A stretch of DNA of 64,000 nucleotides, taken from Paucihalobacter ruber (GTDB taxonomy: Bacteria; Bacteroidota; Bacteroidia; Flavobacteriales; Flavobacteriaceae). Shown here one piece after another: positions 1 to 64,000 of the stretch. Location of the stretch: assembly GCF_006494535.1 (NCBI RefSeq), contig NZ_VHIQ01000001.1, positions 622,736 to 686,735 of the forward strand. Direction: 5' to 3'. Made by a program: the position numbers and the translations under genes. How positions within the stretch are numbered: the first letter of the stretch is position 1; each line of letters opens with the position of its first letter. Under the pieces are notes generated by a model. That model ran no database searches and had not been told where the DNA came from. It saw only the letters and a program-made list of their open reading frames with translations.

Positions 1-30
1 AAACAAATTTAAGCAAACTATACAGATAGC

Positions 31-951
31 CTATTTCAAAAACCGAATATTTCGTTTCAATCCCTCAAACTTGGTTCGTTTAACAGCCGAATATTTAAAC
101 ACCTTTTTAAAAGTTTCTTCTGTGATGTCTTCCCAGTCTTGTTTTGTCATGGATAACAAATCGGGATGTGGATTAAAAAGTGGCTCGCTGTGAGGCTTTG
201 AAAAACGATTCCAAGGGCAAACATCTTGGCATATGTCGCAGCCAAACATCCAGTCGTCAAACTGACCTTTAAAATCAGTTGGAATGTTTTCTTTAAGTTC
301 GATGGTAAAATACGAAATACACTTGCTGCCATCTACTACATAAGGCTCGGTTATGGCTTGCGTTGGACAGGCATCAATACATTTGGTGCAGGTACCACAG
401 TGATCGGTTGTTGGGGTGTCGTAATCCAGTTCTAAATCGATAATGAGTTCTGCAATAAAGTAGAATGACCCGACTTGCTGTGTCAATAAATTACTGTGTT
501 TACCAATCCAGCCCAAACCTGATTTTGCCGCCCATGCTTTATCTAAAACCGGCGCAGAATCAACAAAGGCACGGCCATGTACTTCGCCAATTTCTTGTTG
601 AATAAATTGAAGCAATGATTTTAGTTTATCTTTAATTACAAAGTGATAATCTGTTCCATAGGCGTATTTAGAAATTTTATAAGTGCTGTCTATTTGATTT
701 TCATTCGGAAAATAATTCAACAAAAGAGAAACAATAGATTTTGCACCATCTACCAATTTTGTTGGGTCAAGTCGCTTATCAAAATGATTTTCCATGTATT
801 GCATGGTGTCATGCATATTGTTGTTAAGCCATTTTTCTAAACGTGGTGCTTCTACCTCCAGAAAACCAGCTTCACTAATGCCACATGACAAAAAACCGAG
901 GCGTTTGGCTTCGGTTTTGATGAGTTTGGTATGTGTACTTTTTGCGTTCAT
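31..951 (-). CDS. queG: Epoxyqueuosine reductase QueG
   Basis: Catalyses the last step of queuosine synthesis, reducing epoxyqueuosine in tRNA to queuosine with a cobalamin and two [4Fe-4S] clusters (family knowledge). The 306-residue protein shows both ferredoxin-like motifs: [12 protein letters not shown] at about residues 185-196 and [10 protein letters not shown] near 240. The N-terminal part has the expected [19 protein letters not shown] stretch around the cobalamin site. Length is usual for the short QueG form without a HEAT-repeat tail. A TTG codon at 963 extends the frame by four residues, but the ATG at 951 is chosen because it leaves an 8-bp gap after the ruvB stop and fits the family start. 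It lies directly downstream of ruvB and is probably cotranscribed. Confidence 0.93.
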
Positions 952-959
952 TAAGCTTA

Positions 960-1982
960 TCAAAACAAGCCACCTTGAATATTTCCTTTTATTTTACCCA
1001 GGTGTTTATAGGCTAACTCGGTTACTTCGCGCCCGCGAGGCGTGCGCATTATAAAACCTTGTTGAATAAGAAACGGCTCGTATACTTCTTCAATGGTTTC
1101 GGCATTTTCGCTTACGGCTGTTGCCAAAGTTGTAAGCCCCACGGGGCCACCTTTAAATTTATCGATGATGGTGGTGAGTATTTTGTTGTCCATATCATCT
1201 AAACCAAAAGTATCCACATTTAGCGCTTTTAAGGCGTATTGTGCAATTTTAATGTCTATTTGTCCGGTACCTTTAATTTGAGCAAAGTCTCTAACTCTTC
1301 TTAATAGGGCATTAGCGATTCTTGGCGTACCACGACTTCTACCGGCAATTTCAATGGCGGCCTCAACGGCAATCGGCACGTTTAAAATGGAGGCACTGCG
1401 CTGAATGATATCGCTCAATAACTCTGTGTTGTAATACTGCAATCTGCTGCTAATACCAAATCTGGCGCGCATTGGTGAGGTTAACAAACCGGAGCGTGTT
1501 GTAGCGCCAATAAGGGTAAATGGATTGAGGTTTATTTGTACGGTTCGAGCATTTGGACCCGATTCTATCATAATATCAATTTTGTAATCTTCCATGGCAG
1601 AATACAAATATTCTTCAATTACGGGGCTAAGCCTGTGAATTTCGTCAATAAACAACACATCTCTTTCGTCTAGGTTGGTGAGCAATCCTGCCAGATCTCC
1701 AGGTTTATCTAAAACCGGTCCTGAGGTAATCTTGATGCCTACATTTAATTCATTGGCTAAAATATGTGCTAAAGTAGTTTTCCCTAAACCCGGCGGCCCG
1801 TGCAATAAGGTGTGATCTAAGGCTTCGCCTCTTAAATTAGCTGCTTTGACAAAAATTTGTAAGTTATCCAAAACCTGTTCTTGACCCGCAAAATCATCGA
1901 AGGTAAGCGGCCTCAATTTTTTTTCTACGTCGAGTTCTTCAGGTGTAAAATTACTTCCGGTAGGATCTAGGTTTTGGTTCAT
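960..1982 (-). CDS. ruvB: Holliday junction helicase RuvB
   Basis: AAA+ motor that drives RuvA-bound Holliday junction branch migration during recombination repair. At 340 residues it has normal length. Visible motifs are Walker [13 protein letters not shown] near residue 63, Walker [11 protein letters not shown] near 110, sensor [17 protein letters not shown], and the C-terminal winged-helix region with GGPVGL and RTPRGR. A GTG three codons upstream (1991) is also in frame; the ATG at 1982 is preferred because the sequence MNQNLDPT is the usual flavobacterial start. queG follows 8 bp downstream. No ruvA or ruvC lies beside it, so the Ruv genes are dispersed here. A perfect TAnnTTTG motif lies at 2011-2018 just upstream. 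Confidence 0.97.
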
Positions 1983-2010
1983 TGAGCTCACAGATTTAAT
2001 AAGGTCACAA

Positions 2011-2018
2011 CAAAGATA
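2011..2018 (-). promoter_or_regulatory. Bacteroidota -7 box upstream of ruvB-queG
   Basis: Read on the minus strand this is TATCTTTG, a perfect match to the Bacteroidota TAnnTTTG -7 element, about 30 bp before the ruvB ATG. No clear TTTG -33 element is seen; that position falls inside the terminator hairpin of the preceding gene. Confidence 0.45.
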
Positions 2019-2022
2019 AATA

Positions 2023-2052
2023 AAAAGCCTCTCTAATTTTAGAAAGGCTTTT
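2023..2052 (-). terminator. Rho-independent terminator of the SPFH gene
   Basis: Inverted repeat AAAAGCC...GGCTTTT with an inner AGA/TCT stem, followed on the minus strand by a T-rich run. It lies directly after the stop of the SPFH lipoprotein gene. It is nearly the same sequence as the hairpin at 3003-3034. Confidence 0.8.
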
Positions 2053-2083
2053 GATTGTGGGTATTTTTAAAAGACTAATGAGG

Positions 2084-2857
2084 TTATTCACCTACCATAA
2101 TGGGTGCCTTACCATCGGTTATGATAATCTTGGCATTATTAGACCTACTTAACTCTCTAAATGCTTGAATACTTTGATACTGAATTAGAATGGGCGTAAG
2201 TCCTTGATTAATGATGGCTTGTGCGTCTCTGATACCTTCTGCTTCAGCTCGCTTACGGTCTGCCTCTTTTAATTCGCGTTGAACCACAAACTCCATTTCC
2301 TGAAATTGTTGTTCTGCTCGTAGCTTATCCTCAATAGCCGAAGACAATCTTGCCGGTAAATTAATACTTTTTAAAAGTACGGCCTGAATATCGAACCCTT
2401 TTTCGCTCAATACAAGGTTCATTTTATCTTGAATAGCCTGTTCAATTTCGTTTCGTCTGGTACTGTGCATGTCTTTTGCAAAATATTCGGCTGATATATT
2501 TGCCGCAGCAGATCTTAAAGTATTGATTAAAACATTTCGCTCGTAGTGTTTACCAATATCTTTGATAATATTTGGAGCTTCGTCCTTTTCAATGTTATAA
2601 AGAACAGAAACTTCGGCTGTAATCGTTAAACCTTCTTTAGAAGGCAGTAATAATGTTTGTTCAACATTGGTGGTCCTGATTGGAACTCTGATAAAGGTAG
2701 TTGTAAATGGATTAAAAAAACGAACACCTTCTTCTACCGGTTTATCGTTAAGCTTACCTAAAGTTTGCTTTACGCCTACTTCTCCGGGTCTAATAACAGC
2801 ACAACTGGTTAAAAATAATGCTGCGGCAATGACTGATAATGTTTTTTTGAACTGCAT
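2084..2857 (-). CDS. SPFH/prohibitin-family lipoprotein
   Basis: Membrane-scaffold protein of the SPFH (band 7/prohibitin) superfamily. The 257-residue protein begins with a lipoprotein signal peptide (lipobox LTSC at about residues 16-19), so it is probably lipid-anchored rather than held by a transmembrane helix. The SPFH core (about 25-190) includes the typical GVRFFNPFTTTFIRVPIRT, and a charged coiled coil (about 190-225, rich in E/K/A: RELKEADRKRAEAEG) follows, as in prohibitins. It is a single-gene unit flanked by two near-identical hairpins. The function in bacteria is not settled; roles in membrane organisation or protease regulation are known for relatives such as HflK/C. Confidence 0.85.
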   Translation of the reverse strand: MQFKKTLSVIAAALFLTSCAVIRPGEVGVKQTLGKLNDKPVEEGVRFFNPFTTTFIRVPIRTTNVEQTLLLPSKEGLTITAEVSVLYNIEKDEAPNIIKDIGKHYERNVLINTLRSAAANISAEYFAKDMHSTRRNEIEQAIQDKMNLVLSEKGFDIQAVLLKSINLPARLSSAIEDKLRAEQQFQEMEFVVQRELKEADRKRAEAEGIRDAQAIINQGLTPILIQYQSIQAFRELSRSNNAKIIITDGKAPIMVGE

Positions 2858-3002
2858 AATTTTAGAATTTATTGTTTAAAAAAACATGACCAATCAGCAT
2901 GCCAATTTATGCCTAAAACTACTGTTTAATAAATATTTATGATTTTACACACAGTTATTTTTAGATAACTAGTTTTTTTAAAATCGGAATGGTGGAGAAA
3001 CT

Positions 3003-3034
3003 AAAAAGCCTTTCTAAAATTAGAAAGGCTTTTT
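3003..3034 (-). terminator. Terminator of the act-cox operon (bidirectional shape)
   Basis: Near-perfect hairpin AAAAGCCTTTCTAA / TTAGAAAGGCTTTT flanked by A-runs and T-runs, so it could work on either strand. It lies beyond the coxA stop on the minus strand. Confidence 0.75.
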
Positions 3035-3065
3035 ATTATAATAAAATCCGCTATTACTTGATAAG

Positions 3066-3085
3066 ATTCCTGCTTTCGCAGGAAT
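3066..3085. repeat. Short palindrome after coxA
   Basis: Perfect inverted repeat ATTCCTGC-TTTC-GCAGGAAT between the coxA stop and the operon terminator. Palindromes of this sequence type are common in flavobacterial intergenic DNA from memory; only one copy is visible here. It may stabilise the 3' end of the mRNA. Confidence 0.5.
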
Positions 3086-3087
3086 TA

Positions 3088-4881
3088 TCAATGCTGGAGT
3101 TCTTCTTCACCTTCTTTTAAAGGTACATTTTGAGGTACAAAATCTTCATCATGGCCCGGTTTACTGTAATCGTAAGACCAACGATATACAGTTGGAATTT
3201 CGCCAGGCCAGTTTCCATGGATGTGCTTAACAGGAGTTGTCCATTCTAAAGTGTTAGAACGCCATGGGTTTTGTGATGGCTTTTTACCATAGAATATACT
3301 GTGGATAAAGTTGTATATGAATACTAATTGGAATACCCCTCCAATCAACGCAAAAATCGTAATCACCACGTTAACATCGGCCAAATCGTCAAACAGCGGG
3401 AAGGCTGTGTTGGTATAATAACGTCGTGGTAATCCAGCCATTCCAATGAAGTGCATTGGGAAGAATACACCATATGCCGAGATAGCTGTTACCCAAAAGT
3501 GCAGGTAACCAAGGTTTTTATTTAACATTCTACCAAATAATTTTGGGAACCAGTGATAGATACCGGCAAACATACCATATAAGGCCGAAATACCCATTAC
3601 CAAGTGGAAATGTGCCACCACAAAATAGGTGTCGTGTACGTTAATATCAAGTGCACTGTCACCTAAAATAATACCTGTTAAACCACCTGTTATAAAGGTT
3701 GATACTAAACCTATAGAAAATAACATGGCCGGGTTTAATTGTAGATTACCTTTCCATAAAGTAGTGATATAGTTAAAAGCTTTTACCGCAGAAGGAATTG
3801 CTATCAATAAGGTTGTAAAGGTAAATACCGATCCTAAAAATGGGTTCATCCCTGATACAAACATGTGGTGACCCCAAACTATGGTAGATAAAAACGCTAT
3901 GGCTAGGATTGATGCCACCATGGCACGATAACCGAAAATTGGTTTACGTGAATTGGTTGCAATAACTTCGGAAGTGATACCTAAAGCGGGTAGCAATACG
4001 ATATACACTTCGGGGTGTCCTAAAAACCAAAATAAATGTTCAAATAAGACCGGAGATCCTCCTTGGTAGTGCAAAACTTCACCTTGTATAAAGATATCTG
4101 ATAAGAAGAATGAAGTCCCAAAACTTCTGTCCATTATTAACAGTAAAGCCGCAGAAAGTAGTACGGGGAACGAAACGGTACCGATGATAGCAGTTACAAA
4201 AAATGCCCAGATCGTTAATGGTAACCTAGTCATAGACATCCCTTTTGTACGAAGATTGATAACAGTAACGATATAATTTAACGAACCTAAAAGCGATGAG
4301 GCGATAAATATAGCCATAGAAACTAACCACAAAGTCATACCGGCACCAGAACCGCCTTGTGCCATTGGCAGTGCACTAAGTGGTGGATAGATTGTCCATC
4401 CAGCAGCAGCCGGCCCCGCTTCTACAAAAAGCGAAAGCACCATAATAACACTAGACAAAAAGAACAACCAATATGAAACCATATTAAGGAAGCCCGATGC
4501 CATATCTCTTGCACCAATTTGCAACGGAATGAGTAGGTTACTAAAGGTACCACTCAAACCTGCTGTTAATACAAAAAACACCATGATGGTTCCATGAATG
4601 GTTACCAATGCCAAATAAATATCGGCATCCATAACGCCACCGGGAGCCCATTTACCTAACAATGCTTCAAAAATAACATTAGGTTTTTCAGGCCAGGCCA
4701 ATTGCATTCTAAAAATAAGCGACATTAAAATACCTATGACACCCATAATAGAACCCGTAATCAAGTATTGTTTAGCGATCATCTTATGATCTTGACTAAA
4801 AATATACTTAGTTACAAAAGTCTCTTTGTGGTGGTGGTGTCCGTGGTCGTCGTGCGCGTGTGTTTCTACTGTTACTGACAT
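3088..4881 (-). CDS. ctaD: Cytochrome c oxidase subunit I (aa3-type)
   Basis: Catalytic subunit of the terminal oxidase: reduces O2 to water at the heme-CuB site and pumps protons across the inner membrane. The 597-residue protein has about 12 membrane segments. The HPEVYI motif carries the CuB His and cross-linked Tyr; WGHHMF supplies the two further CuB His residues, and DTYFVVAHFHLVMG the heme ligands, so the active site looks complete. The N-terminus is unusually His-rich (HAHDDHGHHHHKE), as is common in Bacteroidota. It is the last gene of the act-cox operon, 36 bp after coxB. Cotranscription with act genes fits a complex III-oxidase supercomplex as shown in Flavobacterium johnsoniae. 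Confidence 0.97.
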   Translation of the reverse strand: MSVTVETHAHDDHGHHHHKETFVTKYIFSQDHKMIAKQYLITGSIMGVIGILMSLIFRMQLAWPEKPNVIFEALLGKWAPGGVMDADIYLALVTIHGTIMVFFVLTAGLSGTFSNLLIPLQIGARDMASGFLNMVSYWLFFLSSVIMVLSLFVEAGPAAAGWTIYPPLSALPMAQGGSGAGMTLWLVSMAIFIASSLLGSLNYIVTVINLRTKGMSMTRLPLTIWAFFVTAIIGTVSFPVLLSAALLLIMDRSFGTSFFLSDIFIQGEVLHYQGGSPVLFEHLFWFLGHPEVYIVLLPALGITSEVIATNSRKPIFGYRAMVASILAIAFLSTIVWGHHMFVSGMNPFLGSVFTFTTLLIAIPSAVKAFNYITTLWKGNLQLNPAMLFSIGLVSTFITGGLTGIILGDSALDINVHDTYFVVAHFHLVMGISALYGMFAGIYHWFPKLFGRMLNKNLGYLHFWVTAISAYGVFFPMHFIGMAGLPRRYYTNTAFPLFDDLADVNVVITIFALIGGVFQLVFIYNFIHSIFYGKKPSQNPWRSNTLEWTTPVKHIHGNWPGEIPTVYRWSYDYSKPGHDEDFVPQNVPLKEGEEELQH

Positions 4882-4917
4882 AATTTTTCTTAACTTTTCT
4901 TTTTAAACAATTTTTTG

Positions 4918-5979
4918 CTAATTTAATGAATTTTCAAATACAGTTTGCTGCGCCATCCATTCATCAAACTCATCTTGTGTCTCCACTATAATTTTCATTT
5001 GCATGTTATAATGAGATTTTCCACAAATTTTATTGCACAATAGCAAGTAGTCAAAATCATAGCGTAATTCTTGACCACGGTCTAGTACATCTTGTTGATT
5101 ATCTAGTCTTATCTGATTGATTCGAGCTACTTTATCCTGAATATCAGGATTTTCTCTCATTTCTTGGGTTGTAACTGTAGGAGTAAATGCAAATTGGGTA
5201 ACCATGCCCGGCACGCAATTCATTTGTGCTCTGAAGTGTGGCATGTATGCCGAGTGCAACACATCTTGAGAGCGCATTTTGAAAATAACCGGTCTGTTAA
5301 CAGGTAAGTGTAATTCTGAAACGATGACGTCATCTTGAGCATAGGGATCGTTTTCATCGACTCCTAATATATTTGCTCTGTCTATATTAATCAATCTAAC
5401 ATTGGCTTCACCTAAAACATTGTCTGCTCCTGCGTATCTGGCTTTCCAGTTAAATTGCTGGGCGTATAATTCAACAATTAAAGGATCTTCATCCTCAAAG
5501 TCTGGATTCATAATATTTGTCCATGCAAATAATCCGGAAATGATTAAACCGGCCAGAACAATTACAGGAATAATGGTCCAAACTGCTTCTAAGGTATTAT
5601 TATCGGCGTAAAACAAAGCTTTCTTACCTTTTTCTCCGCGATATTTATAAGCAAAATAGTGTAACAAAAACTGAGTAACAGTTTGTACAATAAATATGAT
5701 GATTAAAGAAACAATGAGTAACTTATCAATTGTTGGCCCATGCTCAGAAGCTGAGTTTGATAACAATGGTAAATCTCCCCATTTTACAACACTATAAATG
5801 GTGATGGCATAGATGAACACTAAAAAGGCCATCATTAGGTAACCATTTACTTTATTGTCTTTATCTGTTGCAATTTGATTGTTATTGGTTCCAACTTGTG
5901 ATAAATCAAATATTTTTACCATTTGCCAGATGGCGATGGTTACAAAAATTACAATACTTAACGTTAAAAGAACTGTCAT
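4918..5979 (-). CDS. ctaC: Cytochrome c oxidase subunit II
   Basis: Accepts electrons from cytochrome c through the binuclear CuA centre and passes them to subunit I. The 353-residue protein has an N-terminal hydrophobic helix, two further membrane helices around residues 45-65 and 85-110 and 130-150, and a C-terminal cupredoxin domain. CuA ligands are visible: His in VLHSAYMPHF and the CNKICGKSHYNM motif (Cys-x3-Cys-x3-His-x2-Met) near residue 318. It is longer than many subunit II proteins because of an extra N-terminal helix and an insertion (about 280-305) in the cupredoxin region. Sits between actF and coxA in one operon. Confidence 0.95.
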   Translation of the reverse strand: MTVLLTLSIVIFVTIAIWQMVKIFDLSQVGTNNNQIATDKDNKVNGYLMMAFLVFIYAITIYSVVKWGDLPLLSNSASEHGPTIDKLLIVSLIIIFIVQTVTQFLLHYFAYKYRGEKGKKALFYADNNTLEAVWTIIPVIVLAGLIISGLFAWTNIMNPDFEDEDPLIVELYAQQFNWKARYAGADNVLGEANVRLINIDRANILGVDENDPYAQDDVIVSELHLPVNRPVIFKMRSQDVLHSAYMPHFRAQMNCVPGMVTQFAFTPTVTTQEMRENPDIQDKVARINQIRLDNQQDVLDRGQELRYDFDYLLLCNKICGKSHYNMQMKIIVETQDEFDEWMAQQTVFENSLN

Positions 5980-6003
5980 CTCTCCTAATTAGGTTTATAA
6001 ATG

Positions 6004-7314
6004 TTAATAATGAAAGTTTTCACTTTCTTTAATAAATGGATTTCCTTTAGCCAATAGTGGTGCCTTAGAAATAGAGGTAAATACTATAAGTAAGAACAAA
6101 CCTCCAAACAAGAAGATTGATCCTATTTCAGGCACTCCTATAAACCATCTGTCTCCAACGGTTGCTGGCATTATCATATTAAAGACATCCAGGTAATGAC
6201 CACATAAAATTACAATACCTGCCATTACCACAAACCAAGGAATACGTTTGTAATCGCTATTCATTAATATGAGTAATGGAAATATAAAATTCATGGCTAC
6301 CATACCAAAGAATGGTAGTTTATAATCGTTGATTCTGGTTACATAATAGGTTACTTCCTCAGGAATATTAGAATACCATATTAACATGAATTGAGAAAAC
6401 CATAAATACGTCCAGAATATACTAATACCGAACATAAATTTAGCCAAATCGTGTAAATGGCTGTCATTTACAAATTCTAAATGGCCTTTAGATTTAAGAT
6501 AAATTGTAATTAAGGCAATAACTGTGATACCGCTTACAAACATACTTGCAAACACATACCATCCAAACAAAGTACTAAACCAGTGTGGATCTACACTCAT
6601 AATCCAATCCCAAGACATAATTGATTCGGTTACGATATAGAACACCAAAAATCCTGCCGAAATACGGAAGTTTTTCTTAAAGTTTATATTATCATTAGCT
6701 TCATCTTGGGCCAAAGAAAACTTTCTTGAAAAGTGTCTGTAAAGTGCCCAACCTGAGATAAACAATACACCTCTAATGATAAACCCGGTTAGGTTTAAAA
6801 AGCCCGATTTATTTTGAATTATTTTATCATGTTCAACAACCTCGGGATCCATCCAAAGAAAGATATTGTAATGCCCGATTGTTCCGGAAGCAACTGCAAT
6901 TAATAAAACAATAATGGCCCCAGGCAACACATAGGCTGTAATTCCTTCCATAACTCTAAAAAGTACAGGAGACCATCCAGCTTGTGCAGCATATTGAATG
7001 GCATAAAATGCCAATACCCCAAGTGCAATCATAAAGAAAAAGAAAGCACCTACGTACAATGCTGCCCAAGGTCTGTTGTGTATTTGGTGCATTACGTGTT
7101 CTGCATGATCTACGGCATGTGCATCTGCTTCATCGCCGTGATGAGCTTCATCGGTATGTGCAGCTGCACCACCATGACTAGCCTCTTCGGCAAGCATTAC
7201 CTCGACCTCTTCTTTCGAAACGTGAGACGACATAAAACCGTAGGTTAACATGATGGCTCCTAAGATCATCAATATGAAAGAAAATAACTTTAATTTACTT
7301 GAAACTGTGTACAT
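6004..7314 (-). CDS. actF: Alternative complex III subunit ActF (NrfD-like quinone-binding membrane subunit)
   Basis: One of the two large integral membrane subunits of alternative complex III, which oxidises menaquinol and reduces a c-type cytochrome. At 436 residues it shows about ten hydrophobic helices and an His/Asp/Glu-rich loop between helix 1 and 2 (about residues 40-80, many His). It is a paralogue of ActC in the NrfD/PsrC fold, but family members lack some of the proton-path residues. Identity is supported mostly by operon position: between the ActE heme lipoprotein and coxB, the usual Bacteroidota order. Confidence 0.9.
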   Translation of the reverse strand: MYTVSSKLKLFSFILMILGAIMLTYGFMSSHVSKEEVEVMLAEEASHGGAAAHTDEAHHGDEADAHAVDHAEHVMHQIHNRPWAALYVGAFFFFMIALGVLAFYAIQYAAQAGWSPVLFRVMEGITAYVLPGAIIVLLIAVASGTIGHYNIFLWMDPEVVEHDKIIQNKSGFLNLTGFIIRGVLFISGWALYRHFSRKFSLAQDEANDNINFKKNFRISAGFLVFYIVTESIMSWDWIMSVDPHWFSTLFGWYVFASMFVSGITVIALITIYLKSKGHLEFVNDSHLHDLAKFMFGISIFWTYLWFSQFMLIWYSNIPEEVTYYVTRINDYKLPFFGMVAMNFIFPLLILMNSDYKRIPWFVVMAGIVILCGHYLDVFNMIMPATVGDRWFIGVPEIGSIFLFGGLFLLIVFTSISKAPLLAKGNPFIKESENFHY

Positions 7315-7335
7315 ATCTGTATAATCTTTATCGTC

Positions 7336-7893
7336 TTACTTTTCTAATTCGGCTTTTAGCTCCATAACATAAGTTGTTACTTGCCAGCGCTCTTCTTCGT
7401 TCAATTGATTTTTGTAGGCACCCATGGTGTTTAAACCGTAGTAAATAACGTGGTAAACGCTACCTTCTGTAATTGCGCGACCTACATCATCATAACTGGG
7501 AACGCCTAGTATTTTTTCACGCTCAACTAATTTACCCTTTCCATTACCGCGATTACCATGGCAAATACCACAATAAATCTCATATAATTCTTTGGCACGA
7601 GGTTGATCGTATTTAAAATCCTTTACAGGGTTTGTTAATTCTGACTTGGCTTGCAGATAGCCTTCATTAGAATCTTCTATTTCATAAAATTTATAACCTC
7701 TTGGAATGCTTCCCTCTGCAGGTAACTGCGCTGCAATACCGTTGGCAAAAGCATCAGATTCCTGATAAGTCTCATAACCAACAGACTCATACATATTCGG
7801 CATATATTGAAAATTAGGTCTTGAATTTTTTTGACAAGACACCAAGCCGGCGAATAGTAATGCTATGATTGATATTTTTAGTGTAGTCTTCAT
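7336..7893 (-). CDS. actE: Alternative complex III subunit ActE (monoheme cytochrome c lipoprotein)
   Basis: Periplasmic c-type cytochrome of alternative complex III that takes electrons from the ActA hemes. The 185-residue protein has a lipoprotein signal (lipobox GLVSC near residue 20) and a single heme motif CGICH near residue 108, with likely Met axial ligand in the later GLNTMGAYKNQL. The frame can be extended to 7923, but that would overlap actD; ATG at 7893 gives a proper signal peptide and a one-base gap to actD. Confidence 0.92.
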   Translation of the reverse strand: MKTTLKISIIALLFAGLVSCQKNSRPNFQYMPNMYESVGYETYQESDAFANGIAAQLPAEGSIPRGYKFYEIEDSNEGYLQAKSELTNPVKDFKYDQPRAKELYEIYCGICHGNRGNGKGKLVEREKILGVPSYDDVGRAITEGSVYHVIYYGLNTMGAYKNQLNEEERWQVTTYVMELKAELEK

Positions 7894-7894
7894 G

Positions 7895-8437
7895 TTAATG
7901 TTGTTCTTCTTCAATTTCAACAATGTTTATTTCAACAGCACCTGTTTCTTCGAGCAGAGCTGTTAACTCAGCCTCGTTATTATTAAGGGCTATTTCCATT
8001 AAGAAATGGTCGTCTGTAGTTCTTACATCAGGATTTTCGGCTTTTTTAAATGGCCACATTCTGCTTCTTAAATAAAATGTAATTACCATTAAGTGCGCCG
8101 CAAAAAATACGGTAAGCTCAAACATAATTGGCACAAAAGCCGGCATGTTTTCAATATAGCTAAAGCTTGGTTTTCCTCCAATATCTTGCGGCCAATCTTC
8201 AATCATGATGTAGTTCATCATAACAACTGACACCGTTAATCCAACGCAGCCATACAAAAATGCTGTAATGGCAAGTCTGGTTGGCGCCAAGCCCATTGCT
8301 TTGTCTAGTCCGTGAACAGGAAATGGCGTGTAAACCTCTTCAATTTGATGTTTTGCTGCCTTAACCTTTTTAACGGCCGCCATGAGTATATCGTCGTCCG
8401 TGTAAAGTGCGTGTATAACTTTTGATGGTGCTTCCAT
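7895..8437 (-). CDS. actD: Alternative complex III subunit ActD (DUF3341)
   Basis: Small membrane subunit of alternative complex III, 180 residues. It has a cytosolic N-terminal domain containing the family-typical VYTPFPVHGLDKAMG, then two transmembrane helices (about 55-78 and 98-122) and an acidic C-terminal tail. In known structures ActD packs beside ActC. It has no cofactor motif. Position between actC and actE supports the call. Eight bases separate it from actC. Confidence 0.92.
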   Translation of the reverse strand: MEAPSKVIHALYTDDDILMAAVKKVKAAKHQIEEVYTPFPVHGLDKAMGLAPTRLAITAFLYGCVGLTVSVVMMNYIMIEDWPQDIGGKPSFSYIENMPAFVPIMFELTVFFAAHLMVITFYLRSRMWPFKKAENPDVRTTDDHFLMEIALNNNEAELTALLEETGAVEINIVEIEEEQH

Positions 8438-8445
8438 ACTGCCTG

Positions 8446-10173
8446 TTAGTTTATTAAATTTTTAGCCTGACCAGCCCAATCGTCACGCTCAGCTCTTCCT
8501 GGGAATAATCCGGTGATGTCATCTAGTAGGTCATATTCGTTTTTGGTCATTTTACTTACCTGAACATAAGTAAAGATGCCTATGCTATTAAGCGCTTCTT
8601 CCATTTTAGGACCAACGCCATTAATTTTTTGTAAGTCGTCGGCCGTTTGCGTAGCAGCGTCAAAACTTCCAATGTTCCCCAACAGACTATTTATTTTTTC
8701 TGTATTGTCTGAAGTCGATTTTTCAGGAGGTGCTGCAACGGCGATTGGACCAGAAGTTCTGCTATCTGCGGCAGCTCCGGCAAGCGTTTTACCGCTTTCT
8801 CTTAAATTTTTATACTTGTCACCTGAGGTTTTCAAAATGGTTTTAACCTCAGCTTGTGCAATAACCGGAAACGTTCTCGCATATAGTAAAAACAACACAA
8901 AGAAGAAACCTATGGTACCAATAAATATTCCTATATCAACAAAAGTTGGGCTGAACATTGTCCATGATGATGGCAGGTAATCTCTGTGTAACGATGTAAC
9001 AATAATTACAAAACGCTCAAACCACATACCTATGTTCACTACAATAGAAATAAAGAACGAAAACATAATACTGGTTCTTAATCTCTTGAACCACATTAAT
9101 TGCGGTGAAAACACGTTACAGGTCATCATGGCCCAATAAGCCCATGCGTATGGTCCCGTGGCTCTATTCAAAAAGGCGTATTGCTCATATTCAACACCCG
9201 AGTACCATGCAATAAAAAGCTCTGTGATGTAGGCAACACCAACGATAGAACCAGTAATCATGATAACAATATTCATCAATTCAATATGTTGTAATGTGAT
9301 GTAATCTTCCAGACTTACTACTTTTCTCATGATGATAAGCAGTGTATTTACCATCGCAAAACCCGAGAAAATAGCACCCGCAACGAAATACGGAGGGAAA
9401 ATAGTGGTATGCCAACCTGGAATTACCGAAGTAGCAAAGTCAAATGATACAATAGTGTGCACAGAAAGTACCAGTGGTGTAGCCAAACCTGCCAATACCA
9501 GCGATACTTCTTCAAAACGCTGCCAATCTTTTGCTCTTCCAGACCAACCAAAGCTCAACAGAGAGTAAATTTTCTTTTGGAAAGGTTTCACGGCGCGGTC
9601 GCGAATCATAGCGAAATCTGGTAACAAACCTGTCCACCAAAACACTAAAGACACCGATAAGTAAGTTGAAATAGCAAACACGTCCCATAACAGAGGTGAG
9701 TTAAAATTCACCCACAATGAACCAAATTGGTTTGGAATTGGCAATACCCAAAAGGCTAACCATGGTCTACCCATGTGGATAATTGGAAATAAACCCGCTT
9801 GAACAACCGAGAAGATGGTCATGGCCTCGGCCGACCGGTTAATTGCCATTCTCCATTTTTGACGGAATAATAGCAGTACCGCAGAAATCAATGTTCCTGC
9901 GTGACCGATACCTACCCACCATACGAAGTTGGTAATATCCCATGCCCAGTTAACTGTTTTATTAAGACCCCAAACTCCAATTCCCGTTGAAACGGTATAG
10001 AGAATACATCCAATTCCGTAAAGGAAAGCAATGAGTGATATTCCGAAAACGGTCCACCATAATTTATTGGCTTTACCTTCAACTGGTCTGGCAACCTCTA
10101 CAGTAACATCGTGATAAGATTTCTCTCCGGTTACAAGTGGTCTTCTAATAGGTGCTTCGTAATGAGACGCCAT
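8446..10173 (-). CDS. actC: Alternative complex III subunit ActC (NrfD-like) with C-terminal helix-hairpin-helix extension
   Basis: Quinol-binding integral membrane subunit of alternative complex III, paired with the Fe-S protein ActB. The first ~455 residues have about ten membrane helices with the NrfD-type GIGHAGTLISA motif. Unlike the core family (about 450-490 residues), this 575-residue protein continues with an Ala/Ser/Pro-rich linker (about 460-510) and a small C-terminal domain with INGVGPKMEEAL near residue 517, a helix-hairpin-helix motif, ending in FPGRAERDDWAGQA. That tail resembles the HhH domain found on some respiratory and ribosomal proteins (L21, NADH dehydrogenase subunits); its job here is unknown. 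Preceded by actB with a 29-bp gap. Confidence 0.93.
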   Translation of the reverse strand: MASHYEAPIRRPLVTGEKSYHDVTVEVARPVEGKANKLWWTVFGISLIAFLYGIGCILYTVSTGIGVWGLNKTVNWAWDITNFVWWVGIGHAGTLISAVLLLFRQKWRMAINRSAEAMTIFSVVQAGLFPIIHMGRPWLAFWVLPIPNQFGSLWVNFNSPLLWDVFAISTYLSVSLVFWWTGLLPDFAMIRDRAVKPFQKKIYSLLSFGWSGRAKDWQRFEEVSLVLAGLATPLVLSVHTIVSFDFATSVIPGWHTTIFPPYFVAGAIFSGFAMVNTLLIIMRKVVSLEDYITLQHIELMNIVIMITGSIVGVAYITELFIAWYSGVEYEQYAFLNRATGPYAWAYWAMMTCNVFSPQLMWFKRLRTSIMFSFFISIVVNIGMWFERFVIIVTSLHRDYLPSSWTMFSPTFVDIGIFIGTIGFFFVLFLLYARTFPVIAQAEVKTILKTSGDKYKNLRESGKTLAGAAADSRTSGPIAVAAPPEKSTSDNTEKINSLLGNIGSFDAATQTADDLQKINGVGPKMEEALNSIGIFTYVQVSKMTKNEYDLLDDITGLFPGRAERDDWAGQAKNLIN

Positions 10174-10202
10174 AATTTATACTGATTAAATCTTTAACTA
10201 AT

Positions 10203-13200
10203 TTATACTTCTGTTGTGTTTCTAACTTTAGTGTGATAGAAAACATTTGGTTTTGTACCAACATATTCTAGTAGATGATACATTCTATCATCTTTCTTAA
10301 GATCTGCAACTTTGCTCTCCTTATCGTTAATATCCCCAAAAACAATAGCGCCATTGCCGCAAGCCGAAGAGCATGCAGTTTGGAATTCGCCATCTTTTAT
10401 TACACGACCATCACGCTTGGCATCTAAAATTGTTTTTTGTGTTTTTTGAATACACATAGAACATTTTTCCATGACACCACGTGAACGAACAGTTACATCA
10501 GGATTTAAAACCATTCTGCCTAAATCGTCGTTCATGAAATAATCAAACTCATCATTTTGGCTATACAAGAACCAGTTGAAACGTCTCACTTTATAAGGAC
10601 AGTTGTTGGCACAATATCTGGTACCTACGCAACGGTTGTAAGCCATATGGTTTTGACCTTGACGGCTGTGAACCGTAGCAGCAACCGGACATACAGTTTC
10701 GCAAGGCGCGTGATTACAGTGCTGACACATTACAGGCTGGAAAGCTACTTGTGGGTTTTCGGCTGCCACTTCCATTTCTCTAAATTCACTAAGCGAACTT
10801 GTCAAACCTGAAATGTTCTCTTTCTTATTCATATCACCTGCAAAAGTATCTTCTGAAGAATAATATCTGTCAATACGCAACCAGTGCATATCTCTACTTC
10901 TTCGCATTTCGGTTTTGCCAACAACAGGTACGTTATTTTCTGCATGACAAGCAATAACACAAGCACCACATCCGGTACAAGCATTTAAATCTATTGAAAG
11001 ATTAAAGTGATGACCAATAGAGCGATCAAACTCATCCCATAAATCTACTTCGGGAGAAGAAACCGGTGTTTCAATATGGTTTAAAGATACCATTGGTGTA
11101 TGGTTCCAAATTGCCTTATCTTTTGTATTGAAAATTTCAAGCGTCGTTTCTTTGATGATATCACCACCACGACCCATCAAAGTGTTGTGCAATTGCACAC
11201 AAGCAAACTCATGTTCGCCCGCAGCCTTCTCAATACTTACAGCTTGACTTACTTTAAAGTCTTGATATACTTTATAGGCGTTAACGCCTGTTTTCATTTC
11301 TTCTTTTAAACCTTCCGTTCTTCCGTAACCAAAAGAAAGTCCTATTGATCCAATAGCCTGACCGGGTTGGATGATTACAGGCACTTTTTCTATTGTTACC
11401 CCATTAACTGTAATGTTAGCATAACTACCGTTAAGGCCACCATTGGCAACATTTCGGTTGATTAATCCGAGTTTATCGGCATCAAATTTTGAAACCGTTA
11501 TATAGTTATCCCATGAGGTTCTAGTAATTGGATCAGGAAACTCTTGTAACCAAGGGTTATTGGCTTGTTGACCATCGCCTAGACCCGTTTTAGTGTAAAG
11601 AGCCAGTTCAAAACCATCAACATTACCAACTGCAGCTACCAGCTTTCTGGCAGCATCTCCAGTGGAAGATGAAGCTTCATTAACCTCTGAAGTTTCAGAT
11701 GTAGTAACGGTTGAATTTTCTGTTGAATTTTCAGCCACAAAAACACCATCGTGTATTGCATCGCTAAAAGAGGTACCATTTAAAATGGTTTCGCTCCAAT
11801 GTGCTTTGATGTAGTTATGATAAGTATCGTCTATTCCTAACCAACTCATCAATACTTCTTGAAATTGCTTGGTATTAAATAACGGTCTAATGGTTGGCTG
11901 CATCAATGCAAAATGACCCTTTTTCAACTCAACATCACCCCAAGATTCTAGGTAGTGAGGAGCTGCTGCTATATAGGTACATCTATTAGAGGTTTCGTCT
12001 TCTTTAAGTGATGACGCAACTGATAAACTAACCTTTTCCAGACCCTCATTAAAATCTGAAGCGTTTGGTAAGGTATAAGATGGATTAACACCACTCATAA
12101 TAACAGCACCAATCTTACCGGCTTTCATATCATTAACAAGTTGAGCAACTGCTTCGTTGCTACCTTGTCTGGTTTTAATAGTTGTTTTAGGATCGAAAGC
12201 TTTACTACCTAAAAACTCATTAAGTTCTAAAACTAAGGTTTGAGCATTAACATCATCAATTCCGGTAACTACAACCGCATTGCTTCCTGCTTTTTTAATT
12301 TCGGCTGCGGCATTTTTTACGGTAGTATCTATTTTTTCAGGTAAGCTGCCCGATACAGAGGTTCCTACTACATAACTATAAAGCTTAGCCAAAGCCAATT
12401 TTTGCTGACTTGGTGTTAACGGCACACGCTTATCTGCATTAGCGCCCGAAAGCGACATGTTGGATTCAAATTGAATGTGGCGCGACATTTTGCCGTCTTT
12501 TGGCACGCGCCCTTGAGAATAAGCACTATCAAATCCACCACCTTGCCAATCTCCCAGAAAATCTGCTCCAACTGAAACAATGGTCATGGCTTTTGAAAAA
12601 TCGTAATTGGCCAAACCTCTTGTACCATATTTAGCCTGATAGGCGTCTAGTGCAGCTGAATGAGAAATAGCATCGTAGATTACATGCTTCGCAGTAGCAT
12701 ACTTTTCTTTAAATTGACTTACCAGTTTATCAGTTGAAGGACTGGCAAAAGTTTGGGTCAATAACACAATAGCTTTACCTTCAGCATTCAATTTGTCTAA
12801 TTGAGAGGTTATTTCACTATTGAAATCTTCCCAGGAAATGTCTTGACCGTCTTTTTTTGGACCTTTAACCCTAAGGCTGTCATACAAACCTAATACAGAG
12901 GCATTCACTCTGGCATTGGCATGGCCATTGGTTGGTGCTAAACTATTGTTTTCAATTTTGATAGGACGACCTTCGCGTGTTTTAACCAAGACGCTGGCAA
13001 AATCATATCCATCGGCAATAGTTGTAGCGTAATAATTGGCGACTCCGGGAATAATTTCTTCGGGTTGTAATACGTAAGGAATAGATTTTATAACCGGTCC
13101 TTCACATGCAGCCAATGATGCTGCAGCTGTACTAAAACCAACATATTTAAGGAAGTCACGACGCGTAGTTGCAGAATTTTGTAAACTTTCTTTATTCCCC

Positions 13201-13316
13201 AAAAACTCATCTGTAGGGATAGGTTCAACAAATTCGTTTTGCTTAAGCGTCTCAACAATTGAACTATTTTGGTCTAGTTCTTCAACACTTTTCCAGTATT
13301 TCTTGTTTGATGACAT
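10203..13316 (-). CDS. actB: Alternative complex III subunit ActB (Tat-exported Fe-S protein)
   Basis: Large periplasmic subunit of alternative complex III, 1037 residues. A twin-arginine signal (RRDFLKYVGFS, about 53-63) followed by LAAC suggests Tat export and possible lipidation. Residues ~80-730 match the molybdopterin-oxidoreductase fold that in this complex carries no molybdenum; the C-terminal part (~770-1000) is a four-cluster ferredoxin with CTGCGACVIAC, CQHCNHAPCETVCP, CVGTRYCANNCP and CSMC...CSSACGNG motifs. A Ser/Thr/Asn-rich segment near 525-560 (STENSTVTTSETSE) looks like a flexible insertion. These clusters take electrons from quinol at ActC to the ActA hemes. Operon second gene. 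Confidence 0.95.
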   Translation of the reverse strand: MSSNKKYWKSVEELDQNSSIVETLKQNEFVEPIPTDEFLGNKESLQNSATTRRDFLKYVGFSTAAASLAACEGPVIKSIPYVLQPEEIIPGVANYYATTIADGYDFASVLVKTREGRPIKIENNSLAPTNGHANARVNASVLGLYDSLRVKGPKKDGQDISWEDFNSEITSQLDKLNAEGKAIVLLTQTFASPSTDKLVSQFKEKYATAKHVIYDAISHSAALDAYQAKYGTRGLANYDFSKAMTIVSVGADFLGDWQGGGFDSAYSQGRVPKDGKMSRHIQFESNMSLSGANADKRVPLTPSQQKLALAKLYSYVVGTSVSGSLPEKIDTTVKNAAAEIKKAGSNAVVVTGIDDVNAQTLVLELNEFLGSKAFDPKTTIKTRQGSNEAVAQLVNDMKAGKIGAVIMSGVNPSYTLPNASDFNEGLEKVSLSVASSLKEDETSNRCTYIAAAPHYLESWGDVELKKGHFALMQPTIRPLFNTKQFQEVLMSWLGIDDTYHNYIKAHWSETILNGTSFSDAIHDGVFVAENSTENSTVTTSETSEVNEASSSTGDAARKLVAAVGNVDGFELALYTKTGLGDGQQANNPWLQEFPDPITRTSWDNYITVSKFDADKLGLINRNVANGGLNGSYANITVNGVTIEKVPVIIQPGQAIGSIGLSFGYGRTEGLKEEMKTGVNAYKVYQDFKVSQAVSIEKAAGEHEFACVQLHNTLMGRGGDIIKETTLEIFNTKDKAIWNHTPMVSLNHIETPVSSPEVDLWDEFDRSIGHHFNLSIDLNACTGCGACVIACHAENNVPVVGKTEMRRSRDMHWLRIDRYYSSEDTFAGDMNKKENISGLTSSLSEFREMEVAAENPQVAFQPVMCQHCNHAPCETVCPVAATVHSRQGQNHMAYNRCVGTRYCANNCPYKVRRFNWFLYSQNDEFDYFMNDDLGRMVLNPDVTVRSRGVMEKCSMCIQKTQKTILDAKRDGRVIKDGEFQTACSSACGNGAIVFGDINDKESKVADLKKDDRMYHLLEYVGTKPNVFYHTKVRNTTEV

Positions 13317-13340
13317 ATATATAAGTAATTACTTTTTAAA

Positions 13341-14630
13341 TTAATAATGACACTTACCACACTCTAAACCGCCCATTTGCGCAGCAGTAAGTTCTTCAAC
13401 ACCGTATTTTTTTGAAAGTTCTTCGTGAATCTTAGCATAGTATTCATTGTCCTGAACTTTAACATTGGTTTCTCTGTGGCAATTAATACACCAGCCCATT
13501 GTTAAAGGTGAATGCTGGTACATAATTTCCATTTCTTCAACCGGCCCATGACAAGTTTGACATTCAATACCTGCAACCGACACGTGTTGTGAGTGATTAA
13601 AGTATGCAAAGTCAGGTAAATTGTGGATACGCACCCATTTTACAGGCTGAGTTTTCCCGGTGTAAGACTGTGTAGCTTCGTCCCAACCAACAGCAGCGTA
13701 TAATTTTTTGATTTCTCCATCATAGAATTCTTTACTGTATTCCGCAGTGGCGGTAGATTCTGCTACCTCACCAATGGCCTTGTGGCAGTTCATACAAATA
13801 TTTAATGATGGAATACCTGAGTGTTTACTTACTCTGGCAGATGAGTGACAGTAGTTACAATCAATACCATTATCACCTGCGTGAATTTTATGCGAATAGT
13901 GTATTGGTTGTACCGGCATATAGCCTTGGTCAAGACCTACCTGCATAAAATATCCGTAAACATAATAAGCACTTGCCAGTAAAAAGATAATAGAAGTAAC
14001 CAACACTAAAAACTGGTTTTGAACAAAGGCTTTCCAGATTGGCGTGGTTTTAGTTTCTTCAATTTGCACACCTTTAGCCTCGGCAAATCTATTAAGGGTT
14101 TGTCTTACCAAAATTAGCGCCATTGCTAATAAAGCAAATAACACTGCAAGCGCACCTAATATTAATTTTTCTGAAACGCCAGAACCACCAGAATTACCTT
14201 CTCCTTCTGTTGCAACAGATGCAACAGCAGGTGCAGGCGGCTCTTGTGCCGTATAAGCTAAAATATTATCGATATCAGTATCAGATAATTGCGGAAATGC
14301 ATTCATGGCTACCTGATTCCACTCGTTGTAGATTTTGTTCGCGTAGGCATCACCTGATTTGATTAGCGCAGAACTATTTCTAATCCAGCTATACAACCAT
14401 TGTCTATCCAACCCTTGCTCATCATATAAGCGCTGTTCTACATAACGAAGCGCAGGACCTGTCATAGGTTTGTCCAATCTATGGCAAGCAGCACAATAAG
14501 TATTATACAGACCTTTACCTACGTCGGGATCTCCTTCTTGAGCTGTGGCTGAAAAAGAAAAAGTAATTGAAAATAATAACCCGAAAAACAGACTTGAAAT
14601 AGAAAAGTTGCGGTAGTTTACCTTTTTCAT
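13341..14630 (-). CDS. actA: Alternative complex III subunit ActA (monoheme plus pentaheme cytochrome c)
   Basis: Multiheme cytochrome subunit of alternative complex III and first gene of the operon. The 429-residue protein has an N-terminal signal peptide (to about residue 30), an N-terminal monoheme domain with CAACH at residues 46-50, one membrane helix near 155-176, a second near 205-230, and a pentaheme domain with CNYCH, CMNCH, CQTCH, CINCH and CGKCH between ~255 and the last residues. That is six c-type heme sites in all. The fifth motif of the pentaheme domain is essentially the C-terminus. The monoheme domain is extra relative to the minimal pentaheme form and could pass electrons to CuA or a carrier. 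Confidence 0.94.
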   Translation of the reverse strand: MKKVNYRNFSISSLFFGLLFSITFSFSATAQEGDPDVGKGLYNTYCAACHRLDKPMTGPALRYVEQRLYDEQGLDRQWLYSWIRNSSALIKSGDAYANKIYNEWNQVAMNAFPQLSDTDIDNILAYTAQEPPAPAVASVATEGEGNSGGSGVSEKLILGALAVLFALLAMALILVRQTLNRFAEAKGVQIEETKTTPIWKAFVQNQFLVLVTSIIFLLASAYYVYGYFMQVGLDQGYMPVQPIHYSHKIHAGDNGIDCNYCHSSARVSKHSGIPSLNICMNCHKAIGEVAESTATAEYSKEFYDGEIKKLYAAVGWDEATQSYTGKTQPVKWVRIHNLPDFAYFNHSQHVSVAGIECQTCHGPVEEMEIMYQHSPLTMGWCINCHRETNVKVQDNEYYAKIHEELSKKYGVEELTAAQMGGLECGKCHY

Positions 14631-14710
14631 ATGTGTTGTTAAATTATCGTCTAATTTTTTGGCACGATTTTTCCACGCAAATATTAAAAAAGTGCCTCTA
14701 AAAACTCAGG

Positions 14711-14718
14711 CAAAAATA
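14711..14718 (-). promoter_or_regulatory. Possible -7 box for the act-cox operon
   Basis: Minus-strand TATTTTTG matches TAnnTTTG, about 80 bp before the actA ATG. No convincing -33 element at the right distance. It is the best candidate in the 211-bp gap between actA and the divergent SPOR gene. Confidence 0.3.
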
Positions 14719-14816
14719 AGGTATAAAGTCGATTTTAGAAATTGAAGTTTAACCTTACAATGTAATTTATAAACATTCTAAATAATAAGAAAGTATAAAT
14801 TTAAGTTATTAAGATA

Positions 14817-14824
14817 TACTTTTG
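14817..14824 (+). promoter_or_regulatory. -7 box upstream of the SPOR protein gene
   Basis: TACTTTTG matches TAnnTTTG, 17 bp before the ATG. The rest of the 14631-14841 gap is AT-rich and shows no hairpin or reading frame. Confidence 0.4.
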
Positions 14825-14841
14825 TAAAATTATTTGAAAAT

Positions 14842-15228
14842 ATGAAACATATGAACCTAAAAATATCAGCAACCTTACTAGTTTTCATGGGATTAACATC
14901 AATAGTGTTTGCTCAAAATCCCACAGTTCGCATTGATCAGGACCCACAAATTGAAAAGTTATTAGATTTTAAAAAAGATATCAGAACTATAGATGCTTTT
15001 AAAATTCAAATTTATAGTGGTGATCGGTCAGGAGCGGAACGTGTAAAAAACGACTTTTCCAGTCTTTTTAATGACATCCCTGCTAGTATGGAATTTAACA
15101 CGCCTAATTATAAAATATGGGTAGGTAATTTTGCGAACAGGCTTGAAGCTGAGCGTGCACTTGTTAAAATTAAAAAAGAATACGCCAATGCTTTTATCTT
15201 TAAACCGAAAGTTAATTTGAAATCATAA
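14842..15228 (+). CDS. Small secreted SPOR-domain protein
   Basis: 128-residue exported protein. A signal peptide covers about residues 1-25 (hydrophobic core ending VFAQ), followed by a short linker and a SPOR-like domain from about 48 to the end: FKIQIYSGDRSGAERVK, then KIWVGNFANRLEAERAL, the typical beta-alpha-beta repeat. SPOR domains bind denuded septal peptidoglycan, so a cell-division or cell-wall role is likely in the periplasm. A second ATG lies three codons in (MNLK) and could be the true start. Single gene, sharing a bidirectional terminator with infB. Confidence 0.8.
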   Translation: MKHMNLKISATLLVFMGLTSIVFAQNPTVRIDQDPQIEKLLDFKKDIRTIDAFKIQIYSGDRSGAERVKNDFSSLFNDIPASMEFNTPNYKIWVGNFANRLEAERALVKIKKEYANAFIFKPKVNLKS

Positions 15229-15254
15229 AAAAAGCGGCAAAAGCCGCTTTTTTT
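15227..15254. terminator. Bidirectional terminator between SPOR gene and infB
   Basis: AAGCGGC-AAAA-GCCGCTT hairpin flanked by A-run and T-run, so each converging gene gets a U-tract. Confidence 0.88.
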
Positions 15255-15256
15255 AT

Positions 15257-17992
15257 TTACTTAAGTTTCTTTTTAACTTCAACTTCTCTAAAGGATTCAA
15301 TGATATCGTTAACCTGAATATCGTTGTAGTTTTTCACTTGCATTCCGCAATCATAACCTTTAGCTACTTCTTTAACGTCATCTTTAAATCTTTTTAAAGA
15401 TGTTAGTTCACCGGTATACACCACAACGCCATCGCGAATTAATCTAATACTATTGTTACGAATAATTTTTCCGGTTAAAACCATACAACCCGCAATAGTT
15501 CCAATTTTAGAAATTTTAAAGGTTTCTCTAATTTCGGCGGTACCTGTAATTTCTTCCTTAAGTTCAGGAGATAGCATACCTTCCATTGCATCCTTCAAAT
15601 CATTGATAGCATCATATATAATAGAATAGGTTCTGATATCGATTTCTTCACGCTCGGCAATTTGATTGGCATTACCCATTGGTCTTACATTAAAACCAAT
15701 AATAATTGCATCGGAAGCTGAGGCTAGTAACACATCACTTTCGGTTATGGCACCAACACCTTTATGGATAATATTTACCTGAATTTCTTCGGTAGATAAT
15801 TTTTGGAAAGAGTCTGTTAATGCCTCAACCGAACCATCCACATCACCTTTCAGAATAATATTAAGTTCTTTAAATTCGCCAAGGGCAATTCTTCGTCCAA
15901 TTTCATCTAAAGTAATATGTCTTTGTGTTCTAACAGATTGTTCTCTTTGTAATTGTGTACGTTTTGCGGCAATTTGCTTGGCTTCACGTTCATCTTCAAA
16001 CACATTAAATTTATCCCCTGCTTGAGGCGCTCCATCTAAACCAAGAATTGAAATAGGAGTTGCTGGCCCGGCACTGGTAATTTCTTTACCGCGTTCATCA
16101 TGCATGGCTTTAACTTTACCACTATGTCTTCCTGCCAATACAAAATCGCCTATTCTAAGTGTTCCGCCTTGCACCAACACTGTTGAAACGTAGCCACGTC
16201 CTTTGTCTAAAAAGGCTTCTACAACTGTACCGGTTGCTAATTTATTAGGATTGGCTTTAAGCTCCAGAATTTCGGCTTCTAATAATACCTTTTCTAATAA
16301 TTCATTTACACCGGTTCCAACTTTTGCTGAAATATCGTGAGATTGAATTTTTCCGCCCCAATCTTCAACCAGCAAATTCATGGCCGCCAACCCTTCTTTT
16401 ATTTTCTCCGGATTGGCATTTGGTTTATCTATTTTATTGATAGCAAAAACTATTGGTACACCGGCTGCTTGTGCATGTGCAATAGCCTCCTTTGTTTGCG
16501 GCATGATGTCATCATCTGCTGCAACCACAATAATGGCCATATCTGTTACTTGTGCACCTCTGGCACGCATGGCAGTAAATGCTTCGTGACCAGGTGTATC
16601 AAGGAAGGTGATTTTTTGTCCGTTATCTAAAGTAACACCATAAGCACCAATATGCTGAGTGATACCACCTGACTCTCCGGCGATTACGTTTTCATGTCTG
16701 ACATAATCGAGTAAAGAGGTTTTACCATGATCTACGTGCCCCATTACAGTAACAATAGGTGCCCTAGGCACAAGGTCTTCTTCTCTATCTTCGTCAACTT
16801 GAATAGCGTCTTCTAAATCGGAAGTAATGAACTCTACATCGTATCCAAATTCGTCTGCCACAATTGATAAGGTTTCAGCATCTAAACGCTGATTCATGGT
16901 TACCATCATACCCAGAGACATACAAGCCGAAATAATTTGCGTTACAGGAATATTCATCATTGTAGCCACTTCACTTACAGTAACAAACTCTGTTACTTTT
17001 AATACTTTAGAGTCGGCTTCTTGCAATTCAATCTCTCTCTCAGACTGCTGTCTGTGGTGATCTCTTTTTTCTCTTCTATATTTGGCAGCCTTTCCTTTGT
17101 TTCCTTTTCCTTGAAGCTTTTCGAGGGTTTCTCTAATTTGCTTTTGTACTTCTTCTTCGCTCGGCTCTTCTTTATTTACAGGCGTAAACTTTCCTTTTGG
17201 AGCACCTTTTTTATTATTACCCGCATTAAAATTAGGCGCAGACGAATCAACGCCTTTGCTAATTCTTCGGCGTTTTTTCTTATTTTGATTGGTTGACTGA
17301 CCTTCGGTCTTTGCAGCAGGCTTTTCTTCTTTCTTCTTCTTTGGTTTGTTAAACTGACTTAAGTCAATTTTCTCACCGGTTGTTTTGGGTCCGCTTAGTT
17401 TTTGATATTTAGTGGTAAGTGTTTCAGATTCCGGTTCGGTTTCTACCTCAGGCTCTTTTGCTCTTTCTTGAGGTTTTTCTTTGGGTTCCTTAGGTTCTGA
17501 TTTTTTTACTTCTATAGGCTCTATTGGCTCTTCTTTCTTTGGTTCTTCAACAACAGTTGTCTCGGGTTCTTCAACTACTTTAACCTCAGGCTGATCTTCT
17601 TGCTTAGGTTCTTCAACGGGTTGTTTTGGCTCTTCTTTTTTGGGCTCCAAATCAATCTTACCCACTTGTTTTGGCGCAGTTACCTGTGCTTTGGCTTTGA
17701 TAACTTCTCTCTCCGCTTTCTCTGATTTGGCTTTTTCTTCAATTTCCTTTTCACGAAGTATTCTCAATTCTTCCTTCTCCTTTATTTTGGCTTCGCTAAC
17801 CTCCTGCGCCTTTTCCTTTTTTGAAGCATCGGTTTGGAACTCGTCTGAGAGCAACTCATAAACGTCCTGAGAAATTTTGGTATTCGGACTTTTTTCAATA
17901 GACACTTTCTTGGATTCGAGAAAATCCACTGCTCTATCTATTGAGATATTGAGTTCTCTTAGTACTTTGTTTAATCTAATTGTTTCAGCCAT
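15257..17992 (-). CDS. infB: Translation initiation factor IF-2
   Basis: GTPase that brings fMet-tRNA to the 30S subunit and promotes subunit joining. The 911-residue protein has an N-terminal IF2 domain, a long low-complexity Lys/Glu/Pro segment (about 65-290, many EEPK-type repeats), and the G domain with P-loop [12 protein letters not shown] near 417, DTPGHEAF, and NKID. Domains II-IV follow. It is the last gene of rimP-nusA-infB; 27 bp separate it from nusA. The repetitive charged region is normal for Bacteroidota IF-2. Confidence 0.98.
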
Positions 17993-18019
17993 AAACGGTG
18001 GTAATATAATTTATTTCTG

Positions 18020-19252
18020 TTATTCTTCAAATTCTTCTTTAAGAATTCTTATAACATCTAATATGGTTTCTTCTTCTAAATCTGTTCTTTTAACCAAATC
18101 ATCTACTTCTAACTCAAGAATACTCTTGGCTGTATCTAATCCGGCCTTGCTTAATTCTTCAATAATCCATCCTTCTATTTCGTCAGAGAATTCTCTTAAT
18201 TCTACATCTTCCTCAGCACCTTCTCTAAACACATCTATTTCGTAGCCGGTTAACTGGCCTGCCAATCTAATGTTATGACCACCTCTACCAATAGCTTTTG
18301 AAACTTCTTCAGGTTTTAAAATGACTTCTACGCGTTTGGTATCTTCGTCAATTTTCATTGATGTAACCCTAGCCGGACTTAAAGCTCTTGTTATAAATAG
18401 CTGTAAGTTATTAGTGTAGTTAATTACATCGATGTTTTCGTTTCCTAATTCTCTCACAATGCCGTGTATTCTGGAACCTTTCATACCAACACAAGCACCA
18501 ACGGGATCTATTCTGTCATCATATGAATCAACGGCAACTTTAGCCTTTTCTCCAGGTATTCTCACAACTTTCTTAATGGTAATTAATCCATCAAACACCT
18601 CTGGAATTTCTTGTTCAAATAACTTCTCAAGAAACACAGGTGATGTGCGAGACATTATTATCGTGGGTTTGTTGCCTTTAAGATCAACATTTTCTATAAT
18701 ACCTCTTACGTTCTCTCCTTTTCTAAAGAAGTCTGATGGTATTTGTCGGTCTTTTGGAAGAATGATTTCGTTGCCTTCATCATCGAGTAAGATAATGGCT
18801 TTGTGACGAATGTGGTGCACCTCAGCCGTATAAATCTCTCCTTCGAGATCTTTAAACTGCTTGTATATGTTTGTATTATCGTGTTCGTGAATTTTAGCAA
18901 TAAGATTTTGTCTCAGAGCTAATATAGAACGTCTTCCTAAATCGATTAGTTTTACTTCTTCGGCAACATCTTCACCAACTTCAAAGTCTGGCTCAATTTT
19001 TTGTGCTTCAGAAAGTTCTATTTCCTGATTTGGGTCTTCAACCTCGCCATCTGCTACTACAATACGATTTCTCCAAATTTCTAAATCGCCCTTGTCAGGG
19101 TTAATAATAATATCGAAATTATCGTCATCGCCATATTTTCTCTTTAACGCACTTCGCAATACGTCTTCAAGAATGGCCATTAGCGTTACTCTATCTATTA
19201 ACTTATCATCTTTAAATTCTGAAAATGATTCAATTAATGCAATATTTTCCAT
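18020..19252 (-). CDS. nusA: Transcription termination/antitermination factor NusA
   Basis: RNA polymerase-binding factor that modulates pausing, termination and antitermination. The 410-residue protein shows the N-terminal domain, an S1 domain (about 135-200), and two KH domains with GACVGMKGSRI and AIGRGGHNIRLA motifs. The C-terminal part (about 350-410) is a short acidic helix-hairpin-helix-like tail instead of the two acidic repeats of E. coli. Middle gene of rimP-nusA-infB, 12 bp after rimP. Because the operon leader holds a terminator-like hairpin, NusA could feed back on its own expression (inference). Confidence 0.97.
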   Translation of the reverse strand: MENIALIESFSEFKDDKLIDRVTLMAILEDVLRSALKRKYGDDDNFDIIINPDKGDLEIWRNRIVVADGEVEDPNQEIELSEAQKIEPDFEVGEDVAEEVKLIDLGRRSILALRQNLIAKIHEHDNTNIYKQFKDLEGEIYTAEVHHIRHKAIILLDDEGNEIILPKDRQIPSDFFRKGENVRGIIENVDLKGNKPTIIMSRTSPVFLEKLFEQEIPEVFDGLITIKKVVRIPGEKAKVAVDSYDDRIDPVGACVGMKGSRIHGIVRELGNENIDVINYTNNLQLFITRALSPARVTSMKIDEDTKRVEVILKPEEVSKAIGRGGHNIRLAGQLTGYEIDVFREGAEEDVELREFSDEIEGWIIEELSKAGLDTAKSILELEVDDLVKRTDLEEETILDVIRILKEEFEE

Positions 19253-19264
19253 AGTTGCAGCGGA

Positions 19265-19729
19265 TTAAAATTTTAATACAACATTTGCCTTTTCAATATC
19301 ATCATAGTTAATTTCGGCCTCATTAACTACTGTTACTTTACCTTTACCAACCGGTTTAGGCTCTCTTGTTTTCCATTTTACAATAATACCATCATCTTTA
19401 ACTTCAAAAAGTTCAGCTTCGATGGCCCCATTGGTTTTAGTTTTCAACTTTAAAGTTCTACCAATGTTTCTCTTATACTGTCGTTTGTTAATAAGATCTG
19501 AAGCCGCACCGGCAGAAGAAACTTCAATTGAAAAATCATAAGACTCTCTGTCTAAATTATGCTCAACAGCTCTACTTACATAAACACAATCTTCTACAGA
19601 TACACCGTTATCACCATCGACAATAACACGAATGGTGTAATCACTCAAAATTTCCAAATCAATAAGGAATAAATCTGAGCGATTTTCGAAACAACTATCG
19701 AGAAGTGCTATTACTTTTTCTCTGAACAT
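19265..19729 (-). CDS. rimP: Ribosome maturation factor RimP
   Basis: Assembly factor for the 30S subunit. The 154-residue protein has the usual two-domain layout with VEDCVYVSRAVEHNLD and the family motif YDFSIEVSSAGAASDL (the family's EVSSPG loop, here with Ala for Pro). The frame runs open to 19801, but the upstream part is encoded inside the leader hairpin, so ATG at 19729 (MFREKV) is chosen. It starts 14 bases after that hairpin. First gene of rimP-nusA-infB. Confidence 0.93.
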   Translation of the reverse strand: MFREKVIALLDSCFENRSDLFLIDLEILSDYTIRVIVDGDNGVSVEDCVYVSRAVEHNLDRESYDFSIEVSSAGAASDLINKRQYKRNIGRTLKLKTKTNGAIEAELFEVKDDGIIVKWKTREPKPVGKGKVTVVNEAEINYDDIEKANVVLKF

Positions 19730-19743
19730 TTTTAGTATAAAAA

Positions 19744-19765
19744 GAGGGGACTTTGGTGTCCCCTC
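19744..19765 (-). terminator. Terminator-like hairpin in the rimP-nusA-infB leader
   Basis: Perfect 8-bp stem GAGGGGAC/GTCCCCTC with a 6-nt loop. On the minus strand it is followed by five U and, 14 nt on, the rimP ATG; on the plus strand it is followed by a T9 run. It lies between the predicted promoter and rimP, so it is either an attenuator of this operon or a shield against transcription from either side. Confidence 0.7.
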
Positions 19766-19790
19766 AATTTTTTTTTCTCTAACGACGGCG

Positions 19791-19822
19791 CAAATATACA
19801 ATTTTTATCTTGATTTTTACAA
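19791..19822 (-). promoter_or_regulatory. Promoter of rimP-nusA-infB
   Basis: Minus strand -7 element TATATTTG at 19791-19798 (perfect TAnnTTTG) with a TTG -33 core at 19820-19822, 21 bp apart. Predicted start near 19784 gives a leader of about 55 nt that includes the hairpin at 19744-19765. Confidence 0.55.
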
Positions 19823-19823
19823 G

Positions 19824-19854
19824 TTGAAACCAAGGCTTTTTTTTGTTATATTTA
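19824..19854 (+). promoter_or_regulatory. Promoter of the universal stress protein gene
   Basis: TTG at 19824-19826, 20-bp spacer, then TATATTTA at 19847-19854 (7 of 8 matches to TAnnTTTG). It is back-to-back with the rimP promoter. Confidence 0.42.
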
Positions 19855-19879
19855 GGAAGTTATAATCAACCATAACAAA

Positions 19880-20707
19880 ATGAAAAAAATACTTGTACCA
19901 ACCGATTTTTCAGAACAAGCTGAACATGCTTTAAAAGTAGCTGCCGAAATTGCACGCAATCACGAAAGCGATATATATTTACTGCATATGTTAGAACTTC
20001 CGCTGCAAGGCGTTGATGCCTATGGCTCTCATAACGAACTACCTGAAGCCATATTTTTTATGAAAATGGCACAAAAACAATTTGATAGTGTATTAAAAAA
20101 AGATTTTCTTCAAAATCTCACTGTACATCAAACTATTAAGGCCGATTTGTCATTTTCTGAAATTAAAAATACTTGCGATGAACTCGATATAGACCTCATT
20201 GTAATGGGCTCTCATGGCACCAGTGGTTTAAGTGAAGTTTTTATTGGCTCTAATGCCGAAAAGGTTGTTAGAAACTCAAAAGTGCCTGTTTTGGTAATTA
20301 AAAATAGTCATGAAAATTTTTTCATAGACAATTTTGTATTTGCATCAGATTTTAAAGACGAAAGCAAAAACGCCTATAAACAAGCGGTGAATTTTGCCAA
20401 AAAATTTGATGCCACCATACATTTATTAATGGTAAATACACCAAACAATTTCAGAACTACCCATGATGCAAAAGCCAGAATTAACGAATTCACAAAAGAC
20501 GAAGTTTACTTCCCGGTATCAGTAAATATCTATAACGATGAAAGTGTTGAACAAGGTATTTTAAATTTCTCTAAAGAAATCAATGCCGATTTAATAGGTA
20601 TTAGTACGCATGGCAGACAAGGAATTGCGCATTTTTTTAATGGTAGTATTAGTGAAGATATTGTGAACCATGCTACCAGGCCTGTGATTACTTTTAAAAT
20701 CAAGTAG
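19880..20707 (+). CDS. Tandem universal stress protein (UspA family)
   Basis: Cytoplasmic stress-response protein of two Usp domains (about 1-145 and 146-275). The first domain has the ATP-binding signature GSHG-x9-GS; the second has STHG-x9-GS, with Ser in place of the first Gly, so nucleotide binding there is less certain. Tandem Usp proteins are common in flavobacteria; targets are unknown. Single gene, divergent from rimP. Confidence 0.88.
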   Translation: MKKILVPTDFSEQAEHALKVAAEIARNHESDIYLLHMLELPLQGVDAYGSHNELPEAIFFMKMAQKQFDSVLKKDFLQNLTVHQTIKADLSFSEIKNTCDELDIDLIVMGSHGTSGLSEVFIGSNAEKVVRNSKVPVLVIKNSHENFFIDNFVFASDFKDESKNAYKQAVNFAKKFDATIHLLMVNTPNNFRTTHDAKARINEFTKDEVYFPVSVNIYNDESVEQGILNFSKEINADLIGISTHGRQGIAHFFNGSISEDIVNHATRPVITFKIK

Positions 20708-20783
20708 TTATATCCTGAAATAACCTCAAACTACTGATCTGAATTATATTCTATATTAAAAACAAAAAAACCCAAACACCTAA

Positions 20784-20824
20784 ATGATTGGCATTTTTGT
20801 TGGTCTACTAGGGCTTACCTAGAC
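20784..20824 (-). pseudogene. Remnant of a second tRNA-Gln 3' end
   Basis: Bases 20784-20815 repeat 20884-20915 (tRNA 3' end plus the stretch just downstream) with one mismatch in 32 positions, followed by a matching CCTAGAC after a two-base deletion. The part that should hold the anticodon and D arms is unrelated. It is not a functional tRNA. It could be a decayed tandem duplicate or a scar of integration at the tRNA 3' end. Confidence 0.65.
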
Positions 20825-20866
20825 GCTGCTCGGCACAGGCTTCTCGCCTATACCCATATAAAAATA

Positions 20867-20896
20867 AAATCCCAACCACTTTCATGATTGGGATTT
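20867..20896 (-). terminator. Terminator of tRNA-Gln
   Basis: 9-bp stem AAATCCCAA/TTGGGATTT directly after the tRNA 3' end; the minus-strand transcript then runs into a U-rich stretch. Confidence 0.75.
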
Positions 20897-20899
20897 TTG

Positions 20900-20972
20900 T
20901 TGGTCTACTAGGGCTCGAACCTAGACTCTTCTGGACCAAAACCAGACGTGTTGCCAGTTACACCATAGACCA
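20900..20972 (-). tRNA. tRNA-Gln (anticodon UUG)
   Basis: On the minus strand the acceptor TGGTCTA pairs fully with TAGACCA; the anticodon stem TCTGG/CCAGA encloses loop TTTTGGT with anticodon TTG; the T arm carries GGTTCGAGCC. The 3' CCA tail after the discriminator A is not encoded (the next bases are CAAAAA), so it must be added by nucleotidyltransferase. Confidence 0.93.
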
Positions 20973-21117
20973 GCTTTATTTGAGGATGCAAATTTATAAC
21001 AAAGTTTGGTTTGCGCAAAAAAAAGCACGAAAATAATACAAGCAGGTTAACGTTAGTTAATTATTACCCCATGTTTACTTTATAATTACTAAATTCGCCC
21101 ATCATTATTTCATAATC

Positions 21118-24100
21118 ATGACTTCATTAAAATTTAATAAAATCAATACCATTCTTGGCTGGGTAGTATTTTCTATTGCTCTTATTGTGTACACTTTAAC
21201 CATAGAACCAACAGTTAGTTTTTGGGATGCAGGCGAATATATCTTAACATCATCTAAACTCCAGGTTGGACATCCACCGGGTGCACCATTCTTTCAAATG
21301 TTAGGTGCATTCTTCTCTATTTTTGCGCTAGAACCGTCGCAAATTGGCTTTTTATTAAATATGATGAGTGCGCTTTCAAGCGCTTTTACCATACTATTCA
21401 TGTTCTGGTCTATTACTTTACTGCTTAAAAAGTTGGTAAATCAAGACCACAACGATTTAGATGGAAAAGCCATAGCCATTCTTGGCAGTGGTTTGGTTGG
21501 CAGCTTGGCTTTTACTTTTACAGACACCTTTTGGTTTAATGCCGTAGAAACCGAAGTTTATGCCATGGCAACTTTAATTATGTCTGTAATGTTCTACCTA
21601 GGCTTGCGTTGGGAACAAGACATGGATACCGCCAGAGGTAATAAATGGCTTATTTTAATTGCATTTGTAGTTGGATTGTCGTTTGGCGTTCATTTCATGG
21701 GTTTACTTACCATTCCTGCTATTGGACTTATTTACTACTTTAAAAACTATAAAACGGTTACCGTACAAGGATTTATTCTGGCCAATGTTATTTCGGTAGC
21801 AGTATTGTTATTTGTTTTTAAACTCATGTTTCCTAATATTTTAAGATTTTTTAGTGCTCTCGAAATATTTTTCGTTAACACCATTGGCCTGCCTTTTAAT
21901 TCGGGAAGTATTATTGCCGGACTAATTTTGGTGGCGTTTTTCTACTTCGGATTAAATTATACCAGAAAAAAAGAATTACCTCATTACAACACCATATTAC
22001 TTTGCTTAATGTTTGTAATTATAGGAAGTTCATCATGGCTTATGTTGCCAATTAGAGCCAATGCCAACGTGGTTATAAACGAAAACAATCCCGAAAGTGC
22101 CCGCGAACTGCTCGCCTATTACAACCTCGAGCAATACCCGGAAACACATCTCTTTTACGGTCCGCAATTCACCGAAATTTACTCTGGGGCAGATAAAAAC
22201 AAACCCTTTGTTGACGATAAACCCAAATACGAAAAAGACGATGCAGCCGGTAAATACGTAATTGTTAACGACTACAAAAATGCCAAACAAAATTACAATA
22301 GCGAACATGCCGTTGTACTGCCAAGAATGTGGAGTGCCGAGCACGCCCAAAACTATATGATGTTTACAGGTTATGTAGATTTTAGAATTAAACCTGAATA
22401 TCGTTCAGAGCCTGAACTAGTGTCACTGGTAACCGATTTTAGAAGCAGAGTTCGCGCCGGTGAAATTGATTATGACGACTATAACCAATTCTTAAGAACT
22501 TATGGCCAGTCTTATTTAGATGTAGATACCCCCAGTTTTGCTTCTAACATTGCCTACATGATTCAATATCAGTTAGGTTATATGTATTGGCGTTATTTTA
22601 TGTGGAATTTTACGGGACGTCAAAATGATGTTCAAGGTAAATTAGACGACTTTAATGGCAACTGGATTAGCGGCATCAATTTTATTGACGAATGGCACCT
22701 TGGAATGTCTCAGGAAAATTTACCCAGCGATGTAAAAAACAACAAAGGCCGAAATACCTACTATTTTCTTCCTTTTTTATTGGGATTACTAGGTATGTTT
22801 TTCCTTTTGCAATACGATAAAAAGCGCTTTTGGGTAATGTTGGTATTTTTTCTGTTTACAGGAATTGCCATACAGGTTTATACCAACGTAAGACCATTTG
22901 AACCAAGAGAACGCGACTACTCTGTTGTGGGTTCATTTTATGTGTTTGCTATTTGGATTGGCTTTGGCGTATACGCACTTTACGACTTGCTTCAAAGTAA
23001 ACTCAAAACAAAATTACTGGCACCCGCTGTTACAACTGTTTGCCTAATTGTACCTCTGGTTTTGGCTGTGAATAATTGGGATGATCACGACCGATCCAAA
23101 CGAAGAACCGCAGAAGCCATGGCGGTTAAATATCTGGAATCTTGCGGACCCAATGCCATTTTATTCACCATAGGCGATAATGACACCTTTCCACTTTGGT
23201 ATACCCAAGAAATTGAAGATATTAGAACCGATGTTCGAGTGGTAAATACAAGCTTATTTCAAACAGACTGGTATATAGACCAAATGAAACGAAAGGCTTA
23301 CGAAAGTGATCCAATTCCCTCGCAATTAACGCACGACCAATATAAATACGGTACGCGAGATTATATTATGCGCAGAGAAATAACACAAGACACCTTAGAT
23401 ATAAAAGACTTTATTGAATTTGTTAGCAGTGATAACCCGAGAACAAAACTAAAATATGTACTACAACAATCGGGAGAAGATTTTACAGGATATCCAAGAC
23501 AAATGCTCAATTCTAATTACTTTCCAACAAGACACGTTAAAGTTCCTGTAAACAAAGAAAATGTTTTAAAAAGCGGATTGGTAAAACCGGAAGATGCCGA
23601 CAAAATTGAGGACTATCTCTACCTAAAAATTGACGAAAGTGCCCTATACAAAAACAGGTTGCTTATGTTAGACATTGTGGCCAACAACAACTGGGAAAGA
23701 GAAATTTGTTTTAGCGGTGGCAGCTTTGGAAACGATGATTATATATGGCTTAAAGATTATCTTCAGTTAGATGGTATGGTCTATAAATTAGTGCCCATAA
23801 AAACTCCTGTGAACAGAGCCAACCCATATGATATGGGGCGTGTTAATACCGATTCTATGTACCAAAAGGTGATGTCTTGGGATTGGGGCAACAGCGGTAG
23901 CGACGACATTTACCACGATCCGGAAACCCGTAAAAATGGCATTACCTATCGCGGTAATTTGGCAAGACTCATAGAACAACTCATTAACGAAGAAAAGTAC
24001 GATAAAGCTGAAGCCATAGCCGATTTAGCTATGGAAAAAATGCCCGTAAGACATTTTGAGTATTACACGCTCTTAGAACCTTACATAAGTGCTTATTATG

Positions 24101-24447
24101 AAGTTGAAAGTGAGGATAAAGCGAGAGCTTTATTTTTAGAAGTTTCTAAAAAATATCAGGAACAACTGTTATATTTCAGTTCATTGCCTATTGATGTTCA
24201 AAAAAACAACATTGAAGAAATTTTCTCAAACATCGAGCGCTACCGAAGTTTGGTAGATGTGCTGGTTGTTTATAAAGACACAGATTTTGCTCTTGAGGAA
24301 TCAAAAAAATTCAACAATCATTTGAAATTATTCGACCATTTTATGGGCCCGGACGAAGAACCCGAAGATGAAACTCCCATTACAGATGAAGGCGAGGCAT
24401 TTTTAGATTCTTTAATCAAAAGTATTAATGCCCAAAATCAAGAATAA
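21118..24447 (+). CDS. DUF2723 membrane glycosyltransferase-like protein
   Basis: Large 1109-residue inner-membrane protein. The N-terminal ~330 residues hold about nine hydrophobic helices in a GT-C-type layout, with the conserved acidic loop EPTVSFWDAGEYI (about 28-40) that in this fold contacts the lipid-linked sugar. More membrane segments occur at about 545-660, then a long soluble C-terminal region with helical repeats. The family includes eukaryotic TMEM260, reported as an O-mannosyltransferase (from memory), so protein O-glycosylation is a reasonable guess for the bacterial member. It overlaps the start of the deacetylase gene by one base, suggesting translational coupling. Confidence 0.85.
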   Translation: MTSLKFNKINTILGWVVFSIALIVYTLTIEPTVSFWDAGEYILTSSKLQVGHPPGAPFFQMLGAFFSIFALEPSQIGFLLNMMSALSSAFTILFMFWSITLLLKKLVNQDHNDLDGKAIAILGSGLVGSLAFTFTDTFWFNAVETEVYAMATLIMSVMFYLGLRWEQDMDTARGNKWLILIAFVVGLSFGVHFMGLLTIPAIGLIYYFKNYKTVTVQGFILANVISVAVLLFVFKLMFPNILRFFSALEIFFVNTIGLPFNSGSIIAGLILVAFFYFGLNYTRKKELPHYNTILLCLMFVIIGSSSWLMLPIRANANVVINENNPESARELLAYYNLEQYPETHLFYGPQFTEIYSGADKNKPFVDDKPKYEKDDAAGKYVIVNDYKNAKQNYNSEHAVVLPRMWSAEHAQNYMMFTGYVDFRIKPEYRSEPELVSLVTDFRSRVRAGEIDYDDYNQFLRTYGQSYLDVDTPSFASNIAYMIQYQLGYMYWRYFMWNFTGRQNDVQGKLDDFNGNWISGINFIDEWHLGMSQENLPSDVKNNKGRNTYYFLPFLLGLLGMFFLLQYDKKRFWVMLVFFLFTGIAIQVYTNVRPFEPRERDYSVVGSFYVFAIWIGFGVYALYDLLQSKLKTKLLAPAVTTVCLIVPLVLAVNNWDDHDRSKRRTAEAMAVKYLESCGPNAILFTIGDNDTFPLWYTQEIEDIRTDVRVVNTSLFQTDWYIDQMKRKAYESDPIPSQLTHDQYKYGTRDYIMRREITQDTLDIKDFIEFVSSDNPRTKLKYVLQQSGEDFTGYPRQMLNSNYFPTRHVKVPVNKENVLKSGLVKPEDADKIEDYLYLKIDESALYKNRLLMLDIVANNNWEREICFSGGSFGNDDYIWLKDYLQLDGMVYKLVPIKTPVNRANPYDMGRVNTDSMYQKVMSWDWGNSGSDDIYHDPETRKNGITYRGNLARLIEQLINEEKYDKAEAIADLAMEKMPVRHFEYYTLLEPYISAYYEVESEDKARALFLEVSKKYQEQLLYFSSLPIDVQKNNIEEIFSNIERYRSLVDVLVVYKDTDFALEESKKFNNHLKLFDHFMGPDEEPEDETPITDEGEAFLDSLIKSINAQNQE

Positions 24448-25070
24448 TGAAACTGGTACCCGTTAAAACACCAAGCGTGGCAAAACGGTTGTTTCCTTCC
24501 TATTTATGGGATGTAAAAACAGACTCGAATACCTTATATTTAACCTTTGATGACGGACCAACACCAGGTGTAACAGAGTTTGTTTTAGAGACATTAGCGA
24601 CATACGGTGCCAAAGCCACCTTTTTTTGTATAGGTGAAAATGTTTTGAAATATCCCAATATTTATCAAAAAATTCTTAATCATGGGCATGCTGTAGGTAA
24701 CCATACATATAATCATTTAAACGCCTTTAATTACGATGTTGAAATTTACATGCAGAATGTTAAAAAAGCATCTGGATTGATAAACTCAAAGCTGTTTAGG
24801 CCTCCATATGGTAAATTAAAATTACCGCATGGCAAGCAACTTAAACTGGAAGGCTACAACATTGTCATGTGGGATGTCTTGTCGTTTGACTGGGAAGCCT
24901 CAGTTTCAAAAGAAGCTTGTTTAAATAACGTCATTTCTAAAGCAAAAAAGGGAAGCATTATAGTATTTCACGACAGTTTAAAGGCAGAAAAAAATATGAC
25001 TTTTGCGTTACCTAAGTTGCTAAATTATTTCTCAGAAAAAGATTTCACATTCGAAAAAATCGAAATCTAA
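24447..25070 (+). CDS. Polysaccharide deacetylase (NodB family)
   Basis: Metal-dependent carbohydrate de-N-acetylase, 207 residues. The NodB motifs are present: TFDDGPTPG (catalytic Asp plus metal Asp, near residue 30), HTYNHLNAF (metal His pair, near 82), RPPYGK (near 114) and VFHDS (near 176). No signal peptide is seen, so a cytoplasmic or membrane-associated site is likely. Substrate unknown; peptidoglycan or an exported glycan are candidates. Starts at the last base of the DUF2723 stop and overlaps the convergent thioredoxin-like gene by four bases. Confidence 0.9.
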   Translation: MKLVPVKTPSVAKRLFPSYLWDVKTDSNTLYLTFDDGPTPGVTEFVLETLATYGAKATFFCIGENVLKYPNIYQKILNHGHAVGNHTYNHLNAFNYDVEIYMQNVKKASGLINSKLFRPPYGKLKLPHGKQLKLEGYNIVMWDVLSFDWEASVSKEACLNNVISKAKKGSIIVFHDSLKAEKNMTFALPKLLNYFSEKDFTFEKIEI

Positions 25071-25363
25071 ACGTACTCCTGAATAATTCCTATGAGCGTG
25101 TTTGCATCTTGCTCGCCACTATGCCGCCAGCGCATTTCGCCGTTTTTGTAGATTATTAAGGTTGGTAAGCCTTTAACTCTTAAAGCATCTGCCAACTCTT
25201 TATTTTTCTCAACATCAATTTTAATCACCTTTGCCTTGTCTCCTAAAGCTGCTGCAACGTCTCTTAGTACGGCGTGCATGGCGGTTGACTGTTCGTTCCA
25301 TTCTGCAAAAAAATCCAGCAAAACAGGAATATCAACATCAATGAGTTCCCCAAATTTTGACAT
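25067..25363 (-). CDS. Thioredoxin-fold protein lacking the active-site cysteines
   Basis: 98-residue cytoplasmic protein with a clear thioredoxin fold: the VLLDFFAEW strand, a central KVIKIDVEKN and the cis-Pro segment VKGLPTLIIYKNGE. The redox motif WCGPC is replaced by WNEQS (residues 22-26), and the protein contains no cysteine at all, so it cannot act as a disulfide reductase. It may be a binding or chaperone-like module. An upstream start at 25384 is possible; ATG at 25363 (MSKFGEL) gives the usual thioredoxin length. A TAGGTTTG -7 box lies at 25390-25397. Confidence 0.88.
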   Translation of the reverse strand: MSKFGELIDVDIPVLLDFFAEWNEQSTAMHAVLRDVAAALGDKAKVIKIDVEKNKELADALRVKGLPTLIIYKNGEMRWRHSGEQDANTLIGIIQEYV

Positions 25364-25389
25364 AACCTTAAGTTTTAAAGTCAATTATA

Positions 25390-25397
25390 CAAACCTA
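25390..25397 (-). promoter_or_regulatory. -7 box of the thioredoxin-like gene
   Basis: Minus-strand TAGGTTTG, perfect TAnnTTTG, 26 bp before the chosen ATG; no clear -33 element. It also supports the 25363 start over the one at 25384. Confidence 0.4.
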
Positions 25398-25500
25398 CAC
25401 ATTTTTTTTGATATTTATATAATTGTTGTTTAAGATAATAGACCATACTTCTTGTAGTATAAAATTAACGAAAATCCTTGAATAAAGGTAATTTCTTAAT

Positions 25501-26730
25501 TTATAGGGTTGAATTACCCTTTTTCAATTCAATAACAGTAATTTCTGGCCAAATTCCAACCCTACCGGGATATGCCAAATAGCCAAATCCTCTGTTTACA
25601 TTAATATATTGATTCTTTTCTTTATAAATACCTGCCCAATATTTATAGCGCCAGCTCACCGGACTCCATTTAATCCAGCCCGGAATTTCGATACCAAATT
25701 GCATCCCATGGGTATGCCCGCTTAAGGTTAAATGCACATGCATGTCATCGTTTATGATTACTTCTTCCCAATGGCTTGGGTCGTGACTCATTAAAATCTT
25801 AAAATCATTTTTATCTAAGCTTTCACTAGCTTTCTTAAAATCTCCAGATTTTTTAAAACCACCTTTCCCCCAATTTTCGACGCCAATTATGGCCAAACGC
25901 TGTCCATCCCTTTCTAAATAAGTGCTTTCATTCAACAGCAATTGAAAGCCCATTTCTTTCTGAATTTGCTTTAAGGTTTCTAAATTTTGATTTTTTTCTT
26001 CGGCAGAATTCCAATCTACGTAATCGCCATAGTCATGATTTCCTAATACAGAATAAATGCCATCCTTAGCTTGAAGATTAGAAAACATGTCTTTCCATGG
26101 CAACATTTCGTCTGCCTTATTATTGACCAAATCTCCTGTAAACAAAATGCAATCAGATTGTTGTCCGTTCACTAAATCAATAGCGTATTTAATTTTATCT
26201 GGATTGTCAAAACTCCCCGCATGTATATCGCTTAATTGTGTAAGTTGGTAACCATCGAAAGCCTCAGGTAAATCCTCAAAATGAAGCGTATATTTTAAAA
26301 CTCTAAAGTTGTATTTACCGCGATACATTCCGTAAAGCAATGAAAACATTGGTATGGCTGCAATGCCAAGTGCAATCTGGCTCACAAACTTACGTCTTGA
26401 AGGAATGGTTAAATCCTCCTTTGAAGCAATAAATTTATCGTTAATTCCAATGATGGCTCTTAAAACGTCTTCGCCTAATAACAGCGGAATCACAACCATT
26501 TTAAAGGTCATAAAGGTGATTAAAAATCCGAGTGCAAAACTCTTGGTTTGGGTAAGCACCCTACTATCGCTGCCAGCTGTAAATTGATACACAAAATTGC
26601 TGAAAACCAACACCGAGACCGCAATAAAAATGATATGAGCCCACCCAAACTTTGTAGCCGTCTTTACAGCTTGAAAGGCATAAAAACTAAAAAACGCATA
26701 AATTAAAAAGAAAATTATCCAGCGAACCAT
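25501..26730 (-). CDS. Membrane-anchored metallophosphoesterase
   Basis: 409-residue calcineurin-like phosphoesterase with four N-terminal membrane helices (to about residue 145) and a soluble catalytic domain. Metal-binding motifs are complete: SDIHAGS (near 192), GDLVNN (near 220), GNHDYGD (near 250) and GHTHGMQ (near 345). Relatives hydrolyse cell-envelope substrates such as UDP-diacylglucosamine or undecaprenyl intermediates, but this subgroup (YkuE/YaeI-like, with TM anchor) has no settled substrate. Single gene; a TAACTTTG -7 box lies just upstream. Confidence 0.88.
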   Translation of the reverse strand: MVRWIIFFLIYAFFSFYAFQAVKTATKFGWAHIIFIAVSVLVFSNFVYQFTAGSDSRVLTQTKSFALGFLITFMTFKMVVIPLLLGEDVLRAIIGINDKFIASKEDLTIPSRRKFVSQIALGIAAIPMFSLLYGMYRGKYNFRVLKYTLHFEDLPEAFDGYQLTQLSDIHAGSFDNPDKIKYAIDLVNGQQSDCILFTGDLVNNKADEMLPWKDMFSNLQAKDGIYSVLGNHDYGDYVDWNSAEEKNQNLETLKQIQKEMGFQLLLNESTYLERDGQRLAIIGVENWGKGGFKKSGDFKKASESLDKNDFKILMSHDPSHWEEVIINDDMHVHLTLSGHTHGMQFGIEIPGWIKWSPVSWRYKYWAGIYKEKNQYINVNRGFGYLAYPGRVGIWPEITVIELKKGNSTL

Positions 26731-26747
26731 AACTAATTTAAATCACA

Positions 26748-26755
26748 CAAAGTTA
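26748..26755 (-). promoter_or_regulatory. -7 box of the metallophosphoesterase gene
   Basis: Minus-strand TAACTTTG, perfect TAnnTTTG, 17 bp before the ATG, predicting a very short leader. No -33 element was recognised. Confidence 0.4.
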
Positions 26756-26772
26756 GCTCTAAAGCCAACCTT

Positions 26773-29250
26773 TTATCTTATGAAAGTGTTAAACGTTTTA
26801 AATTGAATGGCGGCTTCTTCGGCACTGGTTTTAAAGTAAACGGTTTTTACTTCGCCGGACAGTAAATCAAAATAATTATCGCTAAAATGACCTTTTTGAG
26901 GACTAAATAGAAATACATTTTTTTGAAGAACTTCGGAAGTGACTTTAATTAAAAAACCTTCACTTACTTTTTTTAAAGACAGATTTACAGTTCCTTGCGG
27001 TAAATCAAGATCTTTAGGTTTTACTAGATAAAACAAGGAGGAAGACTCGTTAAAACTAGCTTTTAGAACTGCTTGATATTTCTTTTTATTAAAAATTTCT
27101 ATGGGTAAAGTTGCATAAATGTTACTCCCGGAAGCTTCAACTTTAATTTCAACGCGTTCTTGCCAAATTATATGTCCTTTAAAATCTATTAATTGAAGTT
27201 CTAACAAGCCATCTTGTGGTGATAATTCATCGTTTACTACATAAACATCGACATTGTTGTTGTTTTGTTCAAACGAAATCAAAACATTCTCAAAACTCCG
27301 TTTGGCTTGATAATGCAATGCCTTCCAGTCACCAAAAAAATCGATGCTCGACCAACTTACAGCGGGCCAGCAGTCGTTGAGTTGCCAATATAAACTGCCC
27401 ATATTATAAGGTCTCGAACGCCGATGTGCCTCAATACCTTTGCCGATGCCATAGGCTTGCAACAACTGACTCATATACACGTAATCTTCGTCATTATCAG
27501 GCACCGGAAAATCATGTTCCATATATTCTTTAATTCGCTCAAAACCAATTTGATGTTTTTGATGGGTTTTAAACGCAGGTGAATTAATATCGATACTGTC
27601 GTTGTCGTTTATAAATTTAATAGTTTCGTAGCTTGGAAACGCCTGAAAGCCAAATTCACTCATAAAACGAGGCACATTCTTTTCCAAACTTTCAAACGGA
27701 TATCCATCGTGCCAAACCCACCAATCGTGTGCATTGCCTTCGGTTATGTAGCGAATATCACCCCGACCAAATTTTGGAGAAGTTTCCCAATAAGGAACTT
27801 CCGATAATTTATTCACGGTATTTGGTAAAATGGTGTCGAAAATTTTTAAATAATTGTTCCAAATCTCTTCTTTTTCAGCTTCACTTCTGCCTTCCTGCCA
27901 ACCCCAGCGGTGCCAGCCTTCGCTTACTTCATTGTTACCGCACCACAAAGCAATAGAAGTAAAATTTCGCAATCGTTTTAGATTATCGATGGCTTCCTGC
28001 TGCACATTTTCAAGGAAAGTATCATCTCCGGGATACATCGCACAGGCAAACATAAAATCCTGCCAAACTAGCAAGCCCTTTTCATCACATTTTTCATAAA
28101 ACACCTCATTTTCATAAATGCCGCCACCCCAAACCCGAAGCATATTCATATTGGCGGTCACCACATCATTAAGTAATTGCTCATAATGCTGTTCTGTTAC
28201 TTCACTTTGAAAACTGTTTTGCGGAATGTAATTGGCACCTTTCATAAAAACAGGAACACCGTTTACTTTAAAATAAAAGGACTCGCCCACCTCATCCTTT
28301 TCTGCGATATGCTCAATGGTTCGCAGACCTTTTTTAAGTTTTTTTACATCCAATATTTTGTTATTTCGTCTTAAGCGCACTTCCATATCATACAAATGTG
28401 GCTCACCCAGGTTGTGTGGCCACCAACGTTGAGGGTTTTCAATAGTAAATGGGATATTCATCACATGTTCTCCAGCTCTAAATACTTGTTTTATTGTCAC
28501 CTTTAATTCTCCCTCAACAAGAATATCGAGGGTTAATTCTTTTTCTTCATTGAGTGTGATAGCGATTTCGGCCTCAAGTTCTGCAATATTATCGCTTAGT
28601 TTAATTTGTTTAAAATAAGTGTCTTCTATTCTAGCTATATTCCAGCTTTCTAAAAAAACCTTGCGCCAAATTCCTGAGGTTATAAATGTTGGCCCCCAAT
28701 CCCAACCGTATTGAAATTGCGCTTTACGCGAAAAAATACGAAGACCTTCAGGAAGTTCATAATCTAATTTGTCCTTTTCGGCTTCTTCAGAAATACTGGT
28801 GGGCTCAAAAACAATTCTTATGTGATTTTCTAATTTAAGAAATGGCTTTACATCTGCCTTCCAAAACCTAAAAGCGTTATTGGTACTTAATACTAAACTG
28901 TCATTTATATAAACTGAAGCGCAGGTATCTAAGCCATCAAAGCTTAACATATGATTGGATTTTTGAAGTGTTTTTTCATCAACAAAAAACCTTGTTTGAT
29001 ATTCCCATCCTGTTTCAGAAATCCATTGCAATTGCAACTCATTATCTTTTACAAAAGGATGCGGAATAAGTTTATTTCCATACAAATCAGTATGGACCGA
29101 ACCGGGAACGGTTGCCGGATACCAAATAGAATCTGTGGTTTTTTTGAATTGCCAACCTTCATGAATTAATTGCTTGGATATCAAATGTTTTGATTGTCTT
29201 TCACAACTCAAAATCAAGAGTAGTAATAATACTAATAGCCTATATTTCAA
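26773..29250 (-). CDS. Beta-mannosidase lipoprotein (GH2)
   Basis: 825-residue exo-beta-mannosidase. It would remove the Man-beta-1,4-GlcNAc residue of an N-glycan core. A lipoprotein signal (LLLLILSC, Cys at about 16) places it on a membrane surface, probably periplasmic. Domain order is the usual one: sugar-binding jelly roll (~30-200), Ig-like domain, TIM barrel (~310-620) with acid/base Glu in WCGNNEVSEGW (near 440) and nucleophile Glu in MSEFGFQAFPS (near 530), then C-terminal beta domains. Both catalytic Glu residues are present. Last gene of the minus operon, sharing ATGA with the cutC stop. Confidence 0.93.
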   Translation of the reverse strand: MKYRLLVLLLLLILSCERQSKHLISKQLIHEGWQFKKTTDSIWYPATVPGSVHTDLYGNKLIPHPFVKDNELQLQWISETGWEYQTRFFVDEKTLQKSNHMLSFDGLDTCASVYINDSLVLSTNNAFRFWKADVKPFLKLENHIRIVFEPTSISEEAEKDKLDYELPEGLRIFSRKAQFQYGWDWGPTFITSGIWRKVFLESWNIARIEDTYFKQIKLSDNIAELEAEIAITLNEEKELTLDILVEGELKVTIKQVFRAGEHVMNIPFTIENPQRWWPHNLGEPHLYDMEVRLRRNNKILDVKKLKKGLRTIEHIAEKDEVGESFYFKVNGVPVFMKGANYIPQNSFQSEVTEQHYEQLLNDVVTANMNMLRVWGGGIYENEVFYEKCDEKGLLVWQDFMFACAMYPGDDTFLENVQQEAIDNLKRLRNFTSIALWCGNNEVSEGWHRWGWQEGRSEAEKEEIWNNYLKIFDTILPNTVNKLSEVPYWETSPKFGRGDIRYITEGNAHDWWVWHDGYPFESLEKNVPRFMSEFGFQAFPSYETIKFINDNDSIDINSPAFKTHQKHQIGFERIKEYMEHDFPVPDNDEDYVYMSQLLQAYGIGKGIEAHRRSRPYNMGSLYWQLNDCWPAVSWSSIDFFGDWKALHYQAKRSFENVLISFEQNNNNVDVYVVNDELSPQDGLLELQLIDFKGHIIWQERVEIKVEASGSNIYATLPIEIFNKKKYQAVLKASFNESSSLFYLVKPKDLDLPQGTVNLSLKKVSEGFLIKVTSEVLQKNVFLFSPQKGHFSDNYFDLLSGEVKTVYFKTSAEEAAIQFKTFNTFIR

Positions 29251-29969
29251 TCTAAATTCTTTAAAATTCTACAAATAATTTCGGTGTTAGATTCAAACAC
29301 TTTATTTTCCTGAAAAAACTTTGTGCTATTCATTGTAACTATTGGGACGGCTGTTTCTTGAACCAAAGTTGTGGCAGAAGCGTGGATTTCAGTAAATCCC
29401 TTATCTTTAAACAACTTCACATTATTTTCGTTGATGCCGCCACCCGGCAAAATCTGAATCCGATTATTTGCTTGTTGATGCAGTTGGGTTAACAACTCAA
29501 TACCTTTTTCTGCAGTAGATGACTGCCCGGATGTCAAAATCCGATGAACACCAATATCAATTAACGTTTCTATCGCTTCTGCTGGGTTTGGCACCCAGTC
29601 AAATGCACGATGAAACGTAAATGGTAAAGGCTTGCTTAGTTCAACCAATTCTTTAGTTCTAATAACATCAATAGAATTATCAACATTCAAAACCCCGGAA
29701 ACAATGCCTGTACAACCCATCTTTTTGCAATTAAGAATGTCTGCTTTTATAATTTCAAATTCGTCTTCGGAATAAGTGAAATTACCACTCCGAGGGCGAA
29801 TCAAGACAAAAACCGGAATGGCTACTTTCTTTAAAACCTCTTGAATCATTCCAAATGATGGTGTTATACCACCAACGGCTAACTCACTGCATAACTCAAC
29901 GCGATGTGCTCCGGCTTTTTCAGCATTAATAGCAGATTGGATATTGGCAGCACAAATTTCTAAAGTCAT
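29247..29969 (-). CDS. cutC: CutC family TIM-barrel protein
   Basis: 240-residue cytoplasmic TIM-barrel protein of the CutC family. It shows the typical LEICAANIQSAINAEKAGAHRVELCSEL-type start (broken here: LEICAAN, then GAHRVELCSEL near 20), PRSGNFTYSEDE, TFHRAFDW and LPGGGINENN. The named role is copper homeostasis, but that assignment is disputed and no copper gene is nearby; its place between hexosaminidase and mannosidase genes suggests a carbohydrate role. The frame is open 41 residues upstream into the GH20 stop region; ATG at 29969 is chosen. Overlaps the GH2 gene by four bases. Confidence 0.9.
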   Translation of the reverse strand: MTLEICAANIQSAINAEKAGAHRVELCSELAVGGITPSFGMIQEVLKKVAIPVFVLIRPRSGNFTYSEDEFEIIKADILNCKKMGCTGIVSGVLNVDNSIDVIRTKELVELSKPLPFTFHRAFDWVPNPAEAIETLIDIGVHRILTSGQSSTAEKGIELLTQLHQQANNRIQILPGGGINENNVKLFKDKGFTEIHASATTLVQETAVPIVTMNSTKFFQENKVFESNTEIICRILKNLD

Positions 29970-29982
29970 AATAATCTTCAAT

Positions 29983-32283
29983 TTATTCAACGACAATCTC
30001 ATCAACAAACAACCAGGCCTTATGGCCGGCACCTTGCGCACCATCGGGAATGACACCGTAATTTTTGATGTTAATATGAATGTATCTCGCATCTAAATTT
30101 TCAACACGAACTTCTAAATTTTTTAAATTTTTCCCACCATCATCCAAAGTAGCATTATTCTTTGTCAAATTATTTCTTTCACTATCTAAAACTGCAACTT
30201 CAATAATTGACGGTGCGTAAATCCATTGCCCTATGGCGTCATAAAATCTGGTTGAAATCTTGTTTATTTGAGTAGTTGTGCCTAAATCAATCAGGATTTC
30301 CAAATCATCGCCCCAAAACCCCAGCCACTCCTTATCACCATAACGTTTGTCACTACCTTGTATGCCATTAATCAAACCGGCCGCGCCACTGCCGCTGTAA
30401 ACCTTGCTTGGCTCTACACTCAGTTCAATTTTTTTGCCCACGGCCTTATGTATTTCAATTGTTTCCTCAAAAATGGAACTTATTTGCTTTCCGTTTTCAT
30501 CAAAAACTGCTGCCTTTATTAGAAGGTCTTCAGAGACAGAGAGTGCCTTTTCATACTTGTAAGATTTTAAATTGGGCTCGCTGCCGTCTGTGGTATAAAA
30601 AATGGGGTTGGAGTTACTTTCCGATTTTAATTGAAAGAAAATACCATTTTCATTGGATTGAATTGTTCCTTTTATTTCATACAAATGATTGGCAACATTT
30701 ACGTTAAGCATATCCATCCGCTTTTGGAAATGCTCCAACCGCTTCACAAAATCTTCGTAATTTCTATGTTCTTCTGAAGTCCACAAGACTTCACTTAACG
30801 CTATTGCCCGTGGAAACGCCATATATTCCACTTGCTTCTCATCCCTCATATATTCTGTCCAGAGGTTGCCTTGCGCGCCTAATACAAATTGGGATTCTTC
30901 GGCGGTTAAACCTTCAGGAATCGGATTAAAATGATAGACTTTTTCTAAAGGTAAAAATCCGCCAATGGCCAGTGGTTCGGTGTCATTTTCGCTTTGGTAA
31001 TAATCAAAATAACAATGCGAAGTAGGTGTCATAATTACCTTGTGCCCTTGTTTGGCAGCAGCCACAGCACCTTCAACACCACGCCAGGACATCACGGTGG
31101 CATTGGGTGCCAGACCACCTTCCAAAATTTCGTCCCAACCGATGATTTGTCGACCTTTGCTATTGAGATATTTTTCCATTCGCGTGATGAAATAGCTTTG
31201 AAGTTCGTGCTCGTCTTTTAGCCCTTCTTTTTTAATGAGTGCCTGACAACTTTCGCAATTTTCCCATCGGGTTTTGGGTGCTTCGTCACCACCGATATGA
31301 ATGTACTCACTAGGGAAAAGCTCCAGAACTTCATCCAGAATGTCTTCCAAAAAAGCGAATGTTTCTTCCTTAGGGCAATAAATATCCTCAAAAACACCCC
31401 AAAATTTTGCCACTCCGGGGTTTTCACCTGTACATCCCAAATTCGGATAAGCGGCAATGGCTGCCTGTGAATGTCCGGGCATTTCAATTTCCGGAATTAC
31501 GGTAATATGTCTTGCCGAAGCATATGCAACGATTTCTTTGACCTCTTCTTGGGTGTAATAACCACCATAACGTTTTCCGTCAAATTGGTGTGGCATATCG
31601 TTGTAATGACCAATGAGCGTCTCGTCGCGCCAGGCGGCAACCTCTTGTAATTTTGGATATTTTTTAATCTCGATGCGCCAGCCTTGGTCTTCGGTTAAGT
31701 GCCAGTGAAAAGTATTCATCTTAAGCAGTGCCAGCATATCGATGTATTTCTTGATAAACGCTACCGGAAAGAAATGGCGACCCACATCCAGATGCATACC
31801 GCGATAAACAAATTGTGGTGCGTCTTCTATCTCTTGGGCTTGCAGGTGAATTTGATTGTCTTCAAAAGTTTGACTCTCAAATGCCGGTGGTAAAAGTTGT
31901 CTTAAAGTTTGAACGGCATAAAAAGCGCCTATGTCGGTTTGGGCTGAAATGATGATATCATTTTCTGAGATTTTTAAATGATATCCTTCTTTTTCAATTG
32001 TACTATCAAATTGAAAGCTGATTTTAGATTCGGATTTATCTTTATTAAGACGAATACTACTGCCGTTTTCTATAAAGTTTTTGAGAAATGACGAAGAAAG
32101 TTTAAAATATTCATCCGCAATGAGTTGAGTGTTGGAAGAAATTGTAAAATAACCCAATTGAATAATTTGTGCTTGTGGATTGGGAATAATAACTGAATCG
32201 AGTGGTTGATCAGCGTTTTTAGTACAACCAAATACGCAAAATACAATTACACCTAATAATTTTAATACATTACATCTTATCAT
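29983..32283 (-). CDS. Beta-N-acetylhexosaminidase lipoprotein (GH20)
   Basis: 766-residue exo-hexosaminidase, which would release terminal GlcNAc, including that of chitobiose cores. Signal peptide with lipobox VFGC (near residue 20). N-terminal GH20b-type domain (~25-150), GH20 barrel (~155-500) with the catalytic Asp-Glu pair in HIGGDEAPKT (near 325). After it come a chitobiase-C-like domain (YTTDGSEPN, ~540) and a C-terminal discoidin-like domain (~610-766). The same two tail modules occur in the GH92 protein next door. ATG at 32283 is preferred over the longer frame because it begins the signal peptide. 13 bp from cutC. Confidence 0.93.
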   Translation of the reverse strand: MIRCNVLKLLGVIVFCVFGCTKNADQPLDSVIIPNPQAQIIQLGYFTISSNTQLIADEYFKLSSSFLKNFIENGSSIRLNKDKSESKISFQFDSTIEKEGYHLKISENDIIISAQTDIGAFYAVQTLRQLLPPAFESQTFEDNQIHLQAQEIEDAPQFVYRGMHLDVGRHFFPVAFIKKYIDMLALLKMNTFHWHLTEDQGWRIEIKKYPKLQEVAAWRDETLIGHYNDMPHQFDGKRYGGYYTQEEVKEIVAYASARHITVIPEIEMPGHSQAAIAAYPNLGCTGENPGVAKFWGVFEDIYCPKEETFAFLEDILDEVLELFPSEYIHIGGDEAPKTRWENCESCQALIKKEGLKDEHELQSYFITRMEKYLNSKGRQIIGWDEILEGGLAPNATVMSWRGVEGAVAAAKQGHKVIMTPTSHCYFDYYQSENDTEPLAIGGFLPLEKVYHFNPIPEGLTAEESQFVLGAQGNLWTEYMRDEKQVEYMAFPRAIALSEVLWTSEEHRNYEDFVKRLEHFQKRMDMLNVNVANHLYEIKGTIQSNENGIFFQLKSESNSNPIFYTTDGSEPNLKSYKYEKALSVSEDLLIKAAVFDENGKQISSIFEETIEIHKAVGKKIELSVEPSKVYSGSGAAGLINGIQGSDKRYGDKEWLGFWGDDLEILIDLGTTTQINKISTRFYDAIGQWIYAPSIIEVAVLDSERNNLTKNNATLDDGGKNLKNLEVRVENLDARYIHINIKNYGVIPDGAQGAGHKAWLFVDEIVVE

Positions 32284-32302
32284 ATATTGAATTTGTATTT
32301 CA

Positions 32303-32929
32303 TTATAACATCCAAAAGTCATCGGTTAAATAAAATACCGTATCTACAAAATAAAGAACGTCATTCTTTGTAAGTACATTTTCATCGTGTAAATCCTCTA
32401 AGATAATTCCAAGCTCATCGTTATAATAGTCGTTATTCCTCGTGTTTATAAAACCGTTTGCAGCCATAAATTCTTTTACTCTATTTAAGTCTGTTTGCTG
32501 TGTTATTTGCACGTAAGCTTGTTTTAAAACCGCATACAATACGTCTTTTTGATTAGTAAAACCAAGTAATTCATAAGCCGTGTCAGGAAAAAAATAATTA
32601 TGTAATAAAAGGTTATGAAAATAATCCAGCCATGAAAGATAATAAATAGAATCGTTTAATTTTAAAACGTATTGCGAATTCTTTAAGTACACGCGCTGCT
32701 CGGCACCTTCGCTAATATATTGTGAATAATCTACATCTTGAAACCAATATTTTTGAGATTCAATGTAGTGTATTAAGCGCTCTGTTTCTTGTTTTTTGAA
32801 GTGCTTAGTGTTCTTAATTTCTTTGCTTGGCTTCGTGCCATCTGCAAGGTAACCGGTGATTGCTTGGATAGTAGCTCCAAACCTAACTTGGCTCTTTCCT
32901 GAAAGGACATTGTATAATTCATTTTTCAT
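32303..32929 (-). CDS. Polyvalent-protein-type kinase-like protein
   Basis: 208-residue protein that looks like a stand-alone member of the protein-kinase-like domain found in polyvalent proteins (recognised from memory). Kinase landmarks: glycine-loop-like SEGAEQRVYL, a candidate VAIK Lys in YVLKLND (near 88), a catalytic-loop-like LEDLHDENVL (near 183) and a metal-site-like YFVDTVFYL near the C-terminus. Whether it phosphorylates a protein, sugar or small molecule is unknown. ATG at 32929 is chosen; the upstream start at 32944 is TTG. It is first in the minus operon, 19 bp before GH20. A TATATTTG -7 box lies at 32942-32949. Confidence 0.72.
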   Translation of the reverse strand: MKNELYNVLSGKSQVRFGATIQAITGYLADGTKPSKEIKNTKHFKKQETERLIHYIESQKYWFQDVDYSQYISEGAEQRVYLKNSQYVLKLNDSIYYLSWLDYFHNLLLHNYFFPDTAYELLGFTNQKDVLYAVLKQAYVQITQQTDLNRVKEFMAANGFINTRNNDYYNDELGIILEDLHDENVLTKNDVLYFVDTVFYLTDDFWML

Positions 32930-32941
32930 AAATGATTTAAA

Positions 32942-32949
32942 CAAATATA
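32942..32949 (-). promoter_or_regulatory. -7 box of the kinase-GH20-cutC-GH2 operon
   Basis: Minus-strand TATATTTG, perfect TAnnTTTG, 12 bp before the ATG, so the leader would be only a few bases. No clear -33 element. Confidence 0.42.
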
Positions 32950-33068
32950 CAACAAAGAATGGAACTGTTAAAGACAGAATCTTTATGAAAAAGGCCTAAA
33001 CAAATTTCTCAAACCTTCAATCGCATTTTTAGTATATTAGTTGCCATAAATGTACCAATCAAAATCGA

Positions 33069-36020
33069 ATGCAAGCAAAATTCATCCTTCTTTTTATTCT
33101 TTCTTTGTTTTTTATTAATTGTTCGCAAAACAATCAAATAGCGCCCGCAACCAAAGACGCGCTATTAATATCTTACGTTAACCCAATGATTGGCACCGAC
33201 GGTACCGGACATACATTTCCGGGAGCAACACTGCCTTTTGGCATGATGCAACTAAGTCCTGATACCCGTGTAGATGGCAGCTGGGAAGGATGCAGCGGTT
33301 ACCATTACAGCGATGACTATATTTATGGATTCTCTCATACACACCTCAGCGGCACAGGTGTTTCAGATTATGGCGATGTGCTATTAATGCCAAGTAACGT
33401 AATCGAGTTTAATAATGGTTTTGATGGCAAAAAAGGCTACCGAAAACCCTTTTCTCATGAAAACGAAACCGCTTCAACAGGTTACTATTCGGTGGTTTTA
33501 GACTCCATTAATGTGAATGTAGAACTCACTGTTTCCTACCGAAGCGGTATTCATAAATACCAATTTCCTGATGCTGAAAATCAATTCCTAATTCTGGACT
33601 TAGAGCACAGAGACATGCTGTTGGATCACAAAATTCAACAAATTGATGATGTCTCGGTTAGCGGATACAGGTTTTCGAAGGCTTGGGCAGAAGATCAACG
33701 ACTGTTTTATTACATCACTTTTTCCCATCCAATTGAAAACATTACTTATCAAATTGAAAACGCGCAATCTCAAAAAAACTACAAATTTGAAAGTTCTAAA
33801 GCGGCCATTAAATTTAACAATCCCAACAATGAACCCGTTTTGATGAAAATTGGTATTAGCGCTGTTGATGAAAATGGTGCTAAAAATAATTTATTGAGTG
33901 AAATTGGCAATAAAACATTTGAACAAGTTAAAACCGAAGCTGAAGCCATTTGGGAGCAACAACTTGAAAAAATCATTATTGAAACACCAAACGACGACTA
34001 CAAAACTGTATTTTACACCGCCATGTACCACGCCATGATCGCGCCAAACATCTATCAGGATGTTGACGGCCGATACCGTGGAATGGATTTAGAAATTCAT
34101 CAAACCAACGATTTTGATTACTACACTGTTTTCTCTCTTTGGGATACTTACCGCGCAGCACATCCGCTGTACACTATTATTGAACAAGAACGCACCAAAG
34201 ATTTTATTCAAACCTTTTTAGCAAAATACGACGAAGGTGGCATCATGCCCATTTGGGATTTGGCGGGCAATTATACCGGATGTATGATTGGTTACCACGC
34301 CGTGCCCGTAATTGCGGATGCTTACTTAAAAGGCATAGATGGATTTGATTCCGACAAAGCACTTGAAGCGATGCAGCACAGCGCTATGCAAGATCACCTC
34401 GGACTTGAATCTTACAAAAAATTTGGGTTTATTCCATTAGAGGAAGAAAGTGAATCGGTTTCTAAAACTTTGGAATATGCTTACGATGATTGGACCATTG
34501 CCATGATGGCCAAAGATATGGGCAGAAATGATATTTATGAATCATTTTTAAAGCGCGCCCAAAATTATAAAAACGTGTTTGACCCCGAAACACAATTTAT
34601 GTGTGCCCGATTTAGAAATACCTGGTTTTCGCCATTTGACCCATACGAAGTAAATTCAAACTACACCGAAGCCAACGCCTGGCAGTACAGTTTATATACG
34701 CCTCAGGATTTTTCCGGGCTGATGAAATTAATGGGCGGAAAGGAAAAACTTGAAAAACACTTAGACGAGCTTTTTACAGCAGAGGCTGAAACTTCGGGAA
34801 GGCATCAGGTTGATATCACGGGACTTATTGGTCAATACGCACACGGAAACGAGCCGAGTCACCATATGGCATACATTTACAACTTTGTTAATAAGCCGCA
34901 CAAAACTCAGGAGCGCGTGAGACAAATCCTTACTGAACAATATCAAAATCATCCTGACGGTATTTCGGGAAATGAAGACTGCGGCCAAATGAGCGCCTGG
35001 TATATTTTTAGTTCATTAGGCTTTTATCCGGTAACACCGGGCAGCAACCAGTATATTATTGGCGCACCATTATTTGATAAAGCCACCATTAATCTTGAAA
35101 ACGGAAAAACCTTTACCATTTTAGCTGAAAACAACAGTCCTGAAAACCGTTATATAGCTTCGGTAAAACTTAATGGTAAATCGCACCCCAAGTCTTATAT
35201 CAATCACGATGACATTGTTAATGGAGGAACGCTCATTTTCACAATGACCAACCAGCCCACCAACTGGGGTACTAGTGATGAAGCCATCCCTGTGAGTGAA
35301 ATTTTAGAACACCTCATCATACCTTCACCTTTTATTAAAAGTGGCGATGTTGCTTTTAAAGATGACACCGAAGTTGTACTCGAATGTGCTGAAAAAGATG
35401 CTACCATTTTTTTTAGAATAAACGATAAAGATTTTGAACCATATCATGCTCCAATCAACATTTCCGAAGATACCCAACTCACGGTTTACAGCGAAAAAAA
35501 TGGTGTGAAAAGTGCCGAAGTTGGTACCAAATTTTACAAAATGGATTCTGATTTAAGTATTGAATTAGGTACTGCCTATGCCAACCAATACAATGGTGGT
35601 GGACCAAACGCCTTGATCGACGGTTTGCGCGGCACTAAAGATTTTAGAACCGGTGCCTGGCAAGGCTATCAGGATACTGATTTAATAGCCACACTCAATC
35701 GAGGCGGTAAAAAGCCCTTAAACTCGGTAAGCATTAACTTTTTGGTAGACCAACGCAGCTGGATTTTTTATCCTACTGAAGTAAGTTTATACATTTCAGA
35801 AAACGGAAAAGATTTCACCTTAAAAGACACTAAAACCTTTAATGCAGAAGTTCCAATCTCTCAAACCGAAATTGCAAACATTAAATTTAATTTAGACAGT
35901 CAACCGGTGCAGTATTTAAAAATTATAGCTAAAAATTTTGGAGACTTACCAGATTGGCATTTGGGTGCACCTTTTAATGGAAAAGCTTGGTTATTTGCAG
36001 ACGAAATTGTTTTAAAATAA
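33069..36020 (+). CDS. GH92 alpha-mannosidase lipoprotein
   Basis: 983-residue exo-alpha-mannosidase of family GH92, likely trimming high-mannose N-glycans. Lipoprotein signal with lipobox FINC near residue 17. The family start YVNPMIGTDGTGHTFPG (near 43-58) and the calcium/catalytic regions LWDTYRAAHPLY (near 365) and NEDCGQMSAWY (near 640) are present. After the GH92 domain (~735) follow a chitobiase-C-like domain (FFRINDKDFEPYHAP) and a discoidin-like C-terminal domain (~840-983), the same tail as the GH20 protein. First gene of the plus-strand operon with the permease and glycosylasparaginase, divergent from the hexosaminidase operon. Confidence 0.94.
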   Translation: MQAKFILLFILSLFFINCSQNNQIAPATKDALLISYVNPMIGTDGTGHTFPGATLPFGMMQLSPDTRVDGSWEGCSGYHYSDDYIYGFSHTHLSGTGVSDYGDVLLMPSNVIEFNNGFDGKKGYRKPFSHENETASTGYYSVVLDSINVNVELTVSYRSGIHKYQFPDAENQFLILDLEHRDMLLDHKIQQIDDVSVSGYRFSKAWAEDQRLFYYITFSHPIENITYQIENAQSQKNYKFESSKAAIKFNNPNNEPVLMKIGISAVDENGAKNNLLSEIGNKTFEQVKTEAEAIWEQQLEKIIIETPNDDYKTVFYTAMYHAMIAPNIYQDVDGRYRGMDLEIHQTNDFDYYTVFSLWDTYRAAHPLYTIIEQERTKDFIQTFLAKYDEGGIMPIWDLAGNYTGCMIGYHAVPVIADAYLKGIDGFDSDKALEAMQHSAMQDHLGLESYKKFGFIPLEEESESVSKTLEYAYDDWTIAMMAKDMGRNDIYESFLKRAQNYKNVFDPETQFMCARFRNTWFSPFDPYEVNSNYTEANAWQYSLYTPQDFSGLMKLMGGKEKLEKHLDELFTAEAETSGRHQVDITGLIGQYAHGNEPSHHMAYIYNFVNKPHKTQERVRQILTEQYQNHPDGISGNEDCGQMSAWYIFSSLGFYPVTPGSNQYIIGAPLFDKATINLENGKTFTILAENNSPENRYIASVKLNGKSHPKSYINHDDIVNGGTLIFTMTNQPTNWGTSDEAIPVSEILEHLIIPSPFIKSGDVAFKDDTEVVLECAEKDATIFFRINDKDFEPYHAPINISEDTQLTVYSEKNGVKSAEVGTKFYKMDSDLSIELGTAYANQYNGGGPNALIDGLRGTKDFRTGAWQGYQDTDLIATLNRGGKKPLNSVSINFLVDQRSWIFYPTEVSLYISENGKDFTLKDTKTFNAEVPISQTEIANIKFNLDSQPVQYLKIIAKNFGDLPDWHLGAPFNGKAWLFADEIVLK

Positions 36021-36025
36021 AACCG

Positions 36026-37336
36026 ATGAGCCAGAAACCTAACTACCAATCTTCATTTATTTTATTAACCGTTTTATTTTTTCTTTGGGGATTTATTACG
36101 GTGTTGGTTGATTCTTTAATACCGCGTTTGCGCGAACTTTTTACCCTAACTTATTTTCAGGCCGGTTTGGTTCAATTTGCCTTTTTTGGCGCTTATTTTT
36201 TACTGTCAATTCCTGCAGGTTATTTATTGTCAAAAATTGGATACAAGCGAGGAATTGTTTTTGGTCTTTTAACTATGGCAATTGGATGTTTATTATTTTA
36301 CCCTGCGGCATCTTTGAGGATATTTGGCGTTTTTATGCTGGCATATTTTACACTTGCTGCCGGAATGACCATTTTACAAGTAGCAGCCAATCCGTTTGTT
36401 TCTGTATTAGGCAGCGAGGATGGTGCATCCAGCAGGCTCAACCTTTCACAGGCTTTTAATAGTTTAGGAACCGCCATTGCACCGGCTATTGGCGCTTTAT
36501 TTATTTTAAGCGATGCCATAAAAACCGAAGCAGAAATTGCAGCGCTCAATAATATAGATAGAGAACAATATCTGTTAAACGAAGCTTCGGCAGTACAAAT
36601 GCCATTTATAGCATTGGCCGTTTTTATTGCATTTATAGCATTGGTTTTTGTATTTGCAAAATTGCCTTCCATTATCAATGAAAAATCAACCGGTACTTAT
36701 TGGCAGGCACTTTCAAATAAAAAATTAGTTCTAGGAGTTCTTGGCATTTTCTTCTATGTAGGCGCCGAAGTGGCTATTGGCAGTTACTTAGTCAATTATT
36801 TTTTAGACTTGAATTTGGTTGACCTTATCAAAAATAATAGTCTAATGACTTCTATTTCAGAGAAATTACTCAACGCAGAACTCTCAAGTAAAGACGGAAA
36901 AGCCATTGTAGGCGTATTTGTCACCTTTTACTGGAGTGGTGCTATGATTGGAAGATTTATAGGCTCGTACCTCACCAAAATTTTTAATCCAGGAAAGATA
37001 TTGGGCATTTTTGCCAGCTTAGCCGTTACCATGATTGTCATTTCAATAAATAGCGTAGGTTTACTGAGTATGTGGAGCATTTTGGCAGTTGGCTTGTTCA
37101 ACTCCATTATGTTTCCAACTATTTTTACCTTGTCACTGGATGGTTTGGGTGAACTAAAACCAAAGGCTTCAGGGTTACTTTGTACTGCCATCGTTGGTGG
37201 TGCTGTTATTCCGCCACTCTTTGGAAAATTAACCGATTTATTTGGATTTCAAATGGCACTTATTTTAGTAGTGGCTTGCTATTGCTACATCATCTATTTT
37301 GGATACCTTAACTTAAAGAAAACACAACAGACATGA
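36026..37336 (+). CDS. Sugar MFS permease (FucP/GluP-like)
   Basis: 436-residue inner-membrane proton-sugar symporter of the fucose/glucose-galactose permease subfamily, with about 12 hydrophobic helices. The start FFLWGFITVLVDSLIP and the loop motifs between helices 2 and 3 fit the family. In this context the likely substrates are mannose or GlcNAc released by the neighbouring glycosidases (inference). The frame is open upstream into the GH92 gene; ATG at 36026, six bases after the GH92 stop, is chosen. Overlaps the next gene by ATGA. Confidence 0.9.
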   Translation: MSQKPNYQSSFILLTVLFFLWGFITVLVDSLIPRLRELFTLTYFQAGLVQFAFFGAYFLLSIPAGYLLSKIGYKRGIVFGLLTMAIGCLLFYPAASLRIFGVFMLAYFTLAAGMTILQVAANPFVSVLGSEDGASSRLNLSQAFNSLGTAIAPAIGALFILSDAIKTEAEIAALNNIDREQYLLNEASAVQMPFIALAVFIAFIALVFVFAKLPSIINEKSTGTYWQALSNKKLVLGVLGIFFYVGAEVAIGSYLVNYFLDLNLVDLIKNNSLMTSISEKLLNAELSSKDGKAIVGVFVTFYWSGAMIGRFIGSYLTKIFNPGKILGIFASLAVTMIVISINSVGLLSMWSILAVGLFNSIMFPTIFTLSLDGLGELKPKASGLLCTAIVGGAVIPPLFGKLTDLFGFQMALILVVACYCYIIYFGYLNLKKTQQT

Positions 37337-38340
37337 AACGCCGAAAATTCTTAAAAAACGCCTCATTATCTACTGCAGCAATAGCGATAGCACCCACCAT
37401 TTTAAGTTGCAAAGACAATGTGAAAGAATCCGATACTCAAGCTATCGCAACTATTGATACAGCTAATAACATTCCTCTGGTAATTGCTACATGGGATGTA
37501 AAAGAAGCTACGGCGAAAGCATGGGAAGTTATCAATAACGGTGGCAACGCCTTAGATGCCGTTGAACAAGGCTGTATGGTTGAAGAAGCCAACGATAAAG
37601 GTCAGAGTGTTGGTAAAGGCGGTTTGCCCGACAGAGATGGTAACGTTACACTAGATGCCTGCATTATGGATAAAAACGGTAATTGCGGTGCGGTAGTTTA
37701 TTTACAGAATATTACTCACGCTGTGTCGGTAGCACGAAAGGTCATGGAAGAAACACCACATGTTATGTTAGCTGGTGATGGTGCCAGACAATTCGCCATT
37801 TCTCAAGGTTTTCAACCCGAAGATTTACTCACCGATGCTTCCAAAAAAGCCTGGGAAAACTGGAAACTCACCTCAGAATACAAACCCATCATTAATATTG
37901 AAAATCACGATACCATTGGCATGTTGGCTATTGATAAAAATGGCGATATTTCAGGCGCTTGCACCACCAGTGGTCTGGCTTATAAAATGGCAGGACGCGT
38001 AGGTGATAGTCCGATTATTGGCTCTGGTTTGTTTATTGATAATGAAATTGGCGGTTGCGTGGCTACCGGATTAGGCGAAGAAGTTGTAAAAACAGTTGGC
38101 AGTTTTTTAGTGGTTGAGCTCATGCGACAAGGAAAATCTCCACAAGAAGCCTGCGAAGAAGCCATCAGCAGAATTGTTAACAAACCCAATAGCGACTATA
38201 AAAACTTTCAAGTGGGTTACATTGCCGTTAATAAAAAAGGTGAAACAGGCAGTTATGCCATTCACGAGTATTTTAGCATGACTAAGTACCAAAATGAGGT
38301 GAATGAAAACATTCAGGCTGATTTTATCATTAAAGGGTAA
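37333..38340 (+). CDS. N4-(beta-N-acetylglucosaminyl)-L-asparaginase (glycosylasparaginase)
   Basis: Ntn hydrolase that cleaves the GlcNAc-Asn bond of a trimmed glycoasparagine, giving aspartate and GlcNAc-amine. The 335-residue precursor has RRKFLKNASLSTAAIAIA followed by LSC, a Tat-like and possibly lipidated signal. NNGGNALDAVEQG is the alpha-subunit signature. The self-cleavage site is ENHD|TIGMLAID near residue 193-196, with Thr as nucleophile. Downstream GRVGDSPIIGSG and TGLGEEVVK complete the substrate pocket. It ends the alpha-mannosidase operon and provides the final step of N-glycan breakdown. Confidence 0.93.
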   Translation: MKRRKFLKNASLSTAAIAIAPTILSCKDNVKESDTQAIATIDTANNIPLVIATWDVKEATAKAWEVINNGGNALDAVEQGCMVEEANDKGQSVGKGGLPDRDGNVTLDACIMDKNGNCGAVVYLQNITHAVSVARKVMEETPHVMLAGDGARQFAISQGFQPEDLLTDASKKAWENWKLTSEYKPIINIENHDTIGMLAIDKNGDISGACTTSGLAYKMAGRVGDSPIIGSGLFIDNEIGGCVATGLGEEVVKTVGSFLVVELMRQGKSPQEACEEAISRIVNKPNSDYKNFQVGYIAVNKKGETGSYAIHEYFSMTKYQNEVNENIQADFIIKG

Positions 38341-38356
38341 ATGCGGTGGTAGATTT

Positions 38357-38384
38357 ATGACGCACGACTTACGACGTAGGACAA
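38357..38384. repeat. Degenerate 7-bp tandem repeat
   Basis: Four heptamers ATGACGC, ACGACTT, ACGACGT, AGGACAA in a row, each of form AnGACnn, in the short gap between the convergent glycosylasparaginase and aldehyde dehydrogenase genes. No terminator hairpin is seen in this gap. Confidence 0.45.
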
Positions 38385-38391
38385 ATTTCTT

Positions 38392-39801
38392 CTAAAACCA
38401 CCTGACGGTTAAAGCTGCAATTTTCTCCTTAATTGAGGTATATGGAGGCGTTACATATTCTGAAATTCCTTTAAAATGCTGTTTCATAAAGGCGCGTTCA
38501 TTACTAAAAGCTTTAAATCCATAATATCCATGACTTTTGCCAATGCCACTGTTATTACTGCCACCAAATGGTAAATGGTGGTTGTTAAATTGGATGAGGT
38601 TATTATTGATCACGGTAGTACCGGCTCTTGTATTATTTGAAATAGTCTTAATAAAAGATTTTTTATCACTAAAAATATACACAGCTAACGGCTTGTGATT
38701 GGCGTTAATATGATGCAGAATATCTTCAGTATTTCTAAAATTTACAATTGGTAATATTGGACCAAAAATTTCTTCTTGCAAAATACGCATCTCATTATTA
38801 CAGTTGGTGATGATGGTTGGCTGAATATAGTTTTCAGATTCAATTATATTTCCGCCATAAGCAACCGTTGCGCCTTTAGCAACGGCATCATCAATTAAAC
38901 TTTTTAATCTATTAAGATGATGTTGATTCACAATTCTACCATAAGAATTTGATGTCTCGGGGAGTTGTGAATAATAGAATTCAATTGACTTGATACAATG
39001 ATCGATAAATACATCTTGCGAAGTTTTATCGATTAACACATAATCAGGCGCAATACAGGTTTGTCCGCAATTTACCAGTTTACCCCAAATTAGTCGTCTG
39101 GCCGTTGTTTTTAGATTGGCCGATTGATCAATGATGGCGGGCGATTTACCTCCAAGTTCTAAGGTAACAGAACTTAAATGCGCTGCTGCTGCCTTCATTA
39201 CAATTTTTCCTACTGCCGGCGAACCCGTAAAGAATATATGATTAAAAGGTAAATTCAATAAATGCTGAGCGGTTTCAACCTCACCTTCTACTAAGGCTAC
39301 TTCGGTTTCATCAAATAAATCTTGCACCATAGTTTTCATCAATGCTGAAGTATGAGGCGTCATTTCAGATGGTTTTAGAATAACGGTGTTGCCTGCTGCA
39401 ATAGCAGAAACCAAAGGACCAAAAGTTAAGTTCAACGGAAAATTCCAGGGTGAAATAATCAAACAAACTCCTTTTGGCTCATATTTTATGTAAGAGCTGG
39501 CGCCAAATAACGACAATGGCGTTGGCACCTTTTGGTTTTTTACCCAATGCCACAAATGTCTTTTAACATGTTTTATTTCGCTGATAATTGGATAAATCTC
39601 GGTAAGGTCTGTTTCGGTGATTGACTTGTTAAGGTCTTTTTTTAGCGCTACATGAATTTGACTGCGATAGGTTACCTCTAAAGCTGCCTTTAATCGATTC
39701 AGTTTTTGTAATCTGGCTTTAACTGTTGTATTTCCAACTTCAAATTGATAGGCTTGTTGCTTCTGAAATAGCGTTAAATATGGGTTTTCTACAATATTCA
39801 T
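38392..39801 (-). CDS. Aldehyde dehydrogenase
   Basis: NAD(P)-dependent oxidation of an aldehyde to an acid, 469 residues, class-3-like length with no signal peptide. Landmarks: ISPWNFPLNLTFGP (cofactor site, near 110), ELGGKSPAI with the general-base Glu (near 208), and the nucleophile Cys in NCGQTCIAPDYVLI (near 243), then EEIFGPILPIV. The C-terminus ends in a short hydrophobic/aromatic stretch. Substrate is unknown; a fatty or aromatic aldehyde is typical for this clade. ATG at 39801 is chosen over the longer frame from 39837. Single gene. Confidence 0.93.
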   Translation of the reverse strand: MNIVENPYLTLFQKQQAYQFEVGNTTVKARLQKLNRLKAALEVTYRSQIHVALKKDLNKSITETDLTEIYPIISEIKHVKRHLWHWVKNQKVPTPLSLFGASSYIKYEPKGVCLIISPWNFPLNLTFGPLVSAIAAGNTVILKPSEMTPHTSALMKTMVQDLFDETEVALVEGEVETAQHLLNLPFNHIFFTGSPAVGKIVMKAAAAHLSSVTLELGGKSPAIIDQSANLKTTARRLIWGKLVNCGQTCIAPDYVLIDKTSQDVFIDHCIKSIEFYYSQLPETSNSYGRIVNQHHLNRLKSLIDDAVAKGATVAYGGNIIESENYIQPTIITNCNNEMRILQEEIFGPILPIVNFRNTEDILHHINANHKPLAVYIFSDKKSFIKTISNNTRAGTTVINNNLIQFNNHHLPFGGSNNSGIGKSHGYYGFKAFSNERAFMKQHFKGISEYVTPPYTSIKEKIAALTVRWF

Positions 39802-39890
39802 TCTTTTTTGTTTAAAATTAACGGATTTACTGCACATTTCAGGGTTGAATAACCTAATATTTCGTTAACTAATTGATTTTCAATAAATAT

Positions 39891-39955
39891 TTTTCATCTA
39901 TTTTGAAATTTGTGCATTTCGTCGATGTTTTTTGTTTTGGGGTTCATTTCATCTA
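39891..39955. repeat. Three direct repeats of TTTCrTCkA
   Basis: TTTCATCTA at 39892-39900, TTTCGTCGA at 39917-39925 and TTTCATCTA at 39947-39955, in the 241-bp gap upstream of the small secreted protein. Spacings between starts are 25 and 30 bp. They may be operator sites for either flanking gene; no regulator is known. Confidence 0.4.
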
Positions 39956-40042
39956 ATTATAGGCGCATTGGTCTAAAATATTCAAGTTGAACCTAACTAC
40001 CGCCTTTTATTTGCAGTGTATTTAAACGAAAGCGTTAAACAA

Positions 40043-40318
40043 ATGAAAAATTTATTAATAATAGCAGTTTTAATTTTAATGCCGGCCTTAGGGTTTGCGC
40101 AAAGTACTGTTACTACGAATGACGCTATCGAACAAGTTGCCAAGGAAGAAGTTTCTAAAACTACTATTGAAAGCCCATCTGTAAAAGAAACCAAATTGAA
40201 CAATCAATTAAAATTGCAGTTAATTGAATTGAATCAAAAAAAGAGCAACGACATCATCAGTATTAAAGCCTACAGAAAGAGCCTTCAAATCAAAACTAAG
40301 GAAGTTAAGCTTTGCTAA
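40043..40318 (+). CDS. Small secreted protein of unknown function
   Basis: 91-residue exported protein with a strong signal peptide (MKNLLIIAVLILMPALGFA|QS). The mature 70-residue part is Thr/Glu/Lys-rich and likely helical, ending in a single Cys. No family is recognised. ATG at 40043 is chosen because it begins the signal peptide. A weak promoter (TTG at 39987-39989, TTTATTTG at 40006-40013) precedes it. Isolated between convergent and unrelated genes. Confidence 0.75.
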   Translation: MKNLLIIAVLILMPALGFAQSTVTTNDAIEQVAKEEVSKTTIESPSVKETKLNNQLKLQLIELNQKKSNDIISIKAYRKSLQIKTKEVKLC

Positions 40319-40362
40319 TCTCGGTTTACTTAAACAAACTTCATTAATCTTTACAAATTATT

Positions 40363-40456
40363 ATTCGCGCTAGGGATAGCAGCGAAAATCCTTTTTTGAG
40401 GTACGAGAAAAAGATTGCAGCGTATAGCCCGACTCTCCCCAAGTAAACTTGGGGAG
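40363..40456. repeat. Flavobacterial dispersed intergenic repeat with hairpin
   Basis: Contains GGGATAGCAGCGAAAATCC and, about 50 bp on, GATTGCAGCGTATAGCCC, then a hairpin CTCCCCAAG-TAAA-CTTGGGGAG at 40435-40456. This sequence type recurs between genes of many flavobacterial genomes (recalled, not searched). It lies between the convergent secreted-protein and cyanophycin-synthetase genes and may double as a terminator. Confidence 0.5.
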
Positions 40457-40485
40457 GGTAGCTCCCAAATCATCAAACCACTTGG

Positions 40486-43119
40486 CTAAACCAAACTTTC
40501 GCCACGCATTTCTTTTTCTTTTAAAGACTTCACCAAATCCAGCGCATCAGGAATCACATCGCTGCACAACACTATAAGCGATCCGTTTTTGGCATTCTTT
40601 ACAGCGTGAATAATAGCTTCCTTTTCTGAAGGGATGATGGTAGTTTGTTTACCCGGCATTTTGGATTTGATGCCATCGTCTAACATTTTGATAAGTTCGG
40701 CTTCAGATCTGCCTCTCAAGTTTTTGTCCTGCCTAATAATAATTTCATCAAACATTTCAGCAGCTATGGCACCAATGGCATTGGTATCTTCTTCACGTCT
40801 ATCGCCTACGCCTGCTATAATGCCTACTTTGTGCGTACACTCAAAGGTGTCGGTAAAATTCTTTAAGGCATACATACCCGCCGCGTTATGGGCGTAATCT
40901 AAAAGAATACTAAAGTTTTTAAACTCAAATAAATTAAGTCTTCCAGGGGTTTGAGAAGCCGACGGGATAAAAGTGTCTAATCCGGCTTTGATATCTTCTA
41001 TGGAAATACCTTGCACATGCGCCGCTAAAATAGCCGGCAGCACATTTTGAATCATAAAAGTGGCTTTACCTCCAAAGGTTAGTGGAATTTGCTCTGCTTT
41101 CATCACACGCATTTTCCACTCGCCACGACAAATAGTAACATAGCCGTTTTCATAAATGGCGGTAATACCATTAAGCCGCTGCATAGCCTTGATTCTTGGG
41201 TTATTTTCATCCATAGAAAACAGTGCGACATTGCAATTGACGGTTCGGCGCATTTCATAAACCAAATCGTCGTCGGCATTTAAGATAGCGTAGCCGCTGG
41301 GTAGTACGGTTTCAGGAATCACACCTTTTACCTTGGCCAATTGTTCGATGGTATGGATGCCTTTTAAGCCCAGGTGGTCTGCCGCCACATTGGTTACAAT
41401 ACCAACATCGCATTTTTTAAATCCAAGTCCGGCTCTTAACAATCCACCACGAGCACATTCCAACACGGCAAAATTTACAGTTGGGTCTTTCAGCACAAAT
41501 TCGGTACTTGCCGGTCCGGTGCAATCGCCTTTCATTAATAATCGGTTTTGAATGTACACACCGTCGCTAGTGGTGTAACCAACTCTGTAGCCATTCATTT
41601 TTACGATGTGCGCTATAAGTCTGGTGGTAGTAGTTTTTCCATTAGTACCGGTAATGGCGATAATGGGAATACGTCCGGTATTTCCTTTTGGGAACAATTT
41701 ATCAATTACCGGAGCCGCTACATTTCTTGGTAATCCGGAGGTTGGTGCTAAGTGCATTCTAAATCCGGGTCCTGCATTGACCTCAAGAACAGCACCCCCT
41801 GTTTCAGATAATGGTTTGGTGATATCGGTGGTCATCACATCAATACCACAAATGTCGAGATCGATAATTTTTGAAATCCGTTCGGCCATTGAGATATTGG
41901 CAGGATGCAAAATATCGGTTACATCTTCCGCTGTGCCTCCTGTACTTAAGTTGGCGGTATCTTTTAAAATAAGTCTTTCGCCTTTTGGTAAAATGCTATC
42001 AAGAGTGTATCCGGCATCTTTTATGATGGTTTTAGTGAGTTCATTCACCGTAATTTGCGTGAGTACATTTTCGTGACCATAACCGCGTCTTGGGTCTTTA
42101 TTAACCTCGTTAATAAGTTGTTGCACCGATAAAATACCATTTCCAATAACATGTGCGGGAGTTCGTTTGGCGGCCGCCACCAGTTTATTGTTGATGACTA
42201 ATAACCTGTAATCTTCTCCGGTCACAAATTTTTCAACGATGATGGTTCCACTTCGCGAACTCTCTTTGGCATTTCTGAAAGCCACCAAAGCATCGTCGTA
42301 ATTTTGAATATTAACTGTGATACCGCGACCGTGATTGCCATCTACGGGTTTTATCACCAACGGAAAACCTACATGCTTACAAGTTTCAGCCAAGCTGCTT
42401 TCTCTTCTGATGATATCGCCGCGCGGTACTTCAACTTCGGCTTGTTCCAATAAATATTTTGTGTCTTCCTTATTACAGGCCAGTTCAACCCCAATGCTAC
42501 TGGTTTCGCTGGTAACGGTGGCTTGAATGCGTTTTTGATTGGCACCGTAACCCAGCTGACACAGCGAATATTTATTTAACCTTATCCATGGAATACCGCG
42601 CGCTTCGGCTTCTTCAATAATAGAACCGGTACTTGGACCCAAACGATCGGCTTCACGCAATTCTCTCATGGTTTGAATATCTTCTGATAAATCGTAAGGC
42701 TCGTCGTTGATTAAAGCCTCACAAATTCTAACAGCTACTTTAGCGGCATATCTGCCAACAGACTCTTCCATATAGGCAAACACAACGTTATAAACCCCTT
42801 TTTCGCCATATCCACGCGTACGACCAAAGCCAACATCCATTCCTGCAAGGGTTTGTATTTCTAAAGCGATGTGCTCAATAATATGGCCCATCCAGGTTCC
42901 TTCATCAACCCGTTGAAAAAATCCGCCGGGTGTTCCAACAGAACATCGATGCTCATACATTGAAGGAAACATGGCTGCCAAACGTTCTTTAAATCCTGGA
43001 ATGGTATTAGAAGGACGCTCTTCCATCTCTTCCAAATCCAACACCATAACAATAAGTTTATGTCTTCTAATAGACCAATAATTGGGGCCGCGCATGGCGT
43101 TGATTTCTCTTATTCTCAT
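40486..43119 (-). CDS. cphA: Cyanophycin synthetase
   Basis: Makes cyanophycin, a poly-aspartate backbone with arginine side chains, using ATP. The 877-residue protein has the full CphA1 layout: N-terminal domain (~1-160, with GGFFQRVDEGTWMGHIIEH), ATP-grasp domain (~210-470, with PVDGNHGRGITV and VEVNAGPGFRMH) and a Mur-ligase-like domain with P-loop GTNGKTTTTR near 488 and LDYAHN near 735. Length equals that of cyanobacterial enzymes. Faces the cyanophycinase gene across a shared 95-bp promoter region. Confidence 0.93.
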   Translation of the reverse strand: MRIREINAMRGPNYWSIRRHKLIVMVLDLEEMEERPSNTIPGFKERLAAMFPSMYEHRCSVGTPGGFFQRVDEGTWMGHIIEHIALEIQTLAGMDVGFGRTRGYGEKGVYNVVFAYMEESVGRYAAKVAVRICEALINDEPYDLSEDIQTMRELREADRLGPSTGSIIEEAEARGIPWIRLNKYSLCQLGYGANQKRIQATVTSETSSIGVELACNKEDTKYLLEQAEVEVPRGDIIRRESSLAETCKHVGFPLVIKPVDGNHGRGITVNIQNYDDALVAFRNAKESSRSGTIIVEKFVTGEDYRLLVINNKLVAAAKRTPAHVIGNGILSVQQLINEVNKDPRRGYGHENVLTQITVNELTKTIIKDAGYTLDSILPKGERLILKDTANLSTGGTAEDVTDILHPANISMAERISKIIDLDICGIDVMTTDITKPLSETGGAVLEVNAGPGFRMHLAPTSGLPRNVAAPVIDKLFPKGNTGRIPIIAITGTNGKTTTTRLIAHIVKMNGYRVGYTTSDGVYIQNRLLMKGDCTGPASTEFVLKDPTVNFAVLECARGGLLRAGLGFKKCDVGIVTNVAADHLGLKGIHTIEQLAKVKGVIPETVLPSGYAILNADDDLVYEMRRTVNCNVALFSMDENNPRIKAMQRLNGITAIYENGYVTICRGEWKMRVMKAEQIPLTFGGKATFMIQNVLPAILAAHVQGISIEDIKAGLDTFIPSASQTPGRLNLFEFKNFSILLDYAHNAAGMYALKNFTDTFECTHKVGIIAGVGDRREEDTNAIGAIAAEMFDEIIIRQDKNLRGRSEAELIKMLDDGIKSKMPGKQTTIIPSEKEAIIHAVKNAKNGSLIVLCSDVIPDALDLVKSLKEKEMRGESLV

Positions 43120-43181
43120 AAGTTTTGGAATTGAAAGGTTGATTGGAGTTAAATATAAAATAAATTTTAATTAATTAAGCT

Positions 43182-43189
43182 TAATTTTG
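43182..43189 (+). promoter_or_regulatory. -7 box of the cyanophycinase gene
   Basis: TAATTTTG, perfect TAnnTTTG, 25 bp before the cphB ATG. A 7-of-8 minus-strand match (TATATTTA) near 43151-43158 could serve cphA. The region is otherwise AT-rich with TTAATTAA palindromes. Confidence 0.42.
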
Positions 43190-43214
43190 CGGCATAAAAT
43201 ATTGACAATTAAAA

Positions 43215-44084
43215 ATGAGCATCCGTAACCCAAAAGGTATTCTGATTCCCATAGGCGGCAACGAAGACAAAGGCATAGAAAAACACGAAATTTACACTTT
43301 AGAATTTATTGAAGAAGGCATACTTGCCCATGTTTTAAAAGCTGCGGGCGGAAAAGATGCCTGTGTAGTGGTGATACCAACTGCCAGTAGCATTCCGGTA
43401 GAGGTTGGTGAAAACTACATACAAGCCTTTTCAACTTTAGGATGTAAAAATGTACACATTTTAGACATCAGATCTCGTGAAGACAGTGAAACTCCAGAAG
43501 CTATTGCCTTAATAAAAAAAGCCAACTGTGTGATGTTTTCCGGTGGTGATCAATCCAGAATCATCAAATTTATTGAGAACTCAACCATTCATGACATCAT
43601 GGTGGAACGATTTATAAAAGAGTCAAATTTCGTGATTTCTGGAACCAGCGCCGGCGCTATGGCCATGTCTTTTGAGATGATTGCCGGTGGCAACCCAAAA
43701 GATGGTTTTACCAAAGGCGCTACCATTATGCGAAAAGGTTTAGGCCTGTTACCCGAAGTTGTGATTGACACCCATTTTATAAGACGCGGACGTTTTGGAC
43801 GTACCGCCGAAGCTGTTGCTAAATTCCCCAATTTATTAGGTATTGGCCTGGCTGAAGATACCGGACTTATCATTAAAAACGCCAACGAATGTACCGTTAT
43901 TGGCTCGGGTATGGTGATTATTTTTGACGGCAGCACGTTGGCTCACAACAATGAAAAGATTCTGGAAGATGGCACGCCGATGACCATGACCAATCTAACT
44001 GTGCATGTGCTGTCTAATGGTGATCAGTATAATATTAAAGAACGACAGGTAAAAGTGTTGCCGCTTGAGGCGCCGTTTATTTAA
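43215..44084 (+). CDS. cphB: Cyanophycinase
   Basis: Serine exopeptidase that cuts cyanophycin into beta-Asp-Arg dipeptides. The 289-residue cytoplasmic protein has the S51 family nucleophile motif ISGTSAGAMAM (Ser near residue 143), an upstream FSGGDQSRI loop, and DTHFIRRGRFGR, a family-specific segment that holds the substrate. Length is typical for the intracellular CphB. Divergent from cphA and convergent with the isoaspartyl peptidase, with five bases between the stops. Confidence 0.94.
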   Translation: MSIRNPKGILIPIGGNEDKGIEKHEIYTLEFIEEGILAHVLKAAGGKDACVVVIPTASSIPVEVGENYIQAFSTLGCKNVHILDIRSREDSETPEAIALIKKANCVMFSGGDQSRIIKFIENSTIHDIMVERFIKESNFVISGTSAGAMAMSFEMIAGGNPKDGFTKGATIMRKGLGLLPEVVIDTHFIRRGRFGRTAEAVAKFPNLLGIGLAEDTGLIIKNANECTVIGSGMVIIFDGSTLAHNNEKILEDGTPMTMTNLTVHVLSNGDQYNIKERQVKVLPLEAPFI

Positions 44085-44089
44085 AACAG

Positions 44090-45019
44090 CTATTTGTAAA
44101 TCCCAATTTCCTCTATTCCCGCAGAAGACTTACAAGCCCGATACATCCCTTCAGTATTAAATGGCATAGCGATAGTACCTTTGGCATCTACTGCTATCAA
44201 TCCGCCATCGCCACCAATGGAAAGTATCCGCTTCATAATAACTTCGTTTGAAGCTTCTTGAAGCGACAAACCTTTATATTCCATTAAACAAGACACATCA
44301 TAAGCCACAACACCGCGAATAAAAAATTCACCACTTCCCGTACAACTCACTGCGCAGGTGTTGTTATTGGCATAGGTGCCGGCACCAATCATCGGGCTAT
44401 CACCTACTCTCCCAAATTTTTTATTGGTCATACCGCCTGTTGAAGTGGCCGCTGCAACGTTTCCGTATTGGTCGCATGCCACGGCACCAACTGTACCGAA
44501 TTTACCATCTTTCTTAACACTGTGATCTAATTGAAAGCCTTCACTGTCTTTAATACCTTGCCACTGCTGATAGCGCACCTCATCATAAAAATACTCCGGA
44601 CTTAAAAATTCGTGTCCGTTAATTCTAGCAAACTGCATGGCACCTTCTCCCGCCAAAAATACGTGGTAACTCTTTTCCATGACGTCTCTTGCCAACTTCA
44701 CAGGGTTTTTAAGGCCGGTAATTAAACTCACTGCACCGGCTTTCAACGATTGGCCATCCATGATGGCTGCATCCATTTCGTGAGTACCTTCGTTGGTAAA
44801 CACACTTCCCTTTCCGGCATTGAATAATGGTGTGTCTTCTAATAGTTTTACTGCTAATTCAACAGCATCTAAAGCGCTTCCACCATTGGCCAAAGTTGAA
44901 TATCCCTCATCTCTGGCTATTTTTAAGGCCAACTGGTATTGTGCTTCCAATTCGGGCGTCATTAATCCTTTTACCAAAGTTCCGGCACCGCCGTGTATGG
45001 CGATTGAGATTGTTTGCAT
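44090..45019 (-). CDS. Isoaspartyl peptidase / plant-type L-asparaginase
   Basis: Ntn hydrolase that cleaves isoaspartyl dipeptides, here probably the beta-Asp-Arg product of cyanophycinase, to Asp and Arg. The 309-residue precursor has no signal peptide. Signatures: IHGGAGTL at the N-terminus, NGGSALDAVELAV near 60, the self-cleavage site FGTVGAVACD (Thr nucleophile near 175), and GRVGDSPMIGAGTY. It is a relative of the glycosylasparaginase at 37333-38340, but cytoplasmic and next to cphB. Single gene. Confidence 0.92.
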   Translation of the reverse strand: MQTISIAIHGGAGTLVKGLMTPELEAQYQLALKIARDEGYSTLANGGSALDAVELAVKLLEDTPLFNAGKGSVFTNEGTHEMDAAIMDGQSLKAGAVSLITGLKNPVKLARDVMEKSYHVFLAGEGAMQFARINGHEFLSPEYFYDEVRYQQWQGIKDSEGFQLDHSVKKDGKFGTVGAVACDQYGNVAAATSTGGMTNKKFGRVGDSPMIGAGTYANNNTCAVSCTGSGEFFIRGVVAYDVSCLMEYKGLSLQEASNEVIMKRILSIGGDGGLIAVDAKGTIAMPFNTEGMYRACKSSAGIEEIGIYK

Positions 45020-45079
45020 AGGTAATTTTTAAAAGCGGAAAATTACAAATTGCTTTTCAATTAAACCCTCAACTTTTTG

Positions 45080-45087
45080 TAGTTTTA
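45080..45087 (+). promoter_or_regulatory. Possible -7 box of polA
   Basis: TAGTTTTA, 7 of 8 matches to TAnnTTTG, 21 bp before the ATG; no properly spaced -33. Confidence 0.28.
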
Positions 45088-45108
45088 TAGACTCAATAAA
45101 TATTACGC

Positions 45109-47958
45109 ATGTCAGACCAAAAACGCTTATTTCTTGTAGATGCCTACGCCTTGATTTTTAGAGGTTATTACGCTTTCATAAAAAACCCGAGAATTAACTC
45201 TAAAGGATTGGATACCTCAGCCATCATGGGGTTCATGAACTCACTTTTAGATGTTATTAAGCGTGAAAGACCAGACCATTTGGCCGTTTGTTTTGACAAA
45301 GGCGGCAGTGTTGATCGTGTTGAAATGTTTGAAGCCTATAAAGCCAACCGCGACGAAACTCCGGAAGCCATTAGAACAGCCATCCCTTATATCTGCGATA
45401 TTTTACAAGCCATGCACATACCAATTATGGTTAAAGAAGGTTACGAGGCCGATGACGTTATTGGTACCTTATCGCGCCAAGCCGAAAAGGAAGGCTACAA
45501 AACTTTTATGGTAACGCCTGATAAAGATTTTGCTCAACTAGTCACCGAAAACATCTTTATGTACAGACCTAAATCGTTTGGAGGCGGTTATGAAACCTGG
45601 GGTATTGAAGAAGTGAAACAAAAATTTGAAGTTGACCATCCGTTACAGGTAATTGATTTCTTGGGAATGATGGGCGACAGCAGCGATAACATTCCCGGAT
45701 TACCGGGTGTTGGCGAAAAAACTGCTAAGAAGTTTATCAAAGAATACGGCAGTATGGAAAACCTTCTGGCCAATACACATGAGCTTAAGGGTAAAATGAA
45801 AGAAAACATTGAAGCCAATAAAGAGTTGGGAGTACTCTCAAAACAATTGGCTACTATTATGTTAGATGTGCCTGTTACTTTTAATGCCGAAGACTTTGAA
45901 CTCAATCATCCAGACACTGATAAAGTAACCGAAATATTTCAGGAGTTGGAATTTAGACAGCTTCTCACTAATTTTTTAAAAACCTTCGCTCTAGAAACTT
46001 CAAATACAGATCATACGAATAGTGGATCCGAAAATATTTCTCCTTCGGGGAAAATGTTAGAAGGACAAAAGGGAACAGCAGGCGCAGGCCAATTTTCATT
46101 GTTCGATGCCGATGGAGAATCGGCGGCCATAGCATCAACGAGCAGAAAAGATATCAAATCAGTACCGCATTTTTATCAAACTGTAGAAGCAGGCATGGCC
46201 ACTTCTATTTTTATAAAAACCTTATTAAAACAAACATCGGTTTGCTTTGATACCGAAACTACTGGCCTGAATCCGTTAGAAGCGCAACTGGTTGGCATTG
46301 CCTTTTCATGGGAAATTGGGAAGGGCTATTATTTACCTTTTCCGGAGGTATTCGAAAAAGCCAAACAACTTTTAGAACAATTAAGACCTTTCTTTGAAAA
46401 TGAATCTATCGAAAAAGTAGGTCAGAATCTTAAATACGATATTAAAGTACTTGCTAAATACCAAATTGAAGTTAAAGGTAAACTCTTCGATACTATGTTG
46501 GCGCATTACCTTATCAATCCTGATATGCGACATAACATGGACGTATTGGCTGAAACCTATTTGAATTACACACCTGTTTCCATTACGGAGCTAATCGGTA
46601 AGAAGGGAAAAAATCAGTCCTCAATGCGCGATGTTCCATTAGAACAACAAACTGAATACGCCGTTGAAGACGCCGACATCACACTTCAACTAAAAGAACA
46701 CTTCGAAAAAGAATTAGGTGAAGCCAATACACAAAAACTGTTTGATGAGATTGAAATACCATTATTGCGCGTATTGGCGGCCATGGAGTTAGAAGGCATC
46801 AATTTAGACGTTAACTTTTTAAACTCCCTGTCTGAGCAACTCAACACAGATATTGCTTCACTTGAAAAAAGTATTTACGAAGCAGCCGGTGAAACTTTCA
46901 ATATTGCCTCGCCCAAACAGTTAGGCGATATTTTATTTGATAAATTAAAGTTAGTTGATAAGCCCAAAAAAACCAAAACCGGTCAGTACGCTACGGGAGA
47001 AGAAATTCTGTCGTACCTAGCAAAAGACCACCCCATTGTTCAACACATTTTAGACTATCGTGGGCTTTCAAAACTTAAAAGTACTTATGTGGATGCCTTG
47101 CCTAATCAGGTAGAACCTTCAACAGGTCGTGTTCATACAGATTATATGCAAACGGTGGCAGCAACAGGCAGGTTAAGCAGTAACAATCCTAACTTACAAA
47201 ACATCCCGATTAGAACCGAACGCGGTCGCCAAGTTAGAAAGGCATTTGTGCCGAGAAATGAAGATTACGTATTACTTGCGGCAGATTATTCGCAAATTGA
47301 ATTGCGCATTATTGCGGCGTTAAGTGCAGAAGACAACATGATTGAAGCCTTTAAAAACGGTGAAGATATTCACGCCTCAACCGCTTCAAAAGTATTCAAC
47401 GTTCCTATTGAGGAAGTCACCAGAGAACAACGCAGCAACGCCAAAACAGTTAATTTTGGAATTATCTATGGCGTTTCGGCCTTTGGCCTCAGCAACCAAA
47501 CCGATTTAAGCCGCAGCGAAGCCAAAGATTTAATAGATACTTACTACGAAACCTATCCCAAGTTAAAAGCATATATCAGCAAACAAATCGATTTTGCCCG
47601 CGACAATGGTTATGTTCAAACTGTTTTAGGAAGAAGACGCTATTTAAACGATATCAATTCAAGAAACCAGGTAGTTAGAGGTGCGGCCGAGCGCAATGCT
47701 GTTAACGCTCCTATTCAAGGCAGTGCGGCAGATATTATTAAAATTGCCATGATTAATATCTTTGAAAAACTGAATAAAGACAACTATCAAAGTAAAATGC
47801 TTTTGCAAGTGCATGACGAATTGGTTTTTGATGCCTACAAACCAGAGTTAGATAAACTAAAAACTATGGTTAAAACCGAAATGGAAAATGCTTTTAAGTT
47901 GAGCGTTCCGTTGTTGGTTGACTTGGGTGAAGGTAATAATTGGTTGGAAGCGCATTAA
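45109..47958 (+). CDS. polA: DNA polymerase I
   Basis: Repair and Okazaki-maturation polymerase, 949 residues. Domains: 5'-3' exonuclease (~1-295, with EADDVIGTL and GDSSDNIPGLPGVGEKTA), a linker, 3'-5' proofreading exonuclease (~370-555) with the DTETTGL motif intact, and polymerase (~560-949) with DYSQIELRII near 727, NFGIIYGVS near 784 and VHDELVF near 901. All catalytic acids are present, so it should proofread. The linker (~300-365) is longer than usual and contains ISPSGKMLEGQKG, whose DNA resembles a flavobacterial palindromic repeat. tsaC follows 21 bp later. Confidence 0.97.
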   Translation: MSDQKRLFLVDAYALIFRGYYAFIKNPRINSKGLDTSAIMGFMNSLLDVIKRERPDHLAVCFDKGGSVDRVEMFEAYKANRDETPEAIRTAIPYICDILQAMHIPIMVKEGYEADDVIGTLSRQAEKEGYKTFMVTPDKDFAQLVTENIFMYRPKSFGGGYETWGIEEVKQKFEVDHPLQVIDFLGMMGDSSDNIPGLPGVGEKTAKKFIKEYGSMENLLANTHELKGKMKENIEANKELGVLSKQLATIMLDVPVTFNAEDFELNHPDTDKVTEIFQELEFRQLLTNFLKTFALETSNTDHTNSGSENISPSGKMLEGQKGTAGAGQFSLFDADGESAAIASTSRKDIKSVPHFYQTVEAGMATSIFIKTLLKQTSVCFDTETTGLNPLEAQLVGIAFSWEIGKGYYLPFPEVFEKAKQLLEQLRPFFENESIEKVGQNLKYDIKVLAKYQIEVKGKLFDTMLAHYLINPDMRHNMDVLAETYLNYTPVSITELIGKKGKNQSSMRDVPLEQQTEYAVEDADITLQLKEHFEKELGEANTQKLFDEIEIPLLRVLAAMELEGINLDVNFLNSLSEQLNTDIASLEKSIYEAAGETFNIASPKQLGDILFDKLKLVDKPKKTKTGQYATGEEILSYLAKDHPIVQHILDYRGLSKLKSTYVDALPNQVEPSTGRVHTDYMQTVAATGRLSSNNPNLQNIPIRTERGRQVRKAFVPRNEDYVLLAADYSQIELRIIAALSAEDNMIEAFKNGEDIHASTASKVFNVPIEEVTREQRSNAKTVNFGIIYGVSAFGLSNQTDLSRSEAKDLIDTYYETYPKLKAYISKQIDFARDNGYVQTVLGRRRYLNDINSRNQVVRGAAERNAVNAPIQGSAADIIKIAMINIFEKLNKDNYQSKMLLQVHDELVFDAYKPELDKLKTMVKTEMENAFKLSVPLLVDLGEGNNWLEAH

Positions 47959-47979
47959 TTTTAATCTTTTGAAAAATAA

Positions 47980-48942
47980 ATGAGCATTATCTCAACAAAC
48001 ATCAATAAAGCCGTTTCACTTTTATTAGCCGAAGAAATAGTAGCCATACCAACCGAAACGGTATACGGGTTGGCCGGTAATATATTTTCAGAAAAGGCCA
48101 TTAAGGCTATTTTTGAAACCAAACAGCGCCCGTTTTTTAATCCGTTAATTGTACATATTTCAAGCGTTAATCAACTTCCTGAAATTGTAAGCTACATTCC
48201 TGAAAAAGCAAAATTATTGGCAGAAACGTTTTGGCCCGGACCTCTAACCATGGTGCTTCCTAAAAAAGAAACCATCCCCGATTTAATTACTGCCGGAAAG
48301 AATACCGTAGCTGTGCGCATACCAAATCATCCTGTTACATTAGAACTTTTAAGCAAATTGCCATTTCCGTTGGCGGCACCAAGCGCCAATCCGTTTACCA
48401 CAATAAGTCCAACCACAGCGCAGCATGTAGAAACCTATTTTAAAAATAACATCAAAATGATTTTAGATGGCGGCCCTTGCAAACAAGGTATAGAATCGAC
48501 CATTGTTGGCTTTGAAGGCGACAAAGCCGTTGTTTACAGACTTGGCTCTACCTCGGTTGAAGCTATTGAAAAAGTGATTGGTAAGGTTAGTATCAAAAAC
48601 AAGAAAGAAATTGCGCCCGATGCGCCGGGAATGTTAGAAAGACACTACGCTCCGCAAACCAAAACCATTCTTACCGATAACATTATTGAAGCTGTTAAAA
48701 ATAATAGAGGTAAACGCATTGGTTTAATATCATTCTCAAAGCACTTTGAAATCCGTGAAATCACCTTTCAAATAGCATTATCGCCTTCGGGAAATTTAGA
48801 AGAAGCTGCGTCAAATTTATACAAAATCATGCACGAGTTAGACCAAATGAATTTAGACCTCATCATTGCAGAGCAATTTCCTGATTATGGCATGGGAAAA
48901 TCTATAAACGACCGACTCACGCGCGCTGCCAAAAACAACTGA
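47980..48942 (+). CDS. L-threonylcarbamoyladenylate synthase (Sua5 type)
   Basis: Makes threonylcarbamoyl-AMP for the universal t6A37 tRNA modification, from threonine, bicarbonate and ATP. 320 residues: YrdC-like domain (~10-190) with IPTETVYGLAG, KQRPFFNPL and SIKAPSAN-like PLAAPSANPF, followed by the C-terminal Sua5 domain (~215-320), so it is the long Sua5 form and not the short TsaC. Downstream of polA with a 21-bp gap; probably cotranscribed. No terminator hairpin is visible after it. Confidence 0.93.
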   Translation: MSIISTNINKAVSLLLAEEIVAIPTETVYGLAGNIFSEKAIKAIFETKQRPFFNPLIVHISSVNQLPEIVSYIPEKAKLLAETFWPGPLTMVLPKKETIPDLITAGKNTVAVRIPNHPVTLELLSKLPFPLAAPSANPFTTISPTTAQHVETYFKNNIKMILDGGPCKQGIESTIVGFEGDKAVVYRLGSTSVEAIEKVIGKVSIKNKKEIAPDAPGMLERHYAPQTKTILTDNIIEAVKNNRGKRIGLISFSKHFEIREITFQIALSPSGNLEEAASNLYKIMHELDQMNLDLIIAEQFPDYGMGKSINDRLTRAAKNN

Positions 48943-48997
48943 TTTTCAATATTTTTTAATCATTTCAATACTTGCTACAAAAAAATAAACAGCAAGC

Positions 48998-49028
48998 TTT
49001 GCGTATCAAATTAATAATCGTAAATTTG
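48998..49028 (+). promoter_or_regulatory. Promoter of rplM-rpsI
   Basis: TTTG at 48998-49001, a 19-bp spacer, then TAAATTTG at 49021-49028: a textbook Bacteroidota promoter. The predicted start near 49035 gives a leader of about 60 nt. Confidence 0.75.
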
Positions 49029-49034
49029 CAAACT

Positions 49035-49095
49035 CTTTTTTGGAGAGAAATGTTTAATCATCCCGTACGGGTTACGGGTAATAAAATCAATAAGT
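49035..49095 (+). promoter_or_regulatory. rplM leader with hairpin and small upstream reading frame
   Basis: Holds CCCGT (49062-49066) pairing with ACGGG (49074-49078). A GGAG sequence sits 6 nt before an ATG at 49050 that opens a 26-codon frame ending at 49130, overlapping the rplM start in another frame. This layout could couple or limit rplM translation. Confidence 0.4.
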
Positions 49096-49551
49096 GTGGA
49101 TACATTAAGCTACAAAACAGTATCAGCTAACAAAGCTACCGTTAACAAGGAGTGGGTTTTGGTAGATGCTGATGGACAAAACTTAGGGCGTTTGGCTTCT
49201 AAAGTTGCAAAACTTTTAAGAGGCAAACACAAGCCTAACTTCACACCACATGTTGATTGCGGAGACAATGTAATTGTTGTTAATGCTGAAAAAATCAACC
49301 TTACAGGTAACAAGTGGAACGACAAAACTTACATTCGTTACACGGGCTATCCGGGTGGTCAAAGAAGTTTATCTGCTAACGAAATGTTTGATAAAGATCC
49401 AACACGTTTAGTAGAAAAATCTGTAAAAGGAATGCTGCCCAAAAACAAATTAGGCGCAGACTTATTCCGCAACTTAACTGTTGTTGCAGGTACCGAGCAC
49501 AAACATGATGCTCAAAAACCAAAAACAATTAATTTAAACGAATTCAATTAA
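49096..49551 (+). CDS. rplM: Ribosomal protein uL13
   Basis: 50S subunit protein, 151 residues, of normal length. WVLVDADGQNLGRLASKVAKLLRGK is split by typical L13 residues; visible markers are VDADGQNLGRLAS, CGDNVIVVNAEKI and GYPGGQRS. Starts with GTG (49096), giving MDTLSYKTV, the usual flavobacterial N-terminus. The stop overlaps the rpsI ATG by one base. Confidence 0.97.
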   Translation: MDTLSYKTVSANKATVNKEWVLVDADGQNLGRLASKVAKLLRGKHKPNFTPHVDCGDNVIVVNAEKINLTGNKWNDKTYIRYTGYPGGQRSLSANEMFDKDPTRLVEKSVKGMLPKNKLGADLFRNLTVVAGTEHKHDAQKPKTINLNEFN

Positions 49552-49937
49552 TGGAAGTAATTCACAAAATTGGCCGTAGAAAGACGGCTGTTGCTCGTGT
49601 TTATGTTGCCTCAGGAAAAGGTAACATTACAATTAACAAAAAAGACATGGCGGCTTATTTTCCTACTGCGCCTTTGCAGTACAAAGTAAACCAACCTTTA
49701 ACCATGACTAACAATGAAGGCAACTTTGATATTACTGTAAACGTATATGGAGGTGGCGCAACCGGCCAGGCTGAAGCTATACGTTTGGCTTTATCTCGTG
49801 CTATGTGTGAGGTAGATGCTGAAAACAGAAGTATATTAAAGCCTGAAGGTTTATTAACCAGAGATCCAAGAATGGTAGAACGTAAAAAATTCGGTCAGAA
49901 AAAAGCCCGTAAAAAATACCAGTTCTCTAAGCGTTAA
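49551..49937 (+). CDS. rpsI: Ribosomal protein uS9
   Basis: 30S protein, 128 residues. Markers: IGRRKTAVARVYV at the N-terminus, GGGATGQAEAIRLALSRA, and the basic C-terminal tail GQKKARKKYQFSKR that reaches the P-site tRNA. Translation start shares a base with the rplM stop. A strong terminator follows 14 bases after the stop. Confidence 0.98.
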   Translation: MEVIHKIGRRKTAVARVYVASGKGNITINKKDMAAYFPTAPLQYKVNQPLTMTNNEGNFDITVNVYGGGATGQAEAIRLALSRAMCEVDAENRSILKPEGLLTRDPRMVERKKFGQKKARKKYQFSKR

Positions 49938-49950
49938 TCTCAAAACTTTT

Positions 49951-49980
49951 ATCAACATCCTGCACAAACAGGATGTTGAT
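49951..49980 (+). terminator. Terminator of rplM-rpsI
   Basis: Perfect 12-bp stem ATCAACATCCTG/CAGGATGTTGAT with a 6-nt loop, followed by TTGTTT. Confidence 0.9.
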
Positions 49981-50072
49981 TTGTTTAACCGCTGTAAACA
50001 GCAAACAATTTATTATTTAACCAGTACTTGTTGTCTATCACGCAAAATCGTGAAGATTTAGTTTAGCATCTA

Positions 50073-50117
50073 AATAATTAAGGCATACCTTAAAAAATAA
50101 GTGACCACTTAATTATT
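50073..50117 (+). promoter_or_regulatory. Structured leader upstream of rpsB
   Basis: A perfect 10-bp pairing AATAATTAAG (50073-50082) with CTTAATTATT (50108-50117) competes with two smaller hairpins, TTAAGG-CATA-CCTTAA (50078-50093) and TAAGT-GACC-ACTTA (50098-50111). Alternative folds ahead of a ribosomal protein gene suggest autoregulation by S2. The whole gap 49981-50150 holds no reading frame. Confidence 0.45.
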
Positions 50118-50150
50118 GCTAATTCAACAGAACGTAAACTATTATCAAAA

Positions 50151-50918
50151 ATGGAAAAAACAGAAGTAAAAGATTTACTTGAAGCAGGTGTACATTTTGG
50201 TCACCTTACCAGAAAATGGAACCCTAACATGGCGCCTTACATCTACATGGAGCGCAACGGTATCCACATTATCAACCTTTACAAAACAGCTGCCAAATTA
50301 GACGAAGCTGCCGAAGCCATGAAAAAAATCGCGGCCTCAGGTAGAAAAATTTTATTTGTTGCTACTAAAAAACAAGCTAAAGATGTAGTTGCTGAAAAAG
50401 CAGGTGCAGCCAAAATGCCATACATTACAGAAAGATGGCCGGGTGGTATGCTTACCAACTTTGTAACCATCAGAAAAGCTGTAAAGAAAATGTCTTCTAT
50501 AGACAGAATGAAAAAAGATGGTTCTTACAACACACTTTCTAAAAAAGAGCGTTTACAAGTAGACCGTTTAAGAGCTAAGCTTGAGAAAAACTTAGGGTCT
50601 ATTGCAGATATGACGCGTTTACCCGGTGCTTTATTTGTGGTTGACATCGTGCGCGAGCACATTGCCATTGCCGAAGCGCAAAAACTTAACATTCCAATCT
50701 TTGCAATGGTTGACACCAACTCAGATCCAAGAGAAGTAGACTATGTAATTCCTTCTAACGACGACGCATCAAAATCAATCGAAAAAATATTAAGTGTTGT
50801 TACAGGTGCTGTAACCGAAGGGTTAACCGAAAGAAAATCTGAGAAAACCGAGGGTGATGAACCAAAAGTAAAAACAACATCTAAAAAGAAAGTTGTAGCA
50901 GATCAAGAAGAAGAATAA
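50151..50918 (+). CDS. rpsB: Ribosomal protein uS2
   Basis: 30S protein, 255 residues. Markers: LLEAGVHFGHLTRKWNP at the start (GVHFGHLTRKWNP), FVATKKQAKDVV, RWPGGMLTNF, and NIPIFAMVDTNSDP. A Lys/Glu-rich C-terminal tail (~225-255) is longer than in E. coli, as is common in Bacteroidota. Followed by tsf after 25 bp, the usual pairing. Confidence 0.98.
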   Translation: MEKTEVKDLLEAGVHFGHLTRKWNPNMAPYIYMERNGIHIINLYKTAAKLDEAAEAMKKIAASGRKILFVATKKQAKDVVAEKAGAAKMPYITERWPGGMLTNFVTIRKAVKKMSSIDRMKKDGSYNTLSKKERLQVDRLRAKLEKNLGSIADMTRLPGALFVVDIVREHIAIAEAQKLNIPIFAMVDTNSDPREVDYVIPSNDDASKSIEKILSVVTGAVTEGLTERKSEKTEGDEPKVKTTSKKKVVADQEEE

Positions 50919-50943
50919 ACAAAACCATAAACTCTAAAAAGTT

Positions 50944-51765
50944 ATGACAAAAATAACAGCAGCCGAAGTTAATAAATTAAGACAAACAACCGGCGCAGGT
51001 ATGATGGACTGTAAAAAAGCCTTAGTTGAAGCTGAAGGCGATTTTGAAAAAGCCATAGAATTATTACGTAAAAAAGGACAAAAAGTTGCCGCTAATCGTG
51101 CAGACCGCGAGTCTACCGAAGGTGCTGCCATCGCAAAAGTAAACGACTCAAAAACCGTTGGTGCCTCTATAGTACTAGGTTGCGAAACAGACTTTGTTGG
51201 TAAAAACGAAAGCTTTGTTAACTTGGCCAATCAGTTAGCTGAGATGGCTTTAAATTGTTCTACAAAAGAAGAATTATTGGCTTCTCAGATTGGTAACATT
51301 ACCGTAGCCGAAAAATTGATTGAACAAACCGGTGTTATAGGCGAAAAAATTGACCTTACTGCTTTTGAAAAAATAGAAGCGCCTTTTGTAGGTTCATATA
51401 TTCACGCAGGCAATAAAATTGCTACTATGGTAGGTTTATCTGCCAATGTAGAAGGTGCCGAAACTGTTGCTAAAGATGTGGCTATGCAAGCAGCTGCCAT
51501 GAATCCTATTGCCTTAGATGAAGCATCAGTTGATGCTGCCGTTATCGAAAAGGAAATAGAAATTGCCAAAGATTTATTACGCCAAGAAGGCAAACCAGAA
51601 GCCATGCTTGACAACATTGCAAAAGGTAAATTAAACCGTTTCTTCAAAGACAATACCCTAGTAAATCAAGATTTTATTAAAGACAGTAAAATCAACGTTG
51701 CTACTTATGTAAAATCATTAGGTGATGTTAAAGTAACCGGATTTACTCGTGTAGCTTTAGGTTAA
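50944..51765 (+). CDS. tsf: Elongation factor Ts
   Basis: Nucleotide exchange factor for EF-Tu, 273 residues. The N-terminal UBA domain has VNKLRQTTGAGMMDCKKAL, and the GCETDFVGKNE region contains the Asp-Phe pair that opens the EF-Tu nucleotide site. Followed by a clear terminator. Cotranscribed with rpsB. Confidence 0.98.
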   Translation: MTKITAAEVNKLRQTTGAGMMDCKKALVEAEGDFEKAIELLRKKGQKVAANRADRESTEGAAIAKVNDSKTVGASIVLGCETDFVGKNESFVNLANQLAEMALNCSTKEELLASQIGNITVAEKLIEQTGVIGEKIDLTAFEKIEAPFVGSYIHAGNKIATMVGLSANVEGAETVAKDVAMQAAAMNPIALDEASVDAAVIEKEIEIAKDLLRQEGKPEAMLDNIAKGKLNRFFKDNTLVNQDFIKDSKINVATYVKSLGDVKVTGFTRVALG

Positions 51766-51787
51766 GAAGTTAATTTCAAATAAATTA

Positions 51788-51818
51788 AAAAGCCATCGCA
51801 TTTGTGATGGCTTTTTTT
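51788..51818 (+). terminator. Terminator of rpsB-tsf
   Basis: Hairpin AGCCATC...GATGGCT flanked by an A-run before and T8 after, 20 bases past the tsf stop. Confidence 0.9.
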
Positions 51819-51843
51819 TATTTTTAAATCAAATTTTTCAAAA

Positions 51844-52632
51844 ATGACAAGAGAAGAATTTGACGAGTTTTTTAAAAATAATGAAGGTAACTTCATTATT
51901 GGCATTCACAACTATTGCGACAGATGGTGTGAAAGATGCAAATTCACCGCTAAGTGCAGTGTTTTTCAAATAGACGAAGAACGCGCCAGAAAAAGAGCAG
52001 AAAAAGGAATCCCTGATAATGACTTTGCAGAAATTGTTTCTGAAAATTTCCAAATAGTGATGGACATGATGGAGGACATCATGGAAGATACAGAGTTTGA
52101 AGAGGAAGCCATAGATTTAGAAGCTATTCAAACCGAAGAAGAGGTATTAGAAAACTACGCCAAAAACCATCCCATTTCTAAAAACAGCGAAATTTATTTA
52201 AAAAAAGTACGCCTTTGGTTTGACCAAAACGAAAGATTGTTGAAAAGATACAAGGAAACCTTTGAAAACACCTATAACCTAGGTATTAATGACACCCAAA
52301 TCATTCGCGATTACGAAAACACCTACGAAGCCGTTGAGGTTATCAACTGGTTCCATGCCCAAATCCATGTAAAACTTATACGCGCCCTTCGCCATGGAGA
52401 TGTAGATTTAAGTTATGAAGATCCAATTCAAAACGACGCCAACGGCTCAGCAAAAGTTGCCTTAATAGGTATTGAAAAATCAATGGACGCGTGGGGAATC
52501 TTACACAAACATTTCCCTGAAATAGAAGATCATATAATAGATATCTTGGTGCTGCTGGAAACAATTAGAAAAGACATTCTCAAAGAATTTCCTAATGTCA
52601 ATCAGTTTTTACGTCCGGGATTTGACGTCTAA
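51844..52632 (+). CDS. Protein of unknown function with an N-terminal four-cysteine motif
   Basis: 262-residue cytoplasmic protein. The only landmark is a Cys cluster at residues 25, 29, 32 and 38 (CDRWCERCKFTAKC), that is C-x3-C-x2-C-x5-C. The first three match the spacing of the radical-SAM motif, but the rest of the protein is helical, acidic (70-120) and shows none of the other radical-SAM barrel motifs, so a structural zinc or another Fe-S site is more likely. A later NWFHAQIHVK supplies two His. No family name is recognised. It has no close partner gene: tsf ends in a terminator before it and pyrH has its own promoter. Confidence 0.8.
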   Translation: MTREEFDEFFKNNEGNFIIGIHNYCDRWCERCKFTAKCSVFQIDEERARKRAEKGIPDNDFAEIVSENFQIVMDMMEDIMEDTEFEEEAIDLEAIQTEEEVLENYAKNHPISKNSEIYLKKVRLWFDQNERLLKRYKETFENTYNLGINDTQIIRDYENTYEAVEVINWFHAQIHVKLIRALRHGDVDLSYEDPIQNDANGSAKVALIGIEKSMDAWGILHKHFPEIEDHIIDILVLLETIRKDILKEFPNVNQFLRPGFDV

Positions 52633-52721
52633 ATATTCCGTATATATTAAATCACATATGTCACGACATTCAAAAAAAACACAATCCATTTTTTTCTGTT
52701 TTAAACCTTACAATAATTGTG

Positions 52722-52729
52722 TAGTTTTG
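52722..52729 (+). promoter_or_regulatory. -7 box of pyrH-frr
   Basis: TAGTTTTG, perfect TAnnTTTG, 24 bp before the pyrH GTG. It lies inside the upstream extension of the pyrH frame, which rules that extension out. Confidence 0.5.
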
Positions 52730-52752
52730 CTAAACTTTCAAAAAAGCATATT

Positions 52753-53460
52753 GTGAAGTATAAAAGAATTCTATTAAAACTATCTGGAGAAGCACTTATG
52801 GGCAATCGCCAATACGGAATTGACCCACAGCGCTTGGCCGAATACGCCAACGAAATCAAACGAATAGTAGACAAAGGTGTTCAGGTAGCCATTGTAATTG
52901 GTGGTGGTAACATTTTTAGAGGTGTTGCCGGAGCCAGCAAAGGAATGGATAGAGTTCAAGGCGATCATATGGGTATGCTAGCTACCGTTATTAACGGTTT
53001 GGCACTACAAGGTGCTTGCGAAGACGCCGGCATACAAACCAGATTACAGTCGGCCATACAAATCAATGAAGTTGCAGAACCATTTATTCGCAGACGCGCC
53101 ATAAGACACCTGGAAAAAGGCCGCGTAGTTATTTTTGGTGGTGGCACGGGCAATCCATACTTTACAACAGATTCGGCTGCGGTTTTGCGCGCTATCGAAA
53201 TAAATGCCGATGTAATTTTAAAAGGCACCAGAGTTGACGGTATTTATACTTCAGATCCTGAAAAAGACGTAAATGCCACCAAATTCGACTTTATTACTTT
53301 TGAAGATGTGTTGAAAAAGGGATTGAAAGTAATGGATACCACAGCATTTACCCTAAGCCAGGAAAATGAATTACCCATCATTGTTTTTGACATGAATAAA
53401 AAAGATAATTTATATAAGGTAGTTGCAGGCGAAAATATAGGGACCAGAGTAAATCTTTAA
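52753..53460 (+). CDS. pyrH: UMP kinase
   Basis: Phosphorylates UMP to UDP in pyrimidine synthesis; bacterial hexameric type of the amino-acid kinase fold. The 235-residue protein shows [54 protein letters not shown] and [11 protein letters not shown]. The chosen GTG start (VKYKRILL) at 52753 matches the family; the frame upstream overlaps the promoter. frr follows 46 bp later. Confidence 0.96.
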
Positions 53461-53506
53461 ATTTAATTTGGCTTACTAATTGATAAGACTCATAAAATTT
53501 TAAACC

Positions 53507-54061
53507 ATGGATGAAGATATTGAATTTATTTTAGACAGCACCAAAGAATCTATGGAGGCTGCTATTAAGCATCTCGAAAAAGCTTTCGTTAACATTAGAG
53601 CAGGTAAAGCCAGTCCGGCAATGCTGGGCAGTGTTATGGTAGAATATTACGGCTCATTAACACCACTTAATCAGGTGGCCAACGTCAACACACCAGACGG
53701 TCGTACAATTACGGTTCAACCCTGGGAAAAATCAATGCTTCACGAAATTGAGCGCAGCATTATGATGGCCAACCTTGGCTTTAACCCAATGAACAATGGC
53801 GAATCTATAATTATTAACGTACCACCATTAACCGAAGAACGCAGACGAGAATTGGCAAAACAAGCAAAAGCCGAATCTGAAGAAGCTAAAATTGGTGTTC
53901 GGGCCGCCAGAAAAGACGCTAACACTGACATTAAAAAATTAGACGTTTCTGAAGATTTAAAAGCCAATGCCGAGGTAGACGTACAAGAATTAACCGATAA
54001 ATACGTTAAACTAATTGACGATATTCTCGCCGTGAAAGAGAAAGAAATCATGACCGTTTAA
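53507..54061 (+). CDS. frr: Ribosome recycling factor
   Basis: Splits post-termination ribosomes with EF-G. 184 residues, normal length. Markers: NIRAGKASPAML (family start of helix 1), VNTPDGRTITVQPWEKSM, and the long coiled-coil arm with LTEERRRELAKQAKAESEEAK-type residues (LTEERRRELAKQ). Forms an operon with pyrH and has its own terminator. Confidence 0.98.
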   Translation: MDEDIEFILDSTKESMEAAIKHLEKAFVNIRAGKASPAMLGSVMVEYYGSLTPLNQVANVNTPDGRTITVQPWEKSMLHEIERSIMMANLGFNPMNNGESIIINVPPLTEERRRELAKQAKAESEEAKIGVRAARKDANTDIKKLDVSEDLKANAEVDVQELTDKYVKLIDDILAVKEKEIMTV

Positions 54062-54067
54062 AAACTT

Positions 54068-54092
54068 AAGCGACCCCAGCGTCGCTTTTTTA
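54068..54092 (+). terminator. Terminator of pyrH-frr
   Basis: AAGCGAC-CCCAGC-GTCGCTT hairpin followed by a T-run, directly after the frr stop. Confidence 0.88.
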
Positions 54093-54116
54093 ATACTCTT
54101 AATTCAATTATAGCTA

Positions 54117-55376
54117 ATGCGCTTAGGCTTTATCCTTGTTGTTTGTTGCATCTGTTTTGGCTCAAGTGTTAATGCTCAAATTGAAGAAAAAGAAAAAGAT
54201 TCAATATCTAAAGCCGAGTTTTTTAAAAAGTTAGGAAATGGTTTTTTTTCAACCAAATATTTTGATTTCGATTTAAAATATCTGGTTAAATTTAATCAAT
54301 ACGAAGGTTTAAGAAATGGTATAGGCGGCAGAACCAACCGCAATTTTTCTGAAGTTTTTAGACTCAACGGCTATTTTGCCTACGGTTTTAGAGATAAAAC
54401 TTCAAAATACGGAATTGGCGGTGGTTTTAGATTAAGCGAAGCCAAAAACACCTGGATTAATGTAGATTATATTAACGATTTACAAGAAACCGGTAGTTCG
54501 GCATTTTTAACCGATAGCCGATTTTTCTCATTTTTTGAACCGCGGTTGGTTAATATTAGTTTGTTTCATAAGCATATAACTAAATCTGTTTCGATAGAAC
54601 ATCAACTGCTACAAACCCTATTAACAGAAACTGAAGTCTCTACAAGCCGTATTTCTCCTACCTACAACTATACCTTCGTTACAGATAACGGCAACTTCAA
54701 TCGATTTGATATTGCAACCGCCACCATTGGCGCTCAATGGAGTCCGTTTAGCAAATTCGAAAATGTCGATAATAAAATTATTGAGGTTGAAAACGCTTTC
54801 CCTAAATTCACATTTCAATTTACAAAAGGTCTACAAGATGTATTTAACAGCGATTTCAACTTTGGCAAAATTGATTTTAAAACCAACTACGAATACGCAC
54901 ACAAAAATGAATCTTTAACCAGTTTTTTAATGGTGGCCGGTTTGGCTTTGGGCGACGTGCCACTCACCCATTTATATCATGCCTATCCCAATCAAATCAA
55001 CAAAGCTACCATTATGCAACGATTTACCGTAGCAGGCCTTAACAGCTTTGAGACTATGTATTTTAATGAGTTCTTTAGTGACCGATTTGTAACCTTGCAA
55101 ACCAAACATTTTTTAAAACGCTTTCAAATTGGTCAAAGGTTTAAACCACAGTTGGTACTAATTTCTCGCCATGCTATTGGCAACATGAATAATATTGAAA
55201 GGCATCAAGGCCTTGAATTCAATACCTTAAACCAGATATTTAACGAATCGGGTTTTGAAATTAATAAACTAATCTTCGGCTTTGGATTGAGTTTTGCCTA
55301 CAGATACGGCGCCTATCACCTACCTGAATTTGAAGATAACTTCTCATTTAAATTCACTTTTAATCTTTCTATCTAA
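54117..55376 (+). CDS. Outer-membrane barrel resembling the C-terminal half of DUF5686
   Basis: 419-residue secreted protein with a signal peptide (to about residue 21, SSVNAQ). The remainder is rich in aromatic beta-strand patterns (LKYLVKFNQYEGLRNGIGG, with FRLNGYFAYGFRDK, NTWINVDYINDLQETGSS), the same style as the C-terminal barrel of the DUF5686/carboxypeptidase-like proteins of ~800 residues. The N-terminal carboxypeptidase-like domain is absent, and no remnant is seen upstream, so this looks like a natural short form. Likely surface or transport role; not known. Confidence 0.65.
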   Translation: MRLGFILVVCCICFGSSVNAQIEEKEKDSISKAEFFKKLGNGFFSTKYFDFDLKYLVKFNQYEGLRNGIGGRTNRNFSEVFRLNGYFAYGFRDKTSKYGIGGGFRLSEAKNTWINVDYINDLQETGSSAFLTDSRFFSFFEPRLVNISLFHKHITKSVSIEHQLLQTLLTETEVSTSRISPTYNYTFVTDNGNFNRFDIATATIGAQWSPFSKFENVDNKIIEVENAFPKFTFQFTKGLQDVFNSDFNFGKIDFKTNYEYAHKNESLTSFLMVAGLALGDVPLTHLYHAYPNQINKATIMQRFTVAGLNSFETMYFNEFFSDRFVTLQTKHFLKRFQIGQRFKPQLVLISRHAIGNMNNIERHQGLEFNTLNQIFNESGFEINKLIFGFGLSFAYRYGAYHLPEFEDNFSFKFTFNLSI

Positions 55377-55424
55377 AAGCTTTAAAATAACATTATTTTA
55401 ATCAGATTACATCAGGGATTTTCC

Positions 55425-55432
55425 TAACTTTG
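55425..55432 (+). promoter_or_regulatory. -7 box of the MMPL exporter gene
   Basis: TAACTTTG, perfect TAnnTTTG, 18 bp before the ATG. The spacer upstream is AT-rich without a clear -33; an AT-only palindrome lies at 55382-55401. Confidence 0.42.
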
Positions 55433-55450
55433 CCCCGCTAAAAATCGCGG

Positions 55451-57844
55451 ATGCTTAAACTTTTTACCACAGGATTTTGGGAGGCCGTTGCCAGGATTAT
55501 TTTACGAAATAAGATTGTTATATTAACACTTATTTTACTGGCAACCCTATTTTTTAGCAGCCAGTGGAAAAACATGCGCTTTTCCAATACCGAAGCCAAT
55601 CTTTTGCCAGATGAGCATCCTGTTAACCTTATTTACAATAATTTTCTTGAAATCTTTGGAGAAGAAGGTAACCTCATTATATTAGGCGTTCAAGATAGCA
55701 CCTTATTTACGGTAGAAAAACTCAACGCTTGGAATCGTTTGGCAGATGACTTTAAGGCTTACCCCGAGGTTGATCTGGTAGTATCGGTTAAAGATTTACA
55801 GTTGCTTACCAAAAATACAAGCCTTGAAAAATTTAGTTTACAACCTTTTATAAAAGACAGTATTCAATCTCAAGACCAAGCCGATGCTTTACAACAAAGC
55901 TTGTTTAACGACTTTCCGTTTTACGATAAGTTTTTGTTTAACGCCAAAAGCCAAACCCTTAGAACAGCTATTTATCTTAAAAAAGATATTGTAAATACCT
56001 CAAAGCGTAAAGATTTTATTTTAAATACTTTACAAACCAAAATTGACAATTTTAAAGCCAAAACCCAACTAGATGTAAAGGTTTCGGGCATGCCTTACAT
56101 TCGCACGTTGAACTCTCAATTAATTATTGAAGAAATAGGCGCTTTTATAGGAGCAGCATTGCTTGTAACCTCCTTGATTTTCTTTATGTTCTTCCGTTCG
56201 GTAAGAGCTACGTTTATATCGCTCGTCGTGGTTTGTATTGGTGTGATGTGGACTTTTGGTATTTTGGGATTGCTCAATTATGAAATCACTGTTTTAACAG
56301 CGCTTATTCCGCCATTAATTATTGTTATTGGTATACCAAACTGTATCTTTCTCATCAACAAGTATCAACGCGAAGTTAATTTACACGGCAATAAGGTGAA
56401 ATCGCTGCAACGGGTGATTACCAAAGTAGGCAACGCAACCCTGATGACCAATGTTACCACTGCTTCGGGATTTGCAACCTTCATGCTTACACAAAGTAAA
56501 TTACTTAAAGAATTTGGTTTGGTGGCATCGTTGAGTATCTTATCTATTTTTATCTTGTGTTTGCTCATTATTCCTATTATTTACACCTTTTTGCCCTTTC
56601 CTAAAGACCGGCATTTAGAGCATTTAAATAAACGATGGATTGGCGGTTTTGTAGACTGGATGGAACGCATGGTTAAAGAACATCGCGTTACCATTTACGC
56701 CATATCGGTAGTGCTTTTAGCAGGAAGTATTATTGGTATTTATCAAATTAAAATTTCGGGTAGTATTATTGAAGACATGCCGCAAGACACCCAATTTTTT
56801 GAAGATATTAGGTTTTTTGAAAAGGAGTTTGACGGCATTATGCCACTTGAGATTATGGTAGATACCAAGCGCAAAAAAGGTGTGATGAAGTTGAGCACAC
56901 TAAAGCGAATTGACCAGTTAGAACAAGTGATCAACGACATTCCCGAGCTGTCAAGACCGCTATCGGTAGTAAGTTTGGTTAAATATTCAAAACAAGCCTA
57001 CTACAATGGTAACCCAAAATACTATCAGCTTCCAACGTCGCAAGAAAATAATTTTATTTTGTCGTATGCTCGTAATTCAACTTCAGAAGTAGATTTACTT
57101 AAGAGCTTTGTAGACTCTACCGGCCAATACGCGCGTATTACCACCTTTATGAAAGATACGCCAACAGACCGTATGGAACGTATTGAAGAAGAATTAAAAA
57201 GTGAGATAGCTAAAATTTTTCCCGCCGAGCAATACAGTATCACCATTACCGGTAAAGCGCATGTATTTCAAAAAGGTACCAAATATTTGGTTACAAACCT
57301 TGTGATTTCTTTATCCTTAGCCATTTTTCTAATTGCCTTGTTTATGGCTTACATGTTTAGGTCTCTTAGAATGATTGTTATTTCGCTTATTCCAAACTTA
57401 CTGCCGTTAATTATTACTGCCGGACTCATGGGCTTTATTGGCGTACCAATAAAACCATCAACCATATTGGTGTTTAGCATTGCTTTTGGTATTTCGGTAG
57501 ATGACACCATTCACTTTTTAGCTAAGTACCGTCAGGAATTAATGGTGAATCACTGGAAAATCCGCAAATCGGTTTATGCTGCCTTGCGTGAAACAGGTGT
57601 GAGTATGTTTTACACGTCCATTGTTCTGTTTTTTGGTTTTTCGGTATTTACAATTTCAAGTTTTGGAGGTACCGTTGCCTTAGGTGGATTGGTATCGGCC
57701 ACACTATTGTTTGCCATGCTATCCAATTTACTGTTGTTACCATCGCTGTTACTTTCACTTGAAAGAAGTATAGCCAACAAGGAAGTATTAAAAGAACCGG
57801 CCATCAATATCATTCCCGATGAGGAAAACGAAGAACGCTATTAA
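55451..57844 (+). CDS. MMPL/RND-family exporter
   Basis: 797-residue inner-membrane transporter of the RND superfamily. Two matching halves, each a TM helix, a large periplasmic loop, and a bundle of five helices (helices at about 25-42, 225-400, 412-435, 610-760). The MMPL/SSD-type motif is seen in GISVDDTIHFLAKYR near 680. Relatives export lipids or hopanoids, or are of unknown substrate; no partner membrane-fusion protein or outer-membrane factor is in the window, which also fits MMPL proteins that act alone. asnS follows 40 bp later with its own -7 box. Confidence 0.88.
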   Translation: MLKLFTTGFWEAVARIILRNKIVILTLILLATLFFSSQWKNMRFSNTEANLLPDEHPVNLIYNNFLEIFGEEGNLIILGVQDSTLFTVEKLNAWNRLADDFKAYPEVDLVVSVKDLQLLTKNTSLEKFSLQPFIKDSIQSQDQADALQQSLFNDFPFYDKFLFNAKSQTLRTAIYLKKDIVNTSKRKDFILNTLQTKIDNFKAKTQLDVKVSGMPYIRTLNSQLIIEEIGAFIGAALLVTSLIFFMFFRSVRATFISLVVVCIGVMWTFGILGLLNYEITVLTALIPPLIIVIGIPNCIFLINKYQREVNLHGNKVKSLQRVITKVGNATLMTNVTTASGFATFMLTQSKLLKEFGLVASLSILSIFILCLLIIPIIYTFLPFPKDRHLEHLNKRWIGGFVDWMERMVKEHRVTIYAISVVLLAGSIIGIYQIKISGSIIEDMPQDTQFFEDIRFFEKEFDGIMPLEIMVDTKRKKGVMKLSTLKRIDQLEQVINDIPELSRPLSVVSLVKYSKQAYYNGNPKYYQLPTSQENNFILSYARNSTSEVDLLKSFVDSTGQYARITTFMKDTPTDRMERIEEELKSEIAKIFPAEQYSITITGKAHVFQKGTKYLVTNLVISLSLAIFLIALFMAYMFRSLRMIVISLIPNLLPLIITAGLMGFIGVPIKPSTILVFSIAFGISVDDTIHFLAKYRQELMVNHWKIRKSVYAALRETGVSMFYTSIVLFFGFSVFTISSFGGTVALGGLVSATLLFAMLSNLLLLPSLLLSLERSIANKEVLKEPAINIIPDEENEERY

Positions 57845-57861
57845 ATCATATCAAATAAAAC

Positions 57862-57869
57862 TATCTTTG
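57862..57869 (+). promoter_or_regulatory. -7 box of asnS
   Basis: TATCTTTG, perfect TAnnTTTG, 16 bp before the asnS ATG. Confidence 0.45.
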
Positions 57870-57884
57870 CAAAAATTTTAAACC

Positions 57885-59318
57885 ATGATAAAGAGCACAG
57901 TTGCTGCATTATTAGCTGAAAACGCCAAATTACAAGATGTAGAAGTTAAAGGTTGGGTAAGAACCTTTAGAGCGAATAGGTTTTTAGCCTTGAATGATGG
58001 ATCTACGCTTAACAACATTCAGTGTGTGATAGATTTTGAGCAGTTTGACGAAGCTTTACTAAAGCGCATTACCACAGGTGCTGCGGTTCATATAAAAGGT
58101 GCGTTGGTTGAAAGTCAGGGTAAAGGTCAGCGCGTAGAAATTCAAGTGTCTTTCTTAAATATCTTAGGAGATTCAGACCCTGAAACTTATCCCATTCAAC
58201 CCAAAAAACACTCGTTTGAATTTCTTCGTGAAAATGCACATTTAAGAACCCGTACCAATACTTTTAGTGCTGTTATGCGTTTACGCTCAACGCTATCTTT
58301 TGCCATTCACAAATATTTCAACGAGAATGGCTTTTACCATATGCATACACCAATCATAACCGGCAGCGACGCTGAAGGTGCCGGCGAAATGTTTAGAGTG
58401 AGCGTTCTGGACGCTAAAAATCCGCCATTAAATGATGAAGGTAAGGTTGATTTTAAAGAAGATTTCTTCGGAAAAGAAACCAATCTTACCGTTTCCGGTC
58501 AGTTAGAAGCCGAAACTTACGCCATGTCTCTTGGTAAAGTTTACACCTTTGGCCCTACATTCAGAGCCGAAAATTCTAATACGTCGCGCCACTTAGCCGA
58601 ATTTTGGATGATTGAGCCCGAAGTGGCCTTTATGGACCTTGCAGGCAATATGGATTTGGCCGAAGACTTTATGAAATACGTACTCAAATACATACTAGAG
58701 CATAATGCCGAAGATTTACAGTTCTTAGAGCAACGCTTATTAGAGGAAGAAAAAACAAAACCACAAGAAGAGCGCAGCGAACTATCGCTTATTGAAAAAC
58801 TTAAATTTGTAATTGATAATAACTTTAAACGCGTCACCTATACCGAAGCTATTGATATTTTACGCGATTCTAAACCTAACAAGAAAAAGCAGTTTAAATA
58901 CGTAATTAACGATTGGGGTGCCGATTTACAAAGCGAACACGAGCGTTTTTTAGTTGAAAAACACTTTAAATGTCCCGTAATACTATTTGATTATCCGGCT
59001 AATATCAAAGCGTTCTATATGCGTTTGAACGAAGATGGAAAAACCGTTAGGGCCATGGACATCTTATTCCCGGGAATTGGCGAAATTGTGGGTGGCTCAC
59101 AGCGTGAAGAACGTTTAGAAGTTTTAAAAGAAAAAATGGCCGCTTTAAATATCCCTGAAGAAGAACTATGGTGGTACTTAGATTTGAGAAAATACGGCAC
59201 GGCCGTGCACTCGGGTTTTGGTTTAGGATTTGAACGTTTGGTAATGTTTGTAACCGGTATGACCAATATACGCGATGTAATTCCGTATCCGCGTACGCCC
59301 CAGAATGCAGAATTTTAA
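57885..59318 (+). CDS. asnS: Asparagine-tRNA ligase
   Basis: Class IIb synthetase, 477 residues. N-terminal OB fold for the anticodon (~15-110, with [13 protein letters not shown]) and catalytic core with motif 2 [21 protein letters not shown] near 225 ([15 protein letters not shown]) and motif 3 [15 protein letters not shown] near 445. The [11 protein letters not shown] sequence is the AsnRS/AspRS mark, and the lack of an insertion favours Asn. A terminator lies beyond. Confidence 0.97.
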
Positions 59319-59339
59319 ATTAAGTAAAAATGATTTTGA

Positions 59340-59376
59340 AAAAACAATCTGATTGACATACAATTTAGATTGTTTT
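59340..59376 (+). terminator. Terminator of asnS
   Basis: AACAATCT ... AGATTGTT stem with a 16-nt loop region, then a T8 run. Confidence 0.7.
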
Positions 59377-59406
59377 TTTTATTTTTAGAAAACCCAATAC
59401 AAAATA

Positions 59407-60870
59407 ATGCTTAAACAGTATTTACAACTTAAATTATCGCAAAAGCTTTCGCCTCAGCAAATTCAATTAATGAAATTGATACAGCTGCCCACACAGGCAT
59501 TTGAGCAGCGTATTAAACAAGAGTTGGAAGAAAATCCTGCTCTTGAAAGCGGTAAAGAAGTTGATGAATACGAAGATAATTACGATGAGTTTGATAACTC
59601 AAACGACGATTACGACGATAACGAATCGATCGGGGCTGATGACATTAATGTAGATGATTACCTTAGCGATGACGAAATCCCTGATTATCGCACTCAGGCT
59701 AACAATTACAGCTCAGACGACGAAGATAAAAACATGCCTTATGCCGCGGGAACTTCGTTTACACAGTATTTACTTTCGCAATTAAATACTTTTGTTTTGG
59801 ACGATGACGAGCAGGATATAGCCGAATTTTTGGTAGGAAGCATTGACGACAGCGGCTACATAAGACGTGAACTTTCTGAAATAACAGACGATTTAGCCTT
59901 CACACAAAATATTTTTACAACAGAAGAAGAAGTTGAAAAAGTACTTAAAATTGTTCACGACCTGGAACCTGCCGGTGTTGGCGCCAGGAATCTTCAAGAG
60001 TGTTTAAGTATTCAACTTCATAGAAAAGATAAAACCAAAGCTACCAATTTGGCCATTGCTATTATAGACGAAGCCTTTGATCAATTCAGCAAAAAGCACT
60101 ACAAAAAACTCATACAAAAATTCAACATAACCGAAGACGAGTTAAAAGATGCTATTGAAGAAATTGAACGTCTCAACCCCAAACCCGGCGGATCTTATGC
60201 AGGCAATAATAAAATAGTAGAACACATTGTACCCGATTTTACCATTAGAATTGTAGACGGCGAATTAGAATTAACCCTCAACGGACGCAATGCACCTGAA
60301 CTGCATGTGTCTAAAGAGTACAGCGATATGCTAAAAACCTACAAAGAATCTATTAGCAAGTCAAAGTCGCAAAAAGATGCCGTGATGTTTATCAAGCAAA
60401 AATTAGATTCGGCTAAATGGTTTATTGAAGCCATTCAACAACGCCAGCAGACCTTGTTTGTAACCATGAGTGCCATTATGCATTACCAAAAAGACTATTT
60501 TTTAACCGGAGACGAACGGCAGCTAAAACCAATGATTTTGAAAGACATTGCCGATGAAATTGAAATGGACGTTTCAACGGTTTCGCGGGTTGCCAATAGC
60601 AAATATGTAGACACACCCTACGGAACAAAATTGATAAAAGACTTCTTCTCTGAATCGATGAAAAACGAGCAAGGCGAAGACGTATCAACCAAAGAAATTA
60701 AGAAAATTCTGGAAACCGTCATATTAGAAGAAGAAAAGCGCAAACCTCTAACCGACGATAAACTGGCGAAAATTTTGTTAGAAAAGGGCTACCCAATTGC
60801 TAGAAGAACTGTTGCCAAATACAGGGAACAGTTGGATTTTCCGGTGGCGCGGCTTAGAAAAAAAATATGA
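59407..60870 (+). CDS. rpoN: RNA polymerase sigma-54 factor
   Basis: Sigma-54, which needs AAA+ enhancer-binding activators. 487 residues: glutamine/leucine-rich region I (LKLSQKLSPQQIQLMKLIQLP), a very acidic region II (~55-120, many Asp), core-binding domain (~130-330), HTH region, and the RpoN box ARRTVAKYRE near the C-terminus. No activator gene is in the window. Overlaps the next gene by ATGA. Confidence 0.96.
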   Translation: MLKQYLQLKLSQKLSPQQIQLMKLIQLPTQAFEQRIKQELEENPALESGKEVDEYEDNYDEFDNSNDDYDDNESIGADDINVDDYLSDDEIPDYRTQANNYSSDDEDKNMPYAAGTSFTQYLLSQLNTFVLDDDEQDIAEFLVGSIDDSGYIRRELSEITDDLAFTQNIFTTEEEVEKVLKIVHDLEPAGVGARNLQECLSIQLHRKDKTKATNLAIAIIDEAFDQFSKKHYKKLIQKFNITEDELKDAIEEIERLNPKPGGSYAGNNKIVEHIVPDFTIRIVDGELELTLNGRNAPELHVSKEYSDMLKTYKESISKSKSQKDAVMFIKQKLDSAKWFIEAIQQRQQTLFVTMSAIMHYQKDYFLTGDERQLKPMILKDIADEIEMDVSTVSRVANSKYVDTPYGTKLIKDFFSESMKNEQGEDVSTKEIKKILETVILEEEKRKPLTDDKLAKILLEKGYPIARRTVAKYREQLDFPVARLRKKI

Positions 60871-61475
60871 CCGACTTTCTTCTACGCAGCATATCGTTTA
60901 TTTTTCATCCTTTAATAATGCCCTTGTTGGGTGTGATGTTTTATTTCTCTAAAACACCACGTTTTATACCGCAACCAATAATTTACGGCAAACTGTTTTC
61001 GACGCTTATTTTAACCGTTATCTTACCGTTACTGTTATTCTACCTGCTTAAAACCTTAGGAAAGGTTGACTCCATATATTTAAAAACAACCAAAGAGCGC
61101 ATTATACCATTAATCTTAAATTGTTTAATTGTGTTGGTTGTATTGTTCAGAGTTTTTCCAAGCTATGAAATTTTGGAGATTTATTATTTTTTTGTTGGTG
61201 TATTATGTTCAACATTGGCCTGCTTAATATTAGCATTTTTAAAAATTAAAGCTAGCATACATACAATGGCTGCATCGGGATTTTTTATGTTTGCCATAGC
61301 TATAGGTGTTCACTTTAAAATAAATATTAACGGAACTATAATGCTTACTACAATAATAGTAGGCGCCATTGCAACCTCACGATTACACTTAAAAGCACAT
61401 AACGGATCAGAACTGTTAATTGGATCGTTTTTAGGCTTTATGCCTCAGTTGGTTCTTCTTAATTATTGGCTATAA
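60867..61475 (+). CDS. PAP2-like integral membrane protein
   Basis: 202-residue protein with about six membrane helices. Parts recall the PAP2 phosphatase core in diverged form: KTTKERIIP (first motif, Lys...Arg...Pro), SIHTMAASG (second motif His), SRLHLKAHNGSELLIG (third motif, Arg...His with Glu). The canonical Ser-Gly-His is not exact, so activity is uncertain. It starts inside the rpoN stop, suggesting coupling, and overlaps the convergent outer-membrane gene by six bases. Assigned as PAP2-like only. Confidence 0.6.
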   Translation: MTDFLLRSISFIFHPLIMPLLGVMFYFSKTPRFIPQPIIYGKLFSTLILTVILPLLLFYLLKTLGKVDSIYLKTTKERIIPLILNCLIVLVVLFRVFPSYEILEIYYFFVGVLCSTLACLILAFLKIKASIHTMAASGFFMFAIAIGVHFKININGTIMLTTIIVGAIATSRLHLKAHNGSELLIGSFLGFMPQLVLLNYWL

Positions 61476-62174
61476 AATATAGGTAATAAGTCCTATTTTA
61501 ATACTGTATAATTCTATTGGTTCAACGCCTAAAAAGGCATCGCTAAATATGTTATTCAATCCGTAATACACATGGAAGTTGAAAGTTGAATAACCCAGGC
61601 TAAAGGTTAATCCATATTGAAAATTATTAAAGTTATCAATATTGGTGTTTTTAATTGTCCCCAGATTTCCTTTGTATTTGCTACTGTTTAAAAATACATA
61701 ACCAATCTTAAATCCGGTATGAATTCTCCAAAATTTATAAGATTCTGCTGTTGATGTGCGCCATCTCAACTCAAATGGCATCTCTACTAAGTAAGTAGTG
61801 AACTTATTATTATTAAAGGTAATTTCAGAACCATCAATAAATTGAAAGTTATTATCTCCAGAACTGCTTGTTATTAAAATATTTGAATTATATGAATTTG
61901 ATGACAAGCCTAAGCCTAAACCAAATGCCAAATTACGTCTTTTATTAACGGGCATATCTCTTATAAATCCAATATGAAAGCCTGCAGGAAAGCCTCTTTG
62001 TTGTACGTTAGCAGGTTGATTTGCCAAATAATTATAGGTGAAGGCAAAATAGAATTGATCTTCCCGATAAAGTTCGTCAGGCTCATAAAAATCATCATCT
62101 AATTGCGCAACAATACTTTGAAAACTAAGTAAAGAAAATAATATGATGTAAGTTGTGTTAAGAATATTTTTCAT
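61470..62174 (-). CDS. Outer-membrane beta-barrel protein
   Basis: 234-residue protein with a signal peptide (to about residue 23, SIVAQ) and alternating hydrophobic/aromatic strands through to the C-terminus, ending in SIKIGLITYIL. A short acidic stretch follows the signal. The family name is not certain; it resembles the small porin-like barrels (PorT-type) that neighbour ExbD genes in Bacteroidota. Downstream of the ExbB/ExbD block, but the terminator-like hairpin at 62236-62268 lies between, so it may have its own promoter. Confidence 0.75.
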   Translation of the reverse strand: MKNILNTTYIILFSLLSFQSIVAQLDDDFYEPDELYREDQFYFAFTYNYLANQPANVQQRGFPAGFHIGFIRDMPVNKRRNLAFGLGLGLSSNSYNSNILITSSSGDNNFQFIDGSEITFNNNKFTTYLVEMPFELRWRTSTAESYKFWRIHTGFKIGYVFLNSSKYKGNLGTIKNTNIDNFNNFQYGLTFSLGYSTFNFHVYYGLNNIFSDAFLGVEPIELYSIKIGLITYIL

Positions 62175-62235
62175 GAATTGGGTGTAACAAACAGATGACT
62201 TAAATAGAGGTCAATCAAACTGAAAACAAGATACA

Positions 62236-62268
62236 AAAAAAGCGTCATGACAATTTCATAACGCTTTT
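62236..62268 (-). terminator. Terminator of the ExbB-ExbD block
   Basis: AGCGT-ATGA stem pairing TCAT-ACGCT with one mismatch; the minus-strand transcript runs into a T7 stretch. It lies 30 bp past the stop of the last exbD. Confidence 0.7.
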
Positions 62269-62297
62269 AATAATTAAGATATTTTTAGAACTATTTT

Positions 62298-62768
62298 TTA
62301 CTCGTTAGGATTTCTAACCGTTGTAACGTACATTAGTTTTAAAGCGTTGATTTTTCTCAATTCCTGTTTAATATCAGACACCAACCCGGCATTAGTTTCT
62401 TTATCTACCTTAAGTGCTACTACAAACTTGTCTTGCAGCTCTTCACGCAATGCGTTTCGGGCCTCAGTTACAGCCAACTGTACAGATTCGATACCCACAA
62501 AAGCGTCGTTTATTTGTATTCTTGGCAATTCACCATACTTACTTTTAAAGCCTTCACTTGGTTTACCTGCATAGATAAAGGTGGTTCTGTCTTTACTTAG
62601 CTTTTCTACCTGATCGGCATTTGGCAATTCATTTTTAACCATTAAGGTATTATCTCTCATTACCGTTGCCACCATAAAGAAAAATAGTAACATAAACACA
62701 ATATCTGGTAACGATGCCGTTGAAATAGCCGGTAAATCGCCTTTCTTTTTGTTTTTAAATTTTGACAT
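62298..62768 (-). CDS. exbD: ExbD/TolR-family protein (short)
   Basis: 156-residue biopolymer-transport protein with one N-terminal TM helix (~20-45, DIVFMLLFFFMVATVM) and a periplasmic domain. The Asp in the TM segment (PDIVFML) is the conserved proton-path residue. Works with ExbB and TonB to energise outer-membrane import. Follows the longer ExbD by 21 bp. Confidence 0.9.
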   Translation of the reverse strand: MSKFKNKKKGDLPAISTASLPDIVFMLLFFFMVATVMRDNTLMVKNELPNADQVEKLSKDRTTFIYAGKPSEGFKSKYGELPRIQINDAFVGIESVQLAVTEARNALREELQDKFVVALKVDKETNAGLVSDIKQELRKINALKLMYVTTVRNPNE

Positions 62769-62789
62769 AATTGTTATTTTTCAAAATTA

Positions 62790-63419
62790 TTATTTAGGCT
62801 CAGCTTCAGAGAGTTTCATAGGATACATCGTTTTAATTTTTGCAATGCGCTCTTCTAATTGTTCGTCTCTTTTAAACTGGTTCTTTTCTTTCTCTGCGAG
62901 CATGGCAAAATACACATCGTCTACTTCTGGATACGACGAACCATATAAACGTTTGGCCTCTCTGTTTCTTAAAAAATTATAGGCTGCAACCAATTCGTTT
63001 TGAACTTCAATGTATTTTCCATAAGTAGTTTCGCGGTCATGCTGCAAAGATATAATGGCTTTGTCCGGATGATCTGAAGAACTTGGATCTCTTTTTCCCT
63101 GACAGTAGTCACAGGGATTTCCTTCGCCATCAACATCGCCACCATTATCTAAAAACTCGATAGTAGCTTTTCTCAAATCTTTTAATTGCATGAGCTCATC
63201 TTCAACTAAAAGTTGATCGTTTCTGTTAAGCAGCACAACAAATAAATTTTTTTGCTTAATTACTACATTTTCCTCATCTGGCGGCTCAATAGGCGGCAAA
63301 CTCCTTAATATACCTTTATCTTTTTCGATGGTGGTTGTTACCAAGAAAAAAATCAAAAGTAGAAAGGCGATATCTGCCATAGAGCCGGCATTAACTTCCG
63401 GTGCTGATCTCTTTGCCAT
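62790..63419 (-). CDS. exbD: ExbD/TolR-family protein with long insert
   Basis: 209-residue ExbD with the TM segment near the N-terminus (ADIAFLLLIFFLVTTTI, with Asp conserved). Unlike ordinary ExbD, the periplasmic part has a ~55-residue insert with DYCQGKRDPSSSDHP including a CxxC pair and a charged C-terminal helix. This longer form is recalled as typical of Bacteroidota. Starts 2 bp after the previous gene. Confidence 0.88.
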   Translation of the reverse strand: MAKRSAPEVNAGSMADIAFLLLIFFLVTTTIEKDKGILRSLPPIEPPDEENVVIKQKNLFVVLLNRNDQLLVEDELMQLKDLRKATIEFLDNGGDVDGEGNPCDYCQGKRDPSSSDHPDKAIISLQHDRETTYGKYIEVQNELVAAYNFLRNREAKRLYGSSYPEVDDVYFAMLAEKEKNQFKRDEQLEERIAKIKTMYPMKLSEAEPK

Positions 63420-63421
63420 AA

Positions 63422-63871
63422 TTAATTATTAAATAGTTTTTTAACGCCGGTATATATCATTGCCAAAATAGCAATAGCTGTTAATATATAGAAGGTGATT
63501 AAACCCATACCAACGTATTTAGATGTGCTCTCGGTAACGTCAAGTCCTTTACTTACAAAAGGTTTTAAATCTAAATCTGTACCACTAGACATAACATAAC
63601 CAATAACTACTACTACAGCAAACAAACCTACATTAATAAGTGTTTGCTTAAGTACCGCAGGCTTTTTAACCAAGTTGATAACTGTAAATAACAATACAGC
63701 TGCAATAGTTAAAATGAGTGCAACATAAGCCATGTACATGAGCGGTTGAACTACGCTGTCTTGACCGGCTTTAATTTCGTCATCGCCTACGCCTATAATT
63801 CGAACAAGAAATATAGCAGCAAGAACGCCAACGACGGCTACTATAATTCTCATAATCTTTACGATATTCAT
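63422..63871 (-). CDS. Small four-helix membrane protein
   Basis: 149-residue protein with four hydrophobic helices (about 5-25, 44-66, 77-95, 121-141) and short soluble links. No named family is recognised. It lies between the cut ExbB-like gene and the two exbD genes, and the same four-gene layout is common in Bacteroidota, so a part in the Ton-like motor is plausible. Confidence 0.8.
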   Translation of the reverse strand: MNIVKIMRIIVAVVGVLAAIFLVRIIGVGDDEIKAGQDSVVQPLMYMAYVALILTIAAVLLFTVINLVKKPAVLKQTLINVGLFAVVVVIGYVMSSGTDLDLKPFVSKGLDVTESTSKYVGMGLITFYILTAIAILAMIYTGVKKLFNN

Positions 63872-63893
63872 AATATTATTTTTAACGAGGTTA

Positions 63894-64000
63894 TTACTTC
63901 TTATATCTTACTAACAAATCCATCAAATTGATAGAAGCGTCTTCCATATCATTTACAATGCTATCTATTTTAGCAATGATATAGTTGTAAAATATTTGAA
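63894..64000 (-). CDS. ExbB/TolQ/MotA-family protein, C-terminal fragment
   Basis: Only the last 34 codons lie inside the window. They read QIFYNYIIAKIDSIV and NLMDLLVRYKK, a typical ExbB/TolQ C-terminal helix. The rest is beyond position 64000. The stop is the TAA at 63894-63896. Confidence 0.7.
   Translation of the reverse strand, partial: QIFYNYIIAKIDSIVNDMEDASINLMDLLVRYKK

Follow-up and report, generated by a model that had tools for sequence, protein, structure and literature searches.

In Paucihalobacter ruber, a gene of the CutC family lies inside a two-operon locus that is best read as an N-glycan degradation system, and across Bacteroidota genomes CutC closely tracks glycosylasparaginase (AGA), whose gene is part of the same locus. 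The account proposed here, an exo-type N-glycan locus with a cytoplasmic CutC acting at its amino-sugar end, where a glycosylamine step is the likeliest, is considered likely as a whole. To our knowledge, CutC, which occurs from bacteria to humans and is a TIM barrel of solved structure, has been labelled a copper protein since 1995 with no molecular activity assigned to it, and a literature search returned no paper pairing 'CutC' with 'glycosylasparaginase'.

A Pfam scan covered 30 proteins of the window, that is, the whole stretch of 64,000 nucleotides that was analysed. The genes of the locus (Table 1) all score far above the family cut-offs, and the GH2, GH20, GH92, permease and asparaginase genes are where the sequence-only reading had placed them. 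They form two tight divergent operons, as it had also proposed: by their coordinates, CutC and GH2, like the permease and AGA, overlap by 4 bases, GH92 and the permease are 2 bases apart, and GH20 and CutC 13 bases. Nevertheless, the genes are not simply side by side, as was first thought, since the CutC gene, which had been missed, sits between GH20 and GH2, and a Kinase-PolyVal gene, probably an insertion outside the pathway, occupies the divergent gap. Among the 8 relatives with full gene order, tblastn puts this gap at 30-150 bases in all but locus L141, where it measures 1.7 kb. The arrangement recurs in related genera (named loci, tblastn), 8 of the 80 named loci holding GH92, GH20, CutC and AGA at once. 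The lipoprotein-like starts of the three glycosidases and the Tat-like start of AGA, already noted before, were read by eye from the sequence, and the twin arginine of AGA is invariant across 17 aligned AGAs. Promoter and terminator scans gave counts near chance.

Table 1. Genes of the locus and its immediate surroundings, with window positions, strand and supporting evidence.
Feature	Position	Strand	Evidence
Metallophosphoesterase, conserved CutC neighbour in related genera (synteny only)	25501..26730	-	near CutC in 27/80 named loci
GH2 beta-mannosidase, lipoprotein-like N-terminus	26773..29250	-	Pfam domains; best solved relative 2je8 beta-mannosidase, 686 bits
CutC family protein, without visible signal peptide	29247..29969	-	PF03932, 238.6 bits
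GH20 beta-hexosaminidase, lipoprotein-like; probable start 32283 (read from sequence)	29983..32322	-	PF00728, 422 bits; best solved relative 6q63, 621 bits
Kinase-PolyVal gene, divergent gap	32303..32944	-	PF18762, 220 bits
GH92 alpha-mannosidase, C-terminal F5/8-like region, lipoprotein-like	33069..36020	+	PF07971, 622 bits; best solved relative 6f8z, 645 bits
GluP/FucP/NagP-type MFS sugar permease	36023..37336	+	TIGR01272, 267 bits (cut-off 202.55); solved relative FucP 3o7q
Glycosylasparaginase (AGA), Tat-like start, Asp193-Thr194 autoprocessing site	37333..38340	+	Pfam, alignment, solved relatives

The locus asparaginase is, on the basis of sequence comparison, identified as a true glycosylasparaginase and not an isoaspartyl peptidase: it scores 371 bits with solved glycosylasparaginases, and 126 bits with the highest-scoring isoaspartyl peptidase. 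D193 and T194 are invariant in 17/17 aligned AGAs, and the beta chains of solved AGAs start at query residue 194. The window also holds an isoaspartyl peptidase (44090-45019), whose neighbours are a peptidase S51 gene of the cyanophycinase type and one for cyanophycin synthetase; a single pathway uniting AGA with this second asparaginase was rejected, as the latter groups with these two genes.

The locus is best read as taking the N-glycan core apart by exo-cleavage until GlcNAc-Asn is left, based on the joint presence of AGA, beta-mannosidase, GH92 and GH20, the recurrence of the arrangement in related genera, and the genome-wide search for GH18 endo-enzymes suggested earlier, which returned 0 matches at E <= 0.001. 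This much of the initial interpretation is supported. Its 'every exo-activity' was an over-reading, given a single GH92 at the locus, with one more elsewhere in the genome, against alpha-1,2, alpha-1,3 and alpha-1,6 mannose linkages, and its 'high-mannose' glycan is at most a putative substrate. The reported lack of SusC/SusD at the locus was confirmed, these families having no Pfam match among 30 window proteins, every locus gene included (the window has 59 ORFs of at least 100 aa); elsewhere in the genome, PF07980 has six matches. The solved relatives 2je8, 6f8z and 6q63 are of Bacteroides origin.

The family membership of CutC is clear (cut-off 23.3 bits for PF03932), and its score of 228 bits falls under the 311-bit cut-off of the NCBIfam equivalog NF008603, 'copper homeostasis protein CutC'. 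Its structure model (pLDDT 96.8) matches human CUTC (3iwp; Z 36.7, 42% identity) and Shigella CutC (1twd; Z 36.1, 35% identity), and its closest structural matches outside the family are mainly TIM barrels of the sugar-phosphate kind, these Foldseek and VIA-align results being statements of fold similarity only; MJ1099 also bears the name MfnB. An alignment of 17 plasmid CutCs from several phyla, out of 23 annotated ones, shows residues E4, R23, E25, R58, D101, H120 and D124 kept in 17/17, an enzyme-like pattern of conservation.

The association between CutC and AGA is strong. Among 198 Bacteroidota genomes, AGA is present in 99 overall and in 61/61 of those with CutC (Fisher 9e-25). In 296 genomes of the class, a draw that overlaps the former, both genes occur in 130, CutC only in 8, AGA only in 16 and neither in 142 (odds ratio 144, p 2e-54). 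The AGA profile used, A1, was built from 16 CutC-adjacent AGAs plus the window AGA and may favour such AGAs; nevertheless, the gap between AGAs (at least 254 bits) and other proteins (at most 211 bits), together with the 38 of 198 genomes that have AGA without CutC, indicates that AGAs not adjoining CutC are still detected. All AGA-type rows were among the roughly 150 matches listed. G245 (CutC at 19.6 bits, under the cut-off) and second CutC fragments in G037 and G320 were dropped from the counts, and G037 was counted as CutC-positive though its CutC carries stop codons. The AGA-only genomes (38/198 and 16/296) imply that CutC is dispensable for AGA.

A genome-lifestyle artefact was considered as the source of this link, and both a control and a within-family test argue against it. 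The isoaspartyl-peptidase paralogue, the single control, shows an odds ratio of 2.2 with CutC (p 0.0014), and 13 of 16 informative families are fully concordant for CutC and AGA (stratified p 3e-20), in a test covering the 143 genomes of listed family, with some genomes carrying neither gene left out. AGA lies within 300 bp of 29 of the 63 CutC genes in the 198-genome set and 61 of 141 in the 296-genome set, in several different arrangements, and the two genes co-occur also when unlinked, being gained and lost together within families. At many CutC loci without a nearby AGA, the scanned neighbours are housekeeping genes (tRNA synthetases, RNase Y, Lon, ATP synthase and others); of the 37 named loci that showed no AGA in their surroundings, 25 were covered by a search for AGA in the same genome.

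The AGA product, 1-amino-GlcNAc, is a glycosylamine, and PNGase F and cytoplasmic PNGase also release glycosylamines. AGA is lacking in 8 of the 138 CutC-positive genomes of the class. At a threshold of at least 55 bits, picked after viewing the list, 10/10 genomes with PNGase F carry CutC and, among AGA-lacking genomes, PNGase F is found in 3/8 with CutC versus 0/142 without (p 1e-4), the G431 match being partial (55 bits). At 40 bits, the figures become 12/14, and 3/8 versus 2/142; at the Pfam cut-off, 19/28 (p 0.03), and 4/8 versus 9/142 (p 0.002). The link with PNGase F, thus, fades at weaker cut-offs, yet persists. At locus L167, in a genome without an AGA match, CutC clusters with PNGase F, a fucosidase and two ROK genes. 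In five of the 138 genomes, both AGA and a strong match to PNGase F are absent: in G407, CutC overlaps a GH20; an M81 peptidase gene lies near CutC in G262 and a NagB-PIG-L gene in G300; the CutC neighbours in G222 and G417 are uninformative. The same holds for Capnocytophaga G464 and G465, G469, G471, Chitinibacter G452 and a Chloroflexi MAG (G453), as regards the absence of AGA and of a strong PNGase F match. In the class of Chitinibacter, CutC exceeds the cut-off in 5/184 genomes, too few for statistics, with AGA beside it in 1/5.

Beyond these genomes, CutC frequently neighbours NagA/NagB, ROK/BadF kinases and GH20. A plasmid sample of 26 out of 67 records, mostly picked for annotation and as non-Enterobacterales, included 3 without annotation; 16 of the 23 annotated CutC neighbourhoods carry amino-sugar or glycan genes, a raw count, uncorrected for background, in which several genera recur (Hymenobacter 3, Paracoccus 2, Pseudoalteromonas 2, Cetobacterium 2, Enterococcus 2). 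No amino-sugar gene was seen in the other 7/23, four of which have metal or efflux transporters near CutC (MgtE in two, a calcium P-type ATPase, and an RND efflux pair).

From these elements, a pathway can be proposed. GH92 is predicted to trim alpha-mannose, GH2 to remove the core beta-mannose, and GH20 to release the outer GlcNAc, after which exported AGA would convert GlcNAc-Asn to aspartate and 1-amino-GlcNAc. The GluP/FucP-type permease would import the sugar; we infer both this transport and the localisation of the two proteins, and with AGA apparently exported and CutC cytoplasmic, import of the amine would be needed. CutC may then strip the anomeric amine of 1-amino-GlcNAc, or of its phosphate, yielding ammonia and GlcNAc, the latter passing to a GlcNAc kinase, so that CutC would work in partnership with enzymes that cleave the amide, such as AGA and PNGase F. 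The parts of this scheme differ in strength. That CutC acts in amino-sugar catabolism, in the cytoplasm, and is not a copper carrier, is quite probable, whereas the conversion of 1-amino-GlcNAc to GlcNAc and ammonia is offered as a tentative assignment, short of probable. An extension to the whole family, from bacteria to human CUTC, as glycosylamine hydrolases turning 1-amino sugars from AGA or PNGase into free sugar and ammonia, and clearing in animals the glycosylamines made by cytoplasmic PNGase, is rather unlikely. The AGA link, with PNGase F in some of the exceptions, points to a concrete substrate class for CutC, and bears on a missing step of glycan catabolism, the fate of the glycosylasparaginase product, which has been described as non-metabolizable and decaying spontaneously. 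Should this reading be right, genomes called copper-resistant from cutC would be mislabelled.

The main rival, which has a real, if lesser, chance of being correct, is that CutC acts on a phosphorylated amino sugar (GlcNAc-6-P, ManNAc-6-P, GalNAc-6-P or MurNAc-6-P) as an isomerase, epimerase, anomerase or aldolase, with AGA as a mere supplier of GlcNAc. The sugar-phosphate barrels nearest to CutC in fold speak for it, as do the NagB-PIG-L genes recurring near CutC and the Alphaproteobacteria, in which CutC neighbours NagA, NagB, SIS isomerases, MurNAc-6-P etherase, ROK kinases and Gfo/Idh, the CutC stretches examined there lacking an annotated AGA, a context that fits a broader amino-sugar role. 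Alone, it leaves the close tracking of AGA in Bacteroidota and the substitution by PNGase F unexplained. An ordinary exo-acting N-glycan locus in which CutC is a passenger kept by synteny, essentially the sequence-only reading, would suit four hydrolases and a permease that are ordinary family members; it is improbable in view of the joint gain and loss of CutC and AGA, their co-occurrence when unlinked, and their varied arrangements.

A copper-homeostasis protein tied by chance to N-glycan loci, for instance, as copper defence during feeding on host or algal glycoproteins, is very improbable, as a copper gene is not expected to follow the gain and loss of AGA within genera. The residues are divided on it, C27 being invariant in 57/57 Bacteroidota CutCs, and the second cysteine, C6, present in only 31/57 of them but in 16/17 plasmid CutCs; a copper site made of two conserved cysteines was, therefore, set aside, on a weak and partial argument. 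The E. coli copper phenotype was reportedly traced to MicL; the E. coli cutC gene also codes for the beginning of the MicL RNA, which confounds the cutC mutant phenotype. The available text of a 2024 review (PMC11083455) still places CutC in copper homeostasis, citing weak Cu(I) binding and knock-down copper phenotypes in worm and human cells, though it considers a role of CUTC as copper chaperone or trafficking protein improbable; expression drops under copper overload.

The glycosylamine account can be set against known systems, as described in the accessible portions of the respective papers. The high-mannose N-glycan PUL of Bacteroides thetaiotaomicron similarly employs GH92 alpha-mannosidases on N-glycans (PMC10154615, PMC11180146), one operon combining a GH18 with three GH92s acting in sequence (PMC10154615); unlike it, the present genome has no GH18, the window no SusCD that could be seen, the locus a single GH92, and the Asn-linked GlcNAc is predicted to be cut by AGA. 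Lactobacillus casei alf-2 (AlfH, AlfC, AsnA2, SugK) likewise pairs an MFS permease with a glycosylasparaginase yielding 1-amino-GlcNAc and Asp (PMC6960285), but AsnA2 is intracellular, unlike the apparently exported AGA; in the available text of that paper, 1-amino-GlcNAc breakdown is assumed to be non-enzymatic, and the word 'copper' has 0 matches. Human CUTC and Shigella CutC share the fold of the window CutC, which is set apart by its place in an N-glycan operon. The nix cluster of Xanthomonas (nixE-L) gathers beta-mannosidase, alpha-mannosidase, hexosaminidase, asparaginase and cutC in one region (PMC6718126, PMC5700972), with cutC (XAC3091) and asparaginase (XAC3092) as consecutive locus tags, and differs by a TonB receptor, a fucosidase and a beta-galactosidase. 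As far as the accessible text of these two papers goes, its authors label cutC as copper resistance and propose no pathway role for it; cutC beside N-glycan genes is, in other words, already on record in Xanthomonas, where it was taken as a copper-resistance gene.

The locus consists of two tight divergent operons with three genes per strand, and the CutC and GH2 genes, like the permease and asparaginase genes, overlap by 4 bases. All genes named in the sequence-only reading are present, but that reading overlooked a sixth, encoding a CutC protein (PF03932, labelled 'copper homeostasis'). The asparaginase scores 371 bits against solved glycosylasparaginases versus 126 bits against the best isoaspartyl peptidase and, judged by this similarity, is a true glycosylasparaginase (AGA). 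Inspection by eye agreed with the earlier description of lipoprotein-like signals on GH92, GH20, and GH2 and of a twin-arginine (Tat-like) start on AGA, whose RR pair is invariant in 17/17 aligned AGAs; no signal was seen at the CutC N-terminus. A Kinase-PolyVal gene separates the divergent GH20 and GH92 starts and, since this gap measures 30-150 bases in seven of eight relatives with the full order (1.7 kb in the eighth, Polaribacter locus L141), appears to have been inserted into the promoter region that the two operons share.

Features of the N-glycan locus and its surroundings (window positions)
Feature	Position	Strand	Basis
TMEM260-like protein O-mannosyltransferase	21118-24447	+	PF11028, 247 bits
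GH2 beta-mannosidase	26773-29250	-	Pfam; nearest solved relative 2je8 beta-mannosidase
CutC	29247-29969	-	Pfam
GH20	29983-32322	-	Pfam; nearest solved relative 6q63
Kinase-PolyVal	32303-32944	-	PF18762, 220 bits
GH92	33069-36020	+	Pfam; nearest solved relative 6f8z
MFS permease	36023-37336	+	Pfam; GluP/FucP/NagP group
Glycosylasparaginase (AGA)	37333-38340	+	Pfam; comparison with solved structures
Cyanophycin island	40486-45019		synthetase TIGR02068, 1260 bits

The Paucihalobacter ruber genome (3.54 Mb, 99.9% complete) contains no GH18 match at E <= 0.001, in line with the reported lack of an endo-enzyme, and no match to PNGase F (PF09112). SusC/SusD families, also described as lacking, gave no match in a Pfam scan of 30 window proteins, but the genome holds six SusD-type PF07980 matches, all outside the window. 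Given these absences, the locus appears to be an exo-acting system for the N-glycan core that lacks SusCD. The claim that it supplies every exo-activity needed goes too far, as one GH92 cannot be taken to remove all mannose linkages; the second GH92 of the genome lies 0.6 Mb off, adjoining GH127 and a PhyH gene. The O-mannosyltransferase gene, roughly 2 kb away from the locus, bears on the suggestion that the locus acts on the cell's own glycoproteins. The neighboring cyanophycin island encodes cyanophycin synthetase, a cyanophycinase-type S51 peptidase, and an isoaspartyl peptidase; at one relative's locus (L104), consecutive genes encode isoaspartyl peptidase, cyanophycin synthetase, AGA, CutC, and metallophosphoesterase.

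CutC and AGA occur together far beyond this locus. Among 198 Bacteroidota genomes, each at least 90% complete, CutC was found in 61 and AGA in 99, using a profile (A1) that scores glycosylasparaginases at 254 bits and more and isoaspartyl peptidases at 211 and less. All 61 CutC carriers also have AGA, 38 genomes have AGA only, and 99 have neither (Fisher 9e-25). AGA lies within 300 bp of 29/63 CutC genes and within 3 kb of 31/63, the chance expectation for 3 kb being ~0.15% per gene. A draw of 296 genomes from one class, overlapping the first, gave 130 with both, 8 with CutC only, 16 with AGA only, and 142 with neither (odds ratio 144, p 2e-54), AGA being within 300 bp of 61/141 CutC genes; for the isoaspartyl-peptidase paralogue, scored on this same draw as the control, the odds ratio was 2.2 (p 0.0014). 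A family-stratified test, restricted to the 143 genomes (19 families) with a printed family, gave 83 genomes with both genes versus 61.1 expected (p 3e-20), and 13 of 16 informative families were perfectly concordant. Gain and loss of the two genes thus tend to coincide, both within families and within single genera (e.g., g119, g110).

Of 80 named loci, 30 place AGA no more than 300 bp from CutC and 43 no more than 8 kb from it; all four of GH92, GH20, CutC, and AGA can be seen in eight (Aquimarina L099, Bacteroidia MAG L105, Mangrovimonas L107, Winogradskyella L114 and L118, Tenacibaculum L115, Polaribacter L119 and L141). Because Maribacter and relatives show a metallophosphoesterase, CutC, and divergent AGA with no glycosidases in view, CutC-AGA looks like the core to which glycosidases would have been added. 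For 26 loci without AGA in view, 18 of the 25 searchable genomes carry an AGA-type match elsewhere. Three Flavobacterium genomes (L096 F. glycines, L098 F. sufflavum, L100 F. daejeonense) have AGA elsewhere and a different context, with CutC between a SusD gene and an MFS plus BNR-repeat gene. A NagB-like plus PIG-L gene recurs near CutC (loci L067, L089, L096, L152, L155, L163, L211), often accompanied by AGA and GH20.

AGA and PNGase F both cut the GlcNAc-Asn amide, and each therefore yields a glycosylamine. The shared amide target, and glycosylamine release by AGA, are described in PMC6960285. Three of the eight class genomes with CutC and no AGA (G277, G402, G431) carry PNGase F at 55 bits or more, versus 0/142 with neither gene (p 1e-4), and 10/10 PNGase F carriers have CutC at this cut, which was fixed only after the list was seen; the figures are 12/14 at 40 bits and 19/28 at the Pfam cut-off. 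In Marinilabiliaceae bacterium ANBcel2 (L167), whose genome has no AGA match, CutC is clustered with PNGase F, alpha-fucosidase, two ROK genes, GH20, and GH92. Against such a partnership, five class genomes carry CutC with neither enzyme (55-bit cut), as do Capnocytophaga G464 and G465, genomes G469 and G471, Chitinibacter G452, and Chloroflexi MAG G453.

In a survey of 67 plasmid records with CutC, 26 were opened, and 16 of the 23 annotated neighborhoods contain an amino-sugar or glycan gene. These include three Hymenobacter plasmids (AGA-CutC, GH92 near), Kozakia (NagA, GluP-type permease, ROK, CutC, GH20, NagB), two Paracoccus (tagatose-bisphosphate aldolase subunit, ROK, phosphosugar (SIS) isomerase, CutC, Gfo/Idh, sugar ABC transporter), Sinorhizobium (amidase, ROK, CutC, with NagA and SIS), and Alkalihalophilus (aminopeptidase, CutC, alpha-fucosidase, ROK). 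The other seven (Parabacteroides, two Cetobacterium, two Enterococcus, Entomospira, Klebsiella) have no such gene nearby. In the class of Chitinibacter, 5 of 184 genomes have CutC, one with AGA adjoining (L186). Outside Bacteroidota, CutC repeatedly has a Gfo/Idh/MocA oxidoreductase gene adjoining it or close by (L157, L172, L222, L223, L238, L239, L242). M81 (MlrC-type) metallopeptidase genes also recur near CutC (L212, at 9074-10660; L234, L235, L236), and are perhaps another amide-cleaving partner.

CutC is probably an amino-sugar enzyme. In the proposed pathway, the lipoprotein glycosidases and exported AGA would act outside the cytoplasm, the permease would bring the product into the cell, and CutC would strip the anomeric amine from 1-amino-GlcNAc, a specific reaction put forward tentatively. 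The L. casei study (PMC6960285) describes 1-amino-GlcNAc as not metabolizable and as breaking down by itself under acidic conditions; the benefit of an enzyme would therefore be greatest where the pH is neutral to alkaline. The main rival, catalysis on a sugar phosphate such as a phosphorylated amino sugar, is about as likely, each of the two reactions standing at less than even chances, and is kept alive by the fold. The CutC model (pLDDT 96.8) matches human (Z 36.7) and Shigella CutC (Z 36.1); among other folds, MJ1099 (Z 21.6 to 20.4) and a hexulose-phosphate synthase (20.1) come closest, followed at Z 17-18.5 by DERA-type aldolases, PdxJ, IGPS, HisA/PriA, and RPE, neighbors that hint at a phosphate-bearing substrate. 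E4, R23, E25, R58, D101, H120, and D124 are invariant in 17/17 plasmid CutCs from several phyla; C27 is kept in 16/17 and in 57/57 Bacteroidota CutCs, of which just 31 have Cys at position 6. In the model, E4, R23, and E25 lie in strands and R58 and H120 immediately after strand ends, an arrangement that resembles an active site.

No prior proposal that CutC partners the amide-cleaving enzymes of N-glycan breakdown was found in the part of the literature surveyed, and such a role would re-assign a conserved family in a way open to testing. As a system, the locus is a further member of an already known sort, and the place of CutC in a Xanthomonas cluster is already recorded: in PMC6718126 and PMC5700972, cutC (XAC3091) lies within the nix N-glycan region and an asparaginase carries the next locus number (XAC3092). 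The nix region shares cutC and asparaginase with the present locus; the authors of those papers interpret cutC as copper resistance.
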